Below are positions 1 through 48,775 of a stretch of DNA of 48,775 nucleotides, piece by piece; position 1 is the stretch's first letter; every line of letters begins with the position of its first letter. Source of the DNA: a virus; IMG/VR virus record IMGVR_UViG_3300041016_000579, positions 1-48,775 of that record; one strand, written 5' to 3'. The translations under genes were made by a program, and so were the position numbers. The notes beneath the pieces were generated by a model. That model searched no databases. It was not told the origin of the DNA and saw nothing but the letters and a program-made list of their open reading frames with translations.

Positions 1-19
1 TAGGCGTAGCGGCCTTAGG
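1..19. repeat. Terminal 19-bp direct repeat (circular closure), left copy
   Basis: Bases 1-19 are identical to 48757-48775. This is what an assembler leaves when it closes a circular or circularly permuted contig. The reading frame that crosses the junction stays open once one copy is removed, so the true unit length is 48,756 bp. The repeat is too short to be a typical packaged direct terminal repeat. Confidence 0.9.
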
Positions 20-382
20 CTTCCCGCTCTGCACCGACATCGGGTACATGGGACGACCCCCAGCCCCAAACCTAGTGTTTAAAAGTCCAGTAAGAGTGTC
101 TGGGTCGCTGTTTAACTTAGGGTTATTGGGAATACGCTTTCCTTCTGCATTAATAGTTCCAAAAACAGTGTGAGTTTTGTCGTTAAAGTTGGTAATTTCT
201 TTGCCATTTTCGTCTTGGTAATAGTCTTCATCCATGGCTTCCATTTGAGCCGCCATGGCTGGTCCGACCAGCCTCCTGTTAAGGTCGGACAACTTGCCGT
301 GTTTCTTGCGAGTACCACTGTAGGCCCTGATAGGACCTTCTGGTTTAGTATCTTCTAGTTTAAGTGGGGGTAGTGAGGACAT
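1..382 (-). CDS. Internal/ejection-type virion protein, N-terminal part (gene cut by the window ends)
   Basis: This is the first 127 codons of a gene that continues at 48756 and ends at 47465 (557 aa in total). The start ATG at 382 lies just after the stop of the 168-aa gene (TAATAATG), so translation is probably coupled. The N-terminus is hydrophilic, with no signal peptide or membrane segment, and contains a PxPxxxPA-type low-complexity stretch where the window ends meet. I recognise no family. Its place, among Gly/Gln/Ala-rich proteins after the nozzle gene and before the giant gene, is where podoviruses keep internal core/ejection proteins, so that role is an inference from position. Confidence 0.8.
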   Translation of the reverse strand, partial: MSSLPPLKLEDTKPEGPIRAYSGTRKKHGKLSDLNRRLVGPAMAAQMEAMDEDYYQDENGKEITNFNDKTHTVFGTINAEGKRIPNNPKLNSDPDTLTGLLNTRFGAGGRPMYPMSVQSGKPKAATP

Positions 383-384
383 TA

Positions 385-891
385 TTATTCTTCGGGTATA
401 AATTTGTCAGGCATTTCTTTGCCCATGTGCATGTAGGCTTTACGCCTAATGTCTTGGTAGAGTCTTTCGTCTTCGCCTTCTGCGTTGTTTTCGAAGGCGG
501 CACCTAGGCCCATAGAAATTGGGAGTCCTGCAAAGGGAATAAACGCCGAGCCCTCTGTAAGTGCAGTTTGAACCCAAGAAGACTTCTTGTTCTTGTTGTG
601 GTAGGAATTTTGATTCCAGTGCTTTAAGAGGTTTTCTGGGTCAATAACTCCCCCGTTTAGGCCCTCCTCGTCCCTCACGAGGCCTTCATCCTGCAACCTC
701 TGGTAGAAGTTGTTAAAATTCTCTTGGTCCAGACTGTCTGGCGTGTCAATAAATGGGACGTTTGCGAGGCCAAGGGAACTTCCCATTATGGGGTTCTTGT
801 ACTTGTACATCTTCTTGCCGAGAAGTGCGGCTTTGTTTTTCTTAGCCGCCCCCTTGGCAATCTTCTTTAGAATGGCACGTGCGATTCCCAT
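385..891 (-). CDS. Hypothetical virion-associated protein (168 aa)
   Basis: The N-terminus is strongly basic (about ten Lys/Arg in the first 30 residues, with paired Lys) and could be an amphipathic helix. The middle is polar, and a short Gly/Ala-rich hydrophobic stretch lies around residues 110-130. The start at 891 overlaps the preceding stop (TAATG), so expression is likely by translational coupling. There is no recognisable family. The gene sits between two Gln/Gly-rich proteins downstream of the nozzle, in the part of the operon where podoviruses encode ejection proteins. A basic N-terminus plus a hydrophobic patch would fit a protein that contacts DNA or membrane, but this is only inference. 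Confidence 0.7.
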   Translation of the reverse strand: MGIARAILKKIAKGAAKKNKAALLGKKMYKYKNPIMGSSLGLANVPFIDTPDSLDQENFNNFYQRLQDEGLVRDEEGLNGGVIDPENLLKHWNQNSYHNKNKKSSWVQTALTEGSAFIPFAGLPISMGLGAAFENNAEGEDERLYQDIRRKAYMHMGKEMPDKFIPEE

Positions 892-1463
892 TAATTGTCG
901 TCGTATTCAGAATCTGGCCCCTTACGTTGTTTAGCCTTAGGAGGCTGTTGAGTAGCAGGTACCTGCTTCCCGCCTTGGTACTGAGCGGCTAAGCCACCGA
1001 GCGTTCCTTGGCTGAACGGGTCGTTTATGCCATACTCCTCAAGGTAGTCTAAATAGTTAGAGTCAAAGTTGGTTCCACCCTTCTTGCGGCCACCAATCAT
1101 GTCGATGGTACGCTTGGCTTGCTTGTATTCTGGGCTATCAGGGGCATAACTCTGAAGCACGTTGCCAGCCCAGTCGAGAATAGCGGCTTCACGGCCTTCG
1201 TTGCCCTCGGCAATGTCGGCGTCCTTTTGTTCTTCCACGCCCTGTGCGTTGTAGGCATTCATCTGGGCCACGCCCATCTGGGTAGAAAGGTTGTCTTCAG
1301 CCATCTGGCGACGAAGGCCACGAGCACTCATGCCAGAAAGGCCCTGCTGGGCCATCCCGCCAGCCATTTGCATGGCACCCTGAAGTGGGGCGTAATCCTG
1401 ACCAAGAGCGGCCTGAAGGGTATCCCTTGAGCCTTGATAGTCTCCAAGTTTTAGTTGTTGCAT
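891..1463 (-). CDS. Met/Gln/Gly-rich internal virion-like protein (190 aa)
   Basis: Residues 20-110 are rich in Met, Gln, Gly and Ala with helical character (repeated GMAQQ/GLSGM-type stretches). The C-terminus is hydrophilic, with a QQPPKAKQRK segment and an acidic tail. I chose the start at 1463, which falls directly after the upstream stop (TAACATG). A longer in-frame ATG at 1508 would overlap the upstream gene by 44 nt. Small Ala/Gly/Gln-rich helical proteins between tail nozzle and large internal proteins are typical ejection proteins of short-tailed phages. That is an inference from composition and gene order; no homolog was recognised. Confidence 0.7.
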   Translation of the reverse strand: MQQLKLGDYQGSRDTLQAALGQDYAPLQGAMQMAGGMAQQGLSGMSARGLRRQMAEDNLSTQMGVAQMNAYNAQGVEEQKDADIAEGNEGREAAILDWAGNVLQSYAPDSPEYKQAKRTIDMIGGRKKGGTNFDSNYLDYLEEYGINDPFSQGTLGGLAAQYQGGKQVPATQQPPKAKQRKGPDSEYDDN

Positions 1464-1464
1464 G

Positions 1465-2148
1465 TTAAGTTGCGGAAGCGGCGGCACCCTGAGCCCAGAG
1501 AGAACCAAGCATCACATTTTCGTCGATAGGCGTAGGGTTGGTTCCAATGTTGGCTGTAATGTTTAAAAGCCTTGAGCCAGCGGCGACGGATTGCCTGATT
1601 TGCTGAGAGCGAATCTGGCCAGCAGAATGAGCCTCAACAGCAGAAGCACAGGCATCGGCCACAAGTTGAGACTCAATGGGCACTACAAGCGGCATGCCAG
1701 AGGTGGCTTGATAGGTCATTCCCATAAGCGTTGCCGCTAGCCTAGACGTAGACTCGTGAACCATTAGTTGCTTTTCCTGAGTGGCAAGAACGCCAAAGCC
1801 AGCAACGCTAGCATGTCCACCACCCATGGCGGCACTCATCCCAGCAAGATACTGGTCATAAGCAACGTTAGGGGTGACGGCAGTTCCTCCGTAGACGTCA
1901 TTCTTGATGATGCCTAAGAGTGTCTCGTACTCGGTCCTAGCCGTTACGGCCAAGGTGGAGACTACGTCGTTGTACCTCGTCTTAAGGGTGTTGCCTACGC
2001 TAAGTTCAGCCGTTGCCCAATCGCCGCCAGCCTCGACTATGTTCTTTAGAAGTTTCGCCGTGTAATCCAGTTCACCCTTAGGGTCACGGGTCTTAAACAC
2101 AAACCCAGTGCCAGCGTAGTCGTCGTATGGTTTTGAGGGATAAGGCAT
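1465..2148 (-). CDS. Hypothetical structural protein (227 aa), possibly internal/ejection
   Basis: This is an Ala/Gly/Ser-rich protein predicted to be mostly helical. It has a hydrophobic Gly-rich patch (AAMGGGHASVAGFG region, about residues 105-125) and an Ala-rich C-terminus. It has no cleavable signal and no clear transmembrane helix. Its start overlaps the nozzle stop (TGATG), and the next gene begins a few bases after its own stop, so it belongs to a tightly coupled string. I recognise no family. Its position directly after the nozzle gene suggests a virion protein, either internal or at the tail tip. Confidence 0.7.
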   Translation of the reverse strand: MPYPSKPYDDYAGTGFVFKTRDPKGELDYTAKLLKNIVEAGGDWATAELSVGNTLKTRYNDVVSTLAVTARTEYETLLGIIKNDVYGGTAVTPNVAYDQYLAGMSAAMGGGHASVAGFGVLATQEKQLMVHESTSRLAATLMGMTYQATSGMPLVVPIESQLVADACASAVEAHSAGQIRSQQIRQSVAAGSRLLNITANIGTNPTPIDENVMLGSLWAQGAAASAT

Positions 2149-3569
2149 CAGAATACGTTAAAAATTGAACGACCCGAGATGGAGCCGTCCACAGTGCAGG
2201 AATAGAACAGCGGCTTGCCCGATTTTACAACGACTTCCAGTACTAGTCCCGTACACTTTTTCCCAGCCAAAGCACGCCGAACCGCTTGGCCTACGTTGCC
2301 GTTGAACTGGTCAATGAGCAACCTAGAGTCAGGATTTACAGTGTTTTGGTAGAACTCGATGTTGGCAGGGCCTTTTGTGTCTAGCGACAATGTGCATGCA
2401 TCATACCTTTTGTCGAAGTCTGTCCTGAAGTTGTAATTACGGGTCTTAAATGAGGATTGGTATTGGTAGCCCAAATCACTAGAACCGCTCTCTAAATTGA
2501 TAATGCGACCATCAGCCGTTACGCCCCAAAGTGACAGAACGCCGTTTGCGTCCCTAGCGGTCATAATGCTGACCATGTCGAAATTGTACGTGTCGATAGA
2601 CTCGAAAACATTGGGAATCCTAGGGTTTATCACCAAAACCCTGTCACGCTTGTAATCGGTAGAATTTGGCAAAAGCAGATAGTACCTGCCCATCCAAGAA
2701 ACACCGACGGCCTTTTGCATTTCGGCGGCGGGAGCACTTTTTAGGACATCGTCAATTGGGTAGGACATAGGCCCCTGCCCCTCGACCATGCCCTTCTGGG
2801 CGTCAATCTGGTAGATGCCGTCATGACCTAGGTAGAAGATTGAGCCAGCAACTTCAGCCACGCTATCCTTGGCAAGGATTCCTTCCTGACCCGTGAGCAG
2901 GTTGACCTTGTGGAAGAAGTCAGCCGTGGGCTTGCCAGCCTCTAGGCTCATGGAGGGCAGTCCGAATGTCAGTTCGTAGGCTGACCTATTACCAAACGCA
3001 TACAGTTTCCTGCTCTGATTGGAGTAATGCAGGGCCTTGATGGAGTCATAGGTACCCTGAACCAACGAGATGGTGTCCCCGTTGTACGGCTGGAGGCCAC
3101 CGAACAGGGTGAGCCAGACTTGGTCATTCTTAGCGTAGGCAAGCCTCCCTAGGACGTTAGTACAGGCGGTGAAGTCATACTCCCCCGTCCAGTTGGCCGC
3201 ACCAGACGCTTCGATGGTGGCAAGGCCTTGGTAGCCCTGACCCCTGATAGGCCTGTAAGGGCGAGTGCTTCCGCTGTCTGTGACCATACCTGCGGGTGTA
3301 GTGGTGCAGTACCGCTTAACTACGCCCTGACGCCAGACGTAGATGAAGTCCCCACTGCTGGTGCTAGCGGAGGCGGCGTAGTCTACGGCGGTGAAGCCAG
3401 TAGACACGGCCAGCGTGGAGCCAGCCCGAGGCGTCATGACGCCCTCAGTGATACGCATGTTGTTGATGGCCGTCAGGACCCCCTTTTGCGGGTCCAGCGA
3501 GGTTGGGTTTGGGTATGAAGCGAAGCCGCCAAAGGCTACCTCTCCGTCTTGTTGGTATTCTCGTGGCAT
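2148..3569 (-). CDS. Tail nozzle/stabilisation protein, beta-propeller type
   Basis: The protein has 473 aa. It starts with the style seen in podovirus nozzle/stabilisation proteins: an N-terminal segment on the 'first values' of a table-like fold (TAINNMRITEGVMTPRAGS, about residues 33-51), then repeated beta-blades with aromatic-Gly motifs (KLYAFGNRSAYEL, GSIFYLGHDGIYQID, GRYYLLLPN). The IYQID-type blade and the late NIEFYQN strand are common in phage nozzle proteins that close the portal-adaptor channel before DNA ejection. The family assignment rests on this pattern and on position after the adaptor and fibre genes. The fold should be read as likely, not proven. The gene begins 3 nt after the upstream stop. 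Confidence 0.75.
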   Translation of the reverse strand: MPREYQQDGEVAFGGFASYPNPTSLDPQKGVLTAINNMRITEGVMTPRAGSTLAVSTGFTAVDYAASASTSSGDFIYVWRQGVVKRYCTTTPAGMVTDSGSTRPYRPIRGQGYQGLATIEASGAANWTGEYDFTACTNVLGRLAYAKNDQVWLTLFGGLQPYNGDTISLVQGTYDSIKALHYSNQSRKLYAFGNRSAYELTFGLPSMSLEAGKPTADFFHKVNLLTGQEGILAKDSVAEVAGSIFYLGHDGIYQIDAQKGMVEGQGPMSYPIDDVLKSAPAAEMQKAVGVSWMGRYYLLLPNSTDYKRDRVLVINPRIPNVFESIDTYNFDMVSIMTARDANGVLSLWGVTADGRIINLESGSSDLGYQYQSSFKTRNYNFRTDFDKRYDACTLSLDTKGPANIEFYQNTVNPDSRLLIDQFNGNVGQAVRRALAGKKCTGLVLEVVVKSGKPLFYSCTVDGSISGRSIFNVF

Positions 3570-3572
3570 AAA

Positions 3573-5195
3573 TTAGGTGATGGAGTCTATCCAGAAGTCT
3601 GCGATGTAGGTCACTTTGCCATCTGAAGCAGGTATTTCAATGTCGAACTCGGGCTCTCCATCCCAGTCCTGCCCTATAATTTTAGTAACAGTGATGGTGC
3701 TTAGTTCTGACGACGTGGAGTATACTGGCCTGACTACGTGACCATAGTAAGCCCAGTGCATGTACGGCCTTACAATCTCTGGTCCGCAAGACGGGTTTAC
3801 GTCTGTGTGAAAATACTCCAAGTCTCCCATCTCACCCTTGGCGTAGCCCTTGATGTGGCAATTCCTGTACCTCGTAGTCGGGGACTGGTCGTCAATGGAT
3901 TCGTTATTAATTTTGCTAGCCATGTTGGCCGTGTAAATCATGACTTTAAAAGTGATTGTCTTGTCAACGGGAGAGCAACAGGGGGGCACTGGGTTCCACT
4001 CGCACTTAATCTTCCACCTCGAAGTAGAGGTGTATGAAGGTTTTACGTTTTCGGGGTAATCAAACTCGTAAGTATGGTATTCGTCCCATTGAGGGATGGT
4101 GTAGTGGTGCTCCTCGAAAACTGTTTCCATGTGCCCGTACGGAGTCCACCAAGTGTCGTCCTCGCCATCTTGGTCTTCGTCGGTCCAGTAAGGCGGGTTG
4201 TTAGGAAACTTGTCATACATGCCTTCGTCTGGGTACTGATTTTGAACATGCTGGTCGTAAATCCATACGTCTTCTTGGGTTACGTACGTTCCAGACTCCT
4301 CTGGGTGGCATTCTGGAGTTTGGTCTAGCACCCTCCAAGGACCCCAGTCTGCATTTAGCATTGAGAAACTGAAGTCGTAGAAGCCTCTAAACTTTAATGT
4401 GGGGTCTACAGTGTCGGCACTAAGGCTCCTGTAGATTGGGGAAATAAAAGGGGCACCTGTTCCAAATCCAGTCAATGGGCATACAGACTTCTCGTAGGGC
4501 ACGGCTTCAAGTTCTGTATAAGGAGTTTCTGTCTTCCACCTAGGGTATACCTCCCCCCTAATTGGAACGCCCCAAGGGTATTCCATGGCATCTGCTTGGG
4601 AATAAGTGCTTTCGTAGGGGTTTAAGGACTGAGTAAGCCTAACGCAGTAAGCATTAAATAGTGCCTGTGCTTCTGCTTGTGCTGATTCTTCGTCGTAAGT
4701 ACCACACCCGCTATCTGATTCGTCGTTAGCCATTTGAGTACTGTGAAACTCTGGGTGGCCCTCGTCTATCGTCGAGAAATCGTAGTAGTGATAATGCCCA
4801 ATGTTGTGGCAAAATACTGGCTCAATCCACGCCTTAAGCCACGAAGGCAGGTCGTCAATTTCAACTGCACTATCTGAACTTTCAGATGTCCTGACTGTGT
4901 ATGTATCACCCTCTAGGTCCCAGCGTGGATTGCCGTCATAACTTCCTGACTTCAGGGTGCCGTCCATTTCTGTCAGTACGGCGTCGGGAAAGTTTGCAAA
5001 GTAGTGATGGTTGCCGCTGGGGTTGTACTCAAAGGTGTTGGTACTGTCTCCATCTCCAAGGTGTACGTGCTTTCTAATTTGAAAGGCATTTTCTTCTTCG
5101 GCGGGAATCTCGTCTCCATTGGGAAGGGTAACAGCGTCCGCCTCGGCCCTGCCAAGTTCACAGATAAGCCCTACGACTCTGTGCGGTAAGGCCAT
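3573..5195 (-). CDS. Cys-rich, acidic tail/fibre-like protein (540 aa) with DxDxDG motif
   Basis: This is a very acidic, aromatic-rich protein with more than ten cysteines, including CC and CPV/CHN contexts, which is unusual for a capsid component. Around residue 360 a DEDQDGEDD stretch matches the DxDxDG calcium-loop pattern of EF-hand or thrombospondin-type-3 repeats. Many short Tyr/Trp-rich strands suggest a beta-structured extracellular protein. The start at 5195 overlaps the preceding stop (TAATG). An earlier ATG at 5237 would overlap the neighbour by 42 nt and is less likely. It lies between two other probable tail proteins and the nozzle, so a tail fibre, spike or receptor-binding role is the best guess. 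No homolog was recognised. Confidence 0.65.
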   Translation of the reverse strand: MALPHRVVGLICELGRAEADAVTLPNGDEIPAEEENAFQIRKHVHLGDGDSTNTFEYNPSGNHHYFANFPDAVLTEMDGTLKSGSYDGNPRWDLEGDTYTVRTSESSDSAVEIDDLPSWLKAWIEPVFCHNIGHYHYYDFSTIDEGHPEFHSTQMANDESDSGCGTYDEESAQAEAQALFNAYCVRLTQSLNPYESTYSQADAMEYPWGVPIRGEVYPRWKTETPYTELEAVPYEKSVCPLTGFGTGAPFISPIYRSLSADTVDPTLKFRGFYDFSFSMLNADWGPWRVLDQTPECHPEESGTYVTQEDVWIYDQHVQNQYPDEGMYDKFPNNPPYWTDEDQDGEDDTWWTPYGHMETVFEEHHYTIPQWDEYHTYEFDYPENVKPSYTSTSRWKIKCEWNPVPPCCSPVDKTITFKVMIYTANMASKINNESIDDQSPTTRYRNCHIKGYAKGEMGDLEYFHTDVNPSCGPEIVRPYMHWAYYGHVVRPVYSTSSELSTITVTKIIGQDWDGEPEFDIEIPASDGKVTYIADFWIDSIT

Positions 5196-6121
5196 TAGAC
5201 CGCTGAGTGCCAGTACTTGGCAGGTGCAGAGCCGCACTTAAAGCGTTCGGCGTGCAGGGAACTTCTTAAGTGCTGATAGACTTCGATGGTTCCATTGACT
5301 GTGTCTGCTACCACACGTCCAATAGACACCCAGCACTGTGATTCGCTTTTACCTTCATCGCTTAGGCCAATCACTGGAGATGGGTAGGTCCTAAGCCAGT
5401 ACTCTTGGTTGCCAGCCACAGCCCATCCTGTACTGGCGGGGACGCTATTAACTGTACCTTCTCGTACATACACGCTCATGGTAGCCAAGTCCTTAACGAT
5501 TTGGAACGGGTGTGGCTGTGGGTCGTCCTCGCCGCCGCCACCACCACCGCCAGAAAAGGTTACATCACTTTTCCAGACCTGCCTGACTGTCGTGCCATTG
5601 TTTATGTAGGCTATGACAATGTCGCTATCTATTACGTCGCCAGATTCGACTGCCGAGATGCACCATTTACCAGTGTCAGGGCTGTCAGAGTCTACCTCTC
5701 TGTGAAGCACAATGTAGTTGTGCATTGGGCCAGCAGACCTAGCCCATTTAACGTATCCTGTGTCGCTAACTGTCTGGCTTGCGGATGAAGCGGTGGACCT
5801 TCCTTGAAACGCAACTGTACTGCTCCCTCTGTAGTGAATTTTGGCTGAGCCAGTCTTAACATTGTAGTTGTGATACTTGAGTTGAATCTTGCCAGACCTT
5901 GTGTTGGGTAGGCCCTTGCTCGTAAACTTGCCCTGCGTGGCGTCCCAAGACTTCTGCAAGTTCTGGCCGTAAATTGACGAAGAAATTGGCTCAAAAATCC
6001 TGCCGACATGGCACAGGATGTCCCTGTTGTTGACTACCTCGACCTTGAACGGCGGGTGATTTGGAGAACTAGACGTCCTAAGGCTTGACCTAAAGCCGCC
6101 GCCAATTGACGACCCAGCCAT
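5195..6121 (-). CDS. Putative tail fibre/tail-associated protein (308 aa) with Gly linker
   Basis: There are two beta-rich halves, joined at about residues 190-200 by a run of seven glycines followed by EDDPQPHP, a clear flexible linker. The N-terminal half is Ser/Thr/Gly-rich (GSSIGGGFRSS at the start). Both halves contain short alternating strands with Trp and Tyr. Cys residues are present, as in the next gene. No signal peptide or membrane segment is seen. The gene starts 5 nt after the 71-aa gene, and its stop overlaps the start of the Cys-rich protein. Position and two-domain architecture suit a tail or fibre component; this is an inference. Confidence 0.65.
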   Translation of the reverse strand: MAGSSIGGGFRSSLRTSSSPNHPPFKVEVVNNRDILCHVGRIFEPISSSIYGQNLQKSWDATQGKFTSKGLPNTRSGKIQLKYHNYNVKTGSAKIHYRGSSTVAFQGRSTASSASQTVSDTGYVKWARSAGPMHNYIVLHREVDSDSPDTGKWCISAVESGDVIDSDIVIAYINNGTTVRQVWKSDVTFSGGGGGGGEDDPQPHPFQIVKDLATMSVYVREGTVNSVPASTGWAVAGNQEYWLRTYPSPVIGLSDEGKSESQCWVSIGRVVADTVNGTIEVYQHLRSSLHAERFKCGSAPAKYWHSAV

Positions 6122-6126
6122 AGCCG

Positions 6127-6342
6127 TTAGTTAACCTTTGGCTCCACGTAGGTGTAGCCAGCCTTGCTGAACTCAGTCAGCAGTTCAGCCCTCGTCGGCT
6201 TAATGACAAGGGTGAGGGCCGTTTTTGCTGAGCCGCCGCCCTTGAACTCAGTCATGCCAATGACACGCTTGGTAGGCCAGTGCACGAATGCCGCCCACTG
6301 GCCCTTGTTGATTTTGGTTTCTGGTAGGATAGTTTCGCTCAT
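6127..6342 (-). CDS. Small hypothetical protein (71 aa)
   Basis: A 71-aa soluble protein with a conserved-looking core (WAAFVHWPTKRVIGMTEFKGG) and a C-terminal helix-strand segment. It looks like a compact alpha/beta fold. The start overlaps the stop of the preceding 270-aa gene (ATGA), indicating coupled translation. I do not recognise it. Its place among tail genes suggests a small tail component or chaperone. Confidence 0.6.
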   Translation of the reverse strand: MSETILPETKINKGQWAAFVHWPTKRVIGMTEFKGGGSAKTALTLVIKPTRAELLTEFSKAGYTYVEPKVN

Positions 6343-7151
6343 GGTGAGACGTAATAAAAAACATTGAAGAACCCACCGCCCTCGCTGGCGGCGGCTTGGC
6401 CAGTAAAGTTTACAGTAAAGTTTTGGTGGAGGTCGTTTCCATACTCATCCTGCCCCCAAACATACGAACCAGAGTAAATCTGTTGTCCGCTCGGTGCCTC
6501 CCAGATTGGCCTACTTTCGGCGGTAACGTTGTTCATATTGTCAATCACGGTCTGTTTGTATTCACGGTGGGCGTAAACATAGGTTCCAGTCACCTCATGA
6601 GCCGACCACTCGAAAGACGGATAACTAATTTGATAATACAGCACAAACCCAATAGGTGCGGGGCCAGTACGGACACCACGCTCTTGGTCAGGATTACCAT
6701 TGACGTCATCGAGGTAGTAAAAATGCCATCCTTCGTCTTGGTCACCGCAGTATCCTAGGTAGGGGTCGGGGCTGTAAGTAGTGTTGCCAGAAGCATTGAC
6801 AACGCCATCTCCAGCGGCAAACAAACCGCCACTGGCTACGCCAAACACAAAACTTTGGCAAGGGGCGGTGTACACTAAATCGTATGAGTAACTCCCAATG
6901 TACCAGCCAGCAGGGTAGTACTGAAGACCCCAAGTCTCTACACTGGTCTGTCCACCAAGGCCATCAGCATACATGGTCGTGCTGTACGGCATGTAGAACG
7001 CAGTGCCTAACCCGTCATATTCATACCTGCTGGTGTCCGTGACAGAAATGACAGTGCCAGCCGCAAGTACGCCAAATTCGCTGGCAGTCCCATTCAACGT
7101 GGCCACATTGCTATGGCGACCGCCTAGCCTCATGTCGCCTTTGAAGGGCAT
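6339..7151 (-). CDS. Beta-rich tail protein (270 aa)
   Basis: A Gly/Tyr/Ser/Thr-rich protein with little charge, built of short predicted strands (LAAGTVISVTDTSRYEYDG, SFVFGVASGGLFAAGDG). That composition is typical of trimeric phage fibre or decoration domains. The start at 7151 overlaps the stop of the 99-aa gene (TAATG). The stop overlaps the next start (ATGA). No chaperone or catalytic motif is visible. It is likely a virion surface or tail protein from composition and neighbours; the exact role is unknown. Confidence 0.65.
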   Translation of the reverse strand: MPFKGDMRLGGRHSNVATLNGTASEFGVLAAGTVISVTDTSRYEYDGLGTAFYMPYSTTMYADGLGGQTSVETWGLQYYPAGWYIGSYSYDLVYTAPCQSFVFGVASGGLFAAGDGVVNASGNTTYSPDPYLGYCGDQDEGWHFYYLDDVNGNPDQERGVRTGPAPIGFVLYYQISYPSFEWSAHEVTGTYVYAHREYKQTVIDNMNNVTAESRPIWEAPSGQQIYSGSYVWGQDEYGNDLHQNFTVNFTGQAAASEGGGFFNVFYYVSP

Positions 7152-7450
7152 TACTGTGCGTAGTGGTAGACGTAGCCCTCACCATCAACCCAGACCTCAC
7201 CATTGTAGCCGTTCAACTCAAAGGAACCGCCATCGTTCTTGTTAGCGGTCTTTTCGTGGGTAAGGATGATAGGGGAGCCAGCACCATTGGGCTGGAGGTG
7301 GATACTAAGAAGGTCGGATTCTGAAGTATTGACGACTCCAAAGACACGCCTCTGCCTCACGGCATCGAGCACTTTAATCTTGGTTCCAACGCTGTTGAAC
7401 AATTGGACGTCAACACGGGGGATGTTTTGGTTCTGGATGATGTGAGACAT
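7151..7450 (-). CDS. Small structural-type protein (99 aa)
   Basis: A 99-aa protein of alternating short strands with a central sequence typical of beta-sandwich decoration or fibre-linker proteins (NTSESDLLSIHLQPNG, then SFELNGYNGEVWVDGEGYVYHY). It has no cysteine and no signal. The gene begins one base after the adaptor stop. Similar small beta proteins between adaptor and fibre genes are often virion components; function here is inferred from context only. Confidence 0.6.
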   Translation of the reverse strand: MSHIIQNQNIPRVDVQLFNSVGTKIKVLDAVRQRRVFGVVNTSESDLLSIHLQPNGAGSPIILTHEKTANKNDGGSFELNGYNGEVWVDGEGYVYHYAQ

Positions 7451-7451
7451 G

Positions 7452-8195
7452 TTAGTAGGTTCTAAAGTTTATCGGCCTCGTCGAGCCCTGTTGGCGGAGC
7501 GTTTGGTCGAGTGCCGAGTCGAGGGCTTTTGCGTAGTCCTGCTCGGACGCTTGGGCGGCTTCGAGTTCGTTGGTAGAACGTCGATAGTCGGAGTGAACGC
7601 CGTGGATGAGGGCGTTGGCGAACAGTTTTGGGATTTGGACTCGGACCCAAGAACCAATTGTAGGAATCGAGCCAGTGCCCGACGGAGTTGTACCAGTGTA
7701 GACATAAAAATCTCCCTGTACTGGGTAGCCAGCAACAGGGACTAGTGAGCCAGATTCGCTTCCTGCGTCGTAATAGACCTGAGAACCAGTCTTGTACGAC
7801 ACGGAGGTGCTCCAAGCATCACCGAAAATTGCGGGGGATTCCTTCCTGCTCTCAACATACACGTCAGTAGTGCCTAAACGCAGTGTAATTGCGTTGTTGA
7901 TGAGGTCGAAGTCCTTTTGGGTGGCAGAGCGGGAGAAGGGGTCACTGTCCCAAATGGTCAAAACCTGACCAATTGACGGGTCAAAGTTCACTACACGCCG
8001 TTCATTGACGACAGAGATAGTGCACTTGGTGATGATTTTCAGGTCAGTCCACTCATTTGACTCCCAAATCGTCCTGAGACGCATGGAGGCAAGGTCCCTG
8101 ACCATGGCAAACCGCTCGGGAGTAGTCAGGTTCCTGTCCAGACCGCAGATTTGCAGACTGGCATGCAGGATGTCGCTGAAGAAAACGCTACGCAT
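7452..8195 (-). CDS. Head-tail adaptor-like protein (247 aa)
   Basis: The start at 8195 shares its A with the upstream TAA (TAATG). A longer frame to 8264 would overlap the upstream gene. The N-terminal half is helical (SDILHASLQICGLDR, then a helix ending in the RTIWES region). A central beta insert (about residues 125-185) is followed by long C-terminal helices with the pattern LFANALIHGVHSDYRRS and EQDYAKALDSALDQTLRQQ. This resembles the C-terminal helices of podovirus adaptor/connector proteins that dock under the portal. Gene order (capsid, 116-aa gene, this gene, tail genes) agrees. Assignment is moderate. Confidence 0.6.
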   Translation of the reverse strand: MRSVFFSDILHASLQICGLDRNLTTPERFAMVRDLASMRLRTIWESNEWTDLKIITKCTISVVNERRVVNFDPSIGQVLTIWDSDPFSRSATQKDFDLINNAITLRLGTTDVYVESRKESPAIFGDAWSTSVSYKTGSQVYYDAGSESGSLVPVAGYPVQGDFYVYTGTTPSGTGSIPTIGSWVRVQIPKLFANALIHGVHSDYRRSTNELEAAQASEQDYAKALDSALDQTLRQQGSTRPINFRTY

Positions 8196-8545
8196 TAAGA
8201 AAGTGAACGGCCAAAGCCGTCTACGAGGAGCGTGGTGTTTTCCGCTTTGGAATTCACCCTGCACTCGGGGTTGTCACGAAGGAATTCCTTCATGAAACTA
8301 TCGTCACGCCAGCATTGGTACCCCAGCCTCATCCCCCAGTAATGGTAGGACTCCTCAGGGATACGTGCCGACAATTGTCCAAGACCTTCAACATGACGAT
8401 GCTGAAGTTGGTTGAACTGGGCTAACGCCTTTTTAGTGGCGACTGCCGTTGCTTTACGGATTGCCCATCCCCGACGAAACTCGGCGACCATTTCTGGAAG
8501 CAGAGCGTCGGGGATGTGCTCGTGGATGGATTCAATGCCAGCCAC
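8195..8545 (-). CDS. Small head/neck-region protein (116 aa)
   Basis: A mostly helical protein (ALLPEMVAEFRRGWAIRK, then Gln/His-rich helices) of 116 aa, encoded directly after the major capsid gene with a 10-nt gap. Its stop overlaps the adaptor start. I recognise no family. The position suggests a neck or capsid-completion protein. Confidence 0.6.
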   Translation of the reverse strand: MAGIESIHEHIPDALLPEMVAEFRRGWAIRKATAVATKKALAQFNQLQHRHVEGLGQLSARIPEESYHYWGMRLGYQCWRDDSFMKEFLRDNPECRVNSKAENTTLLVDGFGRSLS

Positions 8546-8555
8546 GTCCCGTTGG

Positions 8556-9962
8556 TTAGGCGTTGTTAGACTTGTAGTCGAACATGCCGAACGTCAGAGG
8601 GCTGTGGACCAGCAGAGCGGCCATAGCCTCCATCATGCGGCGAGGACCGCCACCGTTTTCAGTCAGTTCCCTGACCTGAGCGATGTTACCGCCGTAGCGG
8701 ACTTCGAGATAGTCCCACGGGATAATGAAGCCCTTGCACTTGGCGTTTTCAGCGTGCAGGTTAGCACGATGCTTAGCCAGAGCCTTAGCGGCGGCATTAT
8801 CGACAGCGGACGAAGAAGCGGCAGTGATGACAAGGTCGTCAGCAGTGACGGCGTTGGAGGAGGCAGTCGTAACGACAGCCTTCGCAGCATCGACGGTAGC
8901 GGCAGAGACAGTGATGGTACCAGAGGTATTGCCATCGCTCGTCATTGCCTTAACTCGGTTAGCCTCATCGGTGGTGCGACCATCGTACAGTTTGAACGAG
9001 GAAACGCCGCTAGCGACAGTCTCAACGATGGTGTACGGGTTGACGCCAGCGTGGAGGAACTGGGTGGGGATAAGAGCCAACTTACCGAAGTCGCCCTCGA
9101 AGTAGTCAATCGACGCCTTGATGCTGTCGGAAGACGCATCTCGGGTGGAGCGGATACCAGACTGAGCAGGAGTACCAGCAGGGGCACGGGTCGTGTAGAC
9201 CAGTTCCGTGAACTGACGCTTCAGTTTCGTACCGACAACGGCTTCATGGTTCTTGAACTGGCCAGTCTGCTCATAGACCGAGGTCATGAGGTCCTGAACA
9301 GTGTTTTCGTTCAGTTCAGTGACAGCGACGCCAGTACCGACGATGGACGACTCAGGGGTGCAGAAGTCTTCAGGGATAGCCCTGATGTCCTGATTCTGAA
9401 TGCCATACTTGTCGGCGTTCTTGATAGCAGTGGCCTTGTCCTTCTTAATCCAAGAAGTGAGGCATCGGGTGCGGTACGGGGTGGTGCCGTCGTCGATGGC
9501 TGGCATGATGTCCGAGGTGAAGGTAATTTCCATCGAACGCTTGAGGTCGATAGTAGCCTTCGCCAACTGGCGGGACAGTTCATCCTTCACACCTGCGAGG
9601 TTGAGGATGTCCTGAGTCAGGTTAGACACATGGACTGCACGACGGAACAGGTGGATGTTATTTTCCACTTCCGTGCGGTAGCCAAGGGTGTACTGCTTGA
9701 AGTCCGCATTGGTAGCGGGAGAGGTCGGGTCAACGTCCTTGCCGTCGAGGATGCCAAGTTCCACCGAGGGGTCGGGGTTCTTGTCAACCTGCCAGCGGAA
9801 GGTCGTATTTCCGGGTTTGGACCCACGTTTTGCCATGGAGGAGATAGGAGTCTCCTTGGCATCGACGTTGGTGATGAGGTCCGAGAGTTCTTCTCGGATA
9901 CCAATACGAGCACCCTTGAGGGGGCGGTCATTTTGGAACTGGGATTCGAATAGTGAAGCCAT
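8556..9962 (-). CDS. Major capsid protein, SU10/DUF5309-like
   Basis: The protein has 468 aa. The N-terminal signature (REELSDLITNVDAKETPISS, then a TTFRWQVD segment around residues 54-61) matches the start of SU10-type major capsid proteins of the HK97 fold. An Ala/Ser/Thr-rich stretch at about residues 335-403 looks like an insertion or surface domain. The C-terminal part (PWDYLEVRYGGNIAQVREL) is typical of the end of this family. The start lies in an A/C-rich leader without a Shine-Dalgarno sequence (CATCATCAACATG). The scaffold gene is just upstream, and the neck genes follow. A long open frame on the opposite strand here is a codon-bias shadow. Confidence 0.85.
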   Translation of the reverse strand: MASLFESQFQNDRPLKGARIGIREELSDLITNVDAKETPISSMAKRGSKPGNTTFRWQVDKNPDPSVELGILDGKDVDPTSPATNADFKQYTLGYRTEVENNIHLFRRAVHVSNLTQDILNLAGVKDELSRQLAKATIDLKRSMEITFTSDIMPAIDDGTTPYRTRCLTSWIKKDKATAIKNADKYGIQNQDIRAIPEDFCTPESSIVGTGVAVTELNENTVQDLMTSVYEQTGQFKNHEAVVGTKLKRQFTELVYTTRAPAGTPAQSGIRSTRDASSDSIKASIDYFEGDFGKLALIPTQFLHAGVNPYTIVETVASGVSSFKLYDGRTTDEANRVKAMTSDGNTSGTITVSAATVDAAKAVVTTASSNAVTADDLVITAASSSAVDNAAAKALAKHRANLHAENAKCKGFIIPWDYLEVRYGGNIAQVRELTENGGGPRRMMEAMAALLVHSPLTFGMFDYKSNNA

Positions 9963-9983
9963 GTTGATGATGATTTGGTTTTC

Positions 9984-10961
9984 TTAGATGAACTTGTTTC
10001 TGAACACGTCGCTCAGGTCATCCAGTGAGGAAGACTGCCTGTAACGGGATTCTGCCAACTTGGCTTTAGCGACGTCAGGGCCTTTGGCCTGTGGCGGCGG
10101 TAGAGACGAATTGGTCGGCTGGACAGGTACTCGCTGGGCAGTTTGGCCAGTTTTGGCCGCTTGCTTTTGCGATTGATACGACACCATGCCAGTAGCAAGG
10201 TGAGCGGCGTAGATTTCGTAGTCAGGGAACTTGGTCAGTTCAGGGACCGCCTCGATAAAGCGTTTAGCCATGATGGCTCGCTTGTCGGATGGGTCATTGA
10301 GCCAAGGGAATTCCTTGCGAGCGGTGGCCTTGAAAGCCTTGCTCTTTTCAACGTAGTCATACTGCTTCGGTAGGTGCTCCTCGATGGCACGGAGAGCGTT
10401 GACTTTCGCCTTCGCAATCTGCTCCTTGTCGATGGGTTCCTTGCCGTCTTCGTAGTATCCGTCAGGGTAACGTTCACAAAACATTCGGATTTCCTTCTGT
10501 CGCTCGTACTCGGCCTCGATTTTATCTTCAGACACAAGATTACCGAAAGGGTTATTGGTATTCTTGGGTGCGGCCTGTTGACGCTTGAGCGACTGGAGTT
10601 CCTCGTCCAGTTTACTTGCACGTTCCTCAGCCTCTTTCCGCTGGGCGGTCAACTTGGAGATACGCTTATCAACACCCTTAGGTGCGACCTGCGGTTCTTC
10701 AGTTTCCCTCTCCTGCGATTCTGCTTCGGTGTCCTCGGTTGCGACTTCGGCATCATCTAAGACTGCCTCGTCCTCCGTTTCCTCAGGTTCAACAGCCTGA
10801 GGCTCTGCTTCCTGCTGACCGTCAGCGAGGGCTCGCCCAAAGAATTGGGAGAGTTTTTCATCATCAGCGAGGTCGGTACGCTCGCTTGGTTGGGCCATGA
10901 GTGGATTAACCTCGGGCTCAAGTCCGAGGGATTCGTTATTGTCCGTATTGTTTGGGTCCAT
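9984..10961 (-). CDS. Capsid scaffold-like protein (325 aa)
   Basis: The first 105 residues are highly acidic and Gln/Glu-rich (EAEPQAVEPEETEDE region). They are followed by a Lys/Arg/Glu-rich coiled coil (about residues 105-150) and a helical C-terminus ending in a short hydrophobic-basic segment (SDVFRNKFI). Acidic/coiled-coil proteins of this size just upstream of the major capsid gene are scaffolding proteins, which direct shell assembly and leave the prohead. The first gene after a 76-nt gap, it has its own leader with a small hairpin and an AACCTTTC sequence (see 10962-11037). Confidence 0.75.
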   Translation of the reverse strand: MDPNNTDNNESLGLEPEVNPLMAQPSERTDLADDEKLSQFFGRALADGQQEAEPQAVEPEETEDEAVLDDAEVATEDTEAESQERETEEPQVAPKGVDKRISKLTAQRKEAEERASKLDEELQSLKRQQAAPKNTNNPFGNLVSEDKIEAEYERQKEIRMFCERYPDGYYEDGKEPIDKEQIAKAKVNALRAIEEHLPKQYDYVEKSKAFKATARKEFPWLNDPSDKRAIMAKRFIEAVPELTKFPDYEIYAAHLATGMVSYQSQKQAAKTGQTAQRVPVQPTNSSLPPPQAKGPDVAKAKLAESRYRQSSSLDDLSDVFRNKFI

Positions 10962-11037
10962 AATCAGCGTTACTTAGCACGCAGAAGTAGTCGAAAGGTT
11001 GTTTGTTTTAGTCGAGACGCAAGCGGTCTTACTCCCG
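10962..11037 (-). promoter_or_regulatory. Scaffold-gene leader with hairpin and AACCTTTC motif
   Basis: On the minus strand a small hairpin (11029-11015, AGAC-C-GC-TT-GC-GTCT) is followed by an A/C-rich stretch and the motif AACCTTTC (11000-10993), then the ATG at 10961. The same order of hairpin, AACYTTTC-like motif and A/C-rich start is seen before plus-strand genes at 21495, 21643, 22849 and 26949. No -10/-35 promoter could be picked out with confidence. Confidence 0.4.
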
Positions 11038-11310
11038 TCAAGCGGTTTGGTTCGGATTGGTCTGCTTTCCATCCCTGACCTTGCACATGAAGTCCCTATT
11101 TGCCTGATAGAGCCTGAGGATGTCGTTGGCCGCAGAGATTCGCCCACAGTAGTAAGCACGTTCTTCTCCGATGACCTTGGCGTCCATGACCCTGAGTAGG
11201 TCGTTCTGGAAGTTCTCGTCTGCGATGAGCAGTGAAGCCTTGTACAGAGCCTCGGCGTCGGTGTTTACGAAGCCAAAGGCCTTAGTGTTGTCGTCTATTG
11301 GTTGGTTCAT
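11038..11310 (-). CDS. Small hypothetical protein between portal and scaffold (90 aa)
   Basis: A soluble, probably helical 90-aa protein with alternating hydrophobic/charged helices (ALYKASLLIADENFQNDLLR, then AYYCGRISAANDILRLYQANR). No family was recognised. It starts 3 nt after the portal stop. In related genomes this slot often holds a small head-maturation or neck protein, but no protease motif is visible, so the function is left open. Confidence 0.6.
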   Translation of the reverse strand: MNQPIDDNTKAFGFVNTDAEALYKASLLIADENFQNDLLRVMDAKVIGEERAYYCGRISAANDILRLYQANRDFMCKVRDGKQTNPNQTA

Positions 11311-11313
11311 GGA

Positions 11314-13557
11314 TTAAAGCATGCCCATATTCTGCAACGGAGACGGGACTCCGCCCTGCTGGGGCTGGGGAGCCTGTTGTGGAGCCTGTTGGGCTTGTTC
11401 CTGCTGGGCTTCACCCATTTCCTCCTGAATCTGCTCCGACGCTGGAGAGACTCCGATGCGTCCAATGGTCTTGTTCTTCTGTTGCTCGATGGACATCTGG
11501 AGGTTCTTCGAGTAGTTCTCCAACAGAATCTGGAAGACTCGGTCACCCTGAGCCGCCTGTGCGGCCTTGGGGTTCTTCTGGAGGACTTCCTGAAGGTACT
11601 GCATCTTGGATTCGGCGGCAGGGTCGTTTTCGACGTACATGGCCTCGTTGCCGAGCATCATCATGCCAACGTCGTGGATAACGTCCTTGTACAGTTTCTG
11701 GGAGGCAGTGGTCTGGTCGATGACCAGTTCCCTAGCGGCGTCAGGCGAGATGGCTTCGATGACCAACTTGACCAACTTGTTCCTGTCAATGACGCCTCCG
11801 CTGTCCAGAGGGACAACAGTCTCAACGATGGCCTTAAGTTTCTCCATGACGAACTCAGGGTCGTTGTCACGTACGTCAAAGCGTACATTGAAGTCATACT
11901 GGCTGTGAATCTCAGACATGTTCTGCTTGAGCGGTGCACCAGTGATGCGGGTAACCTCCTCCTCTGGCATGAACTGGAGGCACAGTGAGAACAATTGCTT
12001 GTAGCACTGCGTCCAGAAGCCGAGCCAGTTGTTTACCTGCAACTGCTGTGCCATCCGCACCTTCTGCGGGTCGATTTCTTCTCCGACCATGAAGCCGTAG
12101 AAGTTTCCGAGGTTCACTTCAATCTGCTTGATGATGGCGATTGCGTACTCTGCCTTACCTGCTGGCGGGTCCATCCAAGTGTAGTCATCCTTCGTCGTAA
12201 CTGGAAGTACTTGGCCGGGTGCAATCCTGTTCAGGGCACCGACTCGCTTCACTACTTTTACAGGCGGCATGATTTCGAGTGCGGTCCTATCACGGAACGC
12301 ATCGTGCTGTGCTTTTACCTCATCCTGCTCGGTCTTTGAAATCTCTGGGATGCCACGGCTCTCGGTAACTTGACGACGAGTCATCTCATACCTGAGTGCA
12401 ACGAAGGGATACTCTCCGTGTGCGTAGTTAAGCATGTCCTGAATTGCGTACAGTTCGTTCCCGACCTGCGGGGAGAACACAGTGTAGTAGATGGCGGCAA
12501 TGTCCGTTTCGTCCAACTGCCTGTAGTAAGCCCAAACAACCTCAATCAGGTTGTCGCCACGCTGGATGTTCGAATTGAGCATCGTTGTGGTGGGGACAAG
12601 GTTAGGGTCATTGAAGTAGAAGTGGTTACCAGCCGTCCTGCATGCCGCTTCAATGAACTCTGGGTCCCATCCTGCGTTCTTCTGCATGGACCTGAGTTCT
12701 ACCTCGGTCATGTACTGACGCCTAAAGATGACACGAGCGGACTGAAGGTCGCTAGTCTCTGGAGGGAAGCAGACCTCGTCGAAGGGCTTAAGTGCGGTAA
12801 CCTTGGGGATGTTCTTCTGGATGTAGACTTCTTCCATTTCACCCTGACCTTCGTCACGCATGCTGGTGACAAACTTACGGATGTCCTTCTGCTTCATCTG
12901 GGGTAGCACCTGTCTGCAAAGGGCTACGGCATAATCTTCCTTGCTGGGGTTCTGGATGGCGGCGATGAGTTCCTGAGTCTGGCTACCAGTGCCCATGGCC
13001 TGTTCCTGTTGCTGGACAGCCATCAATTCTTCCATGGTCATGGTCTGACGCCTGATACCAATCTGCCTATCCCACGTAATTTGGACGCAACACCAGCCGT
13101 AGGTGAGCATGTAGTCTGCGGTGAGTTCAGCCTCACGCTGGACCTCTGCCCTAAGTTTAGTCTCAATTAGCCAACGCATTAGGTTGGTAGCCGAAGAAGC
13201 CGCCATCGTGTCGGTTACCTCAGTTCCTCCAACCTTTAGGGTGCTGGCGTTGTAAGAGGTCATCAAGAGGGCCTTTTGGTCCCTGATGAGCCTGTCCACC
13301 AACCTGCTCCTTACGTCGGAAGCACCTTCAAATGGGAAAGCAGGGTCGGCTTCAGGCCTAGCCCACGAGTGCTTCTTGCCGTCGTCGGTCTGGCCAGCCC
13401 AGCGAGCGTAGCGGACGTCGTCTGCCCACGACATCTTGGACACCATGGTGCCATGGTACGCCGAGCGTTCATACTCGCTCAGGAGAGTGGTGAGGTCTGG
13501 CTTCCTGCCATGGTAGGCAAGCGGGTCGCTCTGGTTATTTTTGAACTTCTGGTGCAT
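11314..13557 (-). CDS. Portal protein (747 aa)
   Basis: A large, mostly helical protein of 747 aa, typical in size for podovirus portals. It has an N-terminal wing region, a central stem/clip-like segment, and a Gln/Pro-rich C-terminus (residues about 700-747, many QQ and QAP repeats) that resembles the extended barrel/tail of portal proteins. It lies between the large terminase and the capsid genes, the usual portal place. The start overlaps the end of the small HTH gene by 23 nt. The portal forms the dodecameric DNA entry/exit channel. Confidence comes mainly from size, composition and synteny. Confidence 0.75.
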   Translation of the reverse strand: MHQKFKNNQSDPLAYHGRKPDLTTLLSEYERSAYHGTMVSKMSWADDVRYARWAGQTDDGKKHSWARPEADPAFPFEGASDVRSRLVDRLIRDQKALLMTSYNASTLKVGGTEVTDTMAASSATNLMRWLIETKLRAEVQREAELTADYMLTYGWCCVQITWDRQIGIRRQTMTMEELMAVQQQEQAMGTGSQTQELIAAIQNPSKEDYAVALCRQVLPQMKQKDIRKFVTSMRDEGQGEMEEVYIQKNIPKVTALKPFDEVCFPPETSDLQSARVIFRRQYMTEVELRSMQKNAGWDPEFIEAACRTAGNHFYFNDPNLVPTTTMLNSNIQRGDNLIEVVWAYYRQLDETDIAAIYYTVFSPQVGNELYAIQDMLNYAHGEYPFVALRYEMTRRQVTESRGIPEISKTEQDEVKAQHDAFRDRTALEIMPPVKVVKRVGALNRIAPGQVLPVTTKDDYTWMDPPAGKAEYAIAIIKQIEVNLGNFYGFMVGEEIDPQKVRMAQQLQVNNWLGFWTQCYKQLFSLCLQFMPEEEVTRITGAPLKQNMSEIHSQYDFNVRFDVRDNDPEFVMEKLKAIVETVVPLDSGGVIDRNKLVKLVIEAISPDAARELVIDQTTASQKLYKDVIHDVGMMMLGNEAMYVENDPAAESKMQYLQEVLQKNPKAAQAAQGDRVFQILLENYSKNLQMSIEQQKNKTIGRIGVSPASEQIQEEMGEAQQEQAQQAPQQAPQPQQGGVPSPLQNMGML

Positions 13558-13747
13558 TGTTAATTGGGGTGGAGTTTACCTTGAGGAAATTTTCGATGTC
13601 GTCCCTGTAGAACATGTGCTGTTTGCCCTGAGTGGTGAACACACGGAGGACTTTTTGCCTACGGAGGCGGATAAGGGTTGTCTTGGACAGTCCGTAGTGC
13701 TCGGAAGCCTCGGCAAGCCTGAGTAGTGGGGGGATTTTATTGCTCAT
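13535..13747 (-). CDS. MerR/excisionase-type winged HTH protein (70 aa), possible small terminase
   Basis: The ATG at 13747 follows the TerL stop by one base (TGAAATG). The 70-aa protein has the layout of excisionase/MerR-type HTH proteins: AEASEHYGLSKTTLIRLRRQ forms the HTH, followed by a wing ending in HMFYRDDIENFL. It lies between terL and portal, and no separate small terminase was recognised. The phage lambda small terminase also has a MerR-like winged HTH DNA-binding domain, so a role in recognising packaging DNA is possible. An excisionase or transcription regulator is the alternative, but there is no integrase. Function is inferred. Confidence 0.65.
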   Translation of the reverse strand: MSNKIPPLLRLAEASEHYGLSKTTLIRLRRQKVLRVFTTQGKQHMFYRDDIENFLKVNSTPINNAPEVQK

Positions 13748-13748
13748 T

Positions 13749-15377
13749 TCAGTAAGAACCTCCTCCAAATGCACGGAAAGTGTCAGCACCACCATAGTCG
13801 GGTTGCATGACTGCTATGTACCTGAGGGCGTCAATGGGGTCTTTGGACGCACCTTTCTCATTGTCGATGCCAGTCCACTCACGGAGGCACCACATCAGGT
13901 TCTTGCATTCTTCGGAAATGAAAAGTTTAGGCTGGTTGATGGCCGAAATGGGTTCGTTCTGGTTGTAGGAGAACCAGTCGTTGATAATGCTCACGCCTTC
14001 TTCGAGCCTGAGTCCAGCAGACGCTGTGAAATACATGGGTAGCGGTTCTTCGTCCAACAATTGGAGTAACGTCGTGCCGCCCTCTTTGTTGATAACTGGC
14101 GAACCAGCGGCTCTTGGGTCAATAAAGCGTTCCGTAATTTCTTCGCCATTTTCTAAATTGAGGATGTGCTCCTTGATTTCGGTAAGCCCCATGCCAGCAC
14201 CTTGCTTCTGGGCTGGGCCAGCACGACCATCGGCCTTTTCAGAGGGCAATGCCCACTCGCCCATGCTGATGTCTGGCCATTCCCTGTAGACAAACTTGTT
14301 GCCGAATTCGTCTATCCGCATCCAGACCATGAACCAGTTTCTGGCTCCAGCAGGGTCAACTGCCATGTAGTTGGTCCCTTCTTCTGGAATCTGGTCCGCT
14401 GGGATAATGTTAGGTTCGCCAAATCTTGGGAACTGCGAGCCAGCAAGGGACTCCGCCCACCCGTAGGCACGAATTTTGACTTCGTAGGGGCCACGACCCC
14501 TTAATGCTAACTTGATTTGTTCAAAAGGAGAGTATCTGTTAAGGATTGAATGAAACCAGATTACGTTGGCCGAACCCTTGCTACACTCTGCAACGTAGGG
14601 CATGTGCCCCTTGGGGATGCTTGGCACATTCTGTGTATCTGGCAGAAGGTCAGCGTACAGGGTCTTTTTAATGCGGCACCCAGAGACGTAGTCCTTAACG
14701 ACAGGCGTGAATCCAGTGATAGGAGTGAAGGTGACGATAATCTTACCCGAGCGGGTGACGAGTCGGTACCTGAGCGTCTCAATCCAGTCCTGCGGGACTA
14801 ACTCGTCGCACCAGATAAGGTCAGGTTCACCACCTTCGATGACCTTCTTCTCCTGCCCGTAGTTCATGAAGAAGCACTGGGAGCGGTTTGGGAGGACAAA
14901 TGTCGCATCCGTAAACCCATTCTTCTGGGAATACTGGATGTTGGTCACTTTGGTCTTCTTGGCCGTCTTAAACTCAGGAGGCATGTACTTCCAGATGACT
15001 GCCTGTTGCATCTGGATAGAAGTCTGGGAAGTCGTGTGTAAGCACCAAATTCTGGAGTTGGGCCTAGTGCACAGCAGTTGCATCACCCTCTTGGCGGCGT
15101 ACTCGGTCTTGCCAGCACGATTGCCACCCATGATGAGCAACTCATTGCCCGACATGAGCAGTTTGTCGGCATCAACCCAACTGTCTGGCTCGTAGCCATG
15201 TCTGTAGGGGTCGTTCTGCTCGGCCTGAATCTTCTCCTCACGCCTCTTGAGGACCTGAACAGCCCCATCGGAGCCAATCGTGTTGGCTAGTTCAACAATC
15301 TCCTCCTCAGAGGGCAGGTGAATAATGGGATGCTTGGACAACTGCATCCCTGCCACAGTCACAGTATCCGTGCCCAT
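13749..15377 (-). CDS. terL: Terminase large subunit (TerL)
   Basis: The protein has 542 aa. Walker A GGNRAGKT lies at residues 84-91. Walker B PDLIWCDE lies at 185-192, with the catalytic Glu after the second Asp. The coupling motif TFTPITG is near 216-222. A C-terminal RNase-H-like nuclease starts with MAVDPAG near residue 335. This is the packaging motor ATPase and headful or site-specific nuclease. The start overlaps the stop of the upstream 245-aa gene (TAATG). The small HTH gene begins one base after its stop. Confidence 0.95.
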   Translation of the reverse strand: MGTDTVTVAGMQLSKHPIIHLPSEEEIVELANTIGSDGAVQVLKRREEKIQAEQNDPYRHGYEPDSWVDADKLLMSGNELLIMGGNRAGKTEYAAKRVMQLLCTRPNSRIWCLHTTSQTSIQMQQAVIWKYMPPEFKTAKKTKVTNIQYSQKNGFTDATFVLPNRSQCFFMNYGQEKKVIEGGEPDLIWCDELVPQDWIETLRYRLVTRSGKIIVTFTPITGFTPVVKDYVSGCRIKKTLYADLLPDTQNVPSIPKGHMPYVAECSKGSANVIWFHSILNRYSPFEQIKLALRGRGPYEVKIRAYGWAESLAGSQFPRFGEPNIIPADQIPEEGTNYMAVDPAGARNWFMVWMRIDEFGNKFVYREWPDISMGEWALPSEKADGRAGPAQKQGAGMGLTEIKEHILNLENGEEITERFIDPRAAGSPVINKEGGTTLLQLLDEEPLPMYFTASAGLRLEEGVSIINDWFSYNQNEPISAINQPKLFISEECKNLMWCLREWTGIDNEKGASKDPIDALRYIAVMQPDYGGADTFRAFGGGSY

Positions 15378-16114
15378 TAGTCATTGTCCTCGTCTTGCGT
15401 AAAGGTTGTGGAAGTAGAGGAATCCATCTGCTGGATGTCCATGACGGGGAACGCCCCCTCCCACTTCATTGGCTGAATTCTGGCTGGCCCCCCGTGGTAG
15501 CCAGTGCCGTACAAACCAAATTGGGGTACGAAATGCTTAGCCGACTTAACGACCCCCTTGAAAAACGGGCTCTTAATTACCGACGGGCCGTAATCGTCAA
15601 ACGGTGCATTACGTCCGAAGGACGATAATTTTTTTGAAGGACGTATCCCAGACTTCGCACCACCCCCAGAGGTGTCTCTCTGGGTGTTGGCACGCTCAGT
15701 CTTGGGAATAGCACTAGGGCCCCAACTTCTCTCCATCGACTCCTTGGAGCCAAAGTCATTAAGGGACACCCTAGCGGCCCTGCCAGCGGCAGACAGGTTA
15801 GAGTCTAGGTCTAAGGAAGACTTTGCGGACTCGGCGGTGCCGAACTTCGACATGTTGGCCTTAGACCCAGCCGACAAGTTCGAGTTTAGGTCTAGGGAAG
15901 ACTTTACGGACTCAGGAGTCCCAAATTTTGACCGACGTGCGTCGTTAGCGGCGTTGGTTGCCGCCAACCTGCTCGTTTCAGTGAGGAGCCCGTTGTTGTC
16001 ACGGGAAAAGGCCGACTTAAACAGTGCGTCCCGCTTGGCCTGAAGGTCGGTACGTGTAGGGTCGAGGCTCGGATTCCCTCGCCCTGCCACGTACTTGTCC
16101 TTGTCGTCGGCCAT
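15377..16114 (-). CDS. Low-complexity repeat protein upstream of terL (245 aa)
   Basis: This is a Ser/Asn/Lys-rich, likely disordered protein. Residues 62-88 and 89-116 are near-identical repeats (core SKFGTxESxKSSLDL), with a third degenerate copy (NDFGSKESMERSW) at 117-131. The C-terminal part is Pro/Gly/Tyr-rich. The start follows the stop of the 34-aa gene directly (TAAATG). I do not recognise a family. Repeat proteins of this type near terminase/portal genes may be virion proteins or packaging accessory proteins; that is speculation from location. Confidence 0.65.
   Translation of the reverse strand: MADDKDKYVAGRGNPSLDPTRTDLQAKRDALFKSAFSRDNNGLLTETSRLAATNAANDARRSKFGTPESVKSSLDLNSNLSAGSKANMSKFGTAESAKSSLDLDSNLSAAGRAARVSLNDFGSKESMERSWGPSAIPKTERANTQRDTSGGGAKSGIRPSKKLSSFGRNAPFDDYGPSVIKSPFFKGVVKSAKHFVPQFGLYGTGYHGGPARIQPMKWEGAFPVMDIQQMDSSTSTTFTQDEDND
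15722..15931 (-). repeat. Internal tandem repeats in the 245-aa gene
   Basis: Two copies of about 27-28 codons (15931-15851 and 15850-15767) share the core FGTxESxKSSLDL, with a shorter third copy at 15766-15722. The DNA copies have diverged in third positions while the amino acids are kept, which implies selection on the protein repeat. Confidence 0.75.
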
Positions 16115-16219
16115 TTAGCCTACGATGGAAGTCCAGATGGCTTTCAGGCGTTCCGAGTAGCGAGCACCGACATACACGCCACCGAGGAAGCAGATAGCAG
16201 AAACAATAAAGGTAATCAT
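16115..16219 (-). CDS. Small single-span membrane protein (34 aa)
   Basis: A 34-codon frame with start at 16219 overlapping the preceding stop (ATGA) and ending directly before the next start (TAAATG). Both junctions support it as a real gene. The N-terminal half is a hydrophobic helix (residues 2-19, ITFIVSAICFLGGVYVGA) followed by a basic C-terminus, typical of a one-pass membrane peptide with the charged end inside the cell. Function is unknown. Confidence 0.7.
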   Translation of the reverse strand: MITFIVSAICFLGGVYVGARYSERLKAIWTSIVG

Positions 16220-16962
16220 CGGGAAGATTTCTTGTCTTTGTAGTACTGGGAGGCGGCATAAGTGGCGGCACCGCCAATGACGACCTTGCGGCCAGCCTGT
16301 ACCTGCTTGTTGCTGTAGCGTCCCGTGCCAGCCTTAGCACGGTGTTGCATTCCTAAATTTTGAGGCATGCTTTTCATGGCGGTGTTGTAGGTCTTCGTCA
16401 TGCGACCAATGTTATCCTGAGGATTCTGATTCGGCAACTCGTGCATGTACTGAGGCTTGTTGGGGTAATTGTCAGCGTTACCGACCATGCCGTCCTTCTT
16501 CTGGTTGTAGTTCATCGTGCCCCTGCTTCGCTTGTAGTTCTCCAGTTCCTTATTTGAAAAAGTCGATTTCTTCAGGTTGATTTTGCCGTTAATGTTCGTA
16601 GGCTTCTCCATGGACATCTTCTCCGATGGCGTCCACCTCTTGTTCACGATGCCCTTTCGGCGGTTCATCTGGCCAACAGTCTCACGAGCACGAGGACGTG
16701 CAGAGCGAGTGGCCTTGATGACAGAGGCGGAAACGTTGCGGGTTGCCTTACCGATGGGGCCGTACACCGCAGATTCAACTTTGTCGCTAGCCCTGAGGCC
16801 CTTGCGAATCAAATCCGCAGTGGCGTTGCCAGCACGATTGGTTGCGTTGACAGTCTTTACGACACCACGAAGGGCGGTGTTCTTGGCCTTGCGACCAACG
16901 TAATGTCCGACTGCTTTAGCGGCCTTTGTCAGGCCAGTGATTGCCATTCTTCCTAGACTCAT
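16216..16962 (-). CDS. Basic, Gly/Ala-rich protein (248 aa)
   Basis: The protein is strongly basic, with Lys/Arg spread over its length (for example GHYVGRKAKNTALRGVVK near residues 18-36 and SVIKATRSARPRARETVG). An Ala/Gly-rich patch (VVIGGAATYAASQYY) lies near the C-terminus. It has no signal or clear catalytic motif. The start lies in an A/C-rich leader (CCAAAAAACAACAATG). Together with the 173-aa gene and the 27-aa gene it forms a cluster of basic proteins at the start of the late operon. DNA or RNA binding, or packaging with the genome, is plausible but not shown. Confidence 0.65.
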   Translation of the reverse strand: MSLGRMAITGLTKAAKAVGHYVGRKAKNTALRGVVKTVNATNRAGNATADLIRKGLRASDKVESAVYGPIGKATRNVSASVIKATRSARPRARETVGQMNRRKGIVNKRWTPSEKMSMEKPTNINGKINLKKSTFSNKELENYKRSRGTMNYNQKKDGMVGNADNYPNKPQYMHELPNQNPQDNIGRMTKTYNTAMKSMPQNLGMQHRAKAGTGRYSNKQVQAGRKVVIGGAATYAASQYYKDKKSSR

Positions 16963-16988
16963 TGTTGTTTTTTGGGGATTGGGTAAAA

Positions 16989-17510
16989 TTAGGGCTGGTA
17001 AACACGGGTCTTGTAATTCGAAAAACCTTTGCGGCCATAAGAGTCGGCCACGGCTTTCGGTCCGCCAGTGCGAAGGGCTTCCTTGGAAACAAAGGTTCCG
17101 TACTTGTAGCCGCCCTTCGTGGTGTAGGATTTCACGAAGTTACGCTCCTGCATGTCCTGACCCTTAAAAGTGACACGCTTAGGCTTACCGCTACCACGAG
17201 TAGCACGAGACTTAGGATAGTCAGCATCGTAATCGGCCTGACGCTTGGCAACTTTGGCGGAGGTGCGTTGGTCATTAGCCTTGATGTGTTTCTTGTACGT
17301 GTTGCCAAGTTTTTGGTCAGCAATGTTTACTTCTTGGGGGAAATCGGAAACACCCCGACTCCTGATTAAATCCCTCTGCCTCTTAGGGCCGTTTGGAACG
17401 TTGTACGCATCTCCCAATGGCTTGACTGGCCCAGTCTTTGGACGAGCCGTCTTCATGTAGGCAGTGCGGAACTTACGTCCCACATTGGCAATCATCTTCA
17501 TCATGCCCAT
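16989..17510 (-). CDS. Basic hypothetical protein (173 aa)
   Basis: A Lys/Arg-rich (pI clearly basic), Tyr-containing, probably loosely folded protein, with runs such as GPKRQRDLIRSRG and GKPKRVTFKGQD. No transmembrane helix or known domain is seen. It starts just after the 27-aa gene stop (TAATCATG). Its neighbours are also basic, so it may act in the virion or bind nucleic acid; this is an inference. Confidence 0.65.
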   Translation of the reverse strand: MGMMKMIANVGRKFRTAYMKTARPKTGPVKPLGDAYNVPNGPKRQRDLIRSRGVSDFPQEVNIADQKLGNTYKKHIKANDQRTSAKVAKRQADYDADYPKSRATRGSGKPKRVTFKGQDMQERNFVKSYTTKGGYKYGTFVSKEALRTGGPKAVADSYGRKGFSNYKTRVYQP

Positions 17511-17512
17511 GA

Positions 17513-17596
17513 TTAGCGGTTTCCTTTTTTATTGTTAGCGGCGGTGGCCTTAGGGGCCTTTTTCTTGCCGACGGGTTTAGGGTAGCATTTCTTCAT
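17513..17596 (-). CDS. Lys-rich micro-protein (27 aa)
   Basis: A 27-codon frame whose ATG overlaps the stop of the 153-aa gene (ATGA) and whose stop is followed by the next ATG after 2 bases. One third of the residues are Lys/Arg, with Ala and Pro, similar in composition to histone-like tails. The coupling on both sides and the composition matching its neighbours support it as a real gene. Function is unknown. Confidence 0.55.
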   Translation of the reverse strand: MKKCYPKPVGKKKAPKATAANNKKGNR

Positions 17597-18054
17597 GGTT
17601 GGGAATTTCTCTTGAGTAAAGTATTCAGCCGAAGGACCGAGGTGGGGCGATGTTCGCAATACCAGCGTCCACCTCGATGCTTAATTACAACTGGCATCCT
17701 CGGTTTGAACGGCGTTGAGTCGAAAACACTACAGAAGACCGACTTTCCGTCCTCAGTTTTAACAAGCATCACACGATTATTGGGGTAGTTGCACCGCAAT
17801 ACCTCTGCCATGACTAGCCTCTCTGGCTCTGGTTCGGCAGGTTTCATCTCCTTGATGCCAAAACGCAAGACTACTGCCGCCCACCCAGATTCGGTGAACA
17901 CGATTGGGCACGTCCTGAGGGGCCGCTTGCCAAAAGGCATCCGCTCCCAGTGTTCGCCCTCATTAAGCGATTTACGGAAAAGCACCAATTCGTCCTTAGG
18001 AACGTTGAATCGTTCAATTACGTCAGATTCCTTCCATTGGACGAATTCACTCAT
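17593..18054 (-). CDS. Possible DNA-binding protein with C-terminal OB-like domain (153 aa)
   Basis: The N-terminal part has a helical, HTH-like layout (WKESDVIERFNVPKDELVLFRK, then WERMPFGKRPL and IVFTESGWAAVVLRFG). The C-terminal half (VLRCNYPNNRVMLVKTEDG to the end) is a small strand-rich domain that resembles an OB fold. Start and stop both overlap neighbours (ATGA), between RusA and the 27-aa gene. Role in DNA binding or recombination next to RusA is inferred. Confidence 0.6.
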   Translation of the reverse strand: MSEFVQWKESDVIERFNVPKDELVLFRKSLNEGEHWERMPFGKRPLRTCPIVFTESGWAAVVLRFGIKEMKPAEPEPERLVMAEVLRCNYPNNRVMLVKTEDGKSVFCSVFDSTPFKPRMPVVIKHRGGRWYCEHRPTSVLRLNTLLKRNSQP

Positions 18055-18536
18055 TCGCTGAGATGGTCGATGATTGCCCCCATTAGCGTCGAATCAATGT
18101 GTTCAGCCCTCTTGAGCCAAACTCCCATAAACGGCTTGTCCGTCCGAAACTTCATAATCTTGCCAAAGACTATCTGGCAGTCGTCGTACCAGAATCCGCT
18201 GTTCGTCAGCGAATCGCACACGGCCTTCGCCAAATTGTCGAAGTCAGGTCTGGTGCTCATGTGGACAGTCTGGCCCTTGTCGGCCAAAGTGTTCGGAAAC
18301 CCGAAATACAGAGTCAACTCCAGCGGTCCCGTGTAAGGCTTGTCAGGAGCAAACCTCTTGGCCTTCACCTCAAACTCTCTCATCCATGCCTTGATGGCGG
18401 ACTTCGTAGTCTTGCCCACGAACATCCGATTGTCCTTGGTCTTGAGAATCCTGAGGTCGGACTGGTGAGTCGTCTTGATAGGGACGATGTCTACGATGAA
18501 CTTACGCTCAAAGTAGTTGGGGAGGTCATCAGCCAT
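18051..18536 (-). CDS. rusA: RusA-family Holliday junction resolvase
   Basis: 161 aa from the ATG at 18536; an upstream ATG at 18563 would extend into the divergent intergenic region and was not chosen. The signature RPDFDNLAKAVCDSL (residues 96-110) followed by FWYDD (115-119) gives the conserved Asp residues that bind metal in RusA. The family resolves branched DNA, which in phages removes junctions before packaging. It is the first gene of the late minus-strand block, 39 bp from a divergent HTH gene. Confidence 0.9.
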   Translation of the reverse strand: MADDLPNYFERKFIVDIVPIKTTHQSDLRILKTKDNRMFVGKTTKSAIKAWMREFEVKAKRFAPDKPYTGPLELTLYFGFPNTLADKGQTVHMSTRPDFDNLAKAVCDSLTNSGFWYDDCQIVFGKIMKFRTDKPFMGVWLKRAEHIDSTLMGAIIDHLSE

Positions 18537-18575
18537 TGGTTGACAGTTGTTCCCACTATCCACAGGTTGTCAACA
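18537..18575. promoter_or_regulatory. Divergent intergenic region with inverted repeat and DnaA-box-like site
   Basis: Between rusA (minus) and the HTH gene (plus) lies a perfect 7-bp inverted repeat, GTTGACA (18539-18545) and TGTCAAC (18568-18574). In between is CTATCCACA (18556-18564), one base from the DnaA box TTATCCACA. A -35-like TTGACA is present in both arms, but no good -10 at the right distance was found. It is a candidate operator for the adjacent HTH protein. Confidence 0.45.
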
Positions 18576-19208
18576 ATGGACAACGAGAGACTGAACACAA
18601 ACCCATCATCCAACCACTCGGCCAAGCGGGTCACCAAGGAACGGCGAGCCCAGATTGAGGAACTGCTCAGGGCTGGCACCCCCATCCTCGAAGCGGCCAA
18701 GTTGGCTAAGATGTCCCCGAACAATGTCATGGCTATCAAGCGGGACATGCCAGAGGTCACTGGACTGCACGACGAGTTCAAGGCCACGACTGTCCGAAAC
18801 CTCAAAGCCTTCGTCCAGAGGGCGTCCCAAAAACTGGTCGATGAACTGGACCAACTGCACGTCTCCCAAATCCCCATCGCCATGGGTATCAGCATCGACA
18901 AGATTCAATTGCTCCAAGACCAGCCCCAAGCGGTGGTTGAGCATCGTTTTAGTATCAGCCATGATGCCCTAGACAAACTGCTCAAAGCCAAAGGTCAGGG
19001 GGTCAAGGTAGACCAGAAGGGGGTCATCGACCTAGAACCGACGACAGAGAGGCCTCAGGCTACCCAACACTTTCTTGATTGGGCTAAGGACCCTAAGGAT
19101 TTTTTGGGGAAAACGGTAGTACCTGACAATCCGTCTCACGAATTCCCAATTTCCGACGCTCGACCCCCCCCGCCCCCTTCGAATGATGAGCATGTGGGTG
19201 AGGATTGA
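18576..19208 (+). CDS. HTH DNA-binding protein (210 aa), possible small terminase or regulator
   Basis: I chose the ATG at 18576; the frame stays open upstream, but that part is antisense to rusA. Residues 20-58 form an HTH (KERRAQIEELLRAGTPILEA, then MSPNNVMAIKRDMPE). The next part (IPIAMGISIDKIQLLQDQPQ, about residues 108-127) resembles the middle of several phage HTH proteins annotated as terminase small subunits, although this is from memory. The C-terminus is Pro-rich (PPPPPSNDE). It is divergent from the late block and could regulate it or act as TerS. Confidence 0.65.
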   Translation: MDNERLNTNPSSNHSAKRVTKERRAQIEELLRAGTPILEAAKLAKMSPNNVMAIKRDMPEVTGLHDEFKATTVRNLKAFVQRASQKLVDELDQLHVSQIPIAMGISIDKIQLLQDQPQAVVEHRFSISHDALDKLLKAKGQGVKVDQKGVIDLEPTTERPQATQHFLDWAKDPKDFLGKTVVPDNPSHEFPISDARPPPPPSNDEHVGED

Positions 19209-19432
19209 CTTCGCACAATATACTATATGTCTAATCGGAGGCCTAACATGAGCCATTCATACACGATTAGCAGGTCAAAGCGATTGGGGTGAAGATAGTG
19301 GATTGACTAGGGGGGGCTGTGTTACAGGGTTACCATGCCTCGTGCGTCGGATTCGATACACCTAATCTGATTCACCCACTAGGATTGGCTTGGACGGCAG
19401 ATGAATGGGGCGAGGGTATGATACCATGTGCC
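19209..19432. promoter_or_regulatory. Convergent intergenic region with 7-bp inverted repeat
   Basis: 224 bp between the plus HTH gene and the minus nuclease gene, with no credible gene. It has an AT-rich stretch at 19217-19228 (a TATACT is a -10-like hexamer without a matching -35). A perfect inverted repeat, CTAATCG (19231-19237) and CGATTAG (19264-19270), and a repeated GGATTGACT (19202-19210 and 19300-19308) are also seen. It may hold a terminator or promoter, but neither could be established. Confidence 0.3.
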
Positions 19433-19897
19433 TCATATGGTCTGGCCTCTGGTGGCGAATGGTAAGGTGCGACAGGCAATCTTCCATAGGTTAGGGATAG
19501 GGACGAGGATAGACTTGGCGGCATGGTCATCGCCGCCTGACACGAGCCGACAGCCATAGGCCTGAGGGTTGGGATAGACAGCCTTGAGATAGTCCTTGAG
19601 GTCTTGGGTCGGCAAGACGATGGCCATGGTTGGCACATCGCCCAGCCTGAACACATGGACCCAAAAATCGCTAGTTGTGATGGCGATGCCTGACCTATGG
19701 CCACGACATTCATACTCGAACACGGCATTACCTGTGGTGGCCCAAGTATCACGCTCGGTCTTCACCTCAACCTTGGCTTGGTCTGTGCCTAGCCATGTGA
19801 GCCAGTTCTCACCAGCCTGACCATACTGTAGGTCGAGGTCAAATTTCGCTCGGTCAGAGCCAGAGGAGCGGGAGCCCTGTGCTTCGTAATGATTCAT
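19433..19897 (-). CDS. PD-(D/E)XK-like phage nuclease
   Basis: 154 aa from the ATG at 19897, which has the CACACC context of other starts; an ATG at 19921 is an alternative. The core FDLDLQYGQAGENWL, followed by KVEVKTE and then TGNAVFEYECRGHRSGIA, fits the E-x-K nuclease layout of a phage endonuclease family (an Asp/Glu-rich strand, ExK, then a YE-rich strand). The C-terminus is less conserved. The gene overlaps the end of the endolysin gene upstream. Such nucleases act in recombination or host DNA degradation; the exact substrate is unknown. Confidence 0.65.
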   Translation of the reverse strand: MNHYEAQGSRSSGSDRAKFDLDLQYGQAGENWLTWLGTDQAKVEVKTERDTWATTGNAVFEYECRGHRSGIAITTSDFWVHVFRLGDVPTMAIVLPTQDLKDYLKAVYPNPQAYGCRLVSGGDDHAAKSILVPIPNLWKIACRTLPFATRGQTI

Positions 19898-20417
19898 GGT
19901 GTGCGTAGACGAGATTCTCATACCTCATGCCTGTAGTCATCTTGCGTCGGGCTAGGGCATAGGAGTAGCCAATGGACGTGAGAGGCTTCCATGGTGCCTT
20001 GTCGGAGTAGGCACACACTATGGCTGGCTCATATGGGCTGATGATGTTCCTCAAGTCAGTCATGTGGCCAATCTTGTTGAGTATGCTTGGGCCGAGTGAA
20101 TAGCACGCATACAACAGGGCTGGGCTGGGTGGTGCTCTGTGATGCACTCTGAAGCGTGAGACTATCTTCAATAGGAACGTAGTTGCATACTCACGTGCTA
20201 CATGTGGGTCATATGCGTCATGATACGGATGCACAGGTAAGCCCTCACTACGCCTGATGTCGCTAATGTCCATCCACGCACTCTGGTGTATCTGGAATGC
20301 ACCAAGGGCTGGGCCATCAGGATGATTCAGGTCACCCTTGGCCTTGGGCTCATCGCCTGACTCAATCAATGCTAAGGCATGAGCCAGTGCTCTGTGGTCT
20401 GAGTAAACAGTCTGCAT
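19854..20417 (-). CDS. Endolysin, lytic-transglycosylase-like
   Basis: 187 aa from the ATG at 20417. The motifs ALALIESGDEPKAKGD (catalytic Glu near residue 18) and ALGAFQIHQSAW (the G-x-x-Q motif, about residues 35-46), then LLYACYSLGP, match the SLT/lysozyme-like glycosidase fold that cleaves peptidoglycan. The frame remains open to 20600, with ATGs at 20459 and 20558. The longer forms would add a hydrophobic segment that could serve as a signal-arrest anchor, but they would run antisense to the plus-strand gene at 20458. The endolysin is far from the holin and spanin in the late block. Confidence 0.75.
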   Translation of the reverse strand: MQTVYSDHRALAHALALIESGDEPKAKGDLNHPDGPALGAFQIHQSAWMDISDIRRSEGLPVHPYHDAYDPHVAREYATTFLLKIVSRFRVHHRAPPSPALLYACYSLGPSILNKIGHMTDLRNIISPYEPAIVCAYSDKAPWKPLTSIGYSYALARRKMTTGMRYENLVYAHHESLRSTGLPLLWL

Positions 20418-20457
20418 AGTCTTGCCCTTAGTTGAACGTACTACGATGTTGGGCGTC

Positions 20458-20925
20458 ATGGCAAACAAACGCAGGTCAGTGAGCAAGGGCAATAGCAACA
20501 AGAAGCAGACCAATCCGCTTCGTCGGAAGTATGGTGCGAGCGGTGTCGAGTCGTTCATTGCGGCACACAAGACTATAAACGATGAGCAGGTCAACAACAT
20601 GATGATGCTGGAGCCGAGAGATTGGTGCGACTACGCATGCGTGGGTGTGGCTGAAGAAACCAATGGTGCACTAAGGTGTGTGTATGACCTCAACCTATTG
20701 GAGCATGCGTACGCTCTCATGTATGCGTATGAAGAATTCGGATACGACAGTATCGACAAGGTAATTACCCATGCTACGCCTGAGCAGTTCGACATGGCTC
20801 AGGAATGGGTATCTTATAACACGCTACGTGCTGTACCTCATATGGGGCCTAACTCTCCCATGTTTATACGCACCCATGACCCCAGAAAGTGGCAGATAGA
20901 GGCAGAATGGACCAAAGATTGGTAA
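20458..20925 (+). CDS. Hypothetical protein (155 aa) with basic N-terminus
   Basis: The ATG at 20458 opens an N-terminus rich in Lys and Arg (ANKRRSVSKGNSNKK). The rest is a soluble alpha/beta region rich in Asp, Glu, Tyr and Trp (DWCDYACVGVAEETNG, then LEHAYALMYAYEEFGYDS). No family was recognised. The start is 40 bp from the endolysin start on the other strand, so they share a divergent control region. Confidence 0.6.
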   Translation: MANKRRSVSKGNSNKKQTNPLRRKYGASGVESFIAAHKTINDEQVNNMMMLEPRDWCDYACVGVAEETNGALRCVYDLNLLEHAYALMYAYEEFGYDSIDKVITHATPEQFDMAQEWVSYNTLRAVPHMGPNSPMFIRTHDPRKWQIEAEWTKDW

Positions 20926-21060
20926 CTGGATTTCGTTGGTAACCAGTGACTTACAACTATCTTGCATCTATCTATCTACAGATGCTTGACGTAGGACTAC
21001 GAGTGTACAGATTGAGTGCATGGTGATTAACGCACCATGTTCTTTAACAGTCAGTAACAG
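20926..21060 (+). promoter_or_regulatory. Region before the tRNA array with inverted repeat
   Basis: The gap between the 155-aa gene and the tRNA cluster has no gene. It holds an inverted repeat CATGGTG (21019-21025) and CACCATG (21033-21039) with a 7-nt loop, just upstream of the tRNA-like element, and a TTGACG (20986-20991) without a clear -10. It is a plausible promoter/operator region for the rightward early operon. Confidence 0.35.
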
Positions 21061-21135
21061 GGAGAGTCCAGTAGGCCATGAATGGTTACCCAAACCACGA
21101 CACATGCAGGGGTGCAACTCCCCAATCTTCCACCA
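21061..21135 (+). pseudogene. tRNA-like element, decayed tRNA
   Basis: This 75-nt segment has tRNA size and ends in CCA. The 5' GGAGAGT and the 3' ATCTTCC pair at 6 of 7 positions (two GU, one mismatch), followed by discriminator A and CCA. The T-arm AGGGG-TGCAACT-CCCCA pairs at 4 of 5 and keeps T54, C56 and A58. The D and anticodon arms do not form the standard shape: the best anticodon stem is TGGT/ACCA with a 7-nt loop lacking U33. It lies 8 nt before two intact tRNA-Ala genes, and all three share a CCACCAAYTTT-like 3' flank. Confidence 0.5.
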
Positions 21136-21143
21136 ACTTTATT

Positions 21144-21218
21144 GGGGGCTTAGTGATAATGGTAGCACAAGCGGTTTGCATCCGCTGGGTAGGAGTTCGA
21201 TTCTCCTAGCCTCCACCA
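21144..21218 (+). tRNA. tRNA-Ala(UGC)
   Basis: Acceptor GGGGGCT pairs with AGCCTCC. The D-stem is GTGA/GCAC. Anticodon arm AGCGG-TTTGCAT-CCGCT gives anticodon TGC (21176-21178 in the loop). T-arm is AGGAG-TTCGATT-CTCCT, with discriminator A and an encoded CCA. The G3:U70 pair, the identity element of alanyl-tRNA synthetase, is present. It decodes GCA/GCG/GCU, and Ala codons are abundant in the late genes. Confidence 0.9.
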
Positions 21219-21222
21219 ATTT

Positions 21223-21296
21223 GGGGACTTCGTACAATGGTAGTACGCTCGGATGGCATCCGTGCAATAGGGGTTCAATTCCCCTAGTCTCCACCA
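21223..21296 (+). tRNA. tRNA-Ala(GGC)
   Basis: Acceptor GGGGACT pairs with AGTCTCC, again with G3:U70. The anticodon loop ATGGCAT gives GGC, with the A32-U38 pair characteristic of tRNA-Ala(GGC). The anticodon stem CTCGG/CCGTG has one T-T mismatch. T-arm AGGGG-TTCAATT-CCCCT is good, and CCA is encoded. It starts 4 nt after tRNA-Ala(UGC), so the pair is almost certainly co-transcribed. Confidence 0.88.
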
Positions 21297-21305
21297 ATTT
21301 CCACG

Positions 21306-21343
21306 CTAGGCTGGGGCGGCGTTTGCGTCGCCGTCCCTCCTAG
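21306..21343 (+). promoter_or_regulatory. Strong hairpin after the tRNA array
   Basis: GGGGCGGCG (21313-21321) pairs with CGCCGTCCC (21329-21337; one GU) around a TTTGCGT loop. It is extended by CTAGG (21306-21310) and CCTAG (21339-21343) with small bulges. It is followed by A-rich, not T-rich, sequence, so it is not a classic intrinsic terminator. It may mark the 3' end or a processing site of the tRNA transcript. Confidence 0.6.
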
Positions 21344-21443
21344 TGAAAAAAGTGCATAGTCCAGTAATGGATAGATGCATGGGAATTTAATTAGGACGCC
21401 ATTATACGTAGTCCTTGGCAATCACTTGAATGTGAGCCTAAAC

Positions 21444-21456
21444 GCCCCTCTGGGGC
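21444..21456 (+). promoter_or_regulatory. Leader hairpin of the 32-aa gene
   Basis: GCCCC-TCT-GGGGC, then AACCCTTTC, then an A/C-rich leader (CCAAACAACAC) that runs into the ATG at 21495. This is the first of a set of similar leaders on this strand. Confidence 0.5.
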
Positions 21457-21494
21457 AACCCTTTCACCCGCCGCAAGGCACAACCAAACAACAC

Positions 21495-21593
21495 ATGAAC
21501 ATCAAGCAAATCGGCACCCTCTGGGTCGTCGCCCTCATCATCGACACGGCTATTCTCGTAGCCCTCTGCGTCATTGTAGGCCTCGTACTCTAA
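21495..21593 (+). CDS. Small hydrophobic membrane peptide (32 aa)
   Basis: After a short polar N-terminus (MNIKQIGT) the remaining 24 residues are a single hydrophobic helix with one Asp, typical of a membrane peptide. The start sits in the CCAAACAACACATG context shared by other genes here. A longer in-frame start at 21375 would place the hairpin inside the coding region and is unlikely. It could be a small regulator of membrane, lysis or exclusion; the function is unknown. Confidence 0.6.
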   Translation: MNIKQIGTLWVVALIIDTAILVALCVIVGLVL

Positions 21594-21598
21594 GTGCC

Positions 21599-21614
21599 AG
21601 CCCCTTCGGGGGCT
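21599..21614 (+). promoter_or_regulatory. UUCG leader hairpin of the 99-aa gene
   Basis: AGCCCC-TTCG-GGGGCT directly after the stop of the membrane-peptide gene. It is followed by AACTTTCC and then the CACACACACACATG start at 21643. UUCG loops are unusually stable. Without a T-tract it is more likely an RNA-stability or partial-termination element. Confidence 0.55.
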
Positions 21615-21642
21615 TAACTTTCCACACCAAACACACACACAC

Positions 21643-21942
21643 ATGCAGAACGAAAATAAACCAGTCAACCTAGGCAAGTACTCGGAGTTCATCCAAGTAC
21701 CTAAGCCACACCTCAGACTCAAGAAGAAAGTCCAGTCCATCAACGTAATCTCGTTGGTTGCCACTGATGCTCAAACTCCAGAGTCCTATGAGAAAATGCT
21801 GAAACTTCACCATAGGCTCAGCAAAGTTCAAGAGGTTCTCAGCAAGAGAAACCTCAAGTTCATCAAGCAATGGTTCGCCCATGACGCCATCAGCAAGGCT
21901 CTCTCGGAAATCGAGAAAGACCTAGGCATTGAAAATTCCTAA
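21643..21942 (+). CDS. Hypothetical protein (99 aa), Lys-rich
   Basis: A Lys/Glu-rich, mostly helical protein, with basic clusters (RLKKKVQS at residues 25-32 and LSKRNLKFIKQWF near 66-78), probably amphipathic and possibly nucleic-acid binding. No known family was recognised. The start has the clearest CACACACACACATG context in the genome. First sizeable gene of the early operon. Confidence 0.6.
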   Translation: MQNENKPVNLGKYSEFIQVPKPHLRLKKKVQSINVISLVATDAQTPESYEKMLKLHHRLSKVQEVLSKRNLKFIKQWFAHDAISKALSEIEKDLGIENS

Positions 21943-21954
21943 CCAAACACACAC

Positions 21955-22440
21955 ATGAAATACCAAATAGACATCAACAACATCAAGGTCACCAACGCTA
22001 TCGCTAGCGTCATTAATGGTGCCTTCGAGACTGGCATCAACCCTGCGTGGTTCGAGGTCAAGTCGCTCTCCAAGGGCGGCTTCCTTGACGCCGCCTTCTC
22101 TGGACCAAGCCTCGATGACACCGCCAGCGGCAAGCCAGCCATTAAGGACTGGGTTGTAGAAGGCAGACTCAACTGCGATGGTCACAAGTCCAAATGGACT
22201 AAGGTGACTCCCGCACTAGCAGTGGATGAATGGACTAAGTACGTCAAAACCACTAAGGACAAGCACCTACCTACCAAGGTGGAGGCCTACCTTAAGTACC
22301 TAGACTACCTGTCCCAGCCAGACCACGATGAAGACAGGCTCGACAACATCCTCATGGATGAGTACGAACCAGATGGCGTTCACGACGACGCCATGGCTCA
22401 AATCGTCTTCAGCAACGGTGAGGGCGTCATCTTCGGATAA
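21955..22440 (+). CDS. Hypothetical protein (161 aa)
   Basis: A soluble alpha/beta protein with an acidic C-terminus (residues about 115-150 rich in Asp/Glu). The middle has conserved-looking Trp and Lys positions (WFEVKSLSKGGFLDAAF, then WVVEGRLNCDGHKSKWTKV). It starts after an AACCAAACACACACATG leader, 12 nt after the previous stop. I recognise no family. Confidence 0.6.
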   Translation: MKYQIDINNIKVTNAIASVINGAFETGINPAWFEVKSLSKGGFLDAAFSGPSLDDTASGKPAIKDWVVEGRLNCDGHKSKWTKVTPALAVDEWTKYVKTTKDKHLPTKVEAYLKYLDYLSQPDHDEDRLDNILMDEYEPDGVHDDAMAQIVFSNGEGVIFG

Positions 22441-22444
22441 CCCT

Positions 22445-22705
22445 ATGACCATGAACAACAAGCACAACGAATACGACTCGGTCGCACTCATCGGACGTGA
22501 AATCCTCACGCCGAGGATGAAAGAAACCGTCATCCTTATCTGTGATGGCCTCTGCAATCGTGAGATTAGCCAGAAAATGGGCATCAGCATTAACACTGTT
22601 GAAAACCAACGCCAGATGGCGATGCACAGACTCCAATACCAAGGAGTCCACAACGTCGCCACGCTGGTCAAGTGGGCCATCGTCACAGGCGTCTACAAAC
22701 TCTAA
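22445..22705 (+). CDS. LuxR/GerE-type HTH regulator (86 aa)
   Basis: 86 aa, almost entirely the C-terminal DNA-binding domain: LTPRMKETVILICDGLCN, REISQKMGISINTVENQR (recognition helix), then a final helix (LVKWAIVTGVYKL). There is no sensory domain, so it probably acts by itself or with partners as an early regulator. It begins 4 nt after the previous stop with a weaker A/C context; an alternative start is the second ATG, two codons further on. Confidence 0.8.
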   Translation: MTMNNKHNEYDSVALIGREILTPRMKETVILICDGLCNREISQKMGISINTVENQRQMAMHRLQYQGVHNVATLVKWAIVTGVYKL

Positions 22706-22707
22706 CC

Positions 22708-22809
22708 ATGAAACTCATCACCATCCTTGGCGTAGCCAGTGGCAGTCTCTGCCCACGATGCAACGCCGTCGCTCCATGGGGCATCTGCCCTTGGTGTTCT
22801 AACAGTTGA
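22708..22809 (+). CDS. Zinc-ribbon micro-protein (33 aa)
   Basis: 33 aa starting 2 nt after the LuxR-type gene. Two CxxC pairs (CPRC near residues 15-18 and CPWC near 28-31) are spaced as in a small zinc ribbon, preceded by a short hydrophobic stretch. The hydrophobic-then-CxxC pattern is compact but plausible. It may bind zinc and partner proteins; function is unknown. Confidence 0.5.
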   Translation: MKLITILGVASGSLCPRCNAVAPWGICPWCSNS

Positions 22810-22814
22810 CACAC

Positions 22815-22828
22815 GCCCCGAAAGGGGC
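22815..22828 (+). promoter_or_regulatory. GNRA leader hairpin of the 74-aa gene
   Basis: GCCCC-GAAA-GGGGC, followed by ACAACCTTTCAC and the ATG at 22849. This is the same arrangement of hairpin, AACYTTTC and A/C-rich start seen at other early genes. Confidence 0.55.
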
Positions 22829-22848
22829 ACAACCTTTCACTACACGAC

Positions 22849-23073
22849 ATGATACACGACAAGACCCAGCGTCACCCAGAGGTGAAGCGTATGTGGCAGT
22901 GTGCTAGGCTGGCTCATTACTTGAGCGTTGAATACAGCAAGAGCACGAGCCCAGATGCACCCTTCCTCGCTACGTCCATGATGGACGTGCGTAACGCCTC
23001 TATCGAGGCCACCAAGCAACTCTCCAACCAACACAAACATGACCAAGCACTACGACCCATCCACACTAAGTGA
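22849..23073 (+). CDS. Hypothetical protein (74 aa)
   Basis: A 74-aa soluble, probably helical protein (QCARLAHYLSVEYSKS, then SIEATKQLSNQHKHDQ) with many His. Its 3' end overlaps the start of the RecE-like gene by 35 nt, which ties their translation together. No family recognised. Confidence 0.6.
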   Translation: MIHDKTQRHPEVKRMWQCARLAHYLSVEYSKSTSPDAPFLATSMMDVRNASIEATKQLSNQHKHDQALRPIHTK

Positions 23074-23890
23074 GTTCAAATTCGAGTTCATCTCGTCCGA
23101 GGTAACCCACGGACTGGAAGAAAAGAAATACCGCTCACTCGAAGCACTCAACCAGTCCACCCTCAAGAAGGTGTTGGACGTCTCGCCCTTCTACGCCAAC
23201 TGGCAGAGGGAGCACGGCGAACGCACTCCTGCTATGGCCCTAGGCTCGGCCCTGCACACGTTCATCCTAGAGCCAGCCAACTTCCTCAAGGAGTACGCTG
23301 TGGCTCCAGTCTGTGATAGGCGTACCCGTGAGGGTAAGGCTGACTGGGAGGCTTTCGTCTCTGACATTGGTCACCGTGAGCCCGTAAAGTCTGACGACTA
23401 CGACTCACTGGTAGCCATGAAGGCAAGTGTCGGCAACCTGTTCGAGAGCCGCCATGGCAAGACGCACAATGAGTCCGCATTCATCGCTGAGATTGTTGTC
23501 ACCGAGGGCGAGTTCAAGGGCCAGAAGGTCAGGCTCAAAGGCAAACTCGATTGCATCCATGAGCATGAAGATAGTGCCATCATCAAGGACCTCAAGACTG
23601 TTGCTGACATTAGCAATGTGAACGGTGCCTCATACCACTCCAACTGGGCTATCCAGTCTGGCCTGTACAGGGATGCCCTTGAGTTCGCTATCCGCAAGCC
23701 AGTCTCGTTCATCTACGTATGCGTGAGCAAGGAGGAGCCGCACGATTGTAAGGTCGTCAGGTGCACCAATGAGATGCTCGCCAAGGGTACGCTCGACTAC
23801 GGCAAGGCCCTGCACATGTGGCTGTCATGGGAGAAACTCGGTAAGCCTAACACTGCCCAGTTCTTGGGCATCCAAGACCTCAATGGCTAA
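23039..23890 (+). CDS. RecE-like exonuclease (PD-(D/E)XK)
   Basis: 283 aa. The first part (ALNQSTLKKVLDVSPFYAN, then ALGSALHTFILEP near residues 67-79) is the signature of RecE/exodeoxyribonuclease VIII-like nucleases. The catalytic core is KGKLDCI (D171), then IIKDLKT (D184, K186), followed by Q206 in the helix. It would degrade the 5' strand of DNA ends to leave single strands for the ERF protein encoded further on. The gene overlaps neighbours on both sides. Confidence 0.9.
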   Translation: MTKHYDPSTLSEFKFEFISSEVTHGLEEKKYRSLEALNQSTLKKVLDVSPFYANWQREHGERTPAMALGSALHTFILEPANFLKEYAVAPVCDRRTREGKADWEAFVSDIGHREPVKSDDYDSLVAMKASVGNLFESRHGKTHNESAFIAEIVVTEGEFKGQKVRLKGKLDCIHEHEDSAIIKDLKTVADISNVNGASYHSNWAIQSGLYRDALEFAIRKPVSFIYVCVSKEEPHDCKVVRCTNEMLAKGTLDYGKALHMWLSWEKLGKPNTAQFLGIQDLNG

Positions 23891-24542
23891 GGACTTTGAG
23901 TTTAAGGGCATCTGGATACCAGCCCGTGTGTTTACCGACGCACGGCTGACCCAGTCCGATAAGTTCCTGTTCGGCGTCATCCACATCCTCTGCAACGAGC
24001 GTGGCTGTTTCGCCACCCGTGAGAGCCTGTCCGAGTACATGAGCCAGTCAGTACGCAACACGCAGTACAGCATTGGACGCCTCATGGACTGTGGCTACGT
24101 CCGCAGGGACGACGATGGCACCCTCTGGGACATTATCAGCCATACCCTTGATAGGGGTGCAAAGGCTTTCACGGGTGGAGTGAAGAATTCTTCACCCATA
24201 CCACGAAGAAAAGTTCACCCATATAGTAATGAGGATATAAACAAGGTTATGGTAAAGGCACCAGAGGTGCTGATTGCAGATGCCTTCATTCGTTCTGATG
24301 CCGCTTTGTCGGCTGTCTGGGACAAGTGGCTGGAGCACCGCAGGTCCAAGCGTTGGTCAACGACCAATACCTACATCCAAGGTTGGGACGAGGCATTTAG
24401 CCAATGGGGAGCCAGTCAGGCTATCCAGTCCATCAACCAGAGCCTCCTACAGGGCTGGCAGGGCCTCTTTGAGCCCAAGGGTAGGTCAGGTATCAAGTCA
24501 CAGGCTCCAAAGACCGACACGGACCACCAGAAGGGATTTTAA
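23883..24542 (+). CDS. Replication initiator-like protein (O-like, 219 aa)
   Basis: The ATG at 23883 overlaps the end of the nuclease gene by 8 nt. The N-terminal domain (SDKFLFGVIHILCNERG, then SEYMSQSVRNTQYSIGRLMD) is a winged-helix type DNA-binding domain, as in phage replication proteins. A flexible Lys/Pro linker follows, then a C-terminal helical part with conserved Trp (SAVWDKWLEHRRSKRW, WDEAFSQWG). It directly precedes a DnaC-like loader, the same order as phage O/P-type pairs. Probably recognises the origin; this is inferred from domain and neighbour. Confidence 0.75.
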   Translation: MAKDFEFKGIWIPARVFTDARLTQSDKFLFGVIHILCNERGCFATRESLSEYMSQSVRNTQYSIGRLMDCGYVRRDDDGTLWDIISHTLDRGAKAFTGGVKNSSPIPRRKVHPYSNEDINKVMVKAPEVLIADAFIRSDAALSAVWDKWLEHRRSKRWSTTNTYIQGWDEAFSQWGASQAIQSINQSLLQGWQGLFEPKGRSGIKSQAPKTDTDHQKGF

Positions 24543-24544
24543 CC

Positions 24545-25222
24545 ATGAGTAAACCGAAATGTAGAGATTGCGGCGAGCCCAGCCGTATTCGTGAGTACGG
24601 CGAGGACTCAGTACCCATCTTTGATGTGTTCTGTGAGCCATGCTTCAAGGCATGGGCTAAGGACGCTCAGATGCGGTACGAGAGGTTCTTACCCAAGCCA
24701 CCCAAGCCAGAGACTCCCATGCCTGACCTGTTTGCAGACACTGACCCGATGAGGATGGGCGAACTGGGCATGATTGCCATGCACTGGCTACCCACAGGCA
24801 AGGGACTGCTCATCCACGGCACCACTCGCAAGGGTAAAACCCGTACGGCTTGGTATATCGCCAACAGGCTGTGGAATGAGGACAAGTTTGTGAATAAGTA
24901 CCTGTTCCTCACTATGTTTGAACTGGAGGCACGACTGGTGGCCTCATGGGGCAAGGAGTCTTGGGATAAGACCATGCTACACATGACGCACATCCCGTTC
25001 CTGTTCCTCGACGACCTAGGCAAGGAGAAGATGACTGACCGCATGGCCTCATGCCTGTTTGCCCTCGTGGACCAGCGTACCATGCACAAGCGTCCGACCA
25101 TCATCACCACCAACCTGACGGGCGATACGTTGCTGGAGCGTTTCCATGACAAGGAGACGGGCACAGCGTTCCTCGCACGACTTAAGGACAACGACCTGTT
25201 TGACAGGGTAGCCGCAAAATAA
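24545..25222 (+). CDS. DnaC/IstB-like helicase loader
   Basis: 225 aa. An N-terminal CxxC...CxxC zinc finger (C6, C9, C30, C33). Then an AAA+ core: Walker A GTTRKGKT (residues 92-99), Walker B FLFLDDLG (152-159), sensor TTN near 185-190, Arg finger region near the C-terminus (ARLKDNDLF). It would load host DnaB helicase at the origin marked by the upstream protein. The phage has no helicase or polymerase of its own, so it must use host replication proteins. The start lies 2 nt after the previous stop. Confidence 0.9.
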   Translation: MSKPKCRDCGEPSRIREYGEDSVPIFDVFCEPCFKAWAKDAQMRYERFLPKPPKPETPMPDLFADTDPMRMGELGMIAMHWLPTGKGLLIHGTTRKGKTRTAWYIANRLWNEDKFVNKYLFLTMFELEARLVASWGKESWDKTMLHMTHIPFLFLDDLGKEKMTDRMASCLFALVDQRTMHKRPTIITTNLTGDTLLERFHDKETGTAFLARLKDNDLFDRVAAK

Positions 25223-25274
25223 CCTAAGAAATAGTTTGCATCAGCCTACAAAAACTACTCTGATACCCATCTCG

Positions 25275-25292
25275 CCCCTGATAACACAGGGG
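25275..25292 (+). promoter_or_regulatory. Leader hairpin of the 79-aa gene
   Basis: CCCCTG-ATAACA-CAGGGG, followed by an A/C-rich leader of about 27 nt (ACCAACAACCAAACACC and more) directly before the ATG at 25320. Another member of the repeated leader type, but without a clear AACYTTTC. Confidence 0.5.
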
Positions 25293-25319
25293 ATAACCAA
25301 CAACCAAACACCAACACAC

Positions 25320-25559
25320 ATGAGCGAAATCAACATCAATCAAGTCAATGCTCGCATCGAGGACCTCGAAAAGGAAATCGCTGTCATCAAGGCTGAGAAG
25401 GCAAACCTGACCGACCCCTCCATCAAGGGACTCGGCATCAAGTTCTCCGAACTCGACCTGAGCAAGGCCTCATCTGTCATCCACCTCCACAATGCTCTCA
25501 TCGAGCGTCTTGAAGGACTGACGGCCAAGGTCGAGGCTCTCGAAGCCAAGGCTAAGTAA
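25320..25559 (+). CDS. Coiled-coil protein (79 aa)
   Basis: 79 aa, nearly all heptad-like helix: an N-terminal coiled coil (RIEDLEKEIAVIKAEKANL, about residues 12-30) and a C-terminal one (IERLEGLTAKVEALEAKAK), separated by a short polar loop. It is acidic, with no known domain. The role could be an oligomerisation adaptor. The start was set by the CACACATG context at 25320. Confidence 0.65.
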   Translation: MSEININQVNARIEDLEKEIAVIKAEKANLTDPSIKGLGIKFSELDLSKASSVIHLHNALIERLEGLTAKVEALEAKAK

Positions 25560-25565
25560 TCCATC

Positions 25566-25582
25566 GGGGGAGCAAGGCCCCC
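25566..25582 (+). promoter_or_regulatory. Leader hairpin of the 103-aa gene
   Basis: GGGGG-AGCAAGG-CCCCC after the coiled-coil gene. It is followed by ACCAATTTC and a CTTCACACACATG start. The ACCAATTTC after the stem resembles the 3' flank of the tRNAs (CCACCAATTTC). Confidence 0.5.
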
Positions 25583-25600
25583 ACCAATTTCTTCACACAC

Positions 25601-25912
25601 ATGAACATGAAAGCACCGACAAACATCAAGCCAGTACCGCCTAAGGACGAACCTTACAACGGCTGGCCTAACTATGAAACTTATTGGGCCGCCCACGTTA
25701 TCGCTAACGACGAGAACCTGTACAACCTGTGCAAGGAACTCTGGCAGGACGGCTACAAGTCTTGGGGCTCCCTCTGCAATAAGATGCGGGAGTACGGCCC
25801 TAAGTGGCAGTCCAATTACACTGGCCTTAACTACATCACATGGAAGAATTCCACTGTGCGTGGCTCTGAGATGACCAAGCACCTTAACGACCTTTTCCAC
25901 ACCAATGACTAA
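25601..25912 (+). CDS. DUF7249-like small phage protein (103 aa)
   Basis: The N-terminal signature PYNGWPNYETYWAAHVIAN (residues 18-36), followed by a helix starting NLYNLCKELW, matches a widespread phage family with the motif NGW-NYETW, whose function is not known (recalled as DUF7249). The rest is a helical, Tyr/Trp-rich domain. The last codons overlap the next gene by 8 nt. Confidence 0.7.
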   Translation: MNMKAPTNIKPVPPKDEPYNGWPNYETYWAAHVIANDENLYNLCKELWQDGYKSWGSLCNKMREYGPKWQSNYTGLNYITWKNSTVRGSEMTKHLNDLFHTND

Positions 25913-26108
25913 AGACACCAAAACAAGAAACGAGGAGATTAGAGTTAGGCCTCGGCTACTCTGGGTTAAAATCCCAGCAGAGTATGCCAAGCGTCTTTCC
26001 GACACCGCTGAGAAAATCGGCGTATCCCGAGCCGACTACATGAGGCTCATCCTCATCAACCACGTCAACACTGACAGCCAATCCTTCACCATCACCACCC
26101 AAAAATAA
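25905..26108 (+). CDS. Ribbon-helix-helix regulator (67 aa)
   Basis: 67 aa. After a basic N-terminus, the segment RLLWVKIPAEYAKRLSDTAE, then KIGVSRADYMRLILINHV, has the strand-helix-helix layout of RHH/CopG-type DNA-binding proteins, which act as dimers. It lies in the recombination operon just before ERF and may regulate it. The start overlaps the upstream stop by 8 nt. Confidence 0.7.
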   Translation: MTKDTKTRNEEIRVRPRLLWVKIPAEYAKRLSDTAEKIGVSRADYMRLILINHVNTDSQSFTITTQK

Positions 26109-26109
26109 C

Positions 26110-26850
26110 ATGAGCACAAACATCACGCCAGAATTCGCTAAGGCCTACGCCGAAGCAGTCAGCCGCACTCGTGACGTCGTAGCAGACGCCACCAATCCGT
26201 TCCACAAGAACGCTTACGCCACCCTCGGAGCCCATATTTCGGCCACGAAAGCAATCTTCGCCCAGTACGGACTCGCCATCGTGCAGTTCCCTGTGTCGAA
26301 CAGTGTCAATCGTGGTGAAGTCGGAGTCGAGACTATGGTCATCCATGAGTCTGGAGGCCACATCTCCCGCACCATCCTTATGCCTGTGGCAGAGGGTGTT
26401 AAGGGTCAGGACGTCGGCTCACTAGTCTCGTACTTACGCCGCTATGCCATCGCAAGCGTGGCAAATCTCGCTACGGCGGATGACGACGCAGAGACTGACA
26501 GGGAAGTCCGCACCATCGTTGCACCTAAGTTGGTCCAACTGCCCAAGGTCGAGGCTCCCAAGCCCGTTTCTAAGCCCAAGGCCCAGCCAGTCGTCCAACA
26601 GGAAGCACCTCAAAGTAACCTTGCTGATGCCCTTTCCACGCCGCTTCACTTCGGCAAAAACAAGGGTCAGATGCTCGGCCAACTCCCGAAGAACTCCCTC
26701 GATTGGTACATCAAGGAATGGCAACCCAAGTCCTACAACGGCAAACCAATTCCTGACACAGACCTCTCACTGAGGGCCGCTCTGGACGCCATCAACGAGG
26801 CTCGTGCTGGCAGTCAGCCCGAAATCACCAGCGACGACGTTCCGTTCTAA
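26110..26850 (+). CDS. erf: ERF-family single-strand annealing protein with DUF3820-like domain and SSB-like C-terminal tip
   Basis: 246 aa. Residues 29-125 carry the ERF core (NPFHKNAYATLGAH, then DVGSLVSYLRRYAIASV). A Pro/Lys linker (137-165) leads to a small domain at 177-205 (PLHFGKNKGQMLGQLPKNSL) resembling DUF3820/quorum-like 'FGK-KG' domains. The last residues, SDDVPF, look like the acidic SSB tip DDDIPF. ERF anneals single strands made by the RecE-like nuclease, for circularisation and recombination. The SSB-like tip could recruit host SSB partners; that is inference. Confidence 0.85.
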   Translation: MSTNITPEFAKAYAEAVSRTRDVVADATNPFHKNAYATLGAHISATKAIFAQYGLAIVQFPVSNSVNRGEVGVETMVIHESGGHISRTILMPVAEGVKGQDVGSLVSYLRRYAIASVANLATADDDAETDREVRTIVAPKLVQLPKVEAPKPVSKPKAQPVVQQEAPQSNLADALSTPLHFGKNKGQMLGQLPKNSLDWYIKEWQPKSYNGKPIPDTDLSLRAALDAINEARAGSQPEITSDDVPF

Positions 26851-26857
26851 CCCACTT

Positions 26858-26929
26858 GGCCTTATCGTTCAACGGATAGGACAGGCGTTTCCTAAACGCT
26901 TAATCTAGGTTCGACTCCTAGTAGGGCCA
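26858..26929 (+). tRNA. tRNA-Arg(CCU)
   Basis: Acceptor GGCCTTA pairs with TAGGGCC. D-arm is GTTC/GGAC. The anticodon arm GGCGT-TTCCTAA-ACGCT gives CCU, and the T-arm CTAGG-TTCGACT-CCTAG is perfect. CCA is not encoded. It reads AGG, which is used repeatedly in the late genes (for example codons 25 and 38 of the giant gene). It lies inside the operon between erf and an RHH-like gene. Confidence 0.92.
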
Positions 26930-26948
26930 AAAACTTTCCCGCACACAC

Positions 26949-27371
26949 ATGAACACACAAGAAACCAAGGTCGAGCCTAACGCTCAGACCATCACCAACA
27001 AGAACTGGGCCAAGCAAAAGGGCCTCAAGCACCCCGAACGCCTCATCAAGCGTCCGAGGTACGGCAAAGAACTCAAAGGACTCGTCGGTCAGGTCAACGT
27101 GACCTGTGCCGTCTCCAAGAGCCTCCTCGCCCTGCTTGAGGAACAATGCATGCAGGACGGCGTCAGCCGTTCGGACATTCTGCGAGCCGCCCTCATCCGT
27201 GAGGTCGCCTTCAGGAAGTTCTGCCGAGAAAATGGAGCCACTCCTTTGGCCGCATCTCACCTCGGCTCCAAGGCCACGGCTGAGGTCAGGAAAAAGAAGC
27301 AGAAGGTGACCATCTCGGCAGAGATGCGTGAGCAAATCTCGAACATCTTCGAGGACATGCTCAACGGCTAA
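26949..27371 (+). CDS. RHH-like DNA-binding protein (140 aa)
   Basis: 140 aa. A basic N-terminus, then QVNVTCAVSKSLLALLEEQ, followed by a helix-turn-helix pair (DGVSRSDILRAALIREVAFRK) in the RHH layout, and a Lys-rich C-terminus. The start is 20 nt after the tRNA-Arg, with the AACTTTCCC-GCACACACATG leader. It is the last gene before the terminator. Confidence 0.65.
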   Translation: MNTQETKVEPNAQTITNKNWAKQKGLKHPERLIKRPRYGKELKGLVGQVNVTCAVSKSLLALLEEQCMQDGVSRSDILRAALIREVAFRKFCRENGATPLAASHLGSKATAEVRKKKQKVTISAEMREQISNIFEDMLNG

Positions 27372-27392
27372 AGCCTAGGACATAAACAAACA

Positions 27393-27414
27393 GGGACCTT
27401 CGGGTCCCTTTTTT
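27393..27414 (+). terminator. UUCG intrinsic terminator, probably bidirectional
   Basis: GGGACC-TTCG-GGTCCC followed by six T residues ends the rightward operon. On the other strand the same stem is followed by TGTTTGTTT, so it may also stop the convergent late transcript that ends at 27502. Confidence 0.9.
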
Positions 27415-27429
27415 GTGCCCATGTAAGGC

Positions 27430-27446
27430 GGTACGATAAACGTACC
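27430..27446. promoter_or_regulatory. Second hairpin in the convergent gap
   Basis: GGTACG-ATAAA-CGTACC between the main terminator and the end of the late block. Without a T-tract on the minus side it is not a classic terminator; it may assist termination or protect the mRNA 3' end. Confidence 0.45.
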
Positions 27447-27501
27447 TTTAAGGCTAAGCCACCCCACGACACATGATGAGCCACGACAGCCCACAGGTAA
27501 G

Positions 27502-28212
27502 TTACTTTGGTGGCTCAACTACTGGGAGCAAGCGGCATTTCACTTCCTTGTGAGTGCGTAGGCCGCAGTACATCCCGTAGACCATGCCAATGATGACACA
27601 TGAGCCGAATGCCCACCTGAACCATTCAGCCTCCACCACATCCCGTAAAACGAACGGCGTTGCCGCACATACCGACGACAACAGAAACATAACGACACCA
27701 GCCTTTAGGCCCTTGCCGATGAAAGTGTTTGCCACGATGAAGGCCGCACCAGCAAAACCAAAGACCACAGCCATCCACAAAAATTTGTCAGACACGTTGG
27801 CCCACTCCTTCTCTTTGTTCATAGCCTCAATACTGTTCCTCAAGGCTTCGTTATCCCTGTCAGCCTTGGCCACCCTCTCATGAAGTTTGGTTGTCTCAAC
27901 ATCGACAGCCTTAGCCTTAGTCTGCTCTGCCGCTAATGCTTTAGTGTCGCCTAGCGTGGCGGCGAACTTGTCCACCTGTTCAGCCGTCGGCTTCTTGATG
28001 CCAGCCAGCCTAGTCTCGGTCAGGTCCAGCAGTGGCTTGCCTCTGCCCTCTACGTTCTTCTTAGCGACGTTTAGGGCGGCGGCTCCTTCGCTGGCCTCGT
28101 GCTCCAACTTGTCCACGTAATCGTCCCTGCTCTTGTTGGCTGGCTCGGGCACAGGCAGGGGTGGCACGACTGTCGTGCACCCAACTAGCAAGAGTGTAAG
28201 CAGGTATCTCAT
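27502..28212 (-). CDS. Unimolecular-spanin-like lipoprotein with three C-terminal membrane segments
   Basis: 236 aa. The N-terminus has a lipoprotein signal with lipobox LVGC (residues 9-12, Cys at 12), followed by a Pro-rich stretch and a coiled-coil region (about 100-138). The C-terminal third has three hydrophobic segments (about 144-163, 171-189, 198-218). A unimolecular spanin has an outer-membrane lipid anchor and an inner-membrane span, which this would satisfy, although such proteins usually have a single C-terminal span. It is encoded after the holin (ATGA overlap), at the end of the late operon. It implies a Gram-negative host. Confidence 0.7.
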   Translation of the reverse strand: MRYLLTLLLVGCTTVVPPLPVPEPANKSRDDYVDKLEHEASEGAAALNVAKKNVEGRGKPLLDLTETRLAGIKKPTAEQVDKFAATLGDTKALAAEQTKAKAVDVETTKLHERVAKADRDNEALRNSIEAMNKEKEWANVSDKFLWMAVVFGFAGAAFIVANTFIGKGLKAGVVMFLLSSVCAATPFVLRDVVEAEWFRWAFGSCVIIGMVYGMYCGLRTHKEVKCRLLPVVEPPK

Positions 28213-28508
28213 TTGGACCTAAGAACCCTTCTTTTTACGAGGTCGAGCACCTCGTGGGAGAACGTTCCGATGATGCTGTAAATCATCGCCTCGTAAATCG
28301 GGGGCACTAGGCCGTGTACCGCAAAATAACCAAGGACACCCATTATTCCTCCCGCCACTACCCTCCGAATCCAGATTATCCAGTGATACGATTCGTCGCT
28401 TATCAGCAGACGGCAGAACGCACCAAGGGCACCAAGGACCGCTACTATCCACCCTCCGTCTTTTAGTTCTTCCATCGTCTTGGTGATGACTGGGTCGGGA
28501 GGGCTCAT
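28209..28508 (-). CDS. Holin (LydA-like)
   Basis: 99 aa with three hydrophobic segments (about residues 19-35, 48-66 and 71-82), a short polar N-terminus and a basic C-terminal tail (VKRRVLRSK). This matches small phage holins of the LydA/holin-3 type. The start overlaps the giant gene stop (ATGA) and the stop overlaps the spanin-like gene start. It would open the inner membrane for the endolysin encoded at 19854. Confidence 0.75.
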   Translation of the reverse strand: MSPPDPVITKTMEELKDGGWIVAVLGALGAFCRLLISDESYHWIIWIRRVVAGGIMGVLGYFAVHGLVPPIYEAMIYSIIGTFSHEVLDLVKRRVLRSK

Positions 28509-31500
28509 CGTTCATCATCCTGTTGGGGTTGTTTAGCACCAGCGTACCAGTTGTACATTCCTACGGCGGACTTAGCCAACGTCTCTGGCTTGTCTACGCC
28601 CTTAACCGACATGAAGGGGATACCGTTGACGATGGCCTTCTTGGCTTCCGCTTTATGGTTAGCCGTCGGGAACTTAGGCCTAATGACAAGCAGAGGGCCA
28701 GTGAAACTAGTCATCCTGTGCATAGCCGCCGCAACGGCTTCTGGGCTACTGTCGAGCCGTAGTCCAATTGAATGCAGGGCTGTTGCGTGGTCCAGAGCCT
28801 GAGCACCAGTCACATTAGCATTAGGTCCGAACAATCCGTGGACGGCCTCAGACCTCGTAAGTCCGCCAAGAGTGCCTTCACCCATGGTGTCTGCCGTAGG
28901 CGTATGGGTTCCGAAGGAGGCCCCCATCTTGTTGGTAAGTTCTCCGATTCCTCCCACGCCAGCGGCAGTAGCCATGTCCCTTGACACAGGTCGCACGGCA
29001 TCATCTGCAATGTCTTGATGCATTATCTTGAAGGAGTCAGAGCGTCCTGCACCAGTCAGCATAAAGCCCTCCATAGCATAGGCACCCATCCTACCAAACG
29101 TCTTTAGGAAGTTGCTGACGATAGGCACGGCACCAAGGTACTTGGCACTCTGGGCCGCACGTTCCTGTGCTTCGTCAAACGATTTGATTCCTTGTGCGAT
29201 TGGCTTCCCAGTCTTCTTGTCCGTGACGACGTACTCTCCGTTGACCATGGAGATTTCAGGGATGTCAAAGGCGTCATGAGACACCTGATTGATTAGGCCC
29301 TCATGCATGCCAGCATAGTAAATCCTGTTGTGCCATAGCGGGGCACCATAGTTGGTGGCGTATCCGTGGGTACGGCCAACAGGAATGGACATCAGGAATC
29401 CCTGAGGCTTGTCATGGTGTGTGGCAATCCGCCTAATCACATCCTTGCCGTCAGTCACAGCCCCACTGATGTCGGCTTCCAATACTTCACGAGTAATGGA
29501 CTTGCTCCTCACTTTAGTCACAAGGTCTTTTAGGCTAGTGTCAGACCTTAACTTGGGGCCTTGCAGGAAGACTGTTTGAATGGTGGTCTTAACCTCAGCA
29601 ATCATAGATTCCTTGGTTTTTTGATTGGAAGCAAACGGCAACTGCTGGATTATTTCTTCAGCGGCTATTTCAAGGTGCCTGCAAATCTTTGCACTTTTTC
29701 CATTCCAGAAAAGTTCTGCATCGTTGTACATTACAGCGTCAGGAAACAGCCCAGCGTGCATTGCATCAATGAGTCCTCCGTGAGCCTTCTCTTTCTTGGC
29801 CACGTCCATGATGTAGGCAGAAGCCATGTAGGTTGACCTTCTTGAGCCAGCAATGTTGATGGGTGCAATGATGCCATTTCCTAGGTTGAACATGCCGACA
29901 GTGTTACCGACTGAGTCGTATCGGGTGCGGTGGTGACGTGCGTCCATGACTGTTATTGCGTCCTTGCGGGACTGTAATGCCCTCATGGCATACCAACTGG
30001 TCATAGTACCACGATAGGCACCATCCTCGCCCAGAGGGATAAGGTCTGGGTAGGTGTAAGTGTCGGCGTCTGCTACCTTGCCAATCTTGGCCTCAATCTC
30101 AAAGACCTTAGCCCTATAGCCATCCAGAAGTACGTTTGGCTTGTTGGCGAGATAGGTTGCGGTGACCTGAGGAGCGACACCTTCAAAAATCCTACCAAGC
30201 ACGGTCTGGGCCTTAAATTCATGGACTCCCCTGTTCCTACCTACGGGGTTTCCGTCCGCACCATCGAAGTCGATGTCCATGGACTGAACGAATAGCATGC
30301 ACCTGTCTCCGATGTTGGACAGTCGGTTATGAGTTACGGACTCTGGGTCGCTGATACTGTCTCTCATGGTCTGAATTGTCGTTTCTTGGTATACCTTGCC
30401 TTCGCCGTTTTCAAGGTTCCAAGCAAGAGCGTCTAAATACTGTTCAGGTGTAACGCCTAGAATTTTGCTCCTTAGCCTTATGTCGAAAGCCAACGCCCGA
30501 ACGGGGGAAAGTTCGAGGAATTTCTTTTCAGAATAATTAGTCCTTCTTGCCACCTCGGTAGCATTGGCAACAGCAGAATCTTTATTGGTTAATCCCTTAT
30601 TAACAAGCGACGGGACATGGGCGTCTGGGTTTTCTGCAATGTTCCAGAGCCTACTATTGTAAAGTGAGTAAGGCCTTTTAGCCGTCATGTCTTCGCCTCG
30701 ATTCAGGTCTGAAAGGTTAGCCACTTTGTTTCTTTCAGAATGGACGCCGCTCCATTTAGTTCTGAAGTCCGAGATGATTCCGTCACCCTTCTCGTAGTAA
30801 AGTTGCTCAAGTGAAGTCATGATGCGGAGGGCCTGACGTTTGAAACGTGGGTCCACATCGCTACGCCCCAGCCTACGCTTGTAGTCTAGAACTGTTTCCA
30901 TGGCGATTCTGTCAAAGTCTACCCCATGTGGGGTTCCAAGCAGGTCGCCGTCAATTTCGTACCATTGTCCAAGTTCATCGAGCCTAGACATAAACTCCGT
31001 GTTAAACTGAAGCCCGAAGGAGGCAATAAGTCGGCCAGCGTTGTCGGGGGACGGGTTGTCATTGTACCTGATGTAATCCGTCTGGCTCATGGGCATTAGT
31101 CCGTTTTGCTTATCCTTGGGCCCAAAGCCATAAGGCACAAGCCAGCCAGAATACTGCATGTTTGAACCACCCTCTGAGTGGCTTAACGCAATTAAATCTC
31201 TAAGCGACGAATGAAGGATTCCATTGTACCCAACGGTGAACTTAACCTCAGGGACGTAATTTTCTTTGATTCCGTATTTCTCAGCAGTTTCCTTTGTGAT
31301 GGGGTGCTTAACGCTATGGTCTAATGCGACTGCGTCCCTTTCGCTTTCTGAAAGTTGTGAGAAAAGGATGTACTTAAGGAGAGGGGAAGCCTTTTCCATT
31401 TCACGAGCGGCCAGAAGTGCGTAAACGTTATGCGTGTGTTTCTGCTTAACACTGCTTTGCACTGCTTCCATTGGTGCGGAGAGGTGTCCCTGCTTTAACT

Positions 31501-34500
31501 CCTCCTGTTCGATTTTCTGCCTAAGGGTGGTGAGTTCGGTAAGAAGTTTTCCTCCCTCAACCTGTTCAAACGATGAACCTAGGTACGAATCAATCATAGG
31601 TCCGAAGGTACTCGATTGGTACCTGTCTGATTGGAGTTCCTCAATGCCAAGGACTGCCATGGTGTCACGCTTCATCATCAGTGAGTTAGACAGTTCACTC
31701 AGGGGGGCATTAGCCCTATGGTATGCGGTGACAATGACGTCGCTATGGCGAGCATGACCAAGTTGCATGGTCGAGGACGGGGTGCTCTTGTGCCCCGTCC
31801 CGCTCATTCGACTTTCGGCAACACGCTTCACTCTTATGATACGGGACAGAGAGTCCATCTGCATCTGAATCCTAGACTGCTCCTCTGCGGTGTCTGCGGC
31901 CTTGAAAAGTTCCTTCAGGCTTGAGAGATAGGTGTCCGCTTTACTAAGTCCCATGCCAGTGTGCAGGGTATCCCACCTGTAACTGCCAATACCGCTGGTG
32001 TAGTTTCCGTAGTCAGGATGACCATCTTGAATCTGCATGTTGAAGGCAGTCTTTGCAGACTCACCGACCGTGTCCTTGGAAGAAGTTCCAGTCCTCTTGG
32101 AGGTAACCGAAGTCTCTTGGCCCCAGTCCATGATTAGGTCTACTGGCACGCTGTTGGAGCGGAAATCTGGAATCTCAAAGTCGAACCCAGCGACCCTAGA
32201 GGCGGCTTCTAGTTTGGCCTTTGCAAAGGCATCATTAAACACAGACCTGTAAGTCTCAAGAACAGCAGGGGTGATGGCGACGTGAGGGAAGCCGCTCAGT
32301 TCAAGCGGGACATTTCTTCCTGACATTCCTACGTTAGCAGGAGGGTATCCAGTCGTTGCGGCATCAATGACACTTGTCTTTTCAACGTTACCAATGATGG
32401 CAACGGCGGTGTCTTTTTCGTAGAATTGTTCGAGGGCAGACTGAAGTGCGTCGTCATGCATCTTCCTGATGGTAGCAAGGTAGGCTACCATAACTCCCTT
32501 TTCTTCTTCTGGCGTAGTCTCGATGGCGTCCTCAATCTCCTTAACCTGACGCATACGTTCCTCGTGGAACCTGCGAGCCGTAGACCTAATGGCCGCTTCG
32601 GGGCTATTAACGCTGGCAACATAGGGCGACTTGGTCAGTTGGTCAGACCTACGGCCAGTGACTGGGTACATAGCCCAAAGGAACTTGGCTACCTCGGTCT
32701 TGGTAAGTTTGTTATCCCTGTTGTCGTGCAAGAAGTCAGCAAGTCCAAGGACTCGCATTTCATTCTTAGACACGGAGTTCTCCATGAACATTTCATACCA
32801 TTCTCCACCCTTGGCCACCTCGACAGCCTTCTTTACCTTCCTCGTAGCACCGCTTGCATTCCTTTCAAGCATGGGAACAAGGCCAGTCCTAAGGACATTC
32901 AAAGCCCTAGGTGCGAACTGGTAGGGAGAGCCTCCGATACCAAATTGTAGGCCACGCCTGATGTCGTGCTCATACATGCCGACGCCGCCAGTAGATAGGT
33001 TGATTCTTTCAACCTTAGGTGCGTTGCCCGTGATAGTCTCAACCCTAAGGAGCATTTCCTGTGCGGCCTTGGCCTCTGGCAGGGTGGTAAAAGGAGTGTC
33101 AATGTTTCCTACATGGTAGAATCCGTCATGAGTATAGACAGCCATCGTAGTCTCAGCCTCGGCGGCGACGTAAGCGTCGCTTACCTGCTGGCCTTTTGTG
33201 ATGTTAGCCTTGCCGCTCGTCTTGGCATGGGAGTACTTCTGGTCGAGGGTCTTCATGGCATAGCCTCCCTCCTTGAATAGCATGGAAGGCACCTCAGCCT
33301 CAACGCCACCAGACATCACAGAGTCCCTGTAGGCTAAGGCTTCAGACTCAATCCTGAAGGCCATGACCTTTCTGGTCTTGACGGGCATTCCAGACGTATC
33401 GACACCAGTGACAACGTCATGGCCTACCATGAAGCCAGACTTGTCGCTTTTCCTGATTACAGTGACGTTGTTCTTCTTTACGTCGTCCCAAGCAAAGCGT
33501 TGCAGGTGCTTAGAGTCAGGCATGAGCAGGTCAATGACCGCAGACCTATCTCCGTTCATAGCAAAGGCACGCTCAACGTCAGGCATGAAGTAACCGCTTT
33601 CGGCACCCAGCATCCTTTCGTGTGCACCAGTAAGGTCACGAATTAGGTCTGGGTTAATGAATGAAGCCCGTGTTGCATGCTGTTCAATTTCCTTAGCAAA
33701 GTTGCTAGGACCACGAGCATCAACAGAGCCCTCAAGAGAGTAGCCAACAAGGCTAGGCTTTCCACTTGAAATGCCATAGGACTCACCACGCATTTCTCGG
33801 TGACTAGCAAGTGCACGCAAGAATGTGTTTCTGGCCGTTCCAGTTATTCCACCAAATTCGTCAATGTGGCCGAAGTACGGACTATCGCCCGTTGGTCCGC
33901 CAGCCCAGTATCTGTAATTCCCATTCCTTGCGTAAGCACCAACCCTGTCATTTGTCCTTAAAGACTCTGAGTGATAGGCAACTAGCGTGAAGTAAGCAGA
34001 CTGAAGGAGGTCCAGCCCAGCGTGCTTTGGCAGGATAATGGTGTGGTACCCGTGTTCTGGTGAGGAAGTCCTCATCAGGTCATTTAGGTCCAGCAACTGT
34101 TTGACGTGTTCTTCGTTGCCAGCAACAAACTCAGAGAAGTCCAAGGCACGGCCATTTTCCCTTACATTCTTAATGGCATTACTTCCGTAGCCAAACTGGG
34201 TTATCTTGCGTGTAAATTCAGCGGATTCAATTTCGCTGGTAAGCCTTCCTAGCAGAGCACGCTTGGCAACAGACTTTGCGGCGAGTTCGTACTGCTTAAG
34301 TGATGCTGGGTGCAGTAAGTCAGAGGTATGGGCGATACGCCTGTCTAGCGTACGCATGGCTTTTCCATTGTCGCCAATAGCGTCTTGCATTCCAAGCATT
34401 CGACCAAGGGCCATTGGAATGAGAGTTTTAGTGTTGGAGTCCCAGCCGAGCGAACGCCTGTGGGAGAATCCAAGAGGTGCGATGTACCTATCCGCAGGAA

Positions 34501-37500
34501 CAGCATCAAGGTATGAGCCCAAGTTAATGTCTGGTGCGAGGTTAACCATGATTCTTCCGTCCTCTAGCCTACTCCATGCAAATCCGACCCTAGGCTTATC
34601 CCTTTCAGCACTCATGGCAGAAACAAAAGGTTGTCCGCTCCAAGCAATACTATGAGTGGAACTGTTGTTAAAGTGTCCAGCCCTAGTGTCGCTAGAAGCA
34701 AGTCCAATGAAACCTAATGACGGCTTTCTGGCAGACGAGAACCTTGCTGGCTGTACCGCTAGTTTGCTCGTTCCCAACTGACTGGCCAGATTCGCCAACC
34801 TGTTGACGATAATCTCACGCCTTACCCTAGAGGAGAATTCAGACTTTCTGACCCTAAGTGCCGCTTTTGTAGAATCGCCAGTGTCGGTGCCGAGCACAAT
34901 TTGCCCACCCTCTCCAGAGTTTATGTCATACCAAACATCCTTGGTTCCATAGGCACCCTCTGTATCAAGACCTTCGATGCTCTGCTTTTGCTCGGTAGCA
35001 ATAGTCTGGATTGCGTCATACACGCTCATTTCTTCCCCTAGCGGAGTCCTGTAAGCCGAACTTTGGACTCGAGCCTGAGGGTTCAGGTCCTTGAATGACT
35101 TGCGGTTTTTTTTCATTGTGAAACTACCACCAATAGTGGGCACTTCATTTGAGTGGGCAATGTCTGCGGAGTTGATGTCCATGCCAAGGTTGACGCTACG
35201 CCTGACCGACATGCTAGGCCTGTCGTATTGCAACCAAGCGTCACCAGCGACGGCGTCATGTGCTTTAACGCCATACTTACGCCAACCATGTTCCCTAGGT
35301 TTCCTAGTCTTAATTCCCTTAAGTGAAGCGACGCCCATGAAATAGCCCCTCCAAAAGGTAACGCTACCCGCTTGTTGGCGGATGTTTTTGCTCATGTAGG
35401 AAATCGTCGAGGTACCATGTCCAGTCGGCACGTCATTTCCGTAAACTCCACTGTCTCCATACTGCTGGTCGAAGCCAAACGTAGCACCCATGTCATGAGC
35501 CTCCATGATTTCAGGAGCCCTTTCTTGGCTCCTTTTTGACAGTGCATGTGTCTGGGCCATATTCAGCCTCAGTAAGGTTCCGTCGATAGCCTGAGCCGAA
35601 GAAGCCTCGTAAACAATCCTTTCAAGGTTGGTCTTATCGACCTGCGTGTACCATTCTTCAATCATGGTCTTCATTTTGACCATATGCTCTGGGTTACGCA
35701 TGTCGGCAGTCTCTGCGAAAGCCACAATCTCGTGGTAGTTGCCTACTTCTAGTACCTTAGTGTCATGCACAATCCTGCCTCCCTTGACGTCGGGGAATCC
35801 TAGGTTGTTGTGGGCTAAGATAAACGGAGCGACCATCATGCCTAGCACCGCAGTGTTAATGCCTCTGGTGCTGGTATTTAGTAATGGGTTTTGGCTTATG
35901 TTTTGGTCGCCGAACAAGCCGCCAGTTTGATAGTCGGCCTGAATTTGCGGTCCCCTGTTAGCCAATGCCCAATCTACGAAGTTAGCATTCGCATCTGGCA
36001 CGTGCTTGCTAAGGTTAGCAAAAGTGTTCTGGCTAGCAAACAACAGTCCGCTAATAACAGTCTGGGTTGATGTTTCGGCAGGAAGTGGAGTGGTTACGTC
36101 ATCAGGCAATGCACCACGTTCAATGAACGATGCCACATGGTCAGCATAGGTACTTGGCTTGCTTACGATGTCACCGTCACCGTCAAAAATGGTTCCGCCG
36201 ATAAGGCCAGTAACGACGGCCTCAAGATTGTGTGCATTTGTGTTCATCCCCTTCATTAGCCACTTGGGGATTTGCGTCTCCATGCCAAAGGCTGGGAGAG
36301 TGGCACTGCTGACGGCCTCTGGGTCTGCAAGGGAGGTATCTACGTCAACGAAAGAGTCTTCGCCTACCTTGATGATTGCGGCACCTGCTTCACGCTTAGA
36401 GCCACGGAGTGCAACATGGTGAGGAAGCACGGCCTCCATGCCGACGTAAACTTCGGTGCGTTGGACAGTAATGGGTGCGAGGGTTCCAGCAACCTTGCTG
36501 GCGACACCTAACTGAATTTGGAACACCTTACCCATGTCCTTGGCTTGTGCATTAAAGACAGTCTTTTTGGCCTCAAGCATGCTGGTGAGCAGGTCAAAAG
36601 TAGCACCAGCGGTCATTCCCTGTGCCAACTTTTCACTGAGGAACTTTTGGACAAAACCGCCAGCCCTGTACGGAGTAAGGTCTTGTTTTCCATTTTCATG
36701 AAAACGACGCAACTCACCGACTTCATCAATTTGCAGGTCAATTTCGGACATACGATGCTCTATTGCGTCGGCGTGGTCCCTGAGCCTCATAGTGACGACA
36801 TTAAATTCTTCACCGCTCCAGTTAAACTGAGCCTTTGCCATCCTGCTTTGCGTTGTTTCTACGCCATCGCCAACGGCAACATCCTGCATTAGCCTATCCC
36901 TTGAAGTCAGGGATTCTTGCGAGTTTATGACTGCCCTACTAAGCGTCTGGTCGAAGGCTCCTCCAATCGAAATAGCAAGACCGCTTTCGGCACGCTCGAA
37001 CGGAATAGCAGAATCGCCAGATATGAAGGCAGACTCTCCGAATAAAAACCCTCCATGGAGAGTTCCAAGCGTGTGCATTTGTTCAACGGAAAGCGGCGTG
37101 TGGGAGTGGCGGCTGGCCGCCATACCTCCAGCATTTGCCGCCCTAGAGATGACGGAACCTTTGCCGTGTATGCGAGCCAGTGCGGTAGGCTCGTAGTAGC
37201 CAGAAGACAGAGTATCCCTGTGACCTCCAACCATCATAGGAACTTGACCCTCGTTGGAATTCCTACCCCTGTTCCCTTCGACAATTGTCACTCGAACAAG
37301 CGACTTTTCAAGTTCACTCAACAGCATGACGGCGAGTTTAGACTTCTCCCTAGGAGAGCCAGACGCCGAGTCCCTAACCATGTCAAAGACCTTGTTGAGC
37401 ATTGGCTCAATAAGCGTGGACAACCTCTGTAGCCTTTCGTTGAGAGTGTTGGCACGCTTTTGTCCCTCCCTTGAGTTCAAGGTAACGCTATGTTCAGCCA

Positions 37501-40500
37501 AGGTGGCCATGAAGCCAGAGGAGATACGCTCCCTGATTTTCTGTAATTCAACCATGTCTTCTGGAGCAGTAATGAACGCTTCAAGTTCAGGGACAGAGAA
37601 CTTAATTTCCTGACCGCTTAACTCAAACTTTCCGTACCTGTACTCCTTAGAGGTAACCTGAAACGGGCTGTACCCGCCACGCTGTGCAAGTATTCCCTGA
37701 ATGTGAGACTTAGAGGTACTTGGGAATGCGGCCAATACCTGCCTCATGACATCGCTGGAGGGCTTCCTAGCCAACACTGAGTCTGGGATGGCGTTCACTC
37801 CGAAACCAGAGTCCGATGCGTTGAACAACATCGAGAACTTGGAGTGGTTGTAGCAGAGAATGTTAAGAAGGTCATTCTTAGTCATTACTGTCTCTGGCCC
37901 AAACCCTGCGACAATGTCAGGAAGCATGACGGCAGTCGTAGCGTCATTAGAGAAGATTACTCCCCTCCTGTTAAGGTTGCTCATCACATCCCCAACCTTG
38001 AACACTGGCGGGAACGAATCGTCCATGATAGCGTCGATGACGCTGTTGCCTATGCTAAGCGTGTCGGCGGCGGTAATCTTGATGTTGGCAATCTCAACGA
38101 TGTCCTGAAGGCTGTAGGTGCCGTTTTCCCTCTGAGCACTAGGGGTAACGTACTCCTTTGGGACGTACCCCGTGTCGGCCTGACTGTAATTTCTGGTGGA
38201 CAGGCCCTCCATCTTGTTAGAAAGCCGTTCGATTGCTTCCCTGAAATCTCCTTGGACGATGTAGTTGCCAGTTTTGAAGACCAGTTTGCCTTCTTCAACC
38301 GCCCAGCCTCGCTCAATCAGGGAAAACCTTCCGAGCGATTCAATCTCATCACCAGACCTAGCGAGGATGTACCTAACTAGGGAAAGTTTACCGAGCATCT
38401 CATAGCCTCCGCTGTCGCCTTCCTTGGAGGCAATGCCACCAATAGACTTCATGATGACCTGAACGGGGTTATGCTTGCTGTACTGCAAGTAGGAGTCGAT
38501 GGCTCCAGTCTGCCGCTTCATCAGGCTGTCAGGAGTCTCGACGTTAGACTGGGCCATAGCCCTGTCGATAATGTCCATGACAGAACCCTCGGGAAGGAGG
38601 TCCTCAGAGTACTTCCTAGGGCTCTTATCAAGTTCGTCCTGCGTGAGCATCCTGCGTGCCTCAGTCTCACGGGCCATCCTCTCAGACGGCGTGTTCATGT
38701 AGTACATGTCCGTGTAGTCCTCTAGGGCCTGACGAACGAGGAGGGCTTTTTGTGTCGGCGTCGAATGCTCGATTGCCACCACGTTCCTGACAAGACCGAG
38801 GGCATTCATAGCCTGTCGGAATTGCGAGTCAAAGTTCATCTTGATGGCGTACGCAGGAGACTTCTTTTTAAGTTCCGCCCTCAATTTCGTCATGCTATCG
38901 TAGGCATGGAGGTGCTCGGTGAGCGTCTCAGCGTGTTTGTGGGCCTCCTGTAGGTCTAGAACCATGCGACCAAACGTGTCATCAACCCTTCCTGCCGAGG
39001 CTTCATGTGCCACAAAAGCGGCAAAGTTCCTAAGAGCCGTCTTCATCAGGGGGCTGGCCTTAGCACTAAGGTGCCTGATTACAGGAGAGTCTTTTGCAAG
39101 GGCTAGCCTGTCGGCCAAAGCGTTGACGTCTGGGGCGGCGGTATCTACGGCGTCGGACCATACGGCATCACGCTTCATGGCCTTAGAGATGACGTCAGAG
39201 ATGGCAAAGTTGCTCTTGATGCCAAGGAGATTGGCGAAGTGCCCCATGAGCACCTGCTTGTTAAGGTTAAAGATGTGACCATCCTCCTTCAGCATGTTGG
39301 CCTTCTCCTGAAGGACGTGCTGGGCCTCGTGCAGGATGATAGACGCAAGGGGGTTCTCGATAGTAAACCTGCTAGTCAGAGACTTGGCGTCATTGATGAC
39401 CATGCCGTCTGGGTCATTCTTCATGTTGAGTTCGGCGGCGGCAAAGGACCTAATGCCGAGTTCAATCAAAGACTCTCCAGAGGGGAGGGTTCTGGCGTAT
39501 GCACCATGGTCGTCAATCCACCTAACCTTGACGTCACGCATCTCTGGGTAGTAGTAGTACATCGACTCATGGCCGAACACCTTGCCTAGGGTGGTTTCCT
39601 TGCCGACAGGGATGTGGCTAGGGATGTACTTAGGGGAGTCAGGGATAGCGGCCCTACGCTTAACCTCAAAGGCATAGTCAGAGTATGCCTTCTCTGGGTC
39701 TGGCATGCCAGCAAACGGAAGCAGGTGGGGCTGGTTCTGGACGAAGGAAGTGTCTAGGTAGGCCTCCGAGTCAGAGAACTCAAAGGTCATTACCTTCTTG
39801 CCGTGAATAGTGATTTCCTTGGCGAGGCCAGCACGGAGAACCTCGTCACGGACCGAGGGCCTAAGTGCGTCTACGCCACCAACAGACATCCACTTCTTGT
39901 TGGCCATGTCATGGGTAGCGGCCTGAATCTTTCTGTGTTTGGCGACCCTAGCCTCAAGGGCTTTGGCGTCGTAACCAAATTTAGCATGGAACTGAGAGGA
40001 GACTCCGTAATCGTAGTGCAACTCAATCAACGTCTTCTCGCCACCAACATCCCAAAGGGTTGATGCGGTTGTGTTGTAGTTGGCTACTGCTTCACTCCAG
40101 TACCTGTCTCCAGCAATTGCTAGTTCCTGTGTAAATAGTTGAGGGTCGCCGCCGTTCTTGACCCGCTCAGCCTCTTTGGGTCCATACTTAGCCTTGAACC
40201 TACGCTCTGTGGCAACTGGGTCTAGTGCCTTGGCCAATCCAAGCAACGAGAAGGAGTTTTCAAGAGGGCTTTGCTTCCCAGTAGCCAACGCAATGTCGTG
40301 AAGTGCAACGGCTAGTTCGGTGGTATTTTTTGTTTTAGAAAATTGCTCCCAAACCTTTACTAAATTCTGGTCGCTGTTAGCAGATGAAGCAATGATGTCG
40401 TAAGAAAGGTCACGTGCCACATCTAGAATTCCTGCCCTCTCCATGCCTCGGTCATAAACATAATCACCAATTTCATTTGGCAACGCAGAGACGGCGACCC

Positions 40501-43500
40501 CAACTGTCTTCTTAGACATGTTGCCTCCTTTTGGTAAACCAAACGCAGAGCCTAACTCAGTGCCACCACGAACAGCGGGATTGGTGCCTAACGCATCGCC
40601 GTAACCCATTTTAATAATGCTTCCATGGTTCGTTGTGGCGTCTACGCCACTCCCAGAAACACGTACTGACACCCAGTTGGTGTCATTGAGGGAAATGCCT
40701 GTAGTTACTGCTTCTGCCTTTGGGTAAACTGACGTTCCAGTAGACTTTAGAGTACCTTTTACTTTCCTAGGAGATGCAGGTCCAACATGATACTCTTTTG
40801 AAATTACTCCTATGCCAGCATACGCTGAGTCAACGTAAATTTGGTGAATTTGATGGCTGAAAACGGTTTTTGCAAATGTGTTAAACGCATCTCTCTCAGA
40901 GAGAGTCATGCCATCTACGATTTTATCTAGCCTGATAGACAAGTCCTTGAAGTCCTTGTTCAATGATAGGTGAATCAGTGGGCCGTTGGGACCAGCAACA
41001 GGAGCAACTACGCCGTTTTCGTCTGGCAGGTTAAGTTGCCTGAGAAGTTCCATTGCCTGTCTTGCACGTGGCTGGTTTACGTTGCCACCAAAAGCCTTGG
41101 CGAATAAACCAAACACTCCTGTATGCCCTCTGAGTTCTATGATTTCCCTCCAAAGCCTTGCGGTTTCAAACTCCGACTTTGATTTCTTGAGTTGCTCCCA
41201 CCTAGGCTCCTTTTTATCACTGCACCATTCAGTTGATGCTATGGTGTCTTCCATGGCCTTTTTGTACTCAGGAGGAAGTTCACCCTTGCCTGAAACGTGG
41301 TCAAAAAGAGCCTTTGTGGCTTCTGCAATTTGCAAATTCTGCCCTCTGAGTTCTAGGGCGTTAGCGTCACTTGTTTTTGTCCAGAACGACATTCCTGCAT
41401 TTTCGGGGTTAAAGGCCCTAGCAATGCGTTCAGCGTGTGATTCCAGCATCTGATGGAAAATCCGCTGGGCTCCTTCTGGTGAGTGCTTTTCAAAGTATGA
41501 CCTGTCAAAAGTAATGACGGGTAGACCATCATGTTGGTGGGCTTCAATGGACATAGGCGTTCCATGGCTTTCAAAAGAGACTTTGTTAAAGTCATCTTCC
41601 CTAAACCTTAACTTCCCAAGCGTGCCTTCTGGAAGGTTGTTAGACACTTCATACTGTTTAGTAAGTTTTTTCCAGTCTGTATAAAGCGTAGAAATTTCTT
41701 CTCCTAATTTGGAAGGTACGGCTTTAAAAACTAAGGAGACAAAGTCCCTTGGCTCAATTTTTTCTGGGCTAATTCCAATCCCGCCTTGACGCACTGGGCC
41801 AACCTGTAGGTAGCCTTTTGCCCTAGCCGACGTAGCCTGATGGTACGCCAACTGGTCTTTCTGAATCTGCTGGAGACGCTCCGTCCTGTTCATCTGCGTC
41901 CATGCTTCGTCCGTAGGCAGGGCGAGCACGTCGGCTGGATTCATTGAGGACCTAAGGTGTTTCTGAGCGGCCTTGAACGCCTTATCCCTTTCCTTGTAAC
42001 TCCCAATCATGGCTCCGAATGGGCTAAACACCTTCCAATTGCTACCCTGAGTGGGTCGTTCACGCATTACCCTGTAGCCCTGACCGCTGGCGAACATATT
42101 GGCCGAGATTTCCTCAAAGCCAGCGACAGAAAGATTACGCCTAAGGGGCTCGTAGGACCTGCCGTGGTGGTAGGGGAACGGAGCGGCGGCGACCCTTTCG
42201 ACTCCTACAAGGTTCTCTAACCTAAGGGAGTGGATAGGGAAGTTGGGGTTTTCGTGACTGCTAAAGTAGCCTTCACGGGGAGGGTTAATGTAGGACTCGT
42301 CGGCCCTCTTGCTCGCACCAAACGTTTCGTACATGATGTCCCTGACCTTTTCAGCGTTGGCACCGAACTTAGGCTTGAACAGCGAAGCGGAGTCCACCCT
42401 AGCGGAAGGCTCCCTTAGCATGTTCATCATGTACACGTGGAAGAACTCGTTGAACTCTTGGAGCCCACTGAACAATGCCTTAACGTCAGGCCTAGACCAC
42501 ATCTTCATCTCACGACGATGTACTGCGGTGTAGTCCATGACAGTGGCTACATAGCCACCACGAGGTTGCCTGAGTTGCTTGCCCGTGCCATCCGTGGTCC
42601 TGTAGTACAACTTGAGTTCAAACGGGACAAACACCCTATGGGTGACTGGAACGTCCTCACCAAAGATACGCTTAAAGAGATTACCGACTGCGGTCCTATG
42701 GCTACTACCAAGGTTCTGGCCGTAGAACATGTTGCCGCTCGTAAAGCCGCTGGACTCGTAGGCCATGTAGGTATCCCTAAATGCCTTGGCTACACGGACA
42801 GACTCGGGGTCAAGGAAGCCACTGTCAGCGAGGGAGTCAAGGACCTCATCCTTCATGGTGTAGACGTCGGCAGTCCTGTTGCCGTGCTCGTCTAAAGTAA
42901 TCTTAGGCTTAAGTTCGTCAGGAAGTTGGTCAATGATGTCGAAGGCACCCTTGGATGACTTGGTGGACATCTCATTGCGTTCCTTCTCGCCTTTTAGCGT
43001 AGCACCAGTGCCACGAATGTTGAACAGGTGTTCTTTCCTGTGCTTCTTGGCCACGGCCAACTGCATCTCTGGGGACAAGTTCTGTACGGGGGCGTCGTTG
43101 GTGTTCTTCGCCGCATCAACCATGTTACGCAACAGGTTGTCCATTTGCGGTGCCCTCCTGTAGATGCCATCGTCGTAAACCTCTGCCTGAATGCTTGGCC
43201 TGTTGTCCTTCCCTAGCGGGGCACCATACTTAGCCCTGACACCAGCCATCTCAAGTTCGGTAGTCACCCTAGAAAGACGCTCAAGGAACTTACGTTCGAA
43301 GTACATCCTAAGGGGCTTCTGGTCGGCAGGGATGTTGAGGTCCTGAAGGTTGGTGTGAATGAACATGTTTTCAGCATGGCCAGACATCATTTCTTCAAAG
43401 ATGTACCTGAGAGGCATGTTCGCCTCTACATTAGGGTCAAGGCTGGCAATTTCGCCTATTCTAAACGGACTGGGCTGGCCCCTGTCCTGCTGATTGAAAA

Positions 43501-45652
43501 ACGCAAAGTCAGCCCCATATGAGGAATCCCTTAGGGCTTTTAACCTTGCGGCAAAAAAGGCTACGCTACCTTCTGTCCCTGCGTCACTATGGTAAATTTT
43601 ATTTGCTAAGGCTCGGACACCCTCGATGCCTTGACCTTCACCAATTTGTTGCATTGCCATCTCAAGAGAGTTTCTGAGGGCCGCAGTCTCGGCCATGTAC
43701 TTGTCAGACCAAACCCCCTTGTCCACCCCAGTGCCAAAGAACTCAAGCAAGTGCGTGCCCATTTGGCCTCGCTCATGGAGCGTGTAAATCAGCATGTGGC
43801 CAAGTGCTTCGTGTCCAAAATCGGCTGGCCTATACAAGTCAGGATTCAGCCAAAGCATAGGCATCATGCCATCGTTCGTTGGAACTAACGTAAATTGACC
43901 ACGACCTCGTGGGTCGAGATAACGTGCTGGGTCCTTAACGCCCCTGTTTGAAAGAATGGTCATCATTTCGGCGGCTGGCTTCGTGCTAGCGATGATTCCT
44001 TTCTTCTGCTTAGGGTCTAAAATCGTGTGAGCCATCTGAAGGACGACCCTAACATTGGAGGAAACCCTGCTAGATTTACTTAGGTCTGCGTCCTTGGTGA
44101 CAGCCCTAGCAAACTCTGCGAATTCTGGGCTAAAGCCGTCGAGTTTGGGCAGGAAGTTATTATCAAAGTCCTTGATGAAATTCTCGTGCTGAACAAAGCC
44201 GTTCACATTGCCCCACATGTGCCTGACGGCACCACTGTAGCCACCCCAGACCATGCCCATGGTGGCACCGCTTACGGCCCCACGTTCCCTGTCGTTCATG
44301 TAGCCTAGGCCAGCAAACAGGAGGGAGTCCTTGTAGGCATGCTTCATAGCCGCCGTAGACATCTGAAGCATCGGGTCTACAATGACGTTGAGGGCTTTTG
44401 CGGCTTTGGAGGCAGAAGGACTTAGCGTCTTGCTACTAGCCATCCTTTCAAGGACAGTAAGTCCATTGACTTGGTCGGCGGTAATCATGCCATGGGCAAG
44501 GTTAAGGCTCTGCTCGCCAACTTCACCAAGCAGTTCTGCCGTTGTCCTAAGGCCTAGAGAGCCAAGGTAACCGACAGTCTGCCTGATTTCCCCAGCACCG
44601 ATGTCAGCCATGCCATTGATGGCCTGAGTAGCGGCGATGTTCCTAATGTGCTCGGCACCATAGCCACTCCTAGCGGCAACAGACTGAATGGTGCCGCCGA
44701 CTAATCCTTCGACAGCATTAGCAGGGATAGAGATGGCCTTAGAAAGACCAGTGGCCAGATGTCCTACAGCCCTTTGGGTAGCACCAGCGGCCAAGGCATC
44801 CAACTTCTTGCCAGCCTCGGTAAGGGTTCCCATGGCCTTGCCGTAGAACGACATCTTTTCAGCCGCCATAGCACCCGCCCTGCCAGCCCTTACCGCAGTC
44901 CCAATAGCAAGTGCCTGAGAAGCACCGCCAGTAAACGGAGCCATAGCAATAGAGCCGACTTCAAGTCCAAGGAAGGACATGGCATGGGCAACCTTGGGGT
45001 TGCTAAATGACCTAAGTTTCTGGGCCGTAGCCTCAGACATGTTTACGTAGGGAAGCGTCTCATACACAGACATGTCTCCCTGCATAATTTTTTGGCTATC
45101 CCAGAGAAACTTTCTGCTTTCGTTCCATTGCTGGGCTTCCTCCTCCCAGTTCTGGGAAATTTTGCCACTCTTGACCGCCCTGATAAGTGAACGAAGATGG
45201 AAAACTGGGGACGTAGGGTTCTCGGATTCGGTAACCATACCCCACATGTCTCGGAGCGACCTGACAACGCCCTCACCAACAGAGGCACCCCACACTAGGG
45301 GGTTAGGGTCTTCGGCCATGCCTTCCAGCAAGTCAGCAGGTAGTTTGGCAATCATTCCCCCCACTTCGCTGATGGTTTCACCCCAGTCGGTATGACGCTT
45401 GTTGATTCCAGTAACGATTTTCTGCCAGTGCTCCTTGGCGTCTGGGCTAGACAGGTCGATGCCCTTGTCGGCATTCATCTGGTACCACGTAGCAAGTTCC
45501 TCCGACTCGTCTACTGGCGTCTTTGCAAAGGCGTCCTCCCTTGGTGCCTTAGGTGTAAGGTTTAAGCGTCCCCCCGCCCTTTGCATAGCCGCCGCATAAG
45601 CGGCAGTCTGGTTAATGTCATTGGGGTCCCGAGCGGGAGTATCAGATTCCAT
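28505..45652 (-). CDS. Giant polyvalent virion/ejection-type protein (5,715 aa)
   Basis: A single uninterrupted 17.1-kb frame, about 0.63 MDa predicted. The N-terminal 500 residues are Ala/Gly-rich with long hydrophobic helices, as in ejection proteins. HEALGH (614-619) is a zincin motif with a downstream Glu-rich helix (IFEEMMSGHAEN). A second zincin, HEAQH (2108-2112), follows a FGHESMYYYYPEM segment and resembles the polyvalent domain I recall as LPD23. Residues 4283-4690 form a diverged phage module (GLADFLHDNRDNKLTKTEVA to EELQSDRYQS). The start directly follows the previous stop (TAAATG). Injection into the cell and action on host or phage factors is inferred. Confidence 0.85.
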   Translation of the reverse strand: MESDTPARDPNDINQTAAYAAAMQRAGGRLNLTPKAPREDAFAKTPVDESEELATWYQMNADKGIDLSSPDAKEHWQKIVTGINKRHTDWGETISEVGGMIAKLPADLLEGMAEDPNPLVWGASVGEGVVRSLRDMWGMVTESENPTSPVFHLRSLIRAVKSGKISQNWEEEAQQWNESRKFLWDSQKIMQGDMSVYETLPYVNMSEATAQKLRSFSNPKVAHAMSFLGLEVGSIAMAPFTGGASQALAIGTAVRAGRAGAMAAEKMSFYGKAMGTLTEAGKKLDALAAGATQRAVGHLATGLSKAISIPANAVEGLVGGTIQSVAARSGYGAEHIRNIAATQAINGMADIGAGEIRQTVGYLGSLGLRTTAELLGEVGEQSLNLAHGMITADQVNGLTVLERMASSKTLSPSASKAAKALNVIVDPMLQMSTAAMKHAYKDSLLFAGLGYMNDRERGAVSGATMGMVWGGYSGAVRHMWGNVNGFVQHENFIKDFDNNFLPKLDGFSPEFAEFARAVTKDADLSKSSRVSSNVRVVLQMAHTILDPKQKKGIIASTKPAAEMMTILSNRGVKDPARYLDPRGRGQFTLVPTNDGMMPMLWLNPDLYRPADFGHEALGHMLIYTLHERGQMGTHLLEFFGTGVDKGVWSDKYMAETAALRNSLEMAMQQIGEGQGIEGVRALANKIYHSDAGTEGSVAFFAARLKALRDSSYGADFAFFNQQDRGQPSPFRIGEIASLDPNVEANMPLRYIFEEMMSGHAENMFIHTNLQDLNIPADQKPLRMYFERKFLERLSRVTTELEMAGVRAKYGAPLGKDNRPSIQAEVYDDGIYRRAPQMDNLLRNMVDAAKNTNDAPVQNLSPEMQLAVAKKHRKEHLFNIRGTGATLKGEKERNEMSTKSSKGAFDIIDQLPDELKPKITLDEHGNRTADVYTMKDEVLDSLADSGFLDPESVRVAKAFRDTYMAYESSGFTSGNMFYGQNLGSSHRTAVGNLFKRIFGEDVPVTHRVFVPFELKLYYRTTDGTGKQLRQPRGGYVATVMDYTAVHRREMKMWSRPDVKALFSGLQEFNEFFHVYMMNMLREPSARVDSASLFKPKFGANAEKVRDIMYETFGASKRADESYINPPREGYFSSHENPNFPIHSLRLENLVGVERVAAAPFPYHHGRSYEPLRRNLSVAGFEEISANMFASGQGYRVMRERPTQGSNWKVFSPFGAMIGSYKERDKAFKAAQKHLRSSMNPADVLALPTDEAWTQMNRTERLQQIQKDQLAYHQATSARAKGYLQVGPVRQGGIGISPEKIEPRDFVSLVFKAVPSKLGEEISTLYTDWKKLTKQYEVSNNLPEGTLGKLRFREDDFNKVSFESHGTPMSIEAHQHDGLPVITFDRSYFEKHSPEGAQRIFHQMLESHAERIARAFNPENAGMSFWTKTSDANALELRGQNLQIAEATKALFDHVSGKGELPPEYKKAMEDTIASTEWCSDKKEPRWEQLKKSKSEFETARLWREIIELRGHTGVFGLFAKAFGGNVNQPRARQAMELLRQLNLPDENGVVAPVAGPNGPLIHLSLNKDFKDLSIRLDKIVDGMTLSERDAFNTFAKTVFSHQIHQIYVDSAYAGIGVISKEYHVGPASPRKVKGTLKSTGTSVYPKAEAVTTGISLNDTNWVSVRVSGSGVDATTNHGSIIKMGYGDALGTNPAVRGGTELGSAFGLPKGGNMSKKTVGVAVSALPNEIGDYVYDRGMERAGILDVARDLSYDIIASSANSDQNLVKVWEQFSKTKNTTELAVALHDIALATGKQSPLENSFSLLGLAKALDPVATERRFKAKYGPKEAERVKNGGDPQLFTQELAIAGDRYWSEAVANYNTTASTLWDVGGEKTLIELHYDYGVSSQFHAKFGYDAKALEARVAKHRKIQAATHDMANKKWMSVGGVDALRPSVRDEVLRAGLAKEITIHGKKVMTFEFSDSEAYLDTSFVQNQPHLLPFAGMPDPEKAYSDYAFEVKRRAAIPDSPKYIPSHIPVGKETTLGKVFGHESMYYYYPEMRDVKVRWIDDHGAYARTLPSGESLIELGIRSFAAAELNMKNDPDGMVINDAKSLTSRFTIENPLASIILHEAQHVLQEKANMLKEDGHIFNLNKQVLMGHFANLLGIKSNFAISDVISKAMKRDAVWSDAVDTAAPDVNALADRLALAKDSPVIRHLSAKASPLMKTALRNFAAFVAHEASAGRVDDTFGRMVLDLQEAHKHAETLTEHLHAYDSMTKLRAELKKKSPAYAIKMNFDSQFRQAMNALGLVRNVVAIEHSTPTQKALLVRQALEDYTDMYYMNTPSERMARETEARRMLTQDELDKSPRKYSEDLLPEGSVMDIIDRAMAQSNVETPDSLMKRQTGAIDSYLQYSKHNPVQVIMKSIGGIASKEGDSGGYEMLGKLSLVRYILARSGDEIESLGRFSLIERGWAVEEGKLVFKTGNYIVQGDFREAIERLSNKMEGLSTRNYSQADTGYVPKEYVTPSAQRENGTYSLQDIVEIANIKITAADTLSIGNSVIDAIMDDSFPPVFKVGDVMSNLNRRGVIFSNDATTAVMLPDIVAGFGPETVMTKNDLLNILCYNHSKFSMLFNASDSGFGVNAIPDSVLARKPSSDVMRQVLAAFPSTSKSHIQGILAQRGGYSPFQVTSKEYRYGKFELSGQEIKFSVPELEAFITAPEDMVELQKIRERISSGFMATLAEHSVTLNSREGQKRANTLNERLQRLSTLIEPMLNKVFDMVRDSASGSPREKSKLAVMLLSELEKSLVRVTIVEGNRGRNSNEGQVPMMVGGHRDTLSSGYYEPTALARIHGKGSVISRAANAGGMAASRHSHTPLSVEQMHTLGTLHGGFLFGESAFISGDSAIPFERAESGLAISIGGAFDQTLSRAVINSQESLTSRDRLMQDVAVGDGVETTQSRMAKAQFNWSGEEFNVVTMRLRDHADAIEHRMSEIDLQIDEVGELRRFHENGKQDLTPYRAGGFVQKFLSEKLAQGMTAGATFDLLTSMLEAKKTVFNAQAKDMGKVFQIQLGVASKVAGTLAPITVQRTEVYVGMEAVLPHHVALRGSKREAGAAIIKVGEDSFVDVDTSLADPEAVSSATLPAFGMETQIPKWLMKGMNTNAHNLEAVVTGLIGGTIFDGDGDIVSKPSTYADHVASFIERGALPDDVTTPLPAETSTQTVISGLLFASQNTFANLSKHVPDANANFVDWALANRGPQIQADYQTGGLFGDQNISQNPLLNTSTRGINTAVLGMMVAPFILAHNNLGFPDVKGGRIVHDTKVLEVGNYHEIVAFAETADMRNPEHMVKMKTMIEEWYTQVDKTNLERIVYEASSAQAIDGTLLRLNMAQTHALSKRSQERAPEIMEAHDMGATFGFDQQYGDSGVYGNDVPTGHGTSTISYMSKNIRQQAGSVTFWRGYFMGVASLKGIKTRKPREHGWRKYGVKAHDAVAGDAWLQYDRPSMSVRRSVNLGMDINSADIAHSNEVPTIGGSFTMKKNRKSFKDLNPQARVQSSAYRTPLGEEMSVYDAIQTIATEQKQSIEGLDTEGAYGTKDVWYDINSGEGGQIVLGTDTGDSTKAALRVRKSEFSSRVRREIIVNRLANLASQLGTSKLAVQPARFSSARKPSLGFIGLASSDTRAGHFNNSSTHSIAWSGQPFVSAMSAERDKPRVGFAWSRLEDGRIMVNLAPDINLGSYLDAVPADRYIAPLGFSHRRSLGWDSNTKTLIPMALGRMLGMQDAIGDNGKAMRTLDRRIAHTSDLLHPASLKQYELAAKSVAKRALLGRLTSEIESAEFTRKITQFGYGSNAIKNVRENGRALDFSEFVAGNEEHVKQLLDLNDLMRTSSPEHGYHTIILPKHAGLDLLQSAYFTLVAYHSESLRTNDRVGAYARNGNYRYWAGGPTGDSPYFGHIDEFGGITGTARNTFLRALASHREMRGESYGISSGKPSLVGYSLEGSVDARGPSNFAKEIEQHATRASFINPDLIRDLTGAHERMLGAESGYFMPDVERAFAMNGDRSAVIDLLMPDSKHLQRFAWDDVKKNNVTVIRKSDKSGFMVGHDVVTGVDTSGMPVKTRKVMAFRIESEALAYRDSVMSGGVEAEVPSMLFKEGGYAMKTLDQKYSHAKTSGKANITKGQQVSDAYVAAEAETTMAVYTHDGFYHVGNIDTPFTTLPEAKAAQEMLLRVETITGNAPKVERINLSTGGVGMYEHDIRRGLQFGIGGSPYQFAPRALNVLRTGLVPMLERNASGATRKVKKAVEVAKGGEWYEMFMENSVSKNEMRVLGLADFLHDNRDNKLTKTEVAKFLWAMYPVTGRRSDQLTKSPYVASVNSPEAAIRSTARRFHEERMRQVKEIEDAIETTPEEEKGVMVAYLATIRKMHDDALQSALEQFYEKDTAVAIIGNVEKTSVIDAATTGYPPANVGMSGRNVPLELSGFPHVAITPAVLETYRSVFNDAFAKAKLEAASRVAGFDFEIPDFRSNSVPVDLIMDWGQETSVTSKRTGTSSKDTVGESAKTAFNMQIQDGHPDYGNYTSGIGSYRWDTLHTGMGLSKADTYLSSLKELFKAADTAEEQSRIQMQMDSLSRIIRVKRVAESRMSGTGHKSTPSSTMQLGHARHSDVIVTAYHRANAPLSELSNSLMMKRDTMAVLGIEELQSDRYQSSTFGPMIDSYLGSSFEQVEGGKLLTELTTLRQKIEQEELKQGHLSAPMEAVQSSVKQKHTHNVYALLAAREMEKASPLLKYILFSQLSESERDAVALDHSVKHPITKETAEKYGIKENYVPEVKFTVGYNGILHSSLRDLIALSHSEGGSNMQYSGWLVPYGFGPKDKQNGLMPMSQTDYIRYNDNPSPDNAGRLIASFGLQFNTEFMSRLDELGQWYEIDGDLLGTPHGVDFDRIAMETVLDYKRRLGRSDVDPRFKRQALRIMTSLEQLYYEKGDGIISDFRTKWSGVHSERNKVANLSDLNRGEDMTAKRPYSLYNSRLWNIAENPDAHVPSLVNKGLTNKDSAVANATEVARRTNYSEKKFLELSPVRALAFDIRLRSKILGVTPEQYLDALAWNLENGEGKVYQETTIQTMRDSISDPESVTHNRLSNIGDRCMLFVQSMDIDFDGADGNPVGRNRGVHEFKAQTVLGRIFEGVAPQVTATYLANKPNVLLDGYRAKVFEIEAKIGKVADADTYTYPDLIPLGEDGAYRGTMTSWYAMRALQSRKDAITVMDARHHRTRYDSVGNTVGMFNLGNGIIAPINIAGSRRSTYMASAYIMDVAKKEKAHGGLIDAMHAGLFPDAVMYNDAELFWNGKSAKICRHLEIAAEEIIQQLPFASNQKTKESMIAEVKTTIQTVFLQGPKLRSDTSLKDLVTKVRSKSITREVLEADISGAVTDGKDVIRRIATHHDKPQGFLMSIPVGRTHGYATNYGAPLWHNRIYYAGMHEGLINQVSHDAFDIPEISMVNGEYVVTDKKTGKPIAQGIKSFDEAQERAAQSAKYLGAVPIVSNFLKTFGRMGAYAMEGFMLTGAGRSDSFKIMHQDIADDAVRPVSRDMATAAGVGGIGELTNKMGASFGTHTPTADTMGEGTLGGLTRSEAVHGLFGPNANVTGAQALDHATALHSIGLRLDSSPEAVAAAMHRMTSFTGPLLVIRPKFPTANHKAEAKKAIVNGIPFMSVKGVDKPETLAKSAVGMYNWYAGAKQPQQDDER

Positions 45653-46606
45653 TTAAAGAGAGATGCTATTGTTCTCGTAAGAGTCTGTCTTAGAGGATTC
45701 GCCACCATTGCTGTCTTGTTCAAGGAAGTCCAACCCGTTTGCTTGGGCGGAACTCTTTAACTTTTCCTTGGTCATAGCCCTGACCCTCTTGATGAGAGCC
45801 AGTTCATTCCCCTTAAAGCGTGTGACCCAATTGGTAGCCCTCTGAGGGGTCATGGACATGGCAAAACTTAAGTCTCTTTCGGACACGTTACCTCCAAGGC
45901 CCTTAGTGCCACTCATGACACGCATGAAGTCTTGGGTAATCTTGGCCTCTAGGCCTCGGGCCTCAGTGGAAGCCTCACTATAGCCAAAGCCAGTGAGGAC
46001 TGCGTTCTGGTTGTAAATTTCCTCCAGTTTGGTGAGGTTGCCTAAGAGCAACTGGCTGTCCGAAATCAGGCCCCTGAACTTGTCGGCTTCCTCGCCACCC
46101 GCCTTAAAGGGAACGTTAGTAACCCCGTATTGACGGGCGAAGGCATGCATTGGCAGGTCCTTAACGCCCTCAGGGGTGGGTACCTGACGGGAGCCCTTGG
46201 GGACAATCATCCAAGTGCTACTTTTCTTGGTCTTCTTGTCCTCGGCAAAGCCGTTGTCCATGTCGTAGGGGTCGTACATCTGGAAGATGGCACGCCCGTC
46301 CTTGGAACTGGTGAGTGCCTGAGCCGCACCATAGTCCTCGACGGCATTGGCGTAGAACTCAGCGTCCTTGGCAAACACAGAGGGCTTCTCTTTGGCCTGT
46401 GCAGTCATGTAGTCGCCATAAGGGTCGCTAGGACCACCTTTATTACGCTTCTTGCTTTGGAACAGGGGGGCGGCTTCGGCAAGGGGGTTAAACCCTGCCT
46501 GTTTAGCGGCCATGGCTCGCTCGGGGTAGTAGTGCCCTTCCTTCCGTGATTGGCCTAGGACGTCCTCTGGCTTAACACCAAAGTCGTCATCGTATCCAGA
46601 ATCCAT
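45653..46606 (-). CDS. Internal virion-like protein (317 aa) before the giant gene
   Basis: Starts by TAATG overlap at 46606 and ends directly before the giant start. An acidic N-terminus, then a long helical region (LISDSQLLLGNLTKLEEIY, then RGLEAKITQDFMRVMSGTKG) and a Lys-rich segment near residues 275-285. The GNVSERDLSFAMSM motif resembles short helical segments in other phage structural proteins. No firm family; position next to the giant gene suggests an ejection or core protein. Confidence 0.65.
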   Translation of the reverse strand: MDSGYDDDFGVKPEDVLGQSRKEGHYYPERAMAAKQAGFNPLAEAAPLFQSKKRNKGGPSDPYGDYMTAQAKEKPSVFAKDAEFYANAVEDYGAAQALTSSKDGRAIFQMYDPYDMDNGFAEDKKTKKSSTWMIVPKGSRQVPTPEGVKDLPMHAFARQYGVTNVPFKAGGEEADKFRGLISDSQLLLGNLTKLEEIYNQNAVLTGFGYSEASTEARGLEAKITQDFMRVMSGTKGLGGNVSERDLSFAMSMTPQRATNWVTRFKGNELALIKRVRAMTKEKLKSSAQANGLDFLEQDSNGGESSKTDSYENNSISL

Positions 46607-47439
46607 TACTGGTCATCTCCCTCGTCGTATTCGTACTGGAGTGCCATCTGGGAAGACTTCTTGTCCTTGCCCTTTTGGTTGGTAATGACAATTACACGAC
46701 GTGCGTCATCGCCAACTTTTGCAAGTCCCGGAAGTACATAGTCTTGCGTAGCGGCTTGCTTCATCATTTCTTCGTCTCCGACTTTAGCAAGTTCATCAAT
46801 CAGTGCGGCATGAAGCACGCCAGCGGCGTTTCCTCCAGCCTTGTCACTAGCGACACGGGCTCGCAACTTTTTGTACTTGTCCATGCCCATTGATTTGATG
46901 GCAGACTTAACCCACTGGGAATCCTTTGAAGCGTGTTCAAGTAAGGCTGGGGTAAACTTCTTAGCACCACCTATGTTCTGTTGGTATTTTTCACGGGCCT
47001 TGATGAGGTCGTCGTTCCTCATGCCAGTCTCTACCCCATGCTTGTCCTTAGTGGGCTCGGTGCCAGCAATCATCTTAGAACCAAGGGTTCCAGCACCAGC
47101 AAGATAAGGAATTGACTGTGCGGCAAGGCCAGCACCAGTTAAATTGCGATAGCCACCAGAAGCGGCGACGGCGGCTTGGTCTGGAATGCCACTGCTAGCA
47201 TCATCAAGCCCAGCGGCATACGCTCCGTTGCCAGAGGTTGCAGGTGTTCCTTTCTTAAATGGTTTACCTGCGTTCTTGAATTGAAGCGGACCACGAGTGC
47301 GGATGCCAAGGCCAGAGGCAATGTCTTCCGTCCAACTTCCGGGATTTAAAAAGTGTTTTCCAAACCTTTGGCCAAGGGTTTCCCCTTTTCCTCGGGTGAG
47401 GTTTCGTAGGCCACGAGCGGCTGATTTTAGAATTCCCAT
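46606..47439 (-). CDS. Internal virion-like protein (277 aa)
   Basis: Basic N-terminus (GILKSAARGLRNLTRGKGE), a Gly/Ala-rich middle with a hydrophobic stretch (GLAAQSIPYLAGAGTLGSK, about residues 103-121), then a charged helical C-terminus. Composition is typical of podovirus ejection proteins that cross or contact membranes. The leader is A/C-rich (ACAACAACTTTATAAACTAACATG region) without a Shine-Dalgarno. Function inferred from composition and location. Confidence 0.65.
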   Translation of the reverse strand: MGILKSAARGLRNLTRGKGETLGQRFGKHFLNPGSWTEDIASGLGIRTRGPLQFKNAGKPFKKGTPATSGNGAYAAGLDDASSGIPDQAAVAASGGYRNLTGAGLAAQSIPYLAGAGTLGSKMIAGTEPTKDKHGVETGMRNDDLIKAREKYQQNIGGAKKFTPALLEHASKDSQWVKSAIKSMGMDKYKKLRARVASDKAGGNAAGVLHAALIDELAKVGDEEMMKQAATQDYVLPGLAKVGDDARRVIVITNQKGKDKKSSQMALQYEYDEGDDQ

Positions 47440-47464
47440 GTTAGTTTATAAAGTTGTTGTTCAA

Positions 47465-48756
47465 TTACATTTGGCCGTTGTAGCCACGTGTGTCGTAATT
47501 TTGTTTTGCCTTAAGCAGAGATGCTCGGCTGGGCTGGAGCATCGGGCGAGTACGACTACGGATTAGTTCGGGAATCCCATAGTCTCCTTCAGGTTCGCTG
47601 TCAGCACGGCTCCTGTTGACGCCGTTAAATCTTCCTCCAGCCTGAGGGGTCCAAGTGTTAATGAGTTCAGGGTTCCCATAGTTTCCACCTGCTTCAGGTT
47701 CGCTGTCGGCACGTGACATGTTTTGACCATTGTACATTCCTCCAGCCTCAGGGGTCCAAGAGTTGCCTTGGGTGTACATCTGCGTGTACGGCATAGACTG
47801 CTGAGGTGACCTCAAAGAGTCTATTACGCTCTGGTACCTTCCAGACTGTTGCTGTTGGAGCAATCCGTTAACCATGTTACTTGTTTGGCGTTCGCCTTGC
47901 GTAGTTTGTGGCAATGACCTCAAAGAGTCTATTACGCCCTGCTGTCTGTTAGACTGTTGCTGTTGGAGCAATCCGTTAACGTTTGGCCCACGGCCCTCGG
48001 TAATCATTTCTGGGTTTTTCGTGTAGTGCCTAAAGTCTGAAGCGTGGTATTGGCTTGATGACATTGGGTCTAATGATTGGTCACCTAAAGCGTTAGCCTT
48101 CACACGGGCATCAAGAAATGTGTCTGTTCTATTTCGCCTTCTTTTATCATCTGTTTCTAAGTCTAACGCCTTGGCCGCATCAAAGGCCGCCGTCATACTA
48201 TCACGCAATTTTCCTAACCTCATCCCATCGGCAACTGCGTTGTCTGCGTAGTCGTTGGCTTCATTTTCGGCGTCTTCGATTCCCTTAGTATCAATCGAAT
48301 GTTCGTATGCACCTTGGGAACTGAAGTTTTTACCACCAATTTTAACTTCACCAGTAAGCGGGTTATCTCCAACCCAGTTTCCTCCAGCACCAAATTGTTT
48401 CTGGTATGCAACTTCACGATTGGTTTGACCAGAATACGGAGTCATTGCGTCTGGGCTCGTGCTAGCAAGGTTTGTTCCTCCGCTATTGGTTTTGTATTCG
48501 TACAATCCACTACCCTGAAGGACATTGGGCCTCATGCGTGCCAGTGCGGCTTCCCTTGCGGCAAGGCTACCAGCAGGTGCGTTGGGATTAGCCTTATTGT
48601 ACATTTGGTTTCCAAAATCAATGTCTTGCAAGGTCTGGTCATGGGCGGTCATTCGTCCGCTTTTCCTGATGTCGGCGGCCATTCGGTCACCGATGGACAT
48701 TTGCGGGGCAGGGCCAGCGGCAGAGGCACGAACGGCGTCTGCGGGAGTAGTGGCAG
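47465..48756 (-). CDS. Internal/ejection-type virion protein, C-terminal part (gene cut by the window ends)
   Basis: Continuation of the frame that begins at 382; the joined protein has 557 aa. The C-terminal third holds two sets of tandem repeats: a Gln-rich set (NGLLQQQQS..., IDSLRS) and a WTPxAGG...SRADSEPE set. This pattern suggests a fibrous or disordered, repeat-driven protein. It directly precedes the 277-aa gene. No known family; the ATG at 48700 is an internal Met, not the start. Confidence 0.8.
47588..47765 (-). repeat. 105-bp tandem repeat in the 557-aa gene
   Basis: Copies at 47588-47660 and 47693-47765 share 20-nt runs such as the one starting TTCAGGTTCGCTG, with a 105-nt (35-codon) period, and a third partial copy lies before 47588. 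Each encodes a unit with WTPxAGG and SRADSEPE. Confidence 0.8.
47808..47980 (-). repeat. 108-bp repeat in the 557-aa gene
   Basis: Two copies (about 47808-47873 and 47916-47980; spacing 108 bp = 36 codons) share GACCTCAAAGAGTCTATTA and TGTTGCTGTTGGAGCAA. Each encodes NGLLQQQQS followed by VIDSLRS. Confidence 0.8.
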
Positions 48757-48775
48757 TAGGCGTAGCGGCCTTAGG
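48757..48775. repeat. Terminal 19-bp direct repeat, right copy
   Basis: Identical to bases 1-19. It should be counted once when the circle is closed. Confidence 0.9.

What the first reader, a model, noticed from the sequence alone, without database searches (positions are those of the whole stretch)
28505..45652. A single 5,715-aa protein fills 35% of a 48.8-kb podovirus genome
The frame is uninterrupted for 17.1 kb and follows the internal-protein genes, just before holin and spanin. A protein this large in a small podovirus is exceptional. Its composition (hydrophobic Ala/Gly N-terminus, zincin motifs, a polyvalent-type module) suggests a packaged, ejected multifunctional protein rather than a normal tail protein.
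Basis: partly seen in the sequence, partly recalled or inferred. Interest (0 to 1): 0.92.

Follow-up and report, generated by a model that had tools for sequence, protein, structure and literature searches.

The report
Giant polyvalent protein in small phage
A small bacterial virus devotes 35% of its genome to one 5,715-residue protein that belongs to an undescribed but conserved virus family; it carries a protein-cutting domain and another module seen in multi-tool proteins thought to be injected by phages into their host, so it is probably packaged in the virus particle and delivered at the start of infection.

Summary
One uninterrupted 5,715-aa frame (629 kDa, minus strand) occupies 35.2% of a circular 48,756-bp genome. 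It is not an assembly fusion. Sixteen further IMG/VR contigs encode relatives. Five give complete single frames of 5,611-5,749 aa, at 27-50% identity to the window protein, and dN/dS is about 0.08 along the length that could be compared. No match was found in 50,697 phage genomes, 84,980 bacterial and archaeal genomes, Pfam, PHROGs, NCBIfam or PDB.

Profile-profile comparison shows two domains shared with phage polyvalent-type proteins. One is an HExxH zincin metallopeptidase at residues 2020-2130 (E about 1e-15). The other is the collinear "VKKEEL..GLDDFL / HxR..EEIQSD" module at 4235-4690 (E 7e-9 and 6e-6). Shifted and reversed controls were negative. A second, HExxxH motif at 614 is invariant but supported by motif only.

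The gene lies after two co-diverging small proteins and before holin and spanin, much as N4 places its ejected vRNAP. It evolves much faster than the head genes. The best explanation is a virion-packaged, ejected, probably self-processed multidomain protein. Packaging and proteolysis are inferred, not shown. New, very large variant of a known kind.

The parts
28505..45652 (-). giant ORF, 5,715 aa, 629 kDa
   Evidence: conserved frame in 16 further contigs
41903..45652 (-). residues 1-1250: best conserved block (about 68% identity to G001, 47-49% to the G006/G007 clade); function unknown
43796..43813 (-). invariant HExxxH motif (H614, E615, H619), possible second zincin
   Evidence: motif invariant in all 9 sequences that cover it; no profile support
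43391..43396 (-). invariant E753-E754, candidate third metal ligand of the HExxxH motif
   Evidence: inference
38648..39595 (-). polyvalent-type zincin metallopeptidase domain, about residues 2020-2335
   Evidence: hhalign against 76 phage HEIQH zincins, E 3e-16 to 5e-15, controls negative; window protein alone hits that HMM at 3.5e-11
39317..39331 (-). HEAQH catalytic motif (H2108-H2112)
   Evidence: HExQH invariant in all 11 sequences that cover it
38681..38683 (-). E2324, candidate third zinc ligand (aligns with the GEvEAR motif of related zincins)
   Evidence: invariant; weak profile match E 0.005
34853..38395 (-). residues 2420-3600: fast-evolving middle (37% to G001, about 20% to G006/G007), length kept
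32693..32950 (-). residues 4235-4320: first half of the polyvalent-type module (VKKEEL..GLDDFL..VTKQEV)
   Evidence: hhalign E 7e-9, prob 96%
31583..31798 (-). residues 4619-4690: second half of the module (GHxR..IEELQSDxYQ)
   Evidence: hhalign E 6e-6, prob 85%
29063..30049 (-). residues 5202-5530: C-terminal conserved block with invariant DARHHRxRY and HGYAxNYGxPxW motifs; function unknown
45653..46606 (-). 317-aa protein directly upstream, likely partner internal protein
   Evidence: adjacent in relatives and co-diverging
46606..47439 (-). 277-aa protein upstream, likely partner internal protein
28209..28508 (-). 99-aa holin-like protein, overlaps the giant's stop by 4 bp
   Evidence: weak Pfam holin matches; conserved neighbour
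27502..28212 (-). 236-aa spanin-like lipoprotein
   Evidence: lipobox in sequence; conserved neighbour

Best explanation
The ORF encodes a phage polyvalent-type ejection protein. It is made late with the particle proteins, packaged in a few copies inside the head beside the 317-aa and 277-aa proteins, and delivered through the portal and short tail at the start of infection. The N-terminal 1,250 residues probably hold it in the ejection assembly. The HExxH zincin near residue 2108, perhaps with the HExxxH motif at 614, probably cuts the chain into working pieces during packaging or after entry. The C-terminal half (polyvalent module and conserved C-terminal block) and the fast-evolving middle probably act on, or shield the phage from, host functions. 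Shown: one selected frame, homologous zincin and module, conserved context, faster evolution than head genes. Inferred: packaging, ejection, self-cleavage, effector roles.
For: The zincin and the module are homologous to domains of phage polyvalent-type proteins, with shifted and reversed controls negative. The module sits with four ART-PolyVal stretches in Dolichospermum phage Dfl-JY45, and with a near-cut-off LPD22 match in a 4,012-aa protein of the 47.6-kb Nostoc phage Nsp-JY18. Gene order resembles N4, where gp50 vRNAP lies directly downstream of ejection proteins gp51 and gp52 (PMC12633501). The giant co-diverges with its two upstream neighbours (W-G006: 317-aa 50%, 277-aa 37%, TerL 90%). 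Purifying selection in every stretch tested and fixed length across the family argue that the whole chain matters. Literature proposes that such zincins process injected polyvalent proteins (PMC5512222).
Against: No virion proteomics exists. No direct homology to a proven ejection protein: neither N4 vRNAP nor the proteins in the same place in Phage C75C1 match. No transmembrane-like segment, unlike the likely membrane-spanning N4 N-terminal domain (PMC12633501). Pfam MPTase-PolyVal itself does not match. Both structure predictions are low-confidence (pLDDT 44 and 56) and the fold search gave nothing. N4 vRNAP, which also carries an HExxH domain, is packaged uncleaved (PMC5512222), so the zincin need not cut the chain.
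Confidence: 0.6

Rival explanations
1. It is packaged and ejected but never cut; like N4 vRNAP it works as one chain of loosely joined domains, and the zincin acts on host or virion proteins or has lost activity.
For: N4 vRNAP carries an HExxH domain and is packaged unprocessed (PMC5512222; PMC12633501). HExQH and the candidate third ligand are conserved, which fits an active enzyme with any substrate.
Against: A 629-kDa chain must pass a narrow tail; several separate conserved blocks joined by fast-evolving stretches look like separable units. Neither point is decisive.
Confidence: 0.25
2. It is a late, non-virion protein made in the infected cell, acting on host defence or lysis timing.
For: Directly coupled to the holin gene (4-bp overlap) and no packaging signal is known.
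Against: Same strand and directly abutting the upstream small late proteins with which it co-diverges; its closest domain relatives are in proteins thought to be packaged (PMC5512222).
Confidence: 0.1
3. It is a tail protein: tape measure, or a giant adhesin on the particle surface.
For: Late position and large size.
Against: No tail-tube, sheath or tape-measure match in the genes scanned; a polyvalent-type zincin and module are not expected in a tape measure (own knowledge); other genes in the late region are better tail candidates (2148-7151).
Confidence: 0.04
4. Assembly fusion of several genes.
For: None found.
Against: The same single frame, 5,600-5,750 codons long, in five other contigs down to 27-30% identity, and under purifying selection.
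Confidence: 0.01

Closest known systems
Phage polyvalent proteins (Iyer et al. 2017, PMC5512222)
   Same: Multidomain late-encoded giant with a zincin of the HEIQH type and a module that co-occurs with ART-PolyVal and LPD22 in other phages.
   Different: 5,715 aa in a 48.8-kb genome; most of its length matches no named domain; Pfam MPTase-PolyVal and LPD38 did not match.
N4 virion RNA polymerase (gp50, 3,500 aa)
   Same: Giant late protein of a short-tailed phage, directly downstream of two smaller ejection proteins, with an HExxH domain.
   Different: No detectable sequence homology, no polymerase found, 35% rather than 15% of the genome, no likely membrane-spanning N-terminus.
Nostoc phage Nsp-JY18 4,012-aa 'lysin'
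   Same: Shares the VKKEEL/EIQSD module; 25% of a 47.6-kb genome; has an HExxH motif.
   Different: Similarity detected only over the module.
Largest gene of Ochrobactrum podovirus POI1126 (Bcep22-related; 14.5 kb of 60 kb, PMC5492332)
   Same: One very large gene in a small podovirus.
   Different: Annotated there as a methylase; 24% of the genome; not compared by sequence here.
Phage C75C1 (OQ984151), closest sequenced head module
   Same: Portal 27% and TerL 32% identity; large proteins (2,769, 375 and 1,343 aa) in the same place.
   Different: No detectable homology between those proteins and the giant.

Membership tests
Phage polyvalent protein | zincin-like metallopeptidase domain of the polyvalent type | tested here: met
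   hhalign E 3e-16 to 5e-15 with HEIQH zincins of viral contigs, controls negative; single-sequence HMM hit 3.5e-11. That these HEIQH zincins are the published polyvalent clade is own knowledge.
Phage polyvalent protein | several domains of disparate function in one chain | tested here: inconclusive
   two distinct homologous domains found, but only the zincin has a predicted activity
Phage polyvalent protein | match to a curated MPTase-PolyVal or LPD model | tested here: not met
   PF18818 and PF18857 no match (in one search the controls did not ring either); no Pfam hit at 0.001
Phage polyvalent protein | encoded among virion genes | tested here: met
   end of the late gene cluster, between small late proteins and lysis genes
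Phage polyvalent protein | packaged and injected | not testable with these tools
   needs virion proteomics
N4-like virion RNA polymerase | sequence homology to gp50 / single-subunit RNA polymerase | tested here: not met
   no match of any 450-residue profile window to N4 gp50 above shuffled decoys
HExxxH clade of polyvalent zincins (residue 614) | profile homology beyond the motif | tested here: not met
   best E 0.06, no better than controls

The most novel reading that the evidence does not exclude
A new class of self-processing virion polyprotein: one 5.7-kilo-residue chain, cut by its own metallopeptidase(s), supplies several separate proteins (ejection conduit part plus several injected effectors) that other podoviruses encode as separate genes.
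Probability: 0.2. Interest if true: 0.85.

Novelty: new variant of a known kind. Interest (0 to 1): 0.62.

Why it matters
If right, this is an undescribed family of very large injected phage proteins, conserved in length over deep divergence, yet evolving much faster than the head genes. It offers a tractable case for two open questions: how a 629-kDa protein is packed and passed through a short tail, and whether polyvalent zincins cut their own chain. It also shows that a common module of such proteins (at least 560 viral loci) had no matching Pfam or NCBIfam model in the proteins tested.

Tried and rejected
Pfam, PHROGs, NCBIfam and PDB sequence searches of the whole protein in slices and of family alignments: nothing significant; a Terminase_4 hit (E 0.005, below cut-off) in helical sequence was judged chance. 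tblastn against 50,697 phages: no meaningful match. Relatives in 84,980 bacterial and archaeal genomes: none, so no host. AlphaFold2 of residues 1900-2420 (pLDDT 44) and 560-1245 (pLDDT 56): too weak; Foldseek against PDB gave nothing below E 0.001. HExxxH homology to known zincins: not supported. Four look-alike small repeats: only the pair at 4060-4125 and 4160-4215 stood out (E 5e-5), the others not. A weak zincin-profile match at 4210-4257 (E 3e-4, no HExxH) was set aside. Homology to N4 vRNAP or C75C1 proteins: none. Cassette swapping of the giant between phages was considered; branching order matches TerL, so fast evolution in place is preferred.

Full report
Observation. The window holds one open frame of 5,715 codons on the minus strand, 28505-45652. 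The window's two ends overlap by 19 bp and a 557-aa gene reads through the join, so the genome is circular at 48,756 bp. The gene is 35.2% of it; the product is 629 kDa, pI 6.7. An open frame of this length has a chance probability near 1e-107 at this composition. It starts directly after the stop of a 317-aa gene. Its stop overlaps, by 4 bp, the start of a 99-aa holin-like gene (weak matches to three Pfam holin families), which is followed by a lipobox-bearing spanin-like gene.

Not an assembly fusion. IMG/VR holds 16 further contigs that encode relatives; two of them overlap at 100% identity. Complete single frames are 5,737 (L002), 5,749 (L007), 5,706 (G006), 5,611 (G008) and 5,676 aa (G009); others run off a contig end without a stop. 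Identity to the window protein is 46-50% in the near clade and 25-31% in the far one. For the pair L003/L004, dN/dS is 0.084 overall and 0.04-0.14 in each 500-codon window covered. The frame is therefore real, selected along its length and nearly fixed in size.

Where it is not. tblastn of the protein in two halves found nothing in 50,697 phage records at E 0.01, nor did slices of distant relatives at 0.05. A profile of the best-conserved block found nothing in 84,980 bacterial and archaeal genomes, so neither host nor prophage form is known. Pfam, PHROGs, NCBIfam and PDB sequences gave nothing significant.

Domains. Twelve sequences give 517 invariant positions, grouped in blocks: 1-1250, 1900-2420, parts of 3600-4730, and 5200-5530. 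Two blocks could be tied to known proteins. Other forward windows are weaker than 2e-4 and reversed windows weaker than 0.01. The match also covers an upstream stretch (LdHPELfxAYPxLxdV against LGKVFGHESMYYYYPEMRDVKV) that was not in the probe, so it is not just the motif I looked for. The window protein alone hits that HMM at 3.5e-11. HExQH is invariant, and E2324, aligned with the GEvEAR motif of those zincins (weak, E 0.005), is a candidate third ligand. (b) Module 4235-4690: 80 viral sequences with an EIQSD motif carry, upstream, a VKKEELxWtGLDDFL...VTKQEV motif. hhalign finds both halves in the giant, in the same order, E 7e-9 and 6e-6; elsewhere the best is 0.02, reversed 0.1. The first half was not part of the selection. 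The module occurs with four ART-PolyVal stretches in Dolichospermum phage Dfl-JY45, and in a 4,012-aa protein with a near-cut-off LPD22 match in the 47.6-kb Nostoc phage Nsp-JY18. hhalign E-values here are for single pairs.

What stays motif-only. HExxxH at 614-619 is invariant in all nine sequences covering it, with invariant E753-E754 downstream. Such HExxxH zincins are described in polyvalent proteins (PMC5512222), but a profile of up to 18 such sequences did not match above background. Structure predictions were too weak to help.

Context and evolution. The genome has an SU10-like portal, a LUZ24-like terminase, a capsid protein like those of 50-kb Vibrio phages, an SLT-type lysin, RusA, ERF and a DnaC-like loader. 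In N4, the giant ejected RNA polymerase also lies directly downstream of two smaller ejection proteins (PMC12633501). Between the window and G006, TerL is 90% and portal 83% identical, but the 317-aa protein 50%, the 277-aa protein 37% and the giant about 30%, with stretches near 20%. Branching order is the same for all, so this looks like fast change in place rather than swapping. That is what one expects of proteins facing the host, but it is not proof.

Mechanism. Shown: a conserved single chain, two domains shared with polyvalent-type phage proteins, late position beside co-diverging small proteins. Inferred: packaging in the head, ejection at infection, cutting by the zincin, effector action of the C-terminal half and middle. 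Iyer et al. proposed self-processing for such zincins (PMC5512222); N4 vRNAP is a counter-example, carrying HExxH yet packaged whole. I put packaging and ejection at about 0.85 when the cut and uncut versions are added together, and cutting at about 0.6.

Comparison. It works like a polyvalent ejection protein and shares that kind's hallmark zincin and a recurrent module, but curated Pfam models do not match and most of its length is unnamed. It is not an N4-type polymerase: no profile window matches gp50 above decoys. Precedents for one very large gene in a small phage exist: 14.5 kb of 60 kb in Ochrobactrum phage POI1126 (PMC5492332), 12.0 kb of 47.6 kb in Nsp-JY18, 10.5 kb of 70 kb in N4. 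The 35% share here exceeds each of those; I could not survey all phages, so I do not claim a record.

Verdict. Real and unusual in size, undescribed as a family as far as I could search, and in kind a new variant of known polyvalent, probably ejected, phage proteins. Interest 0.62.

Noticed in passing
   Followed up: partly
window:28209-28508 and L038:1125-1412: The holin-like gene is 85% identical between the window and G008 while the adjacent giant is 27% and the spanin-like gene 40%: looks like exchange of the holin gene alone.
   Followed up: no
window:21144-21296 and 26857-26930: Three tRNA genes (two tandem tRNA-Ala, TGC and GGC; one tRNA-Arg CCT) lie in the plus-strand region.
   Followed up: no
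window:33008-33475 (giant residues 4060-4215): Two small repeats of the form 'YxVGxx...F.t..eAkA' match each other by profile (E 5e-5); two similar-looking stretches at residues 1180-1245 and 5460-5510 do not.
   Followed up: partly
L017 (OQ984151), first CDS, residues about 168-325: The 2,769-aa protein of Phage C75C1 holds a near-exact tandem duplication of about 75 residues, either recent or an assembly error.
   Followed up: no
window:32882-33025 (giant residues 4210-4257): Weak zincin-profile match (E 3e-4) at YEHDIRRGLQFGIGGSP, without an HExxH motif: chance or a degenerate zincin copy.
   Followed up: no
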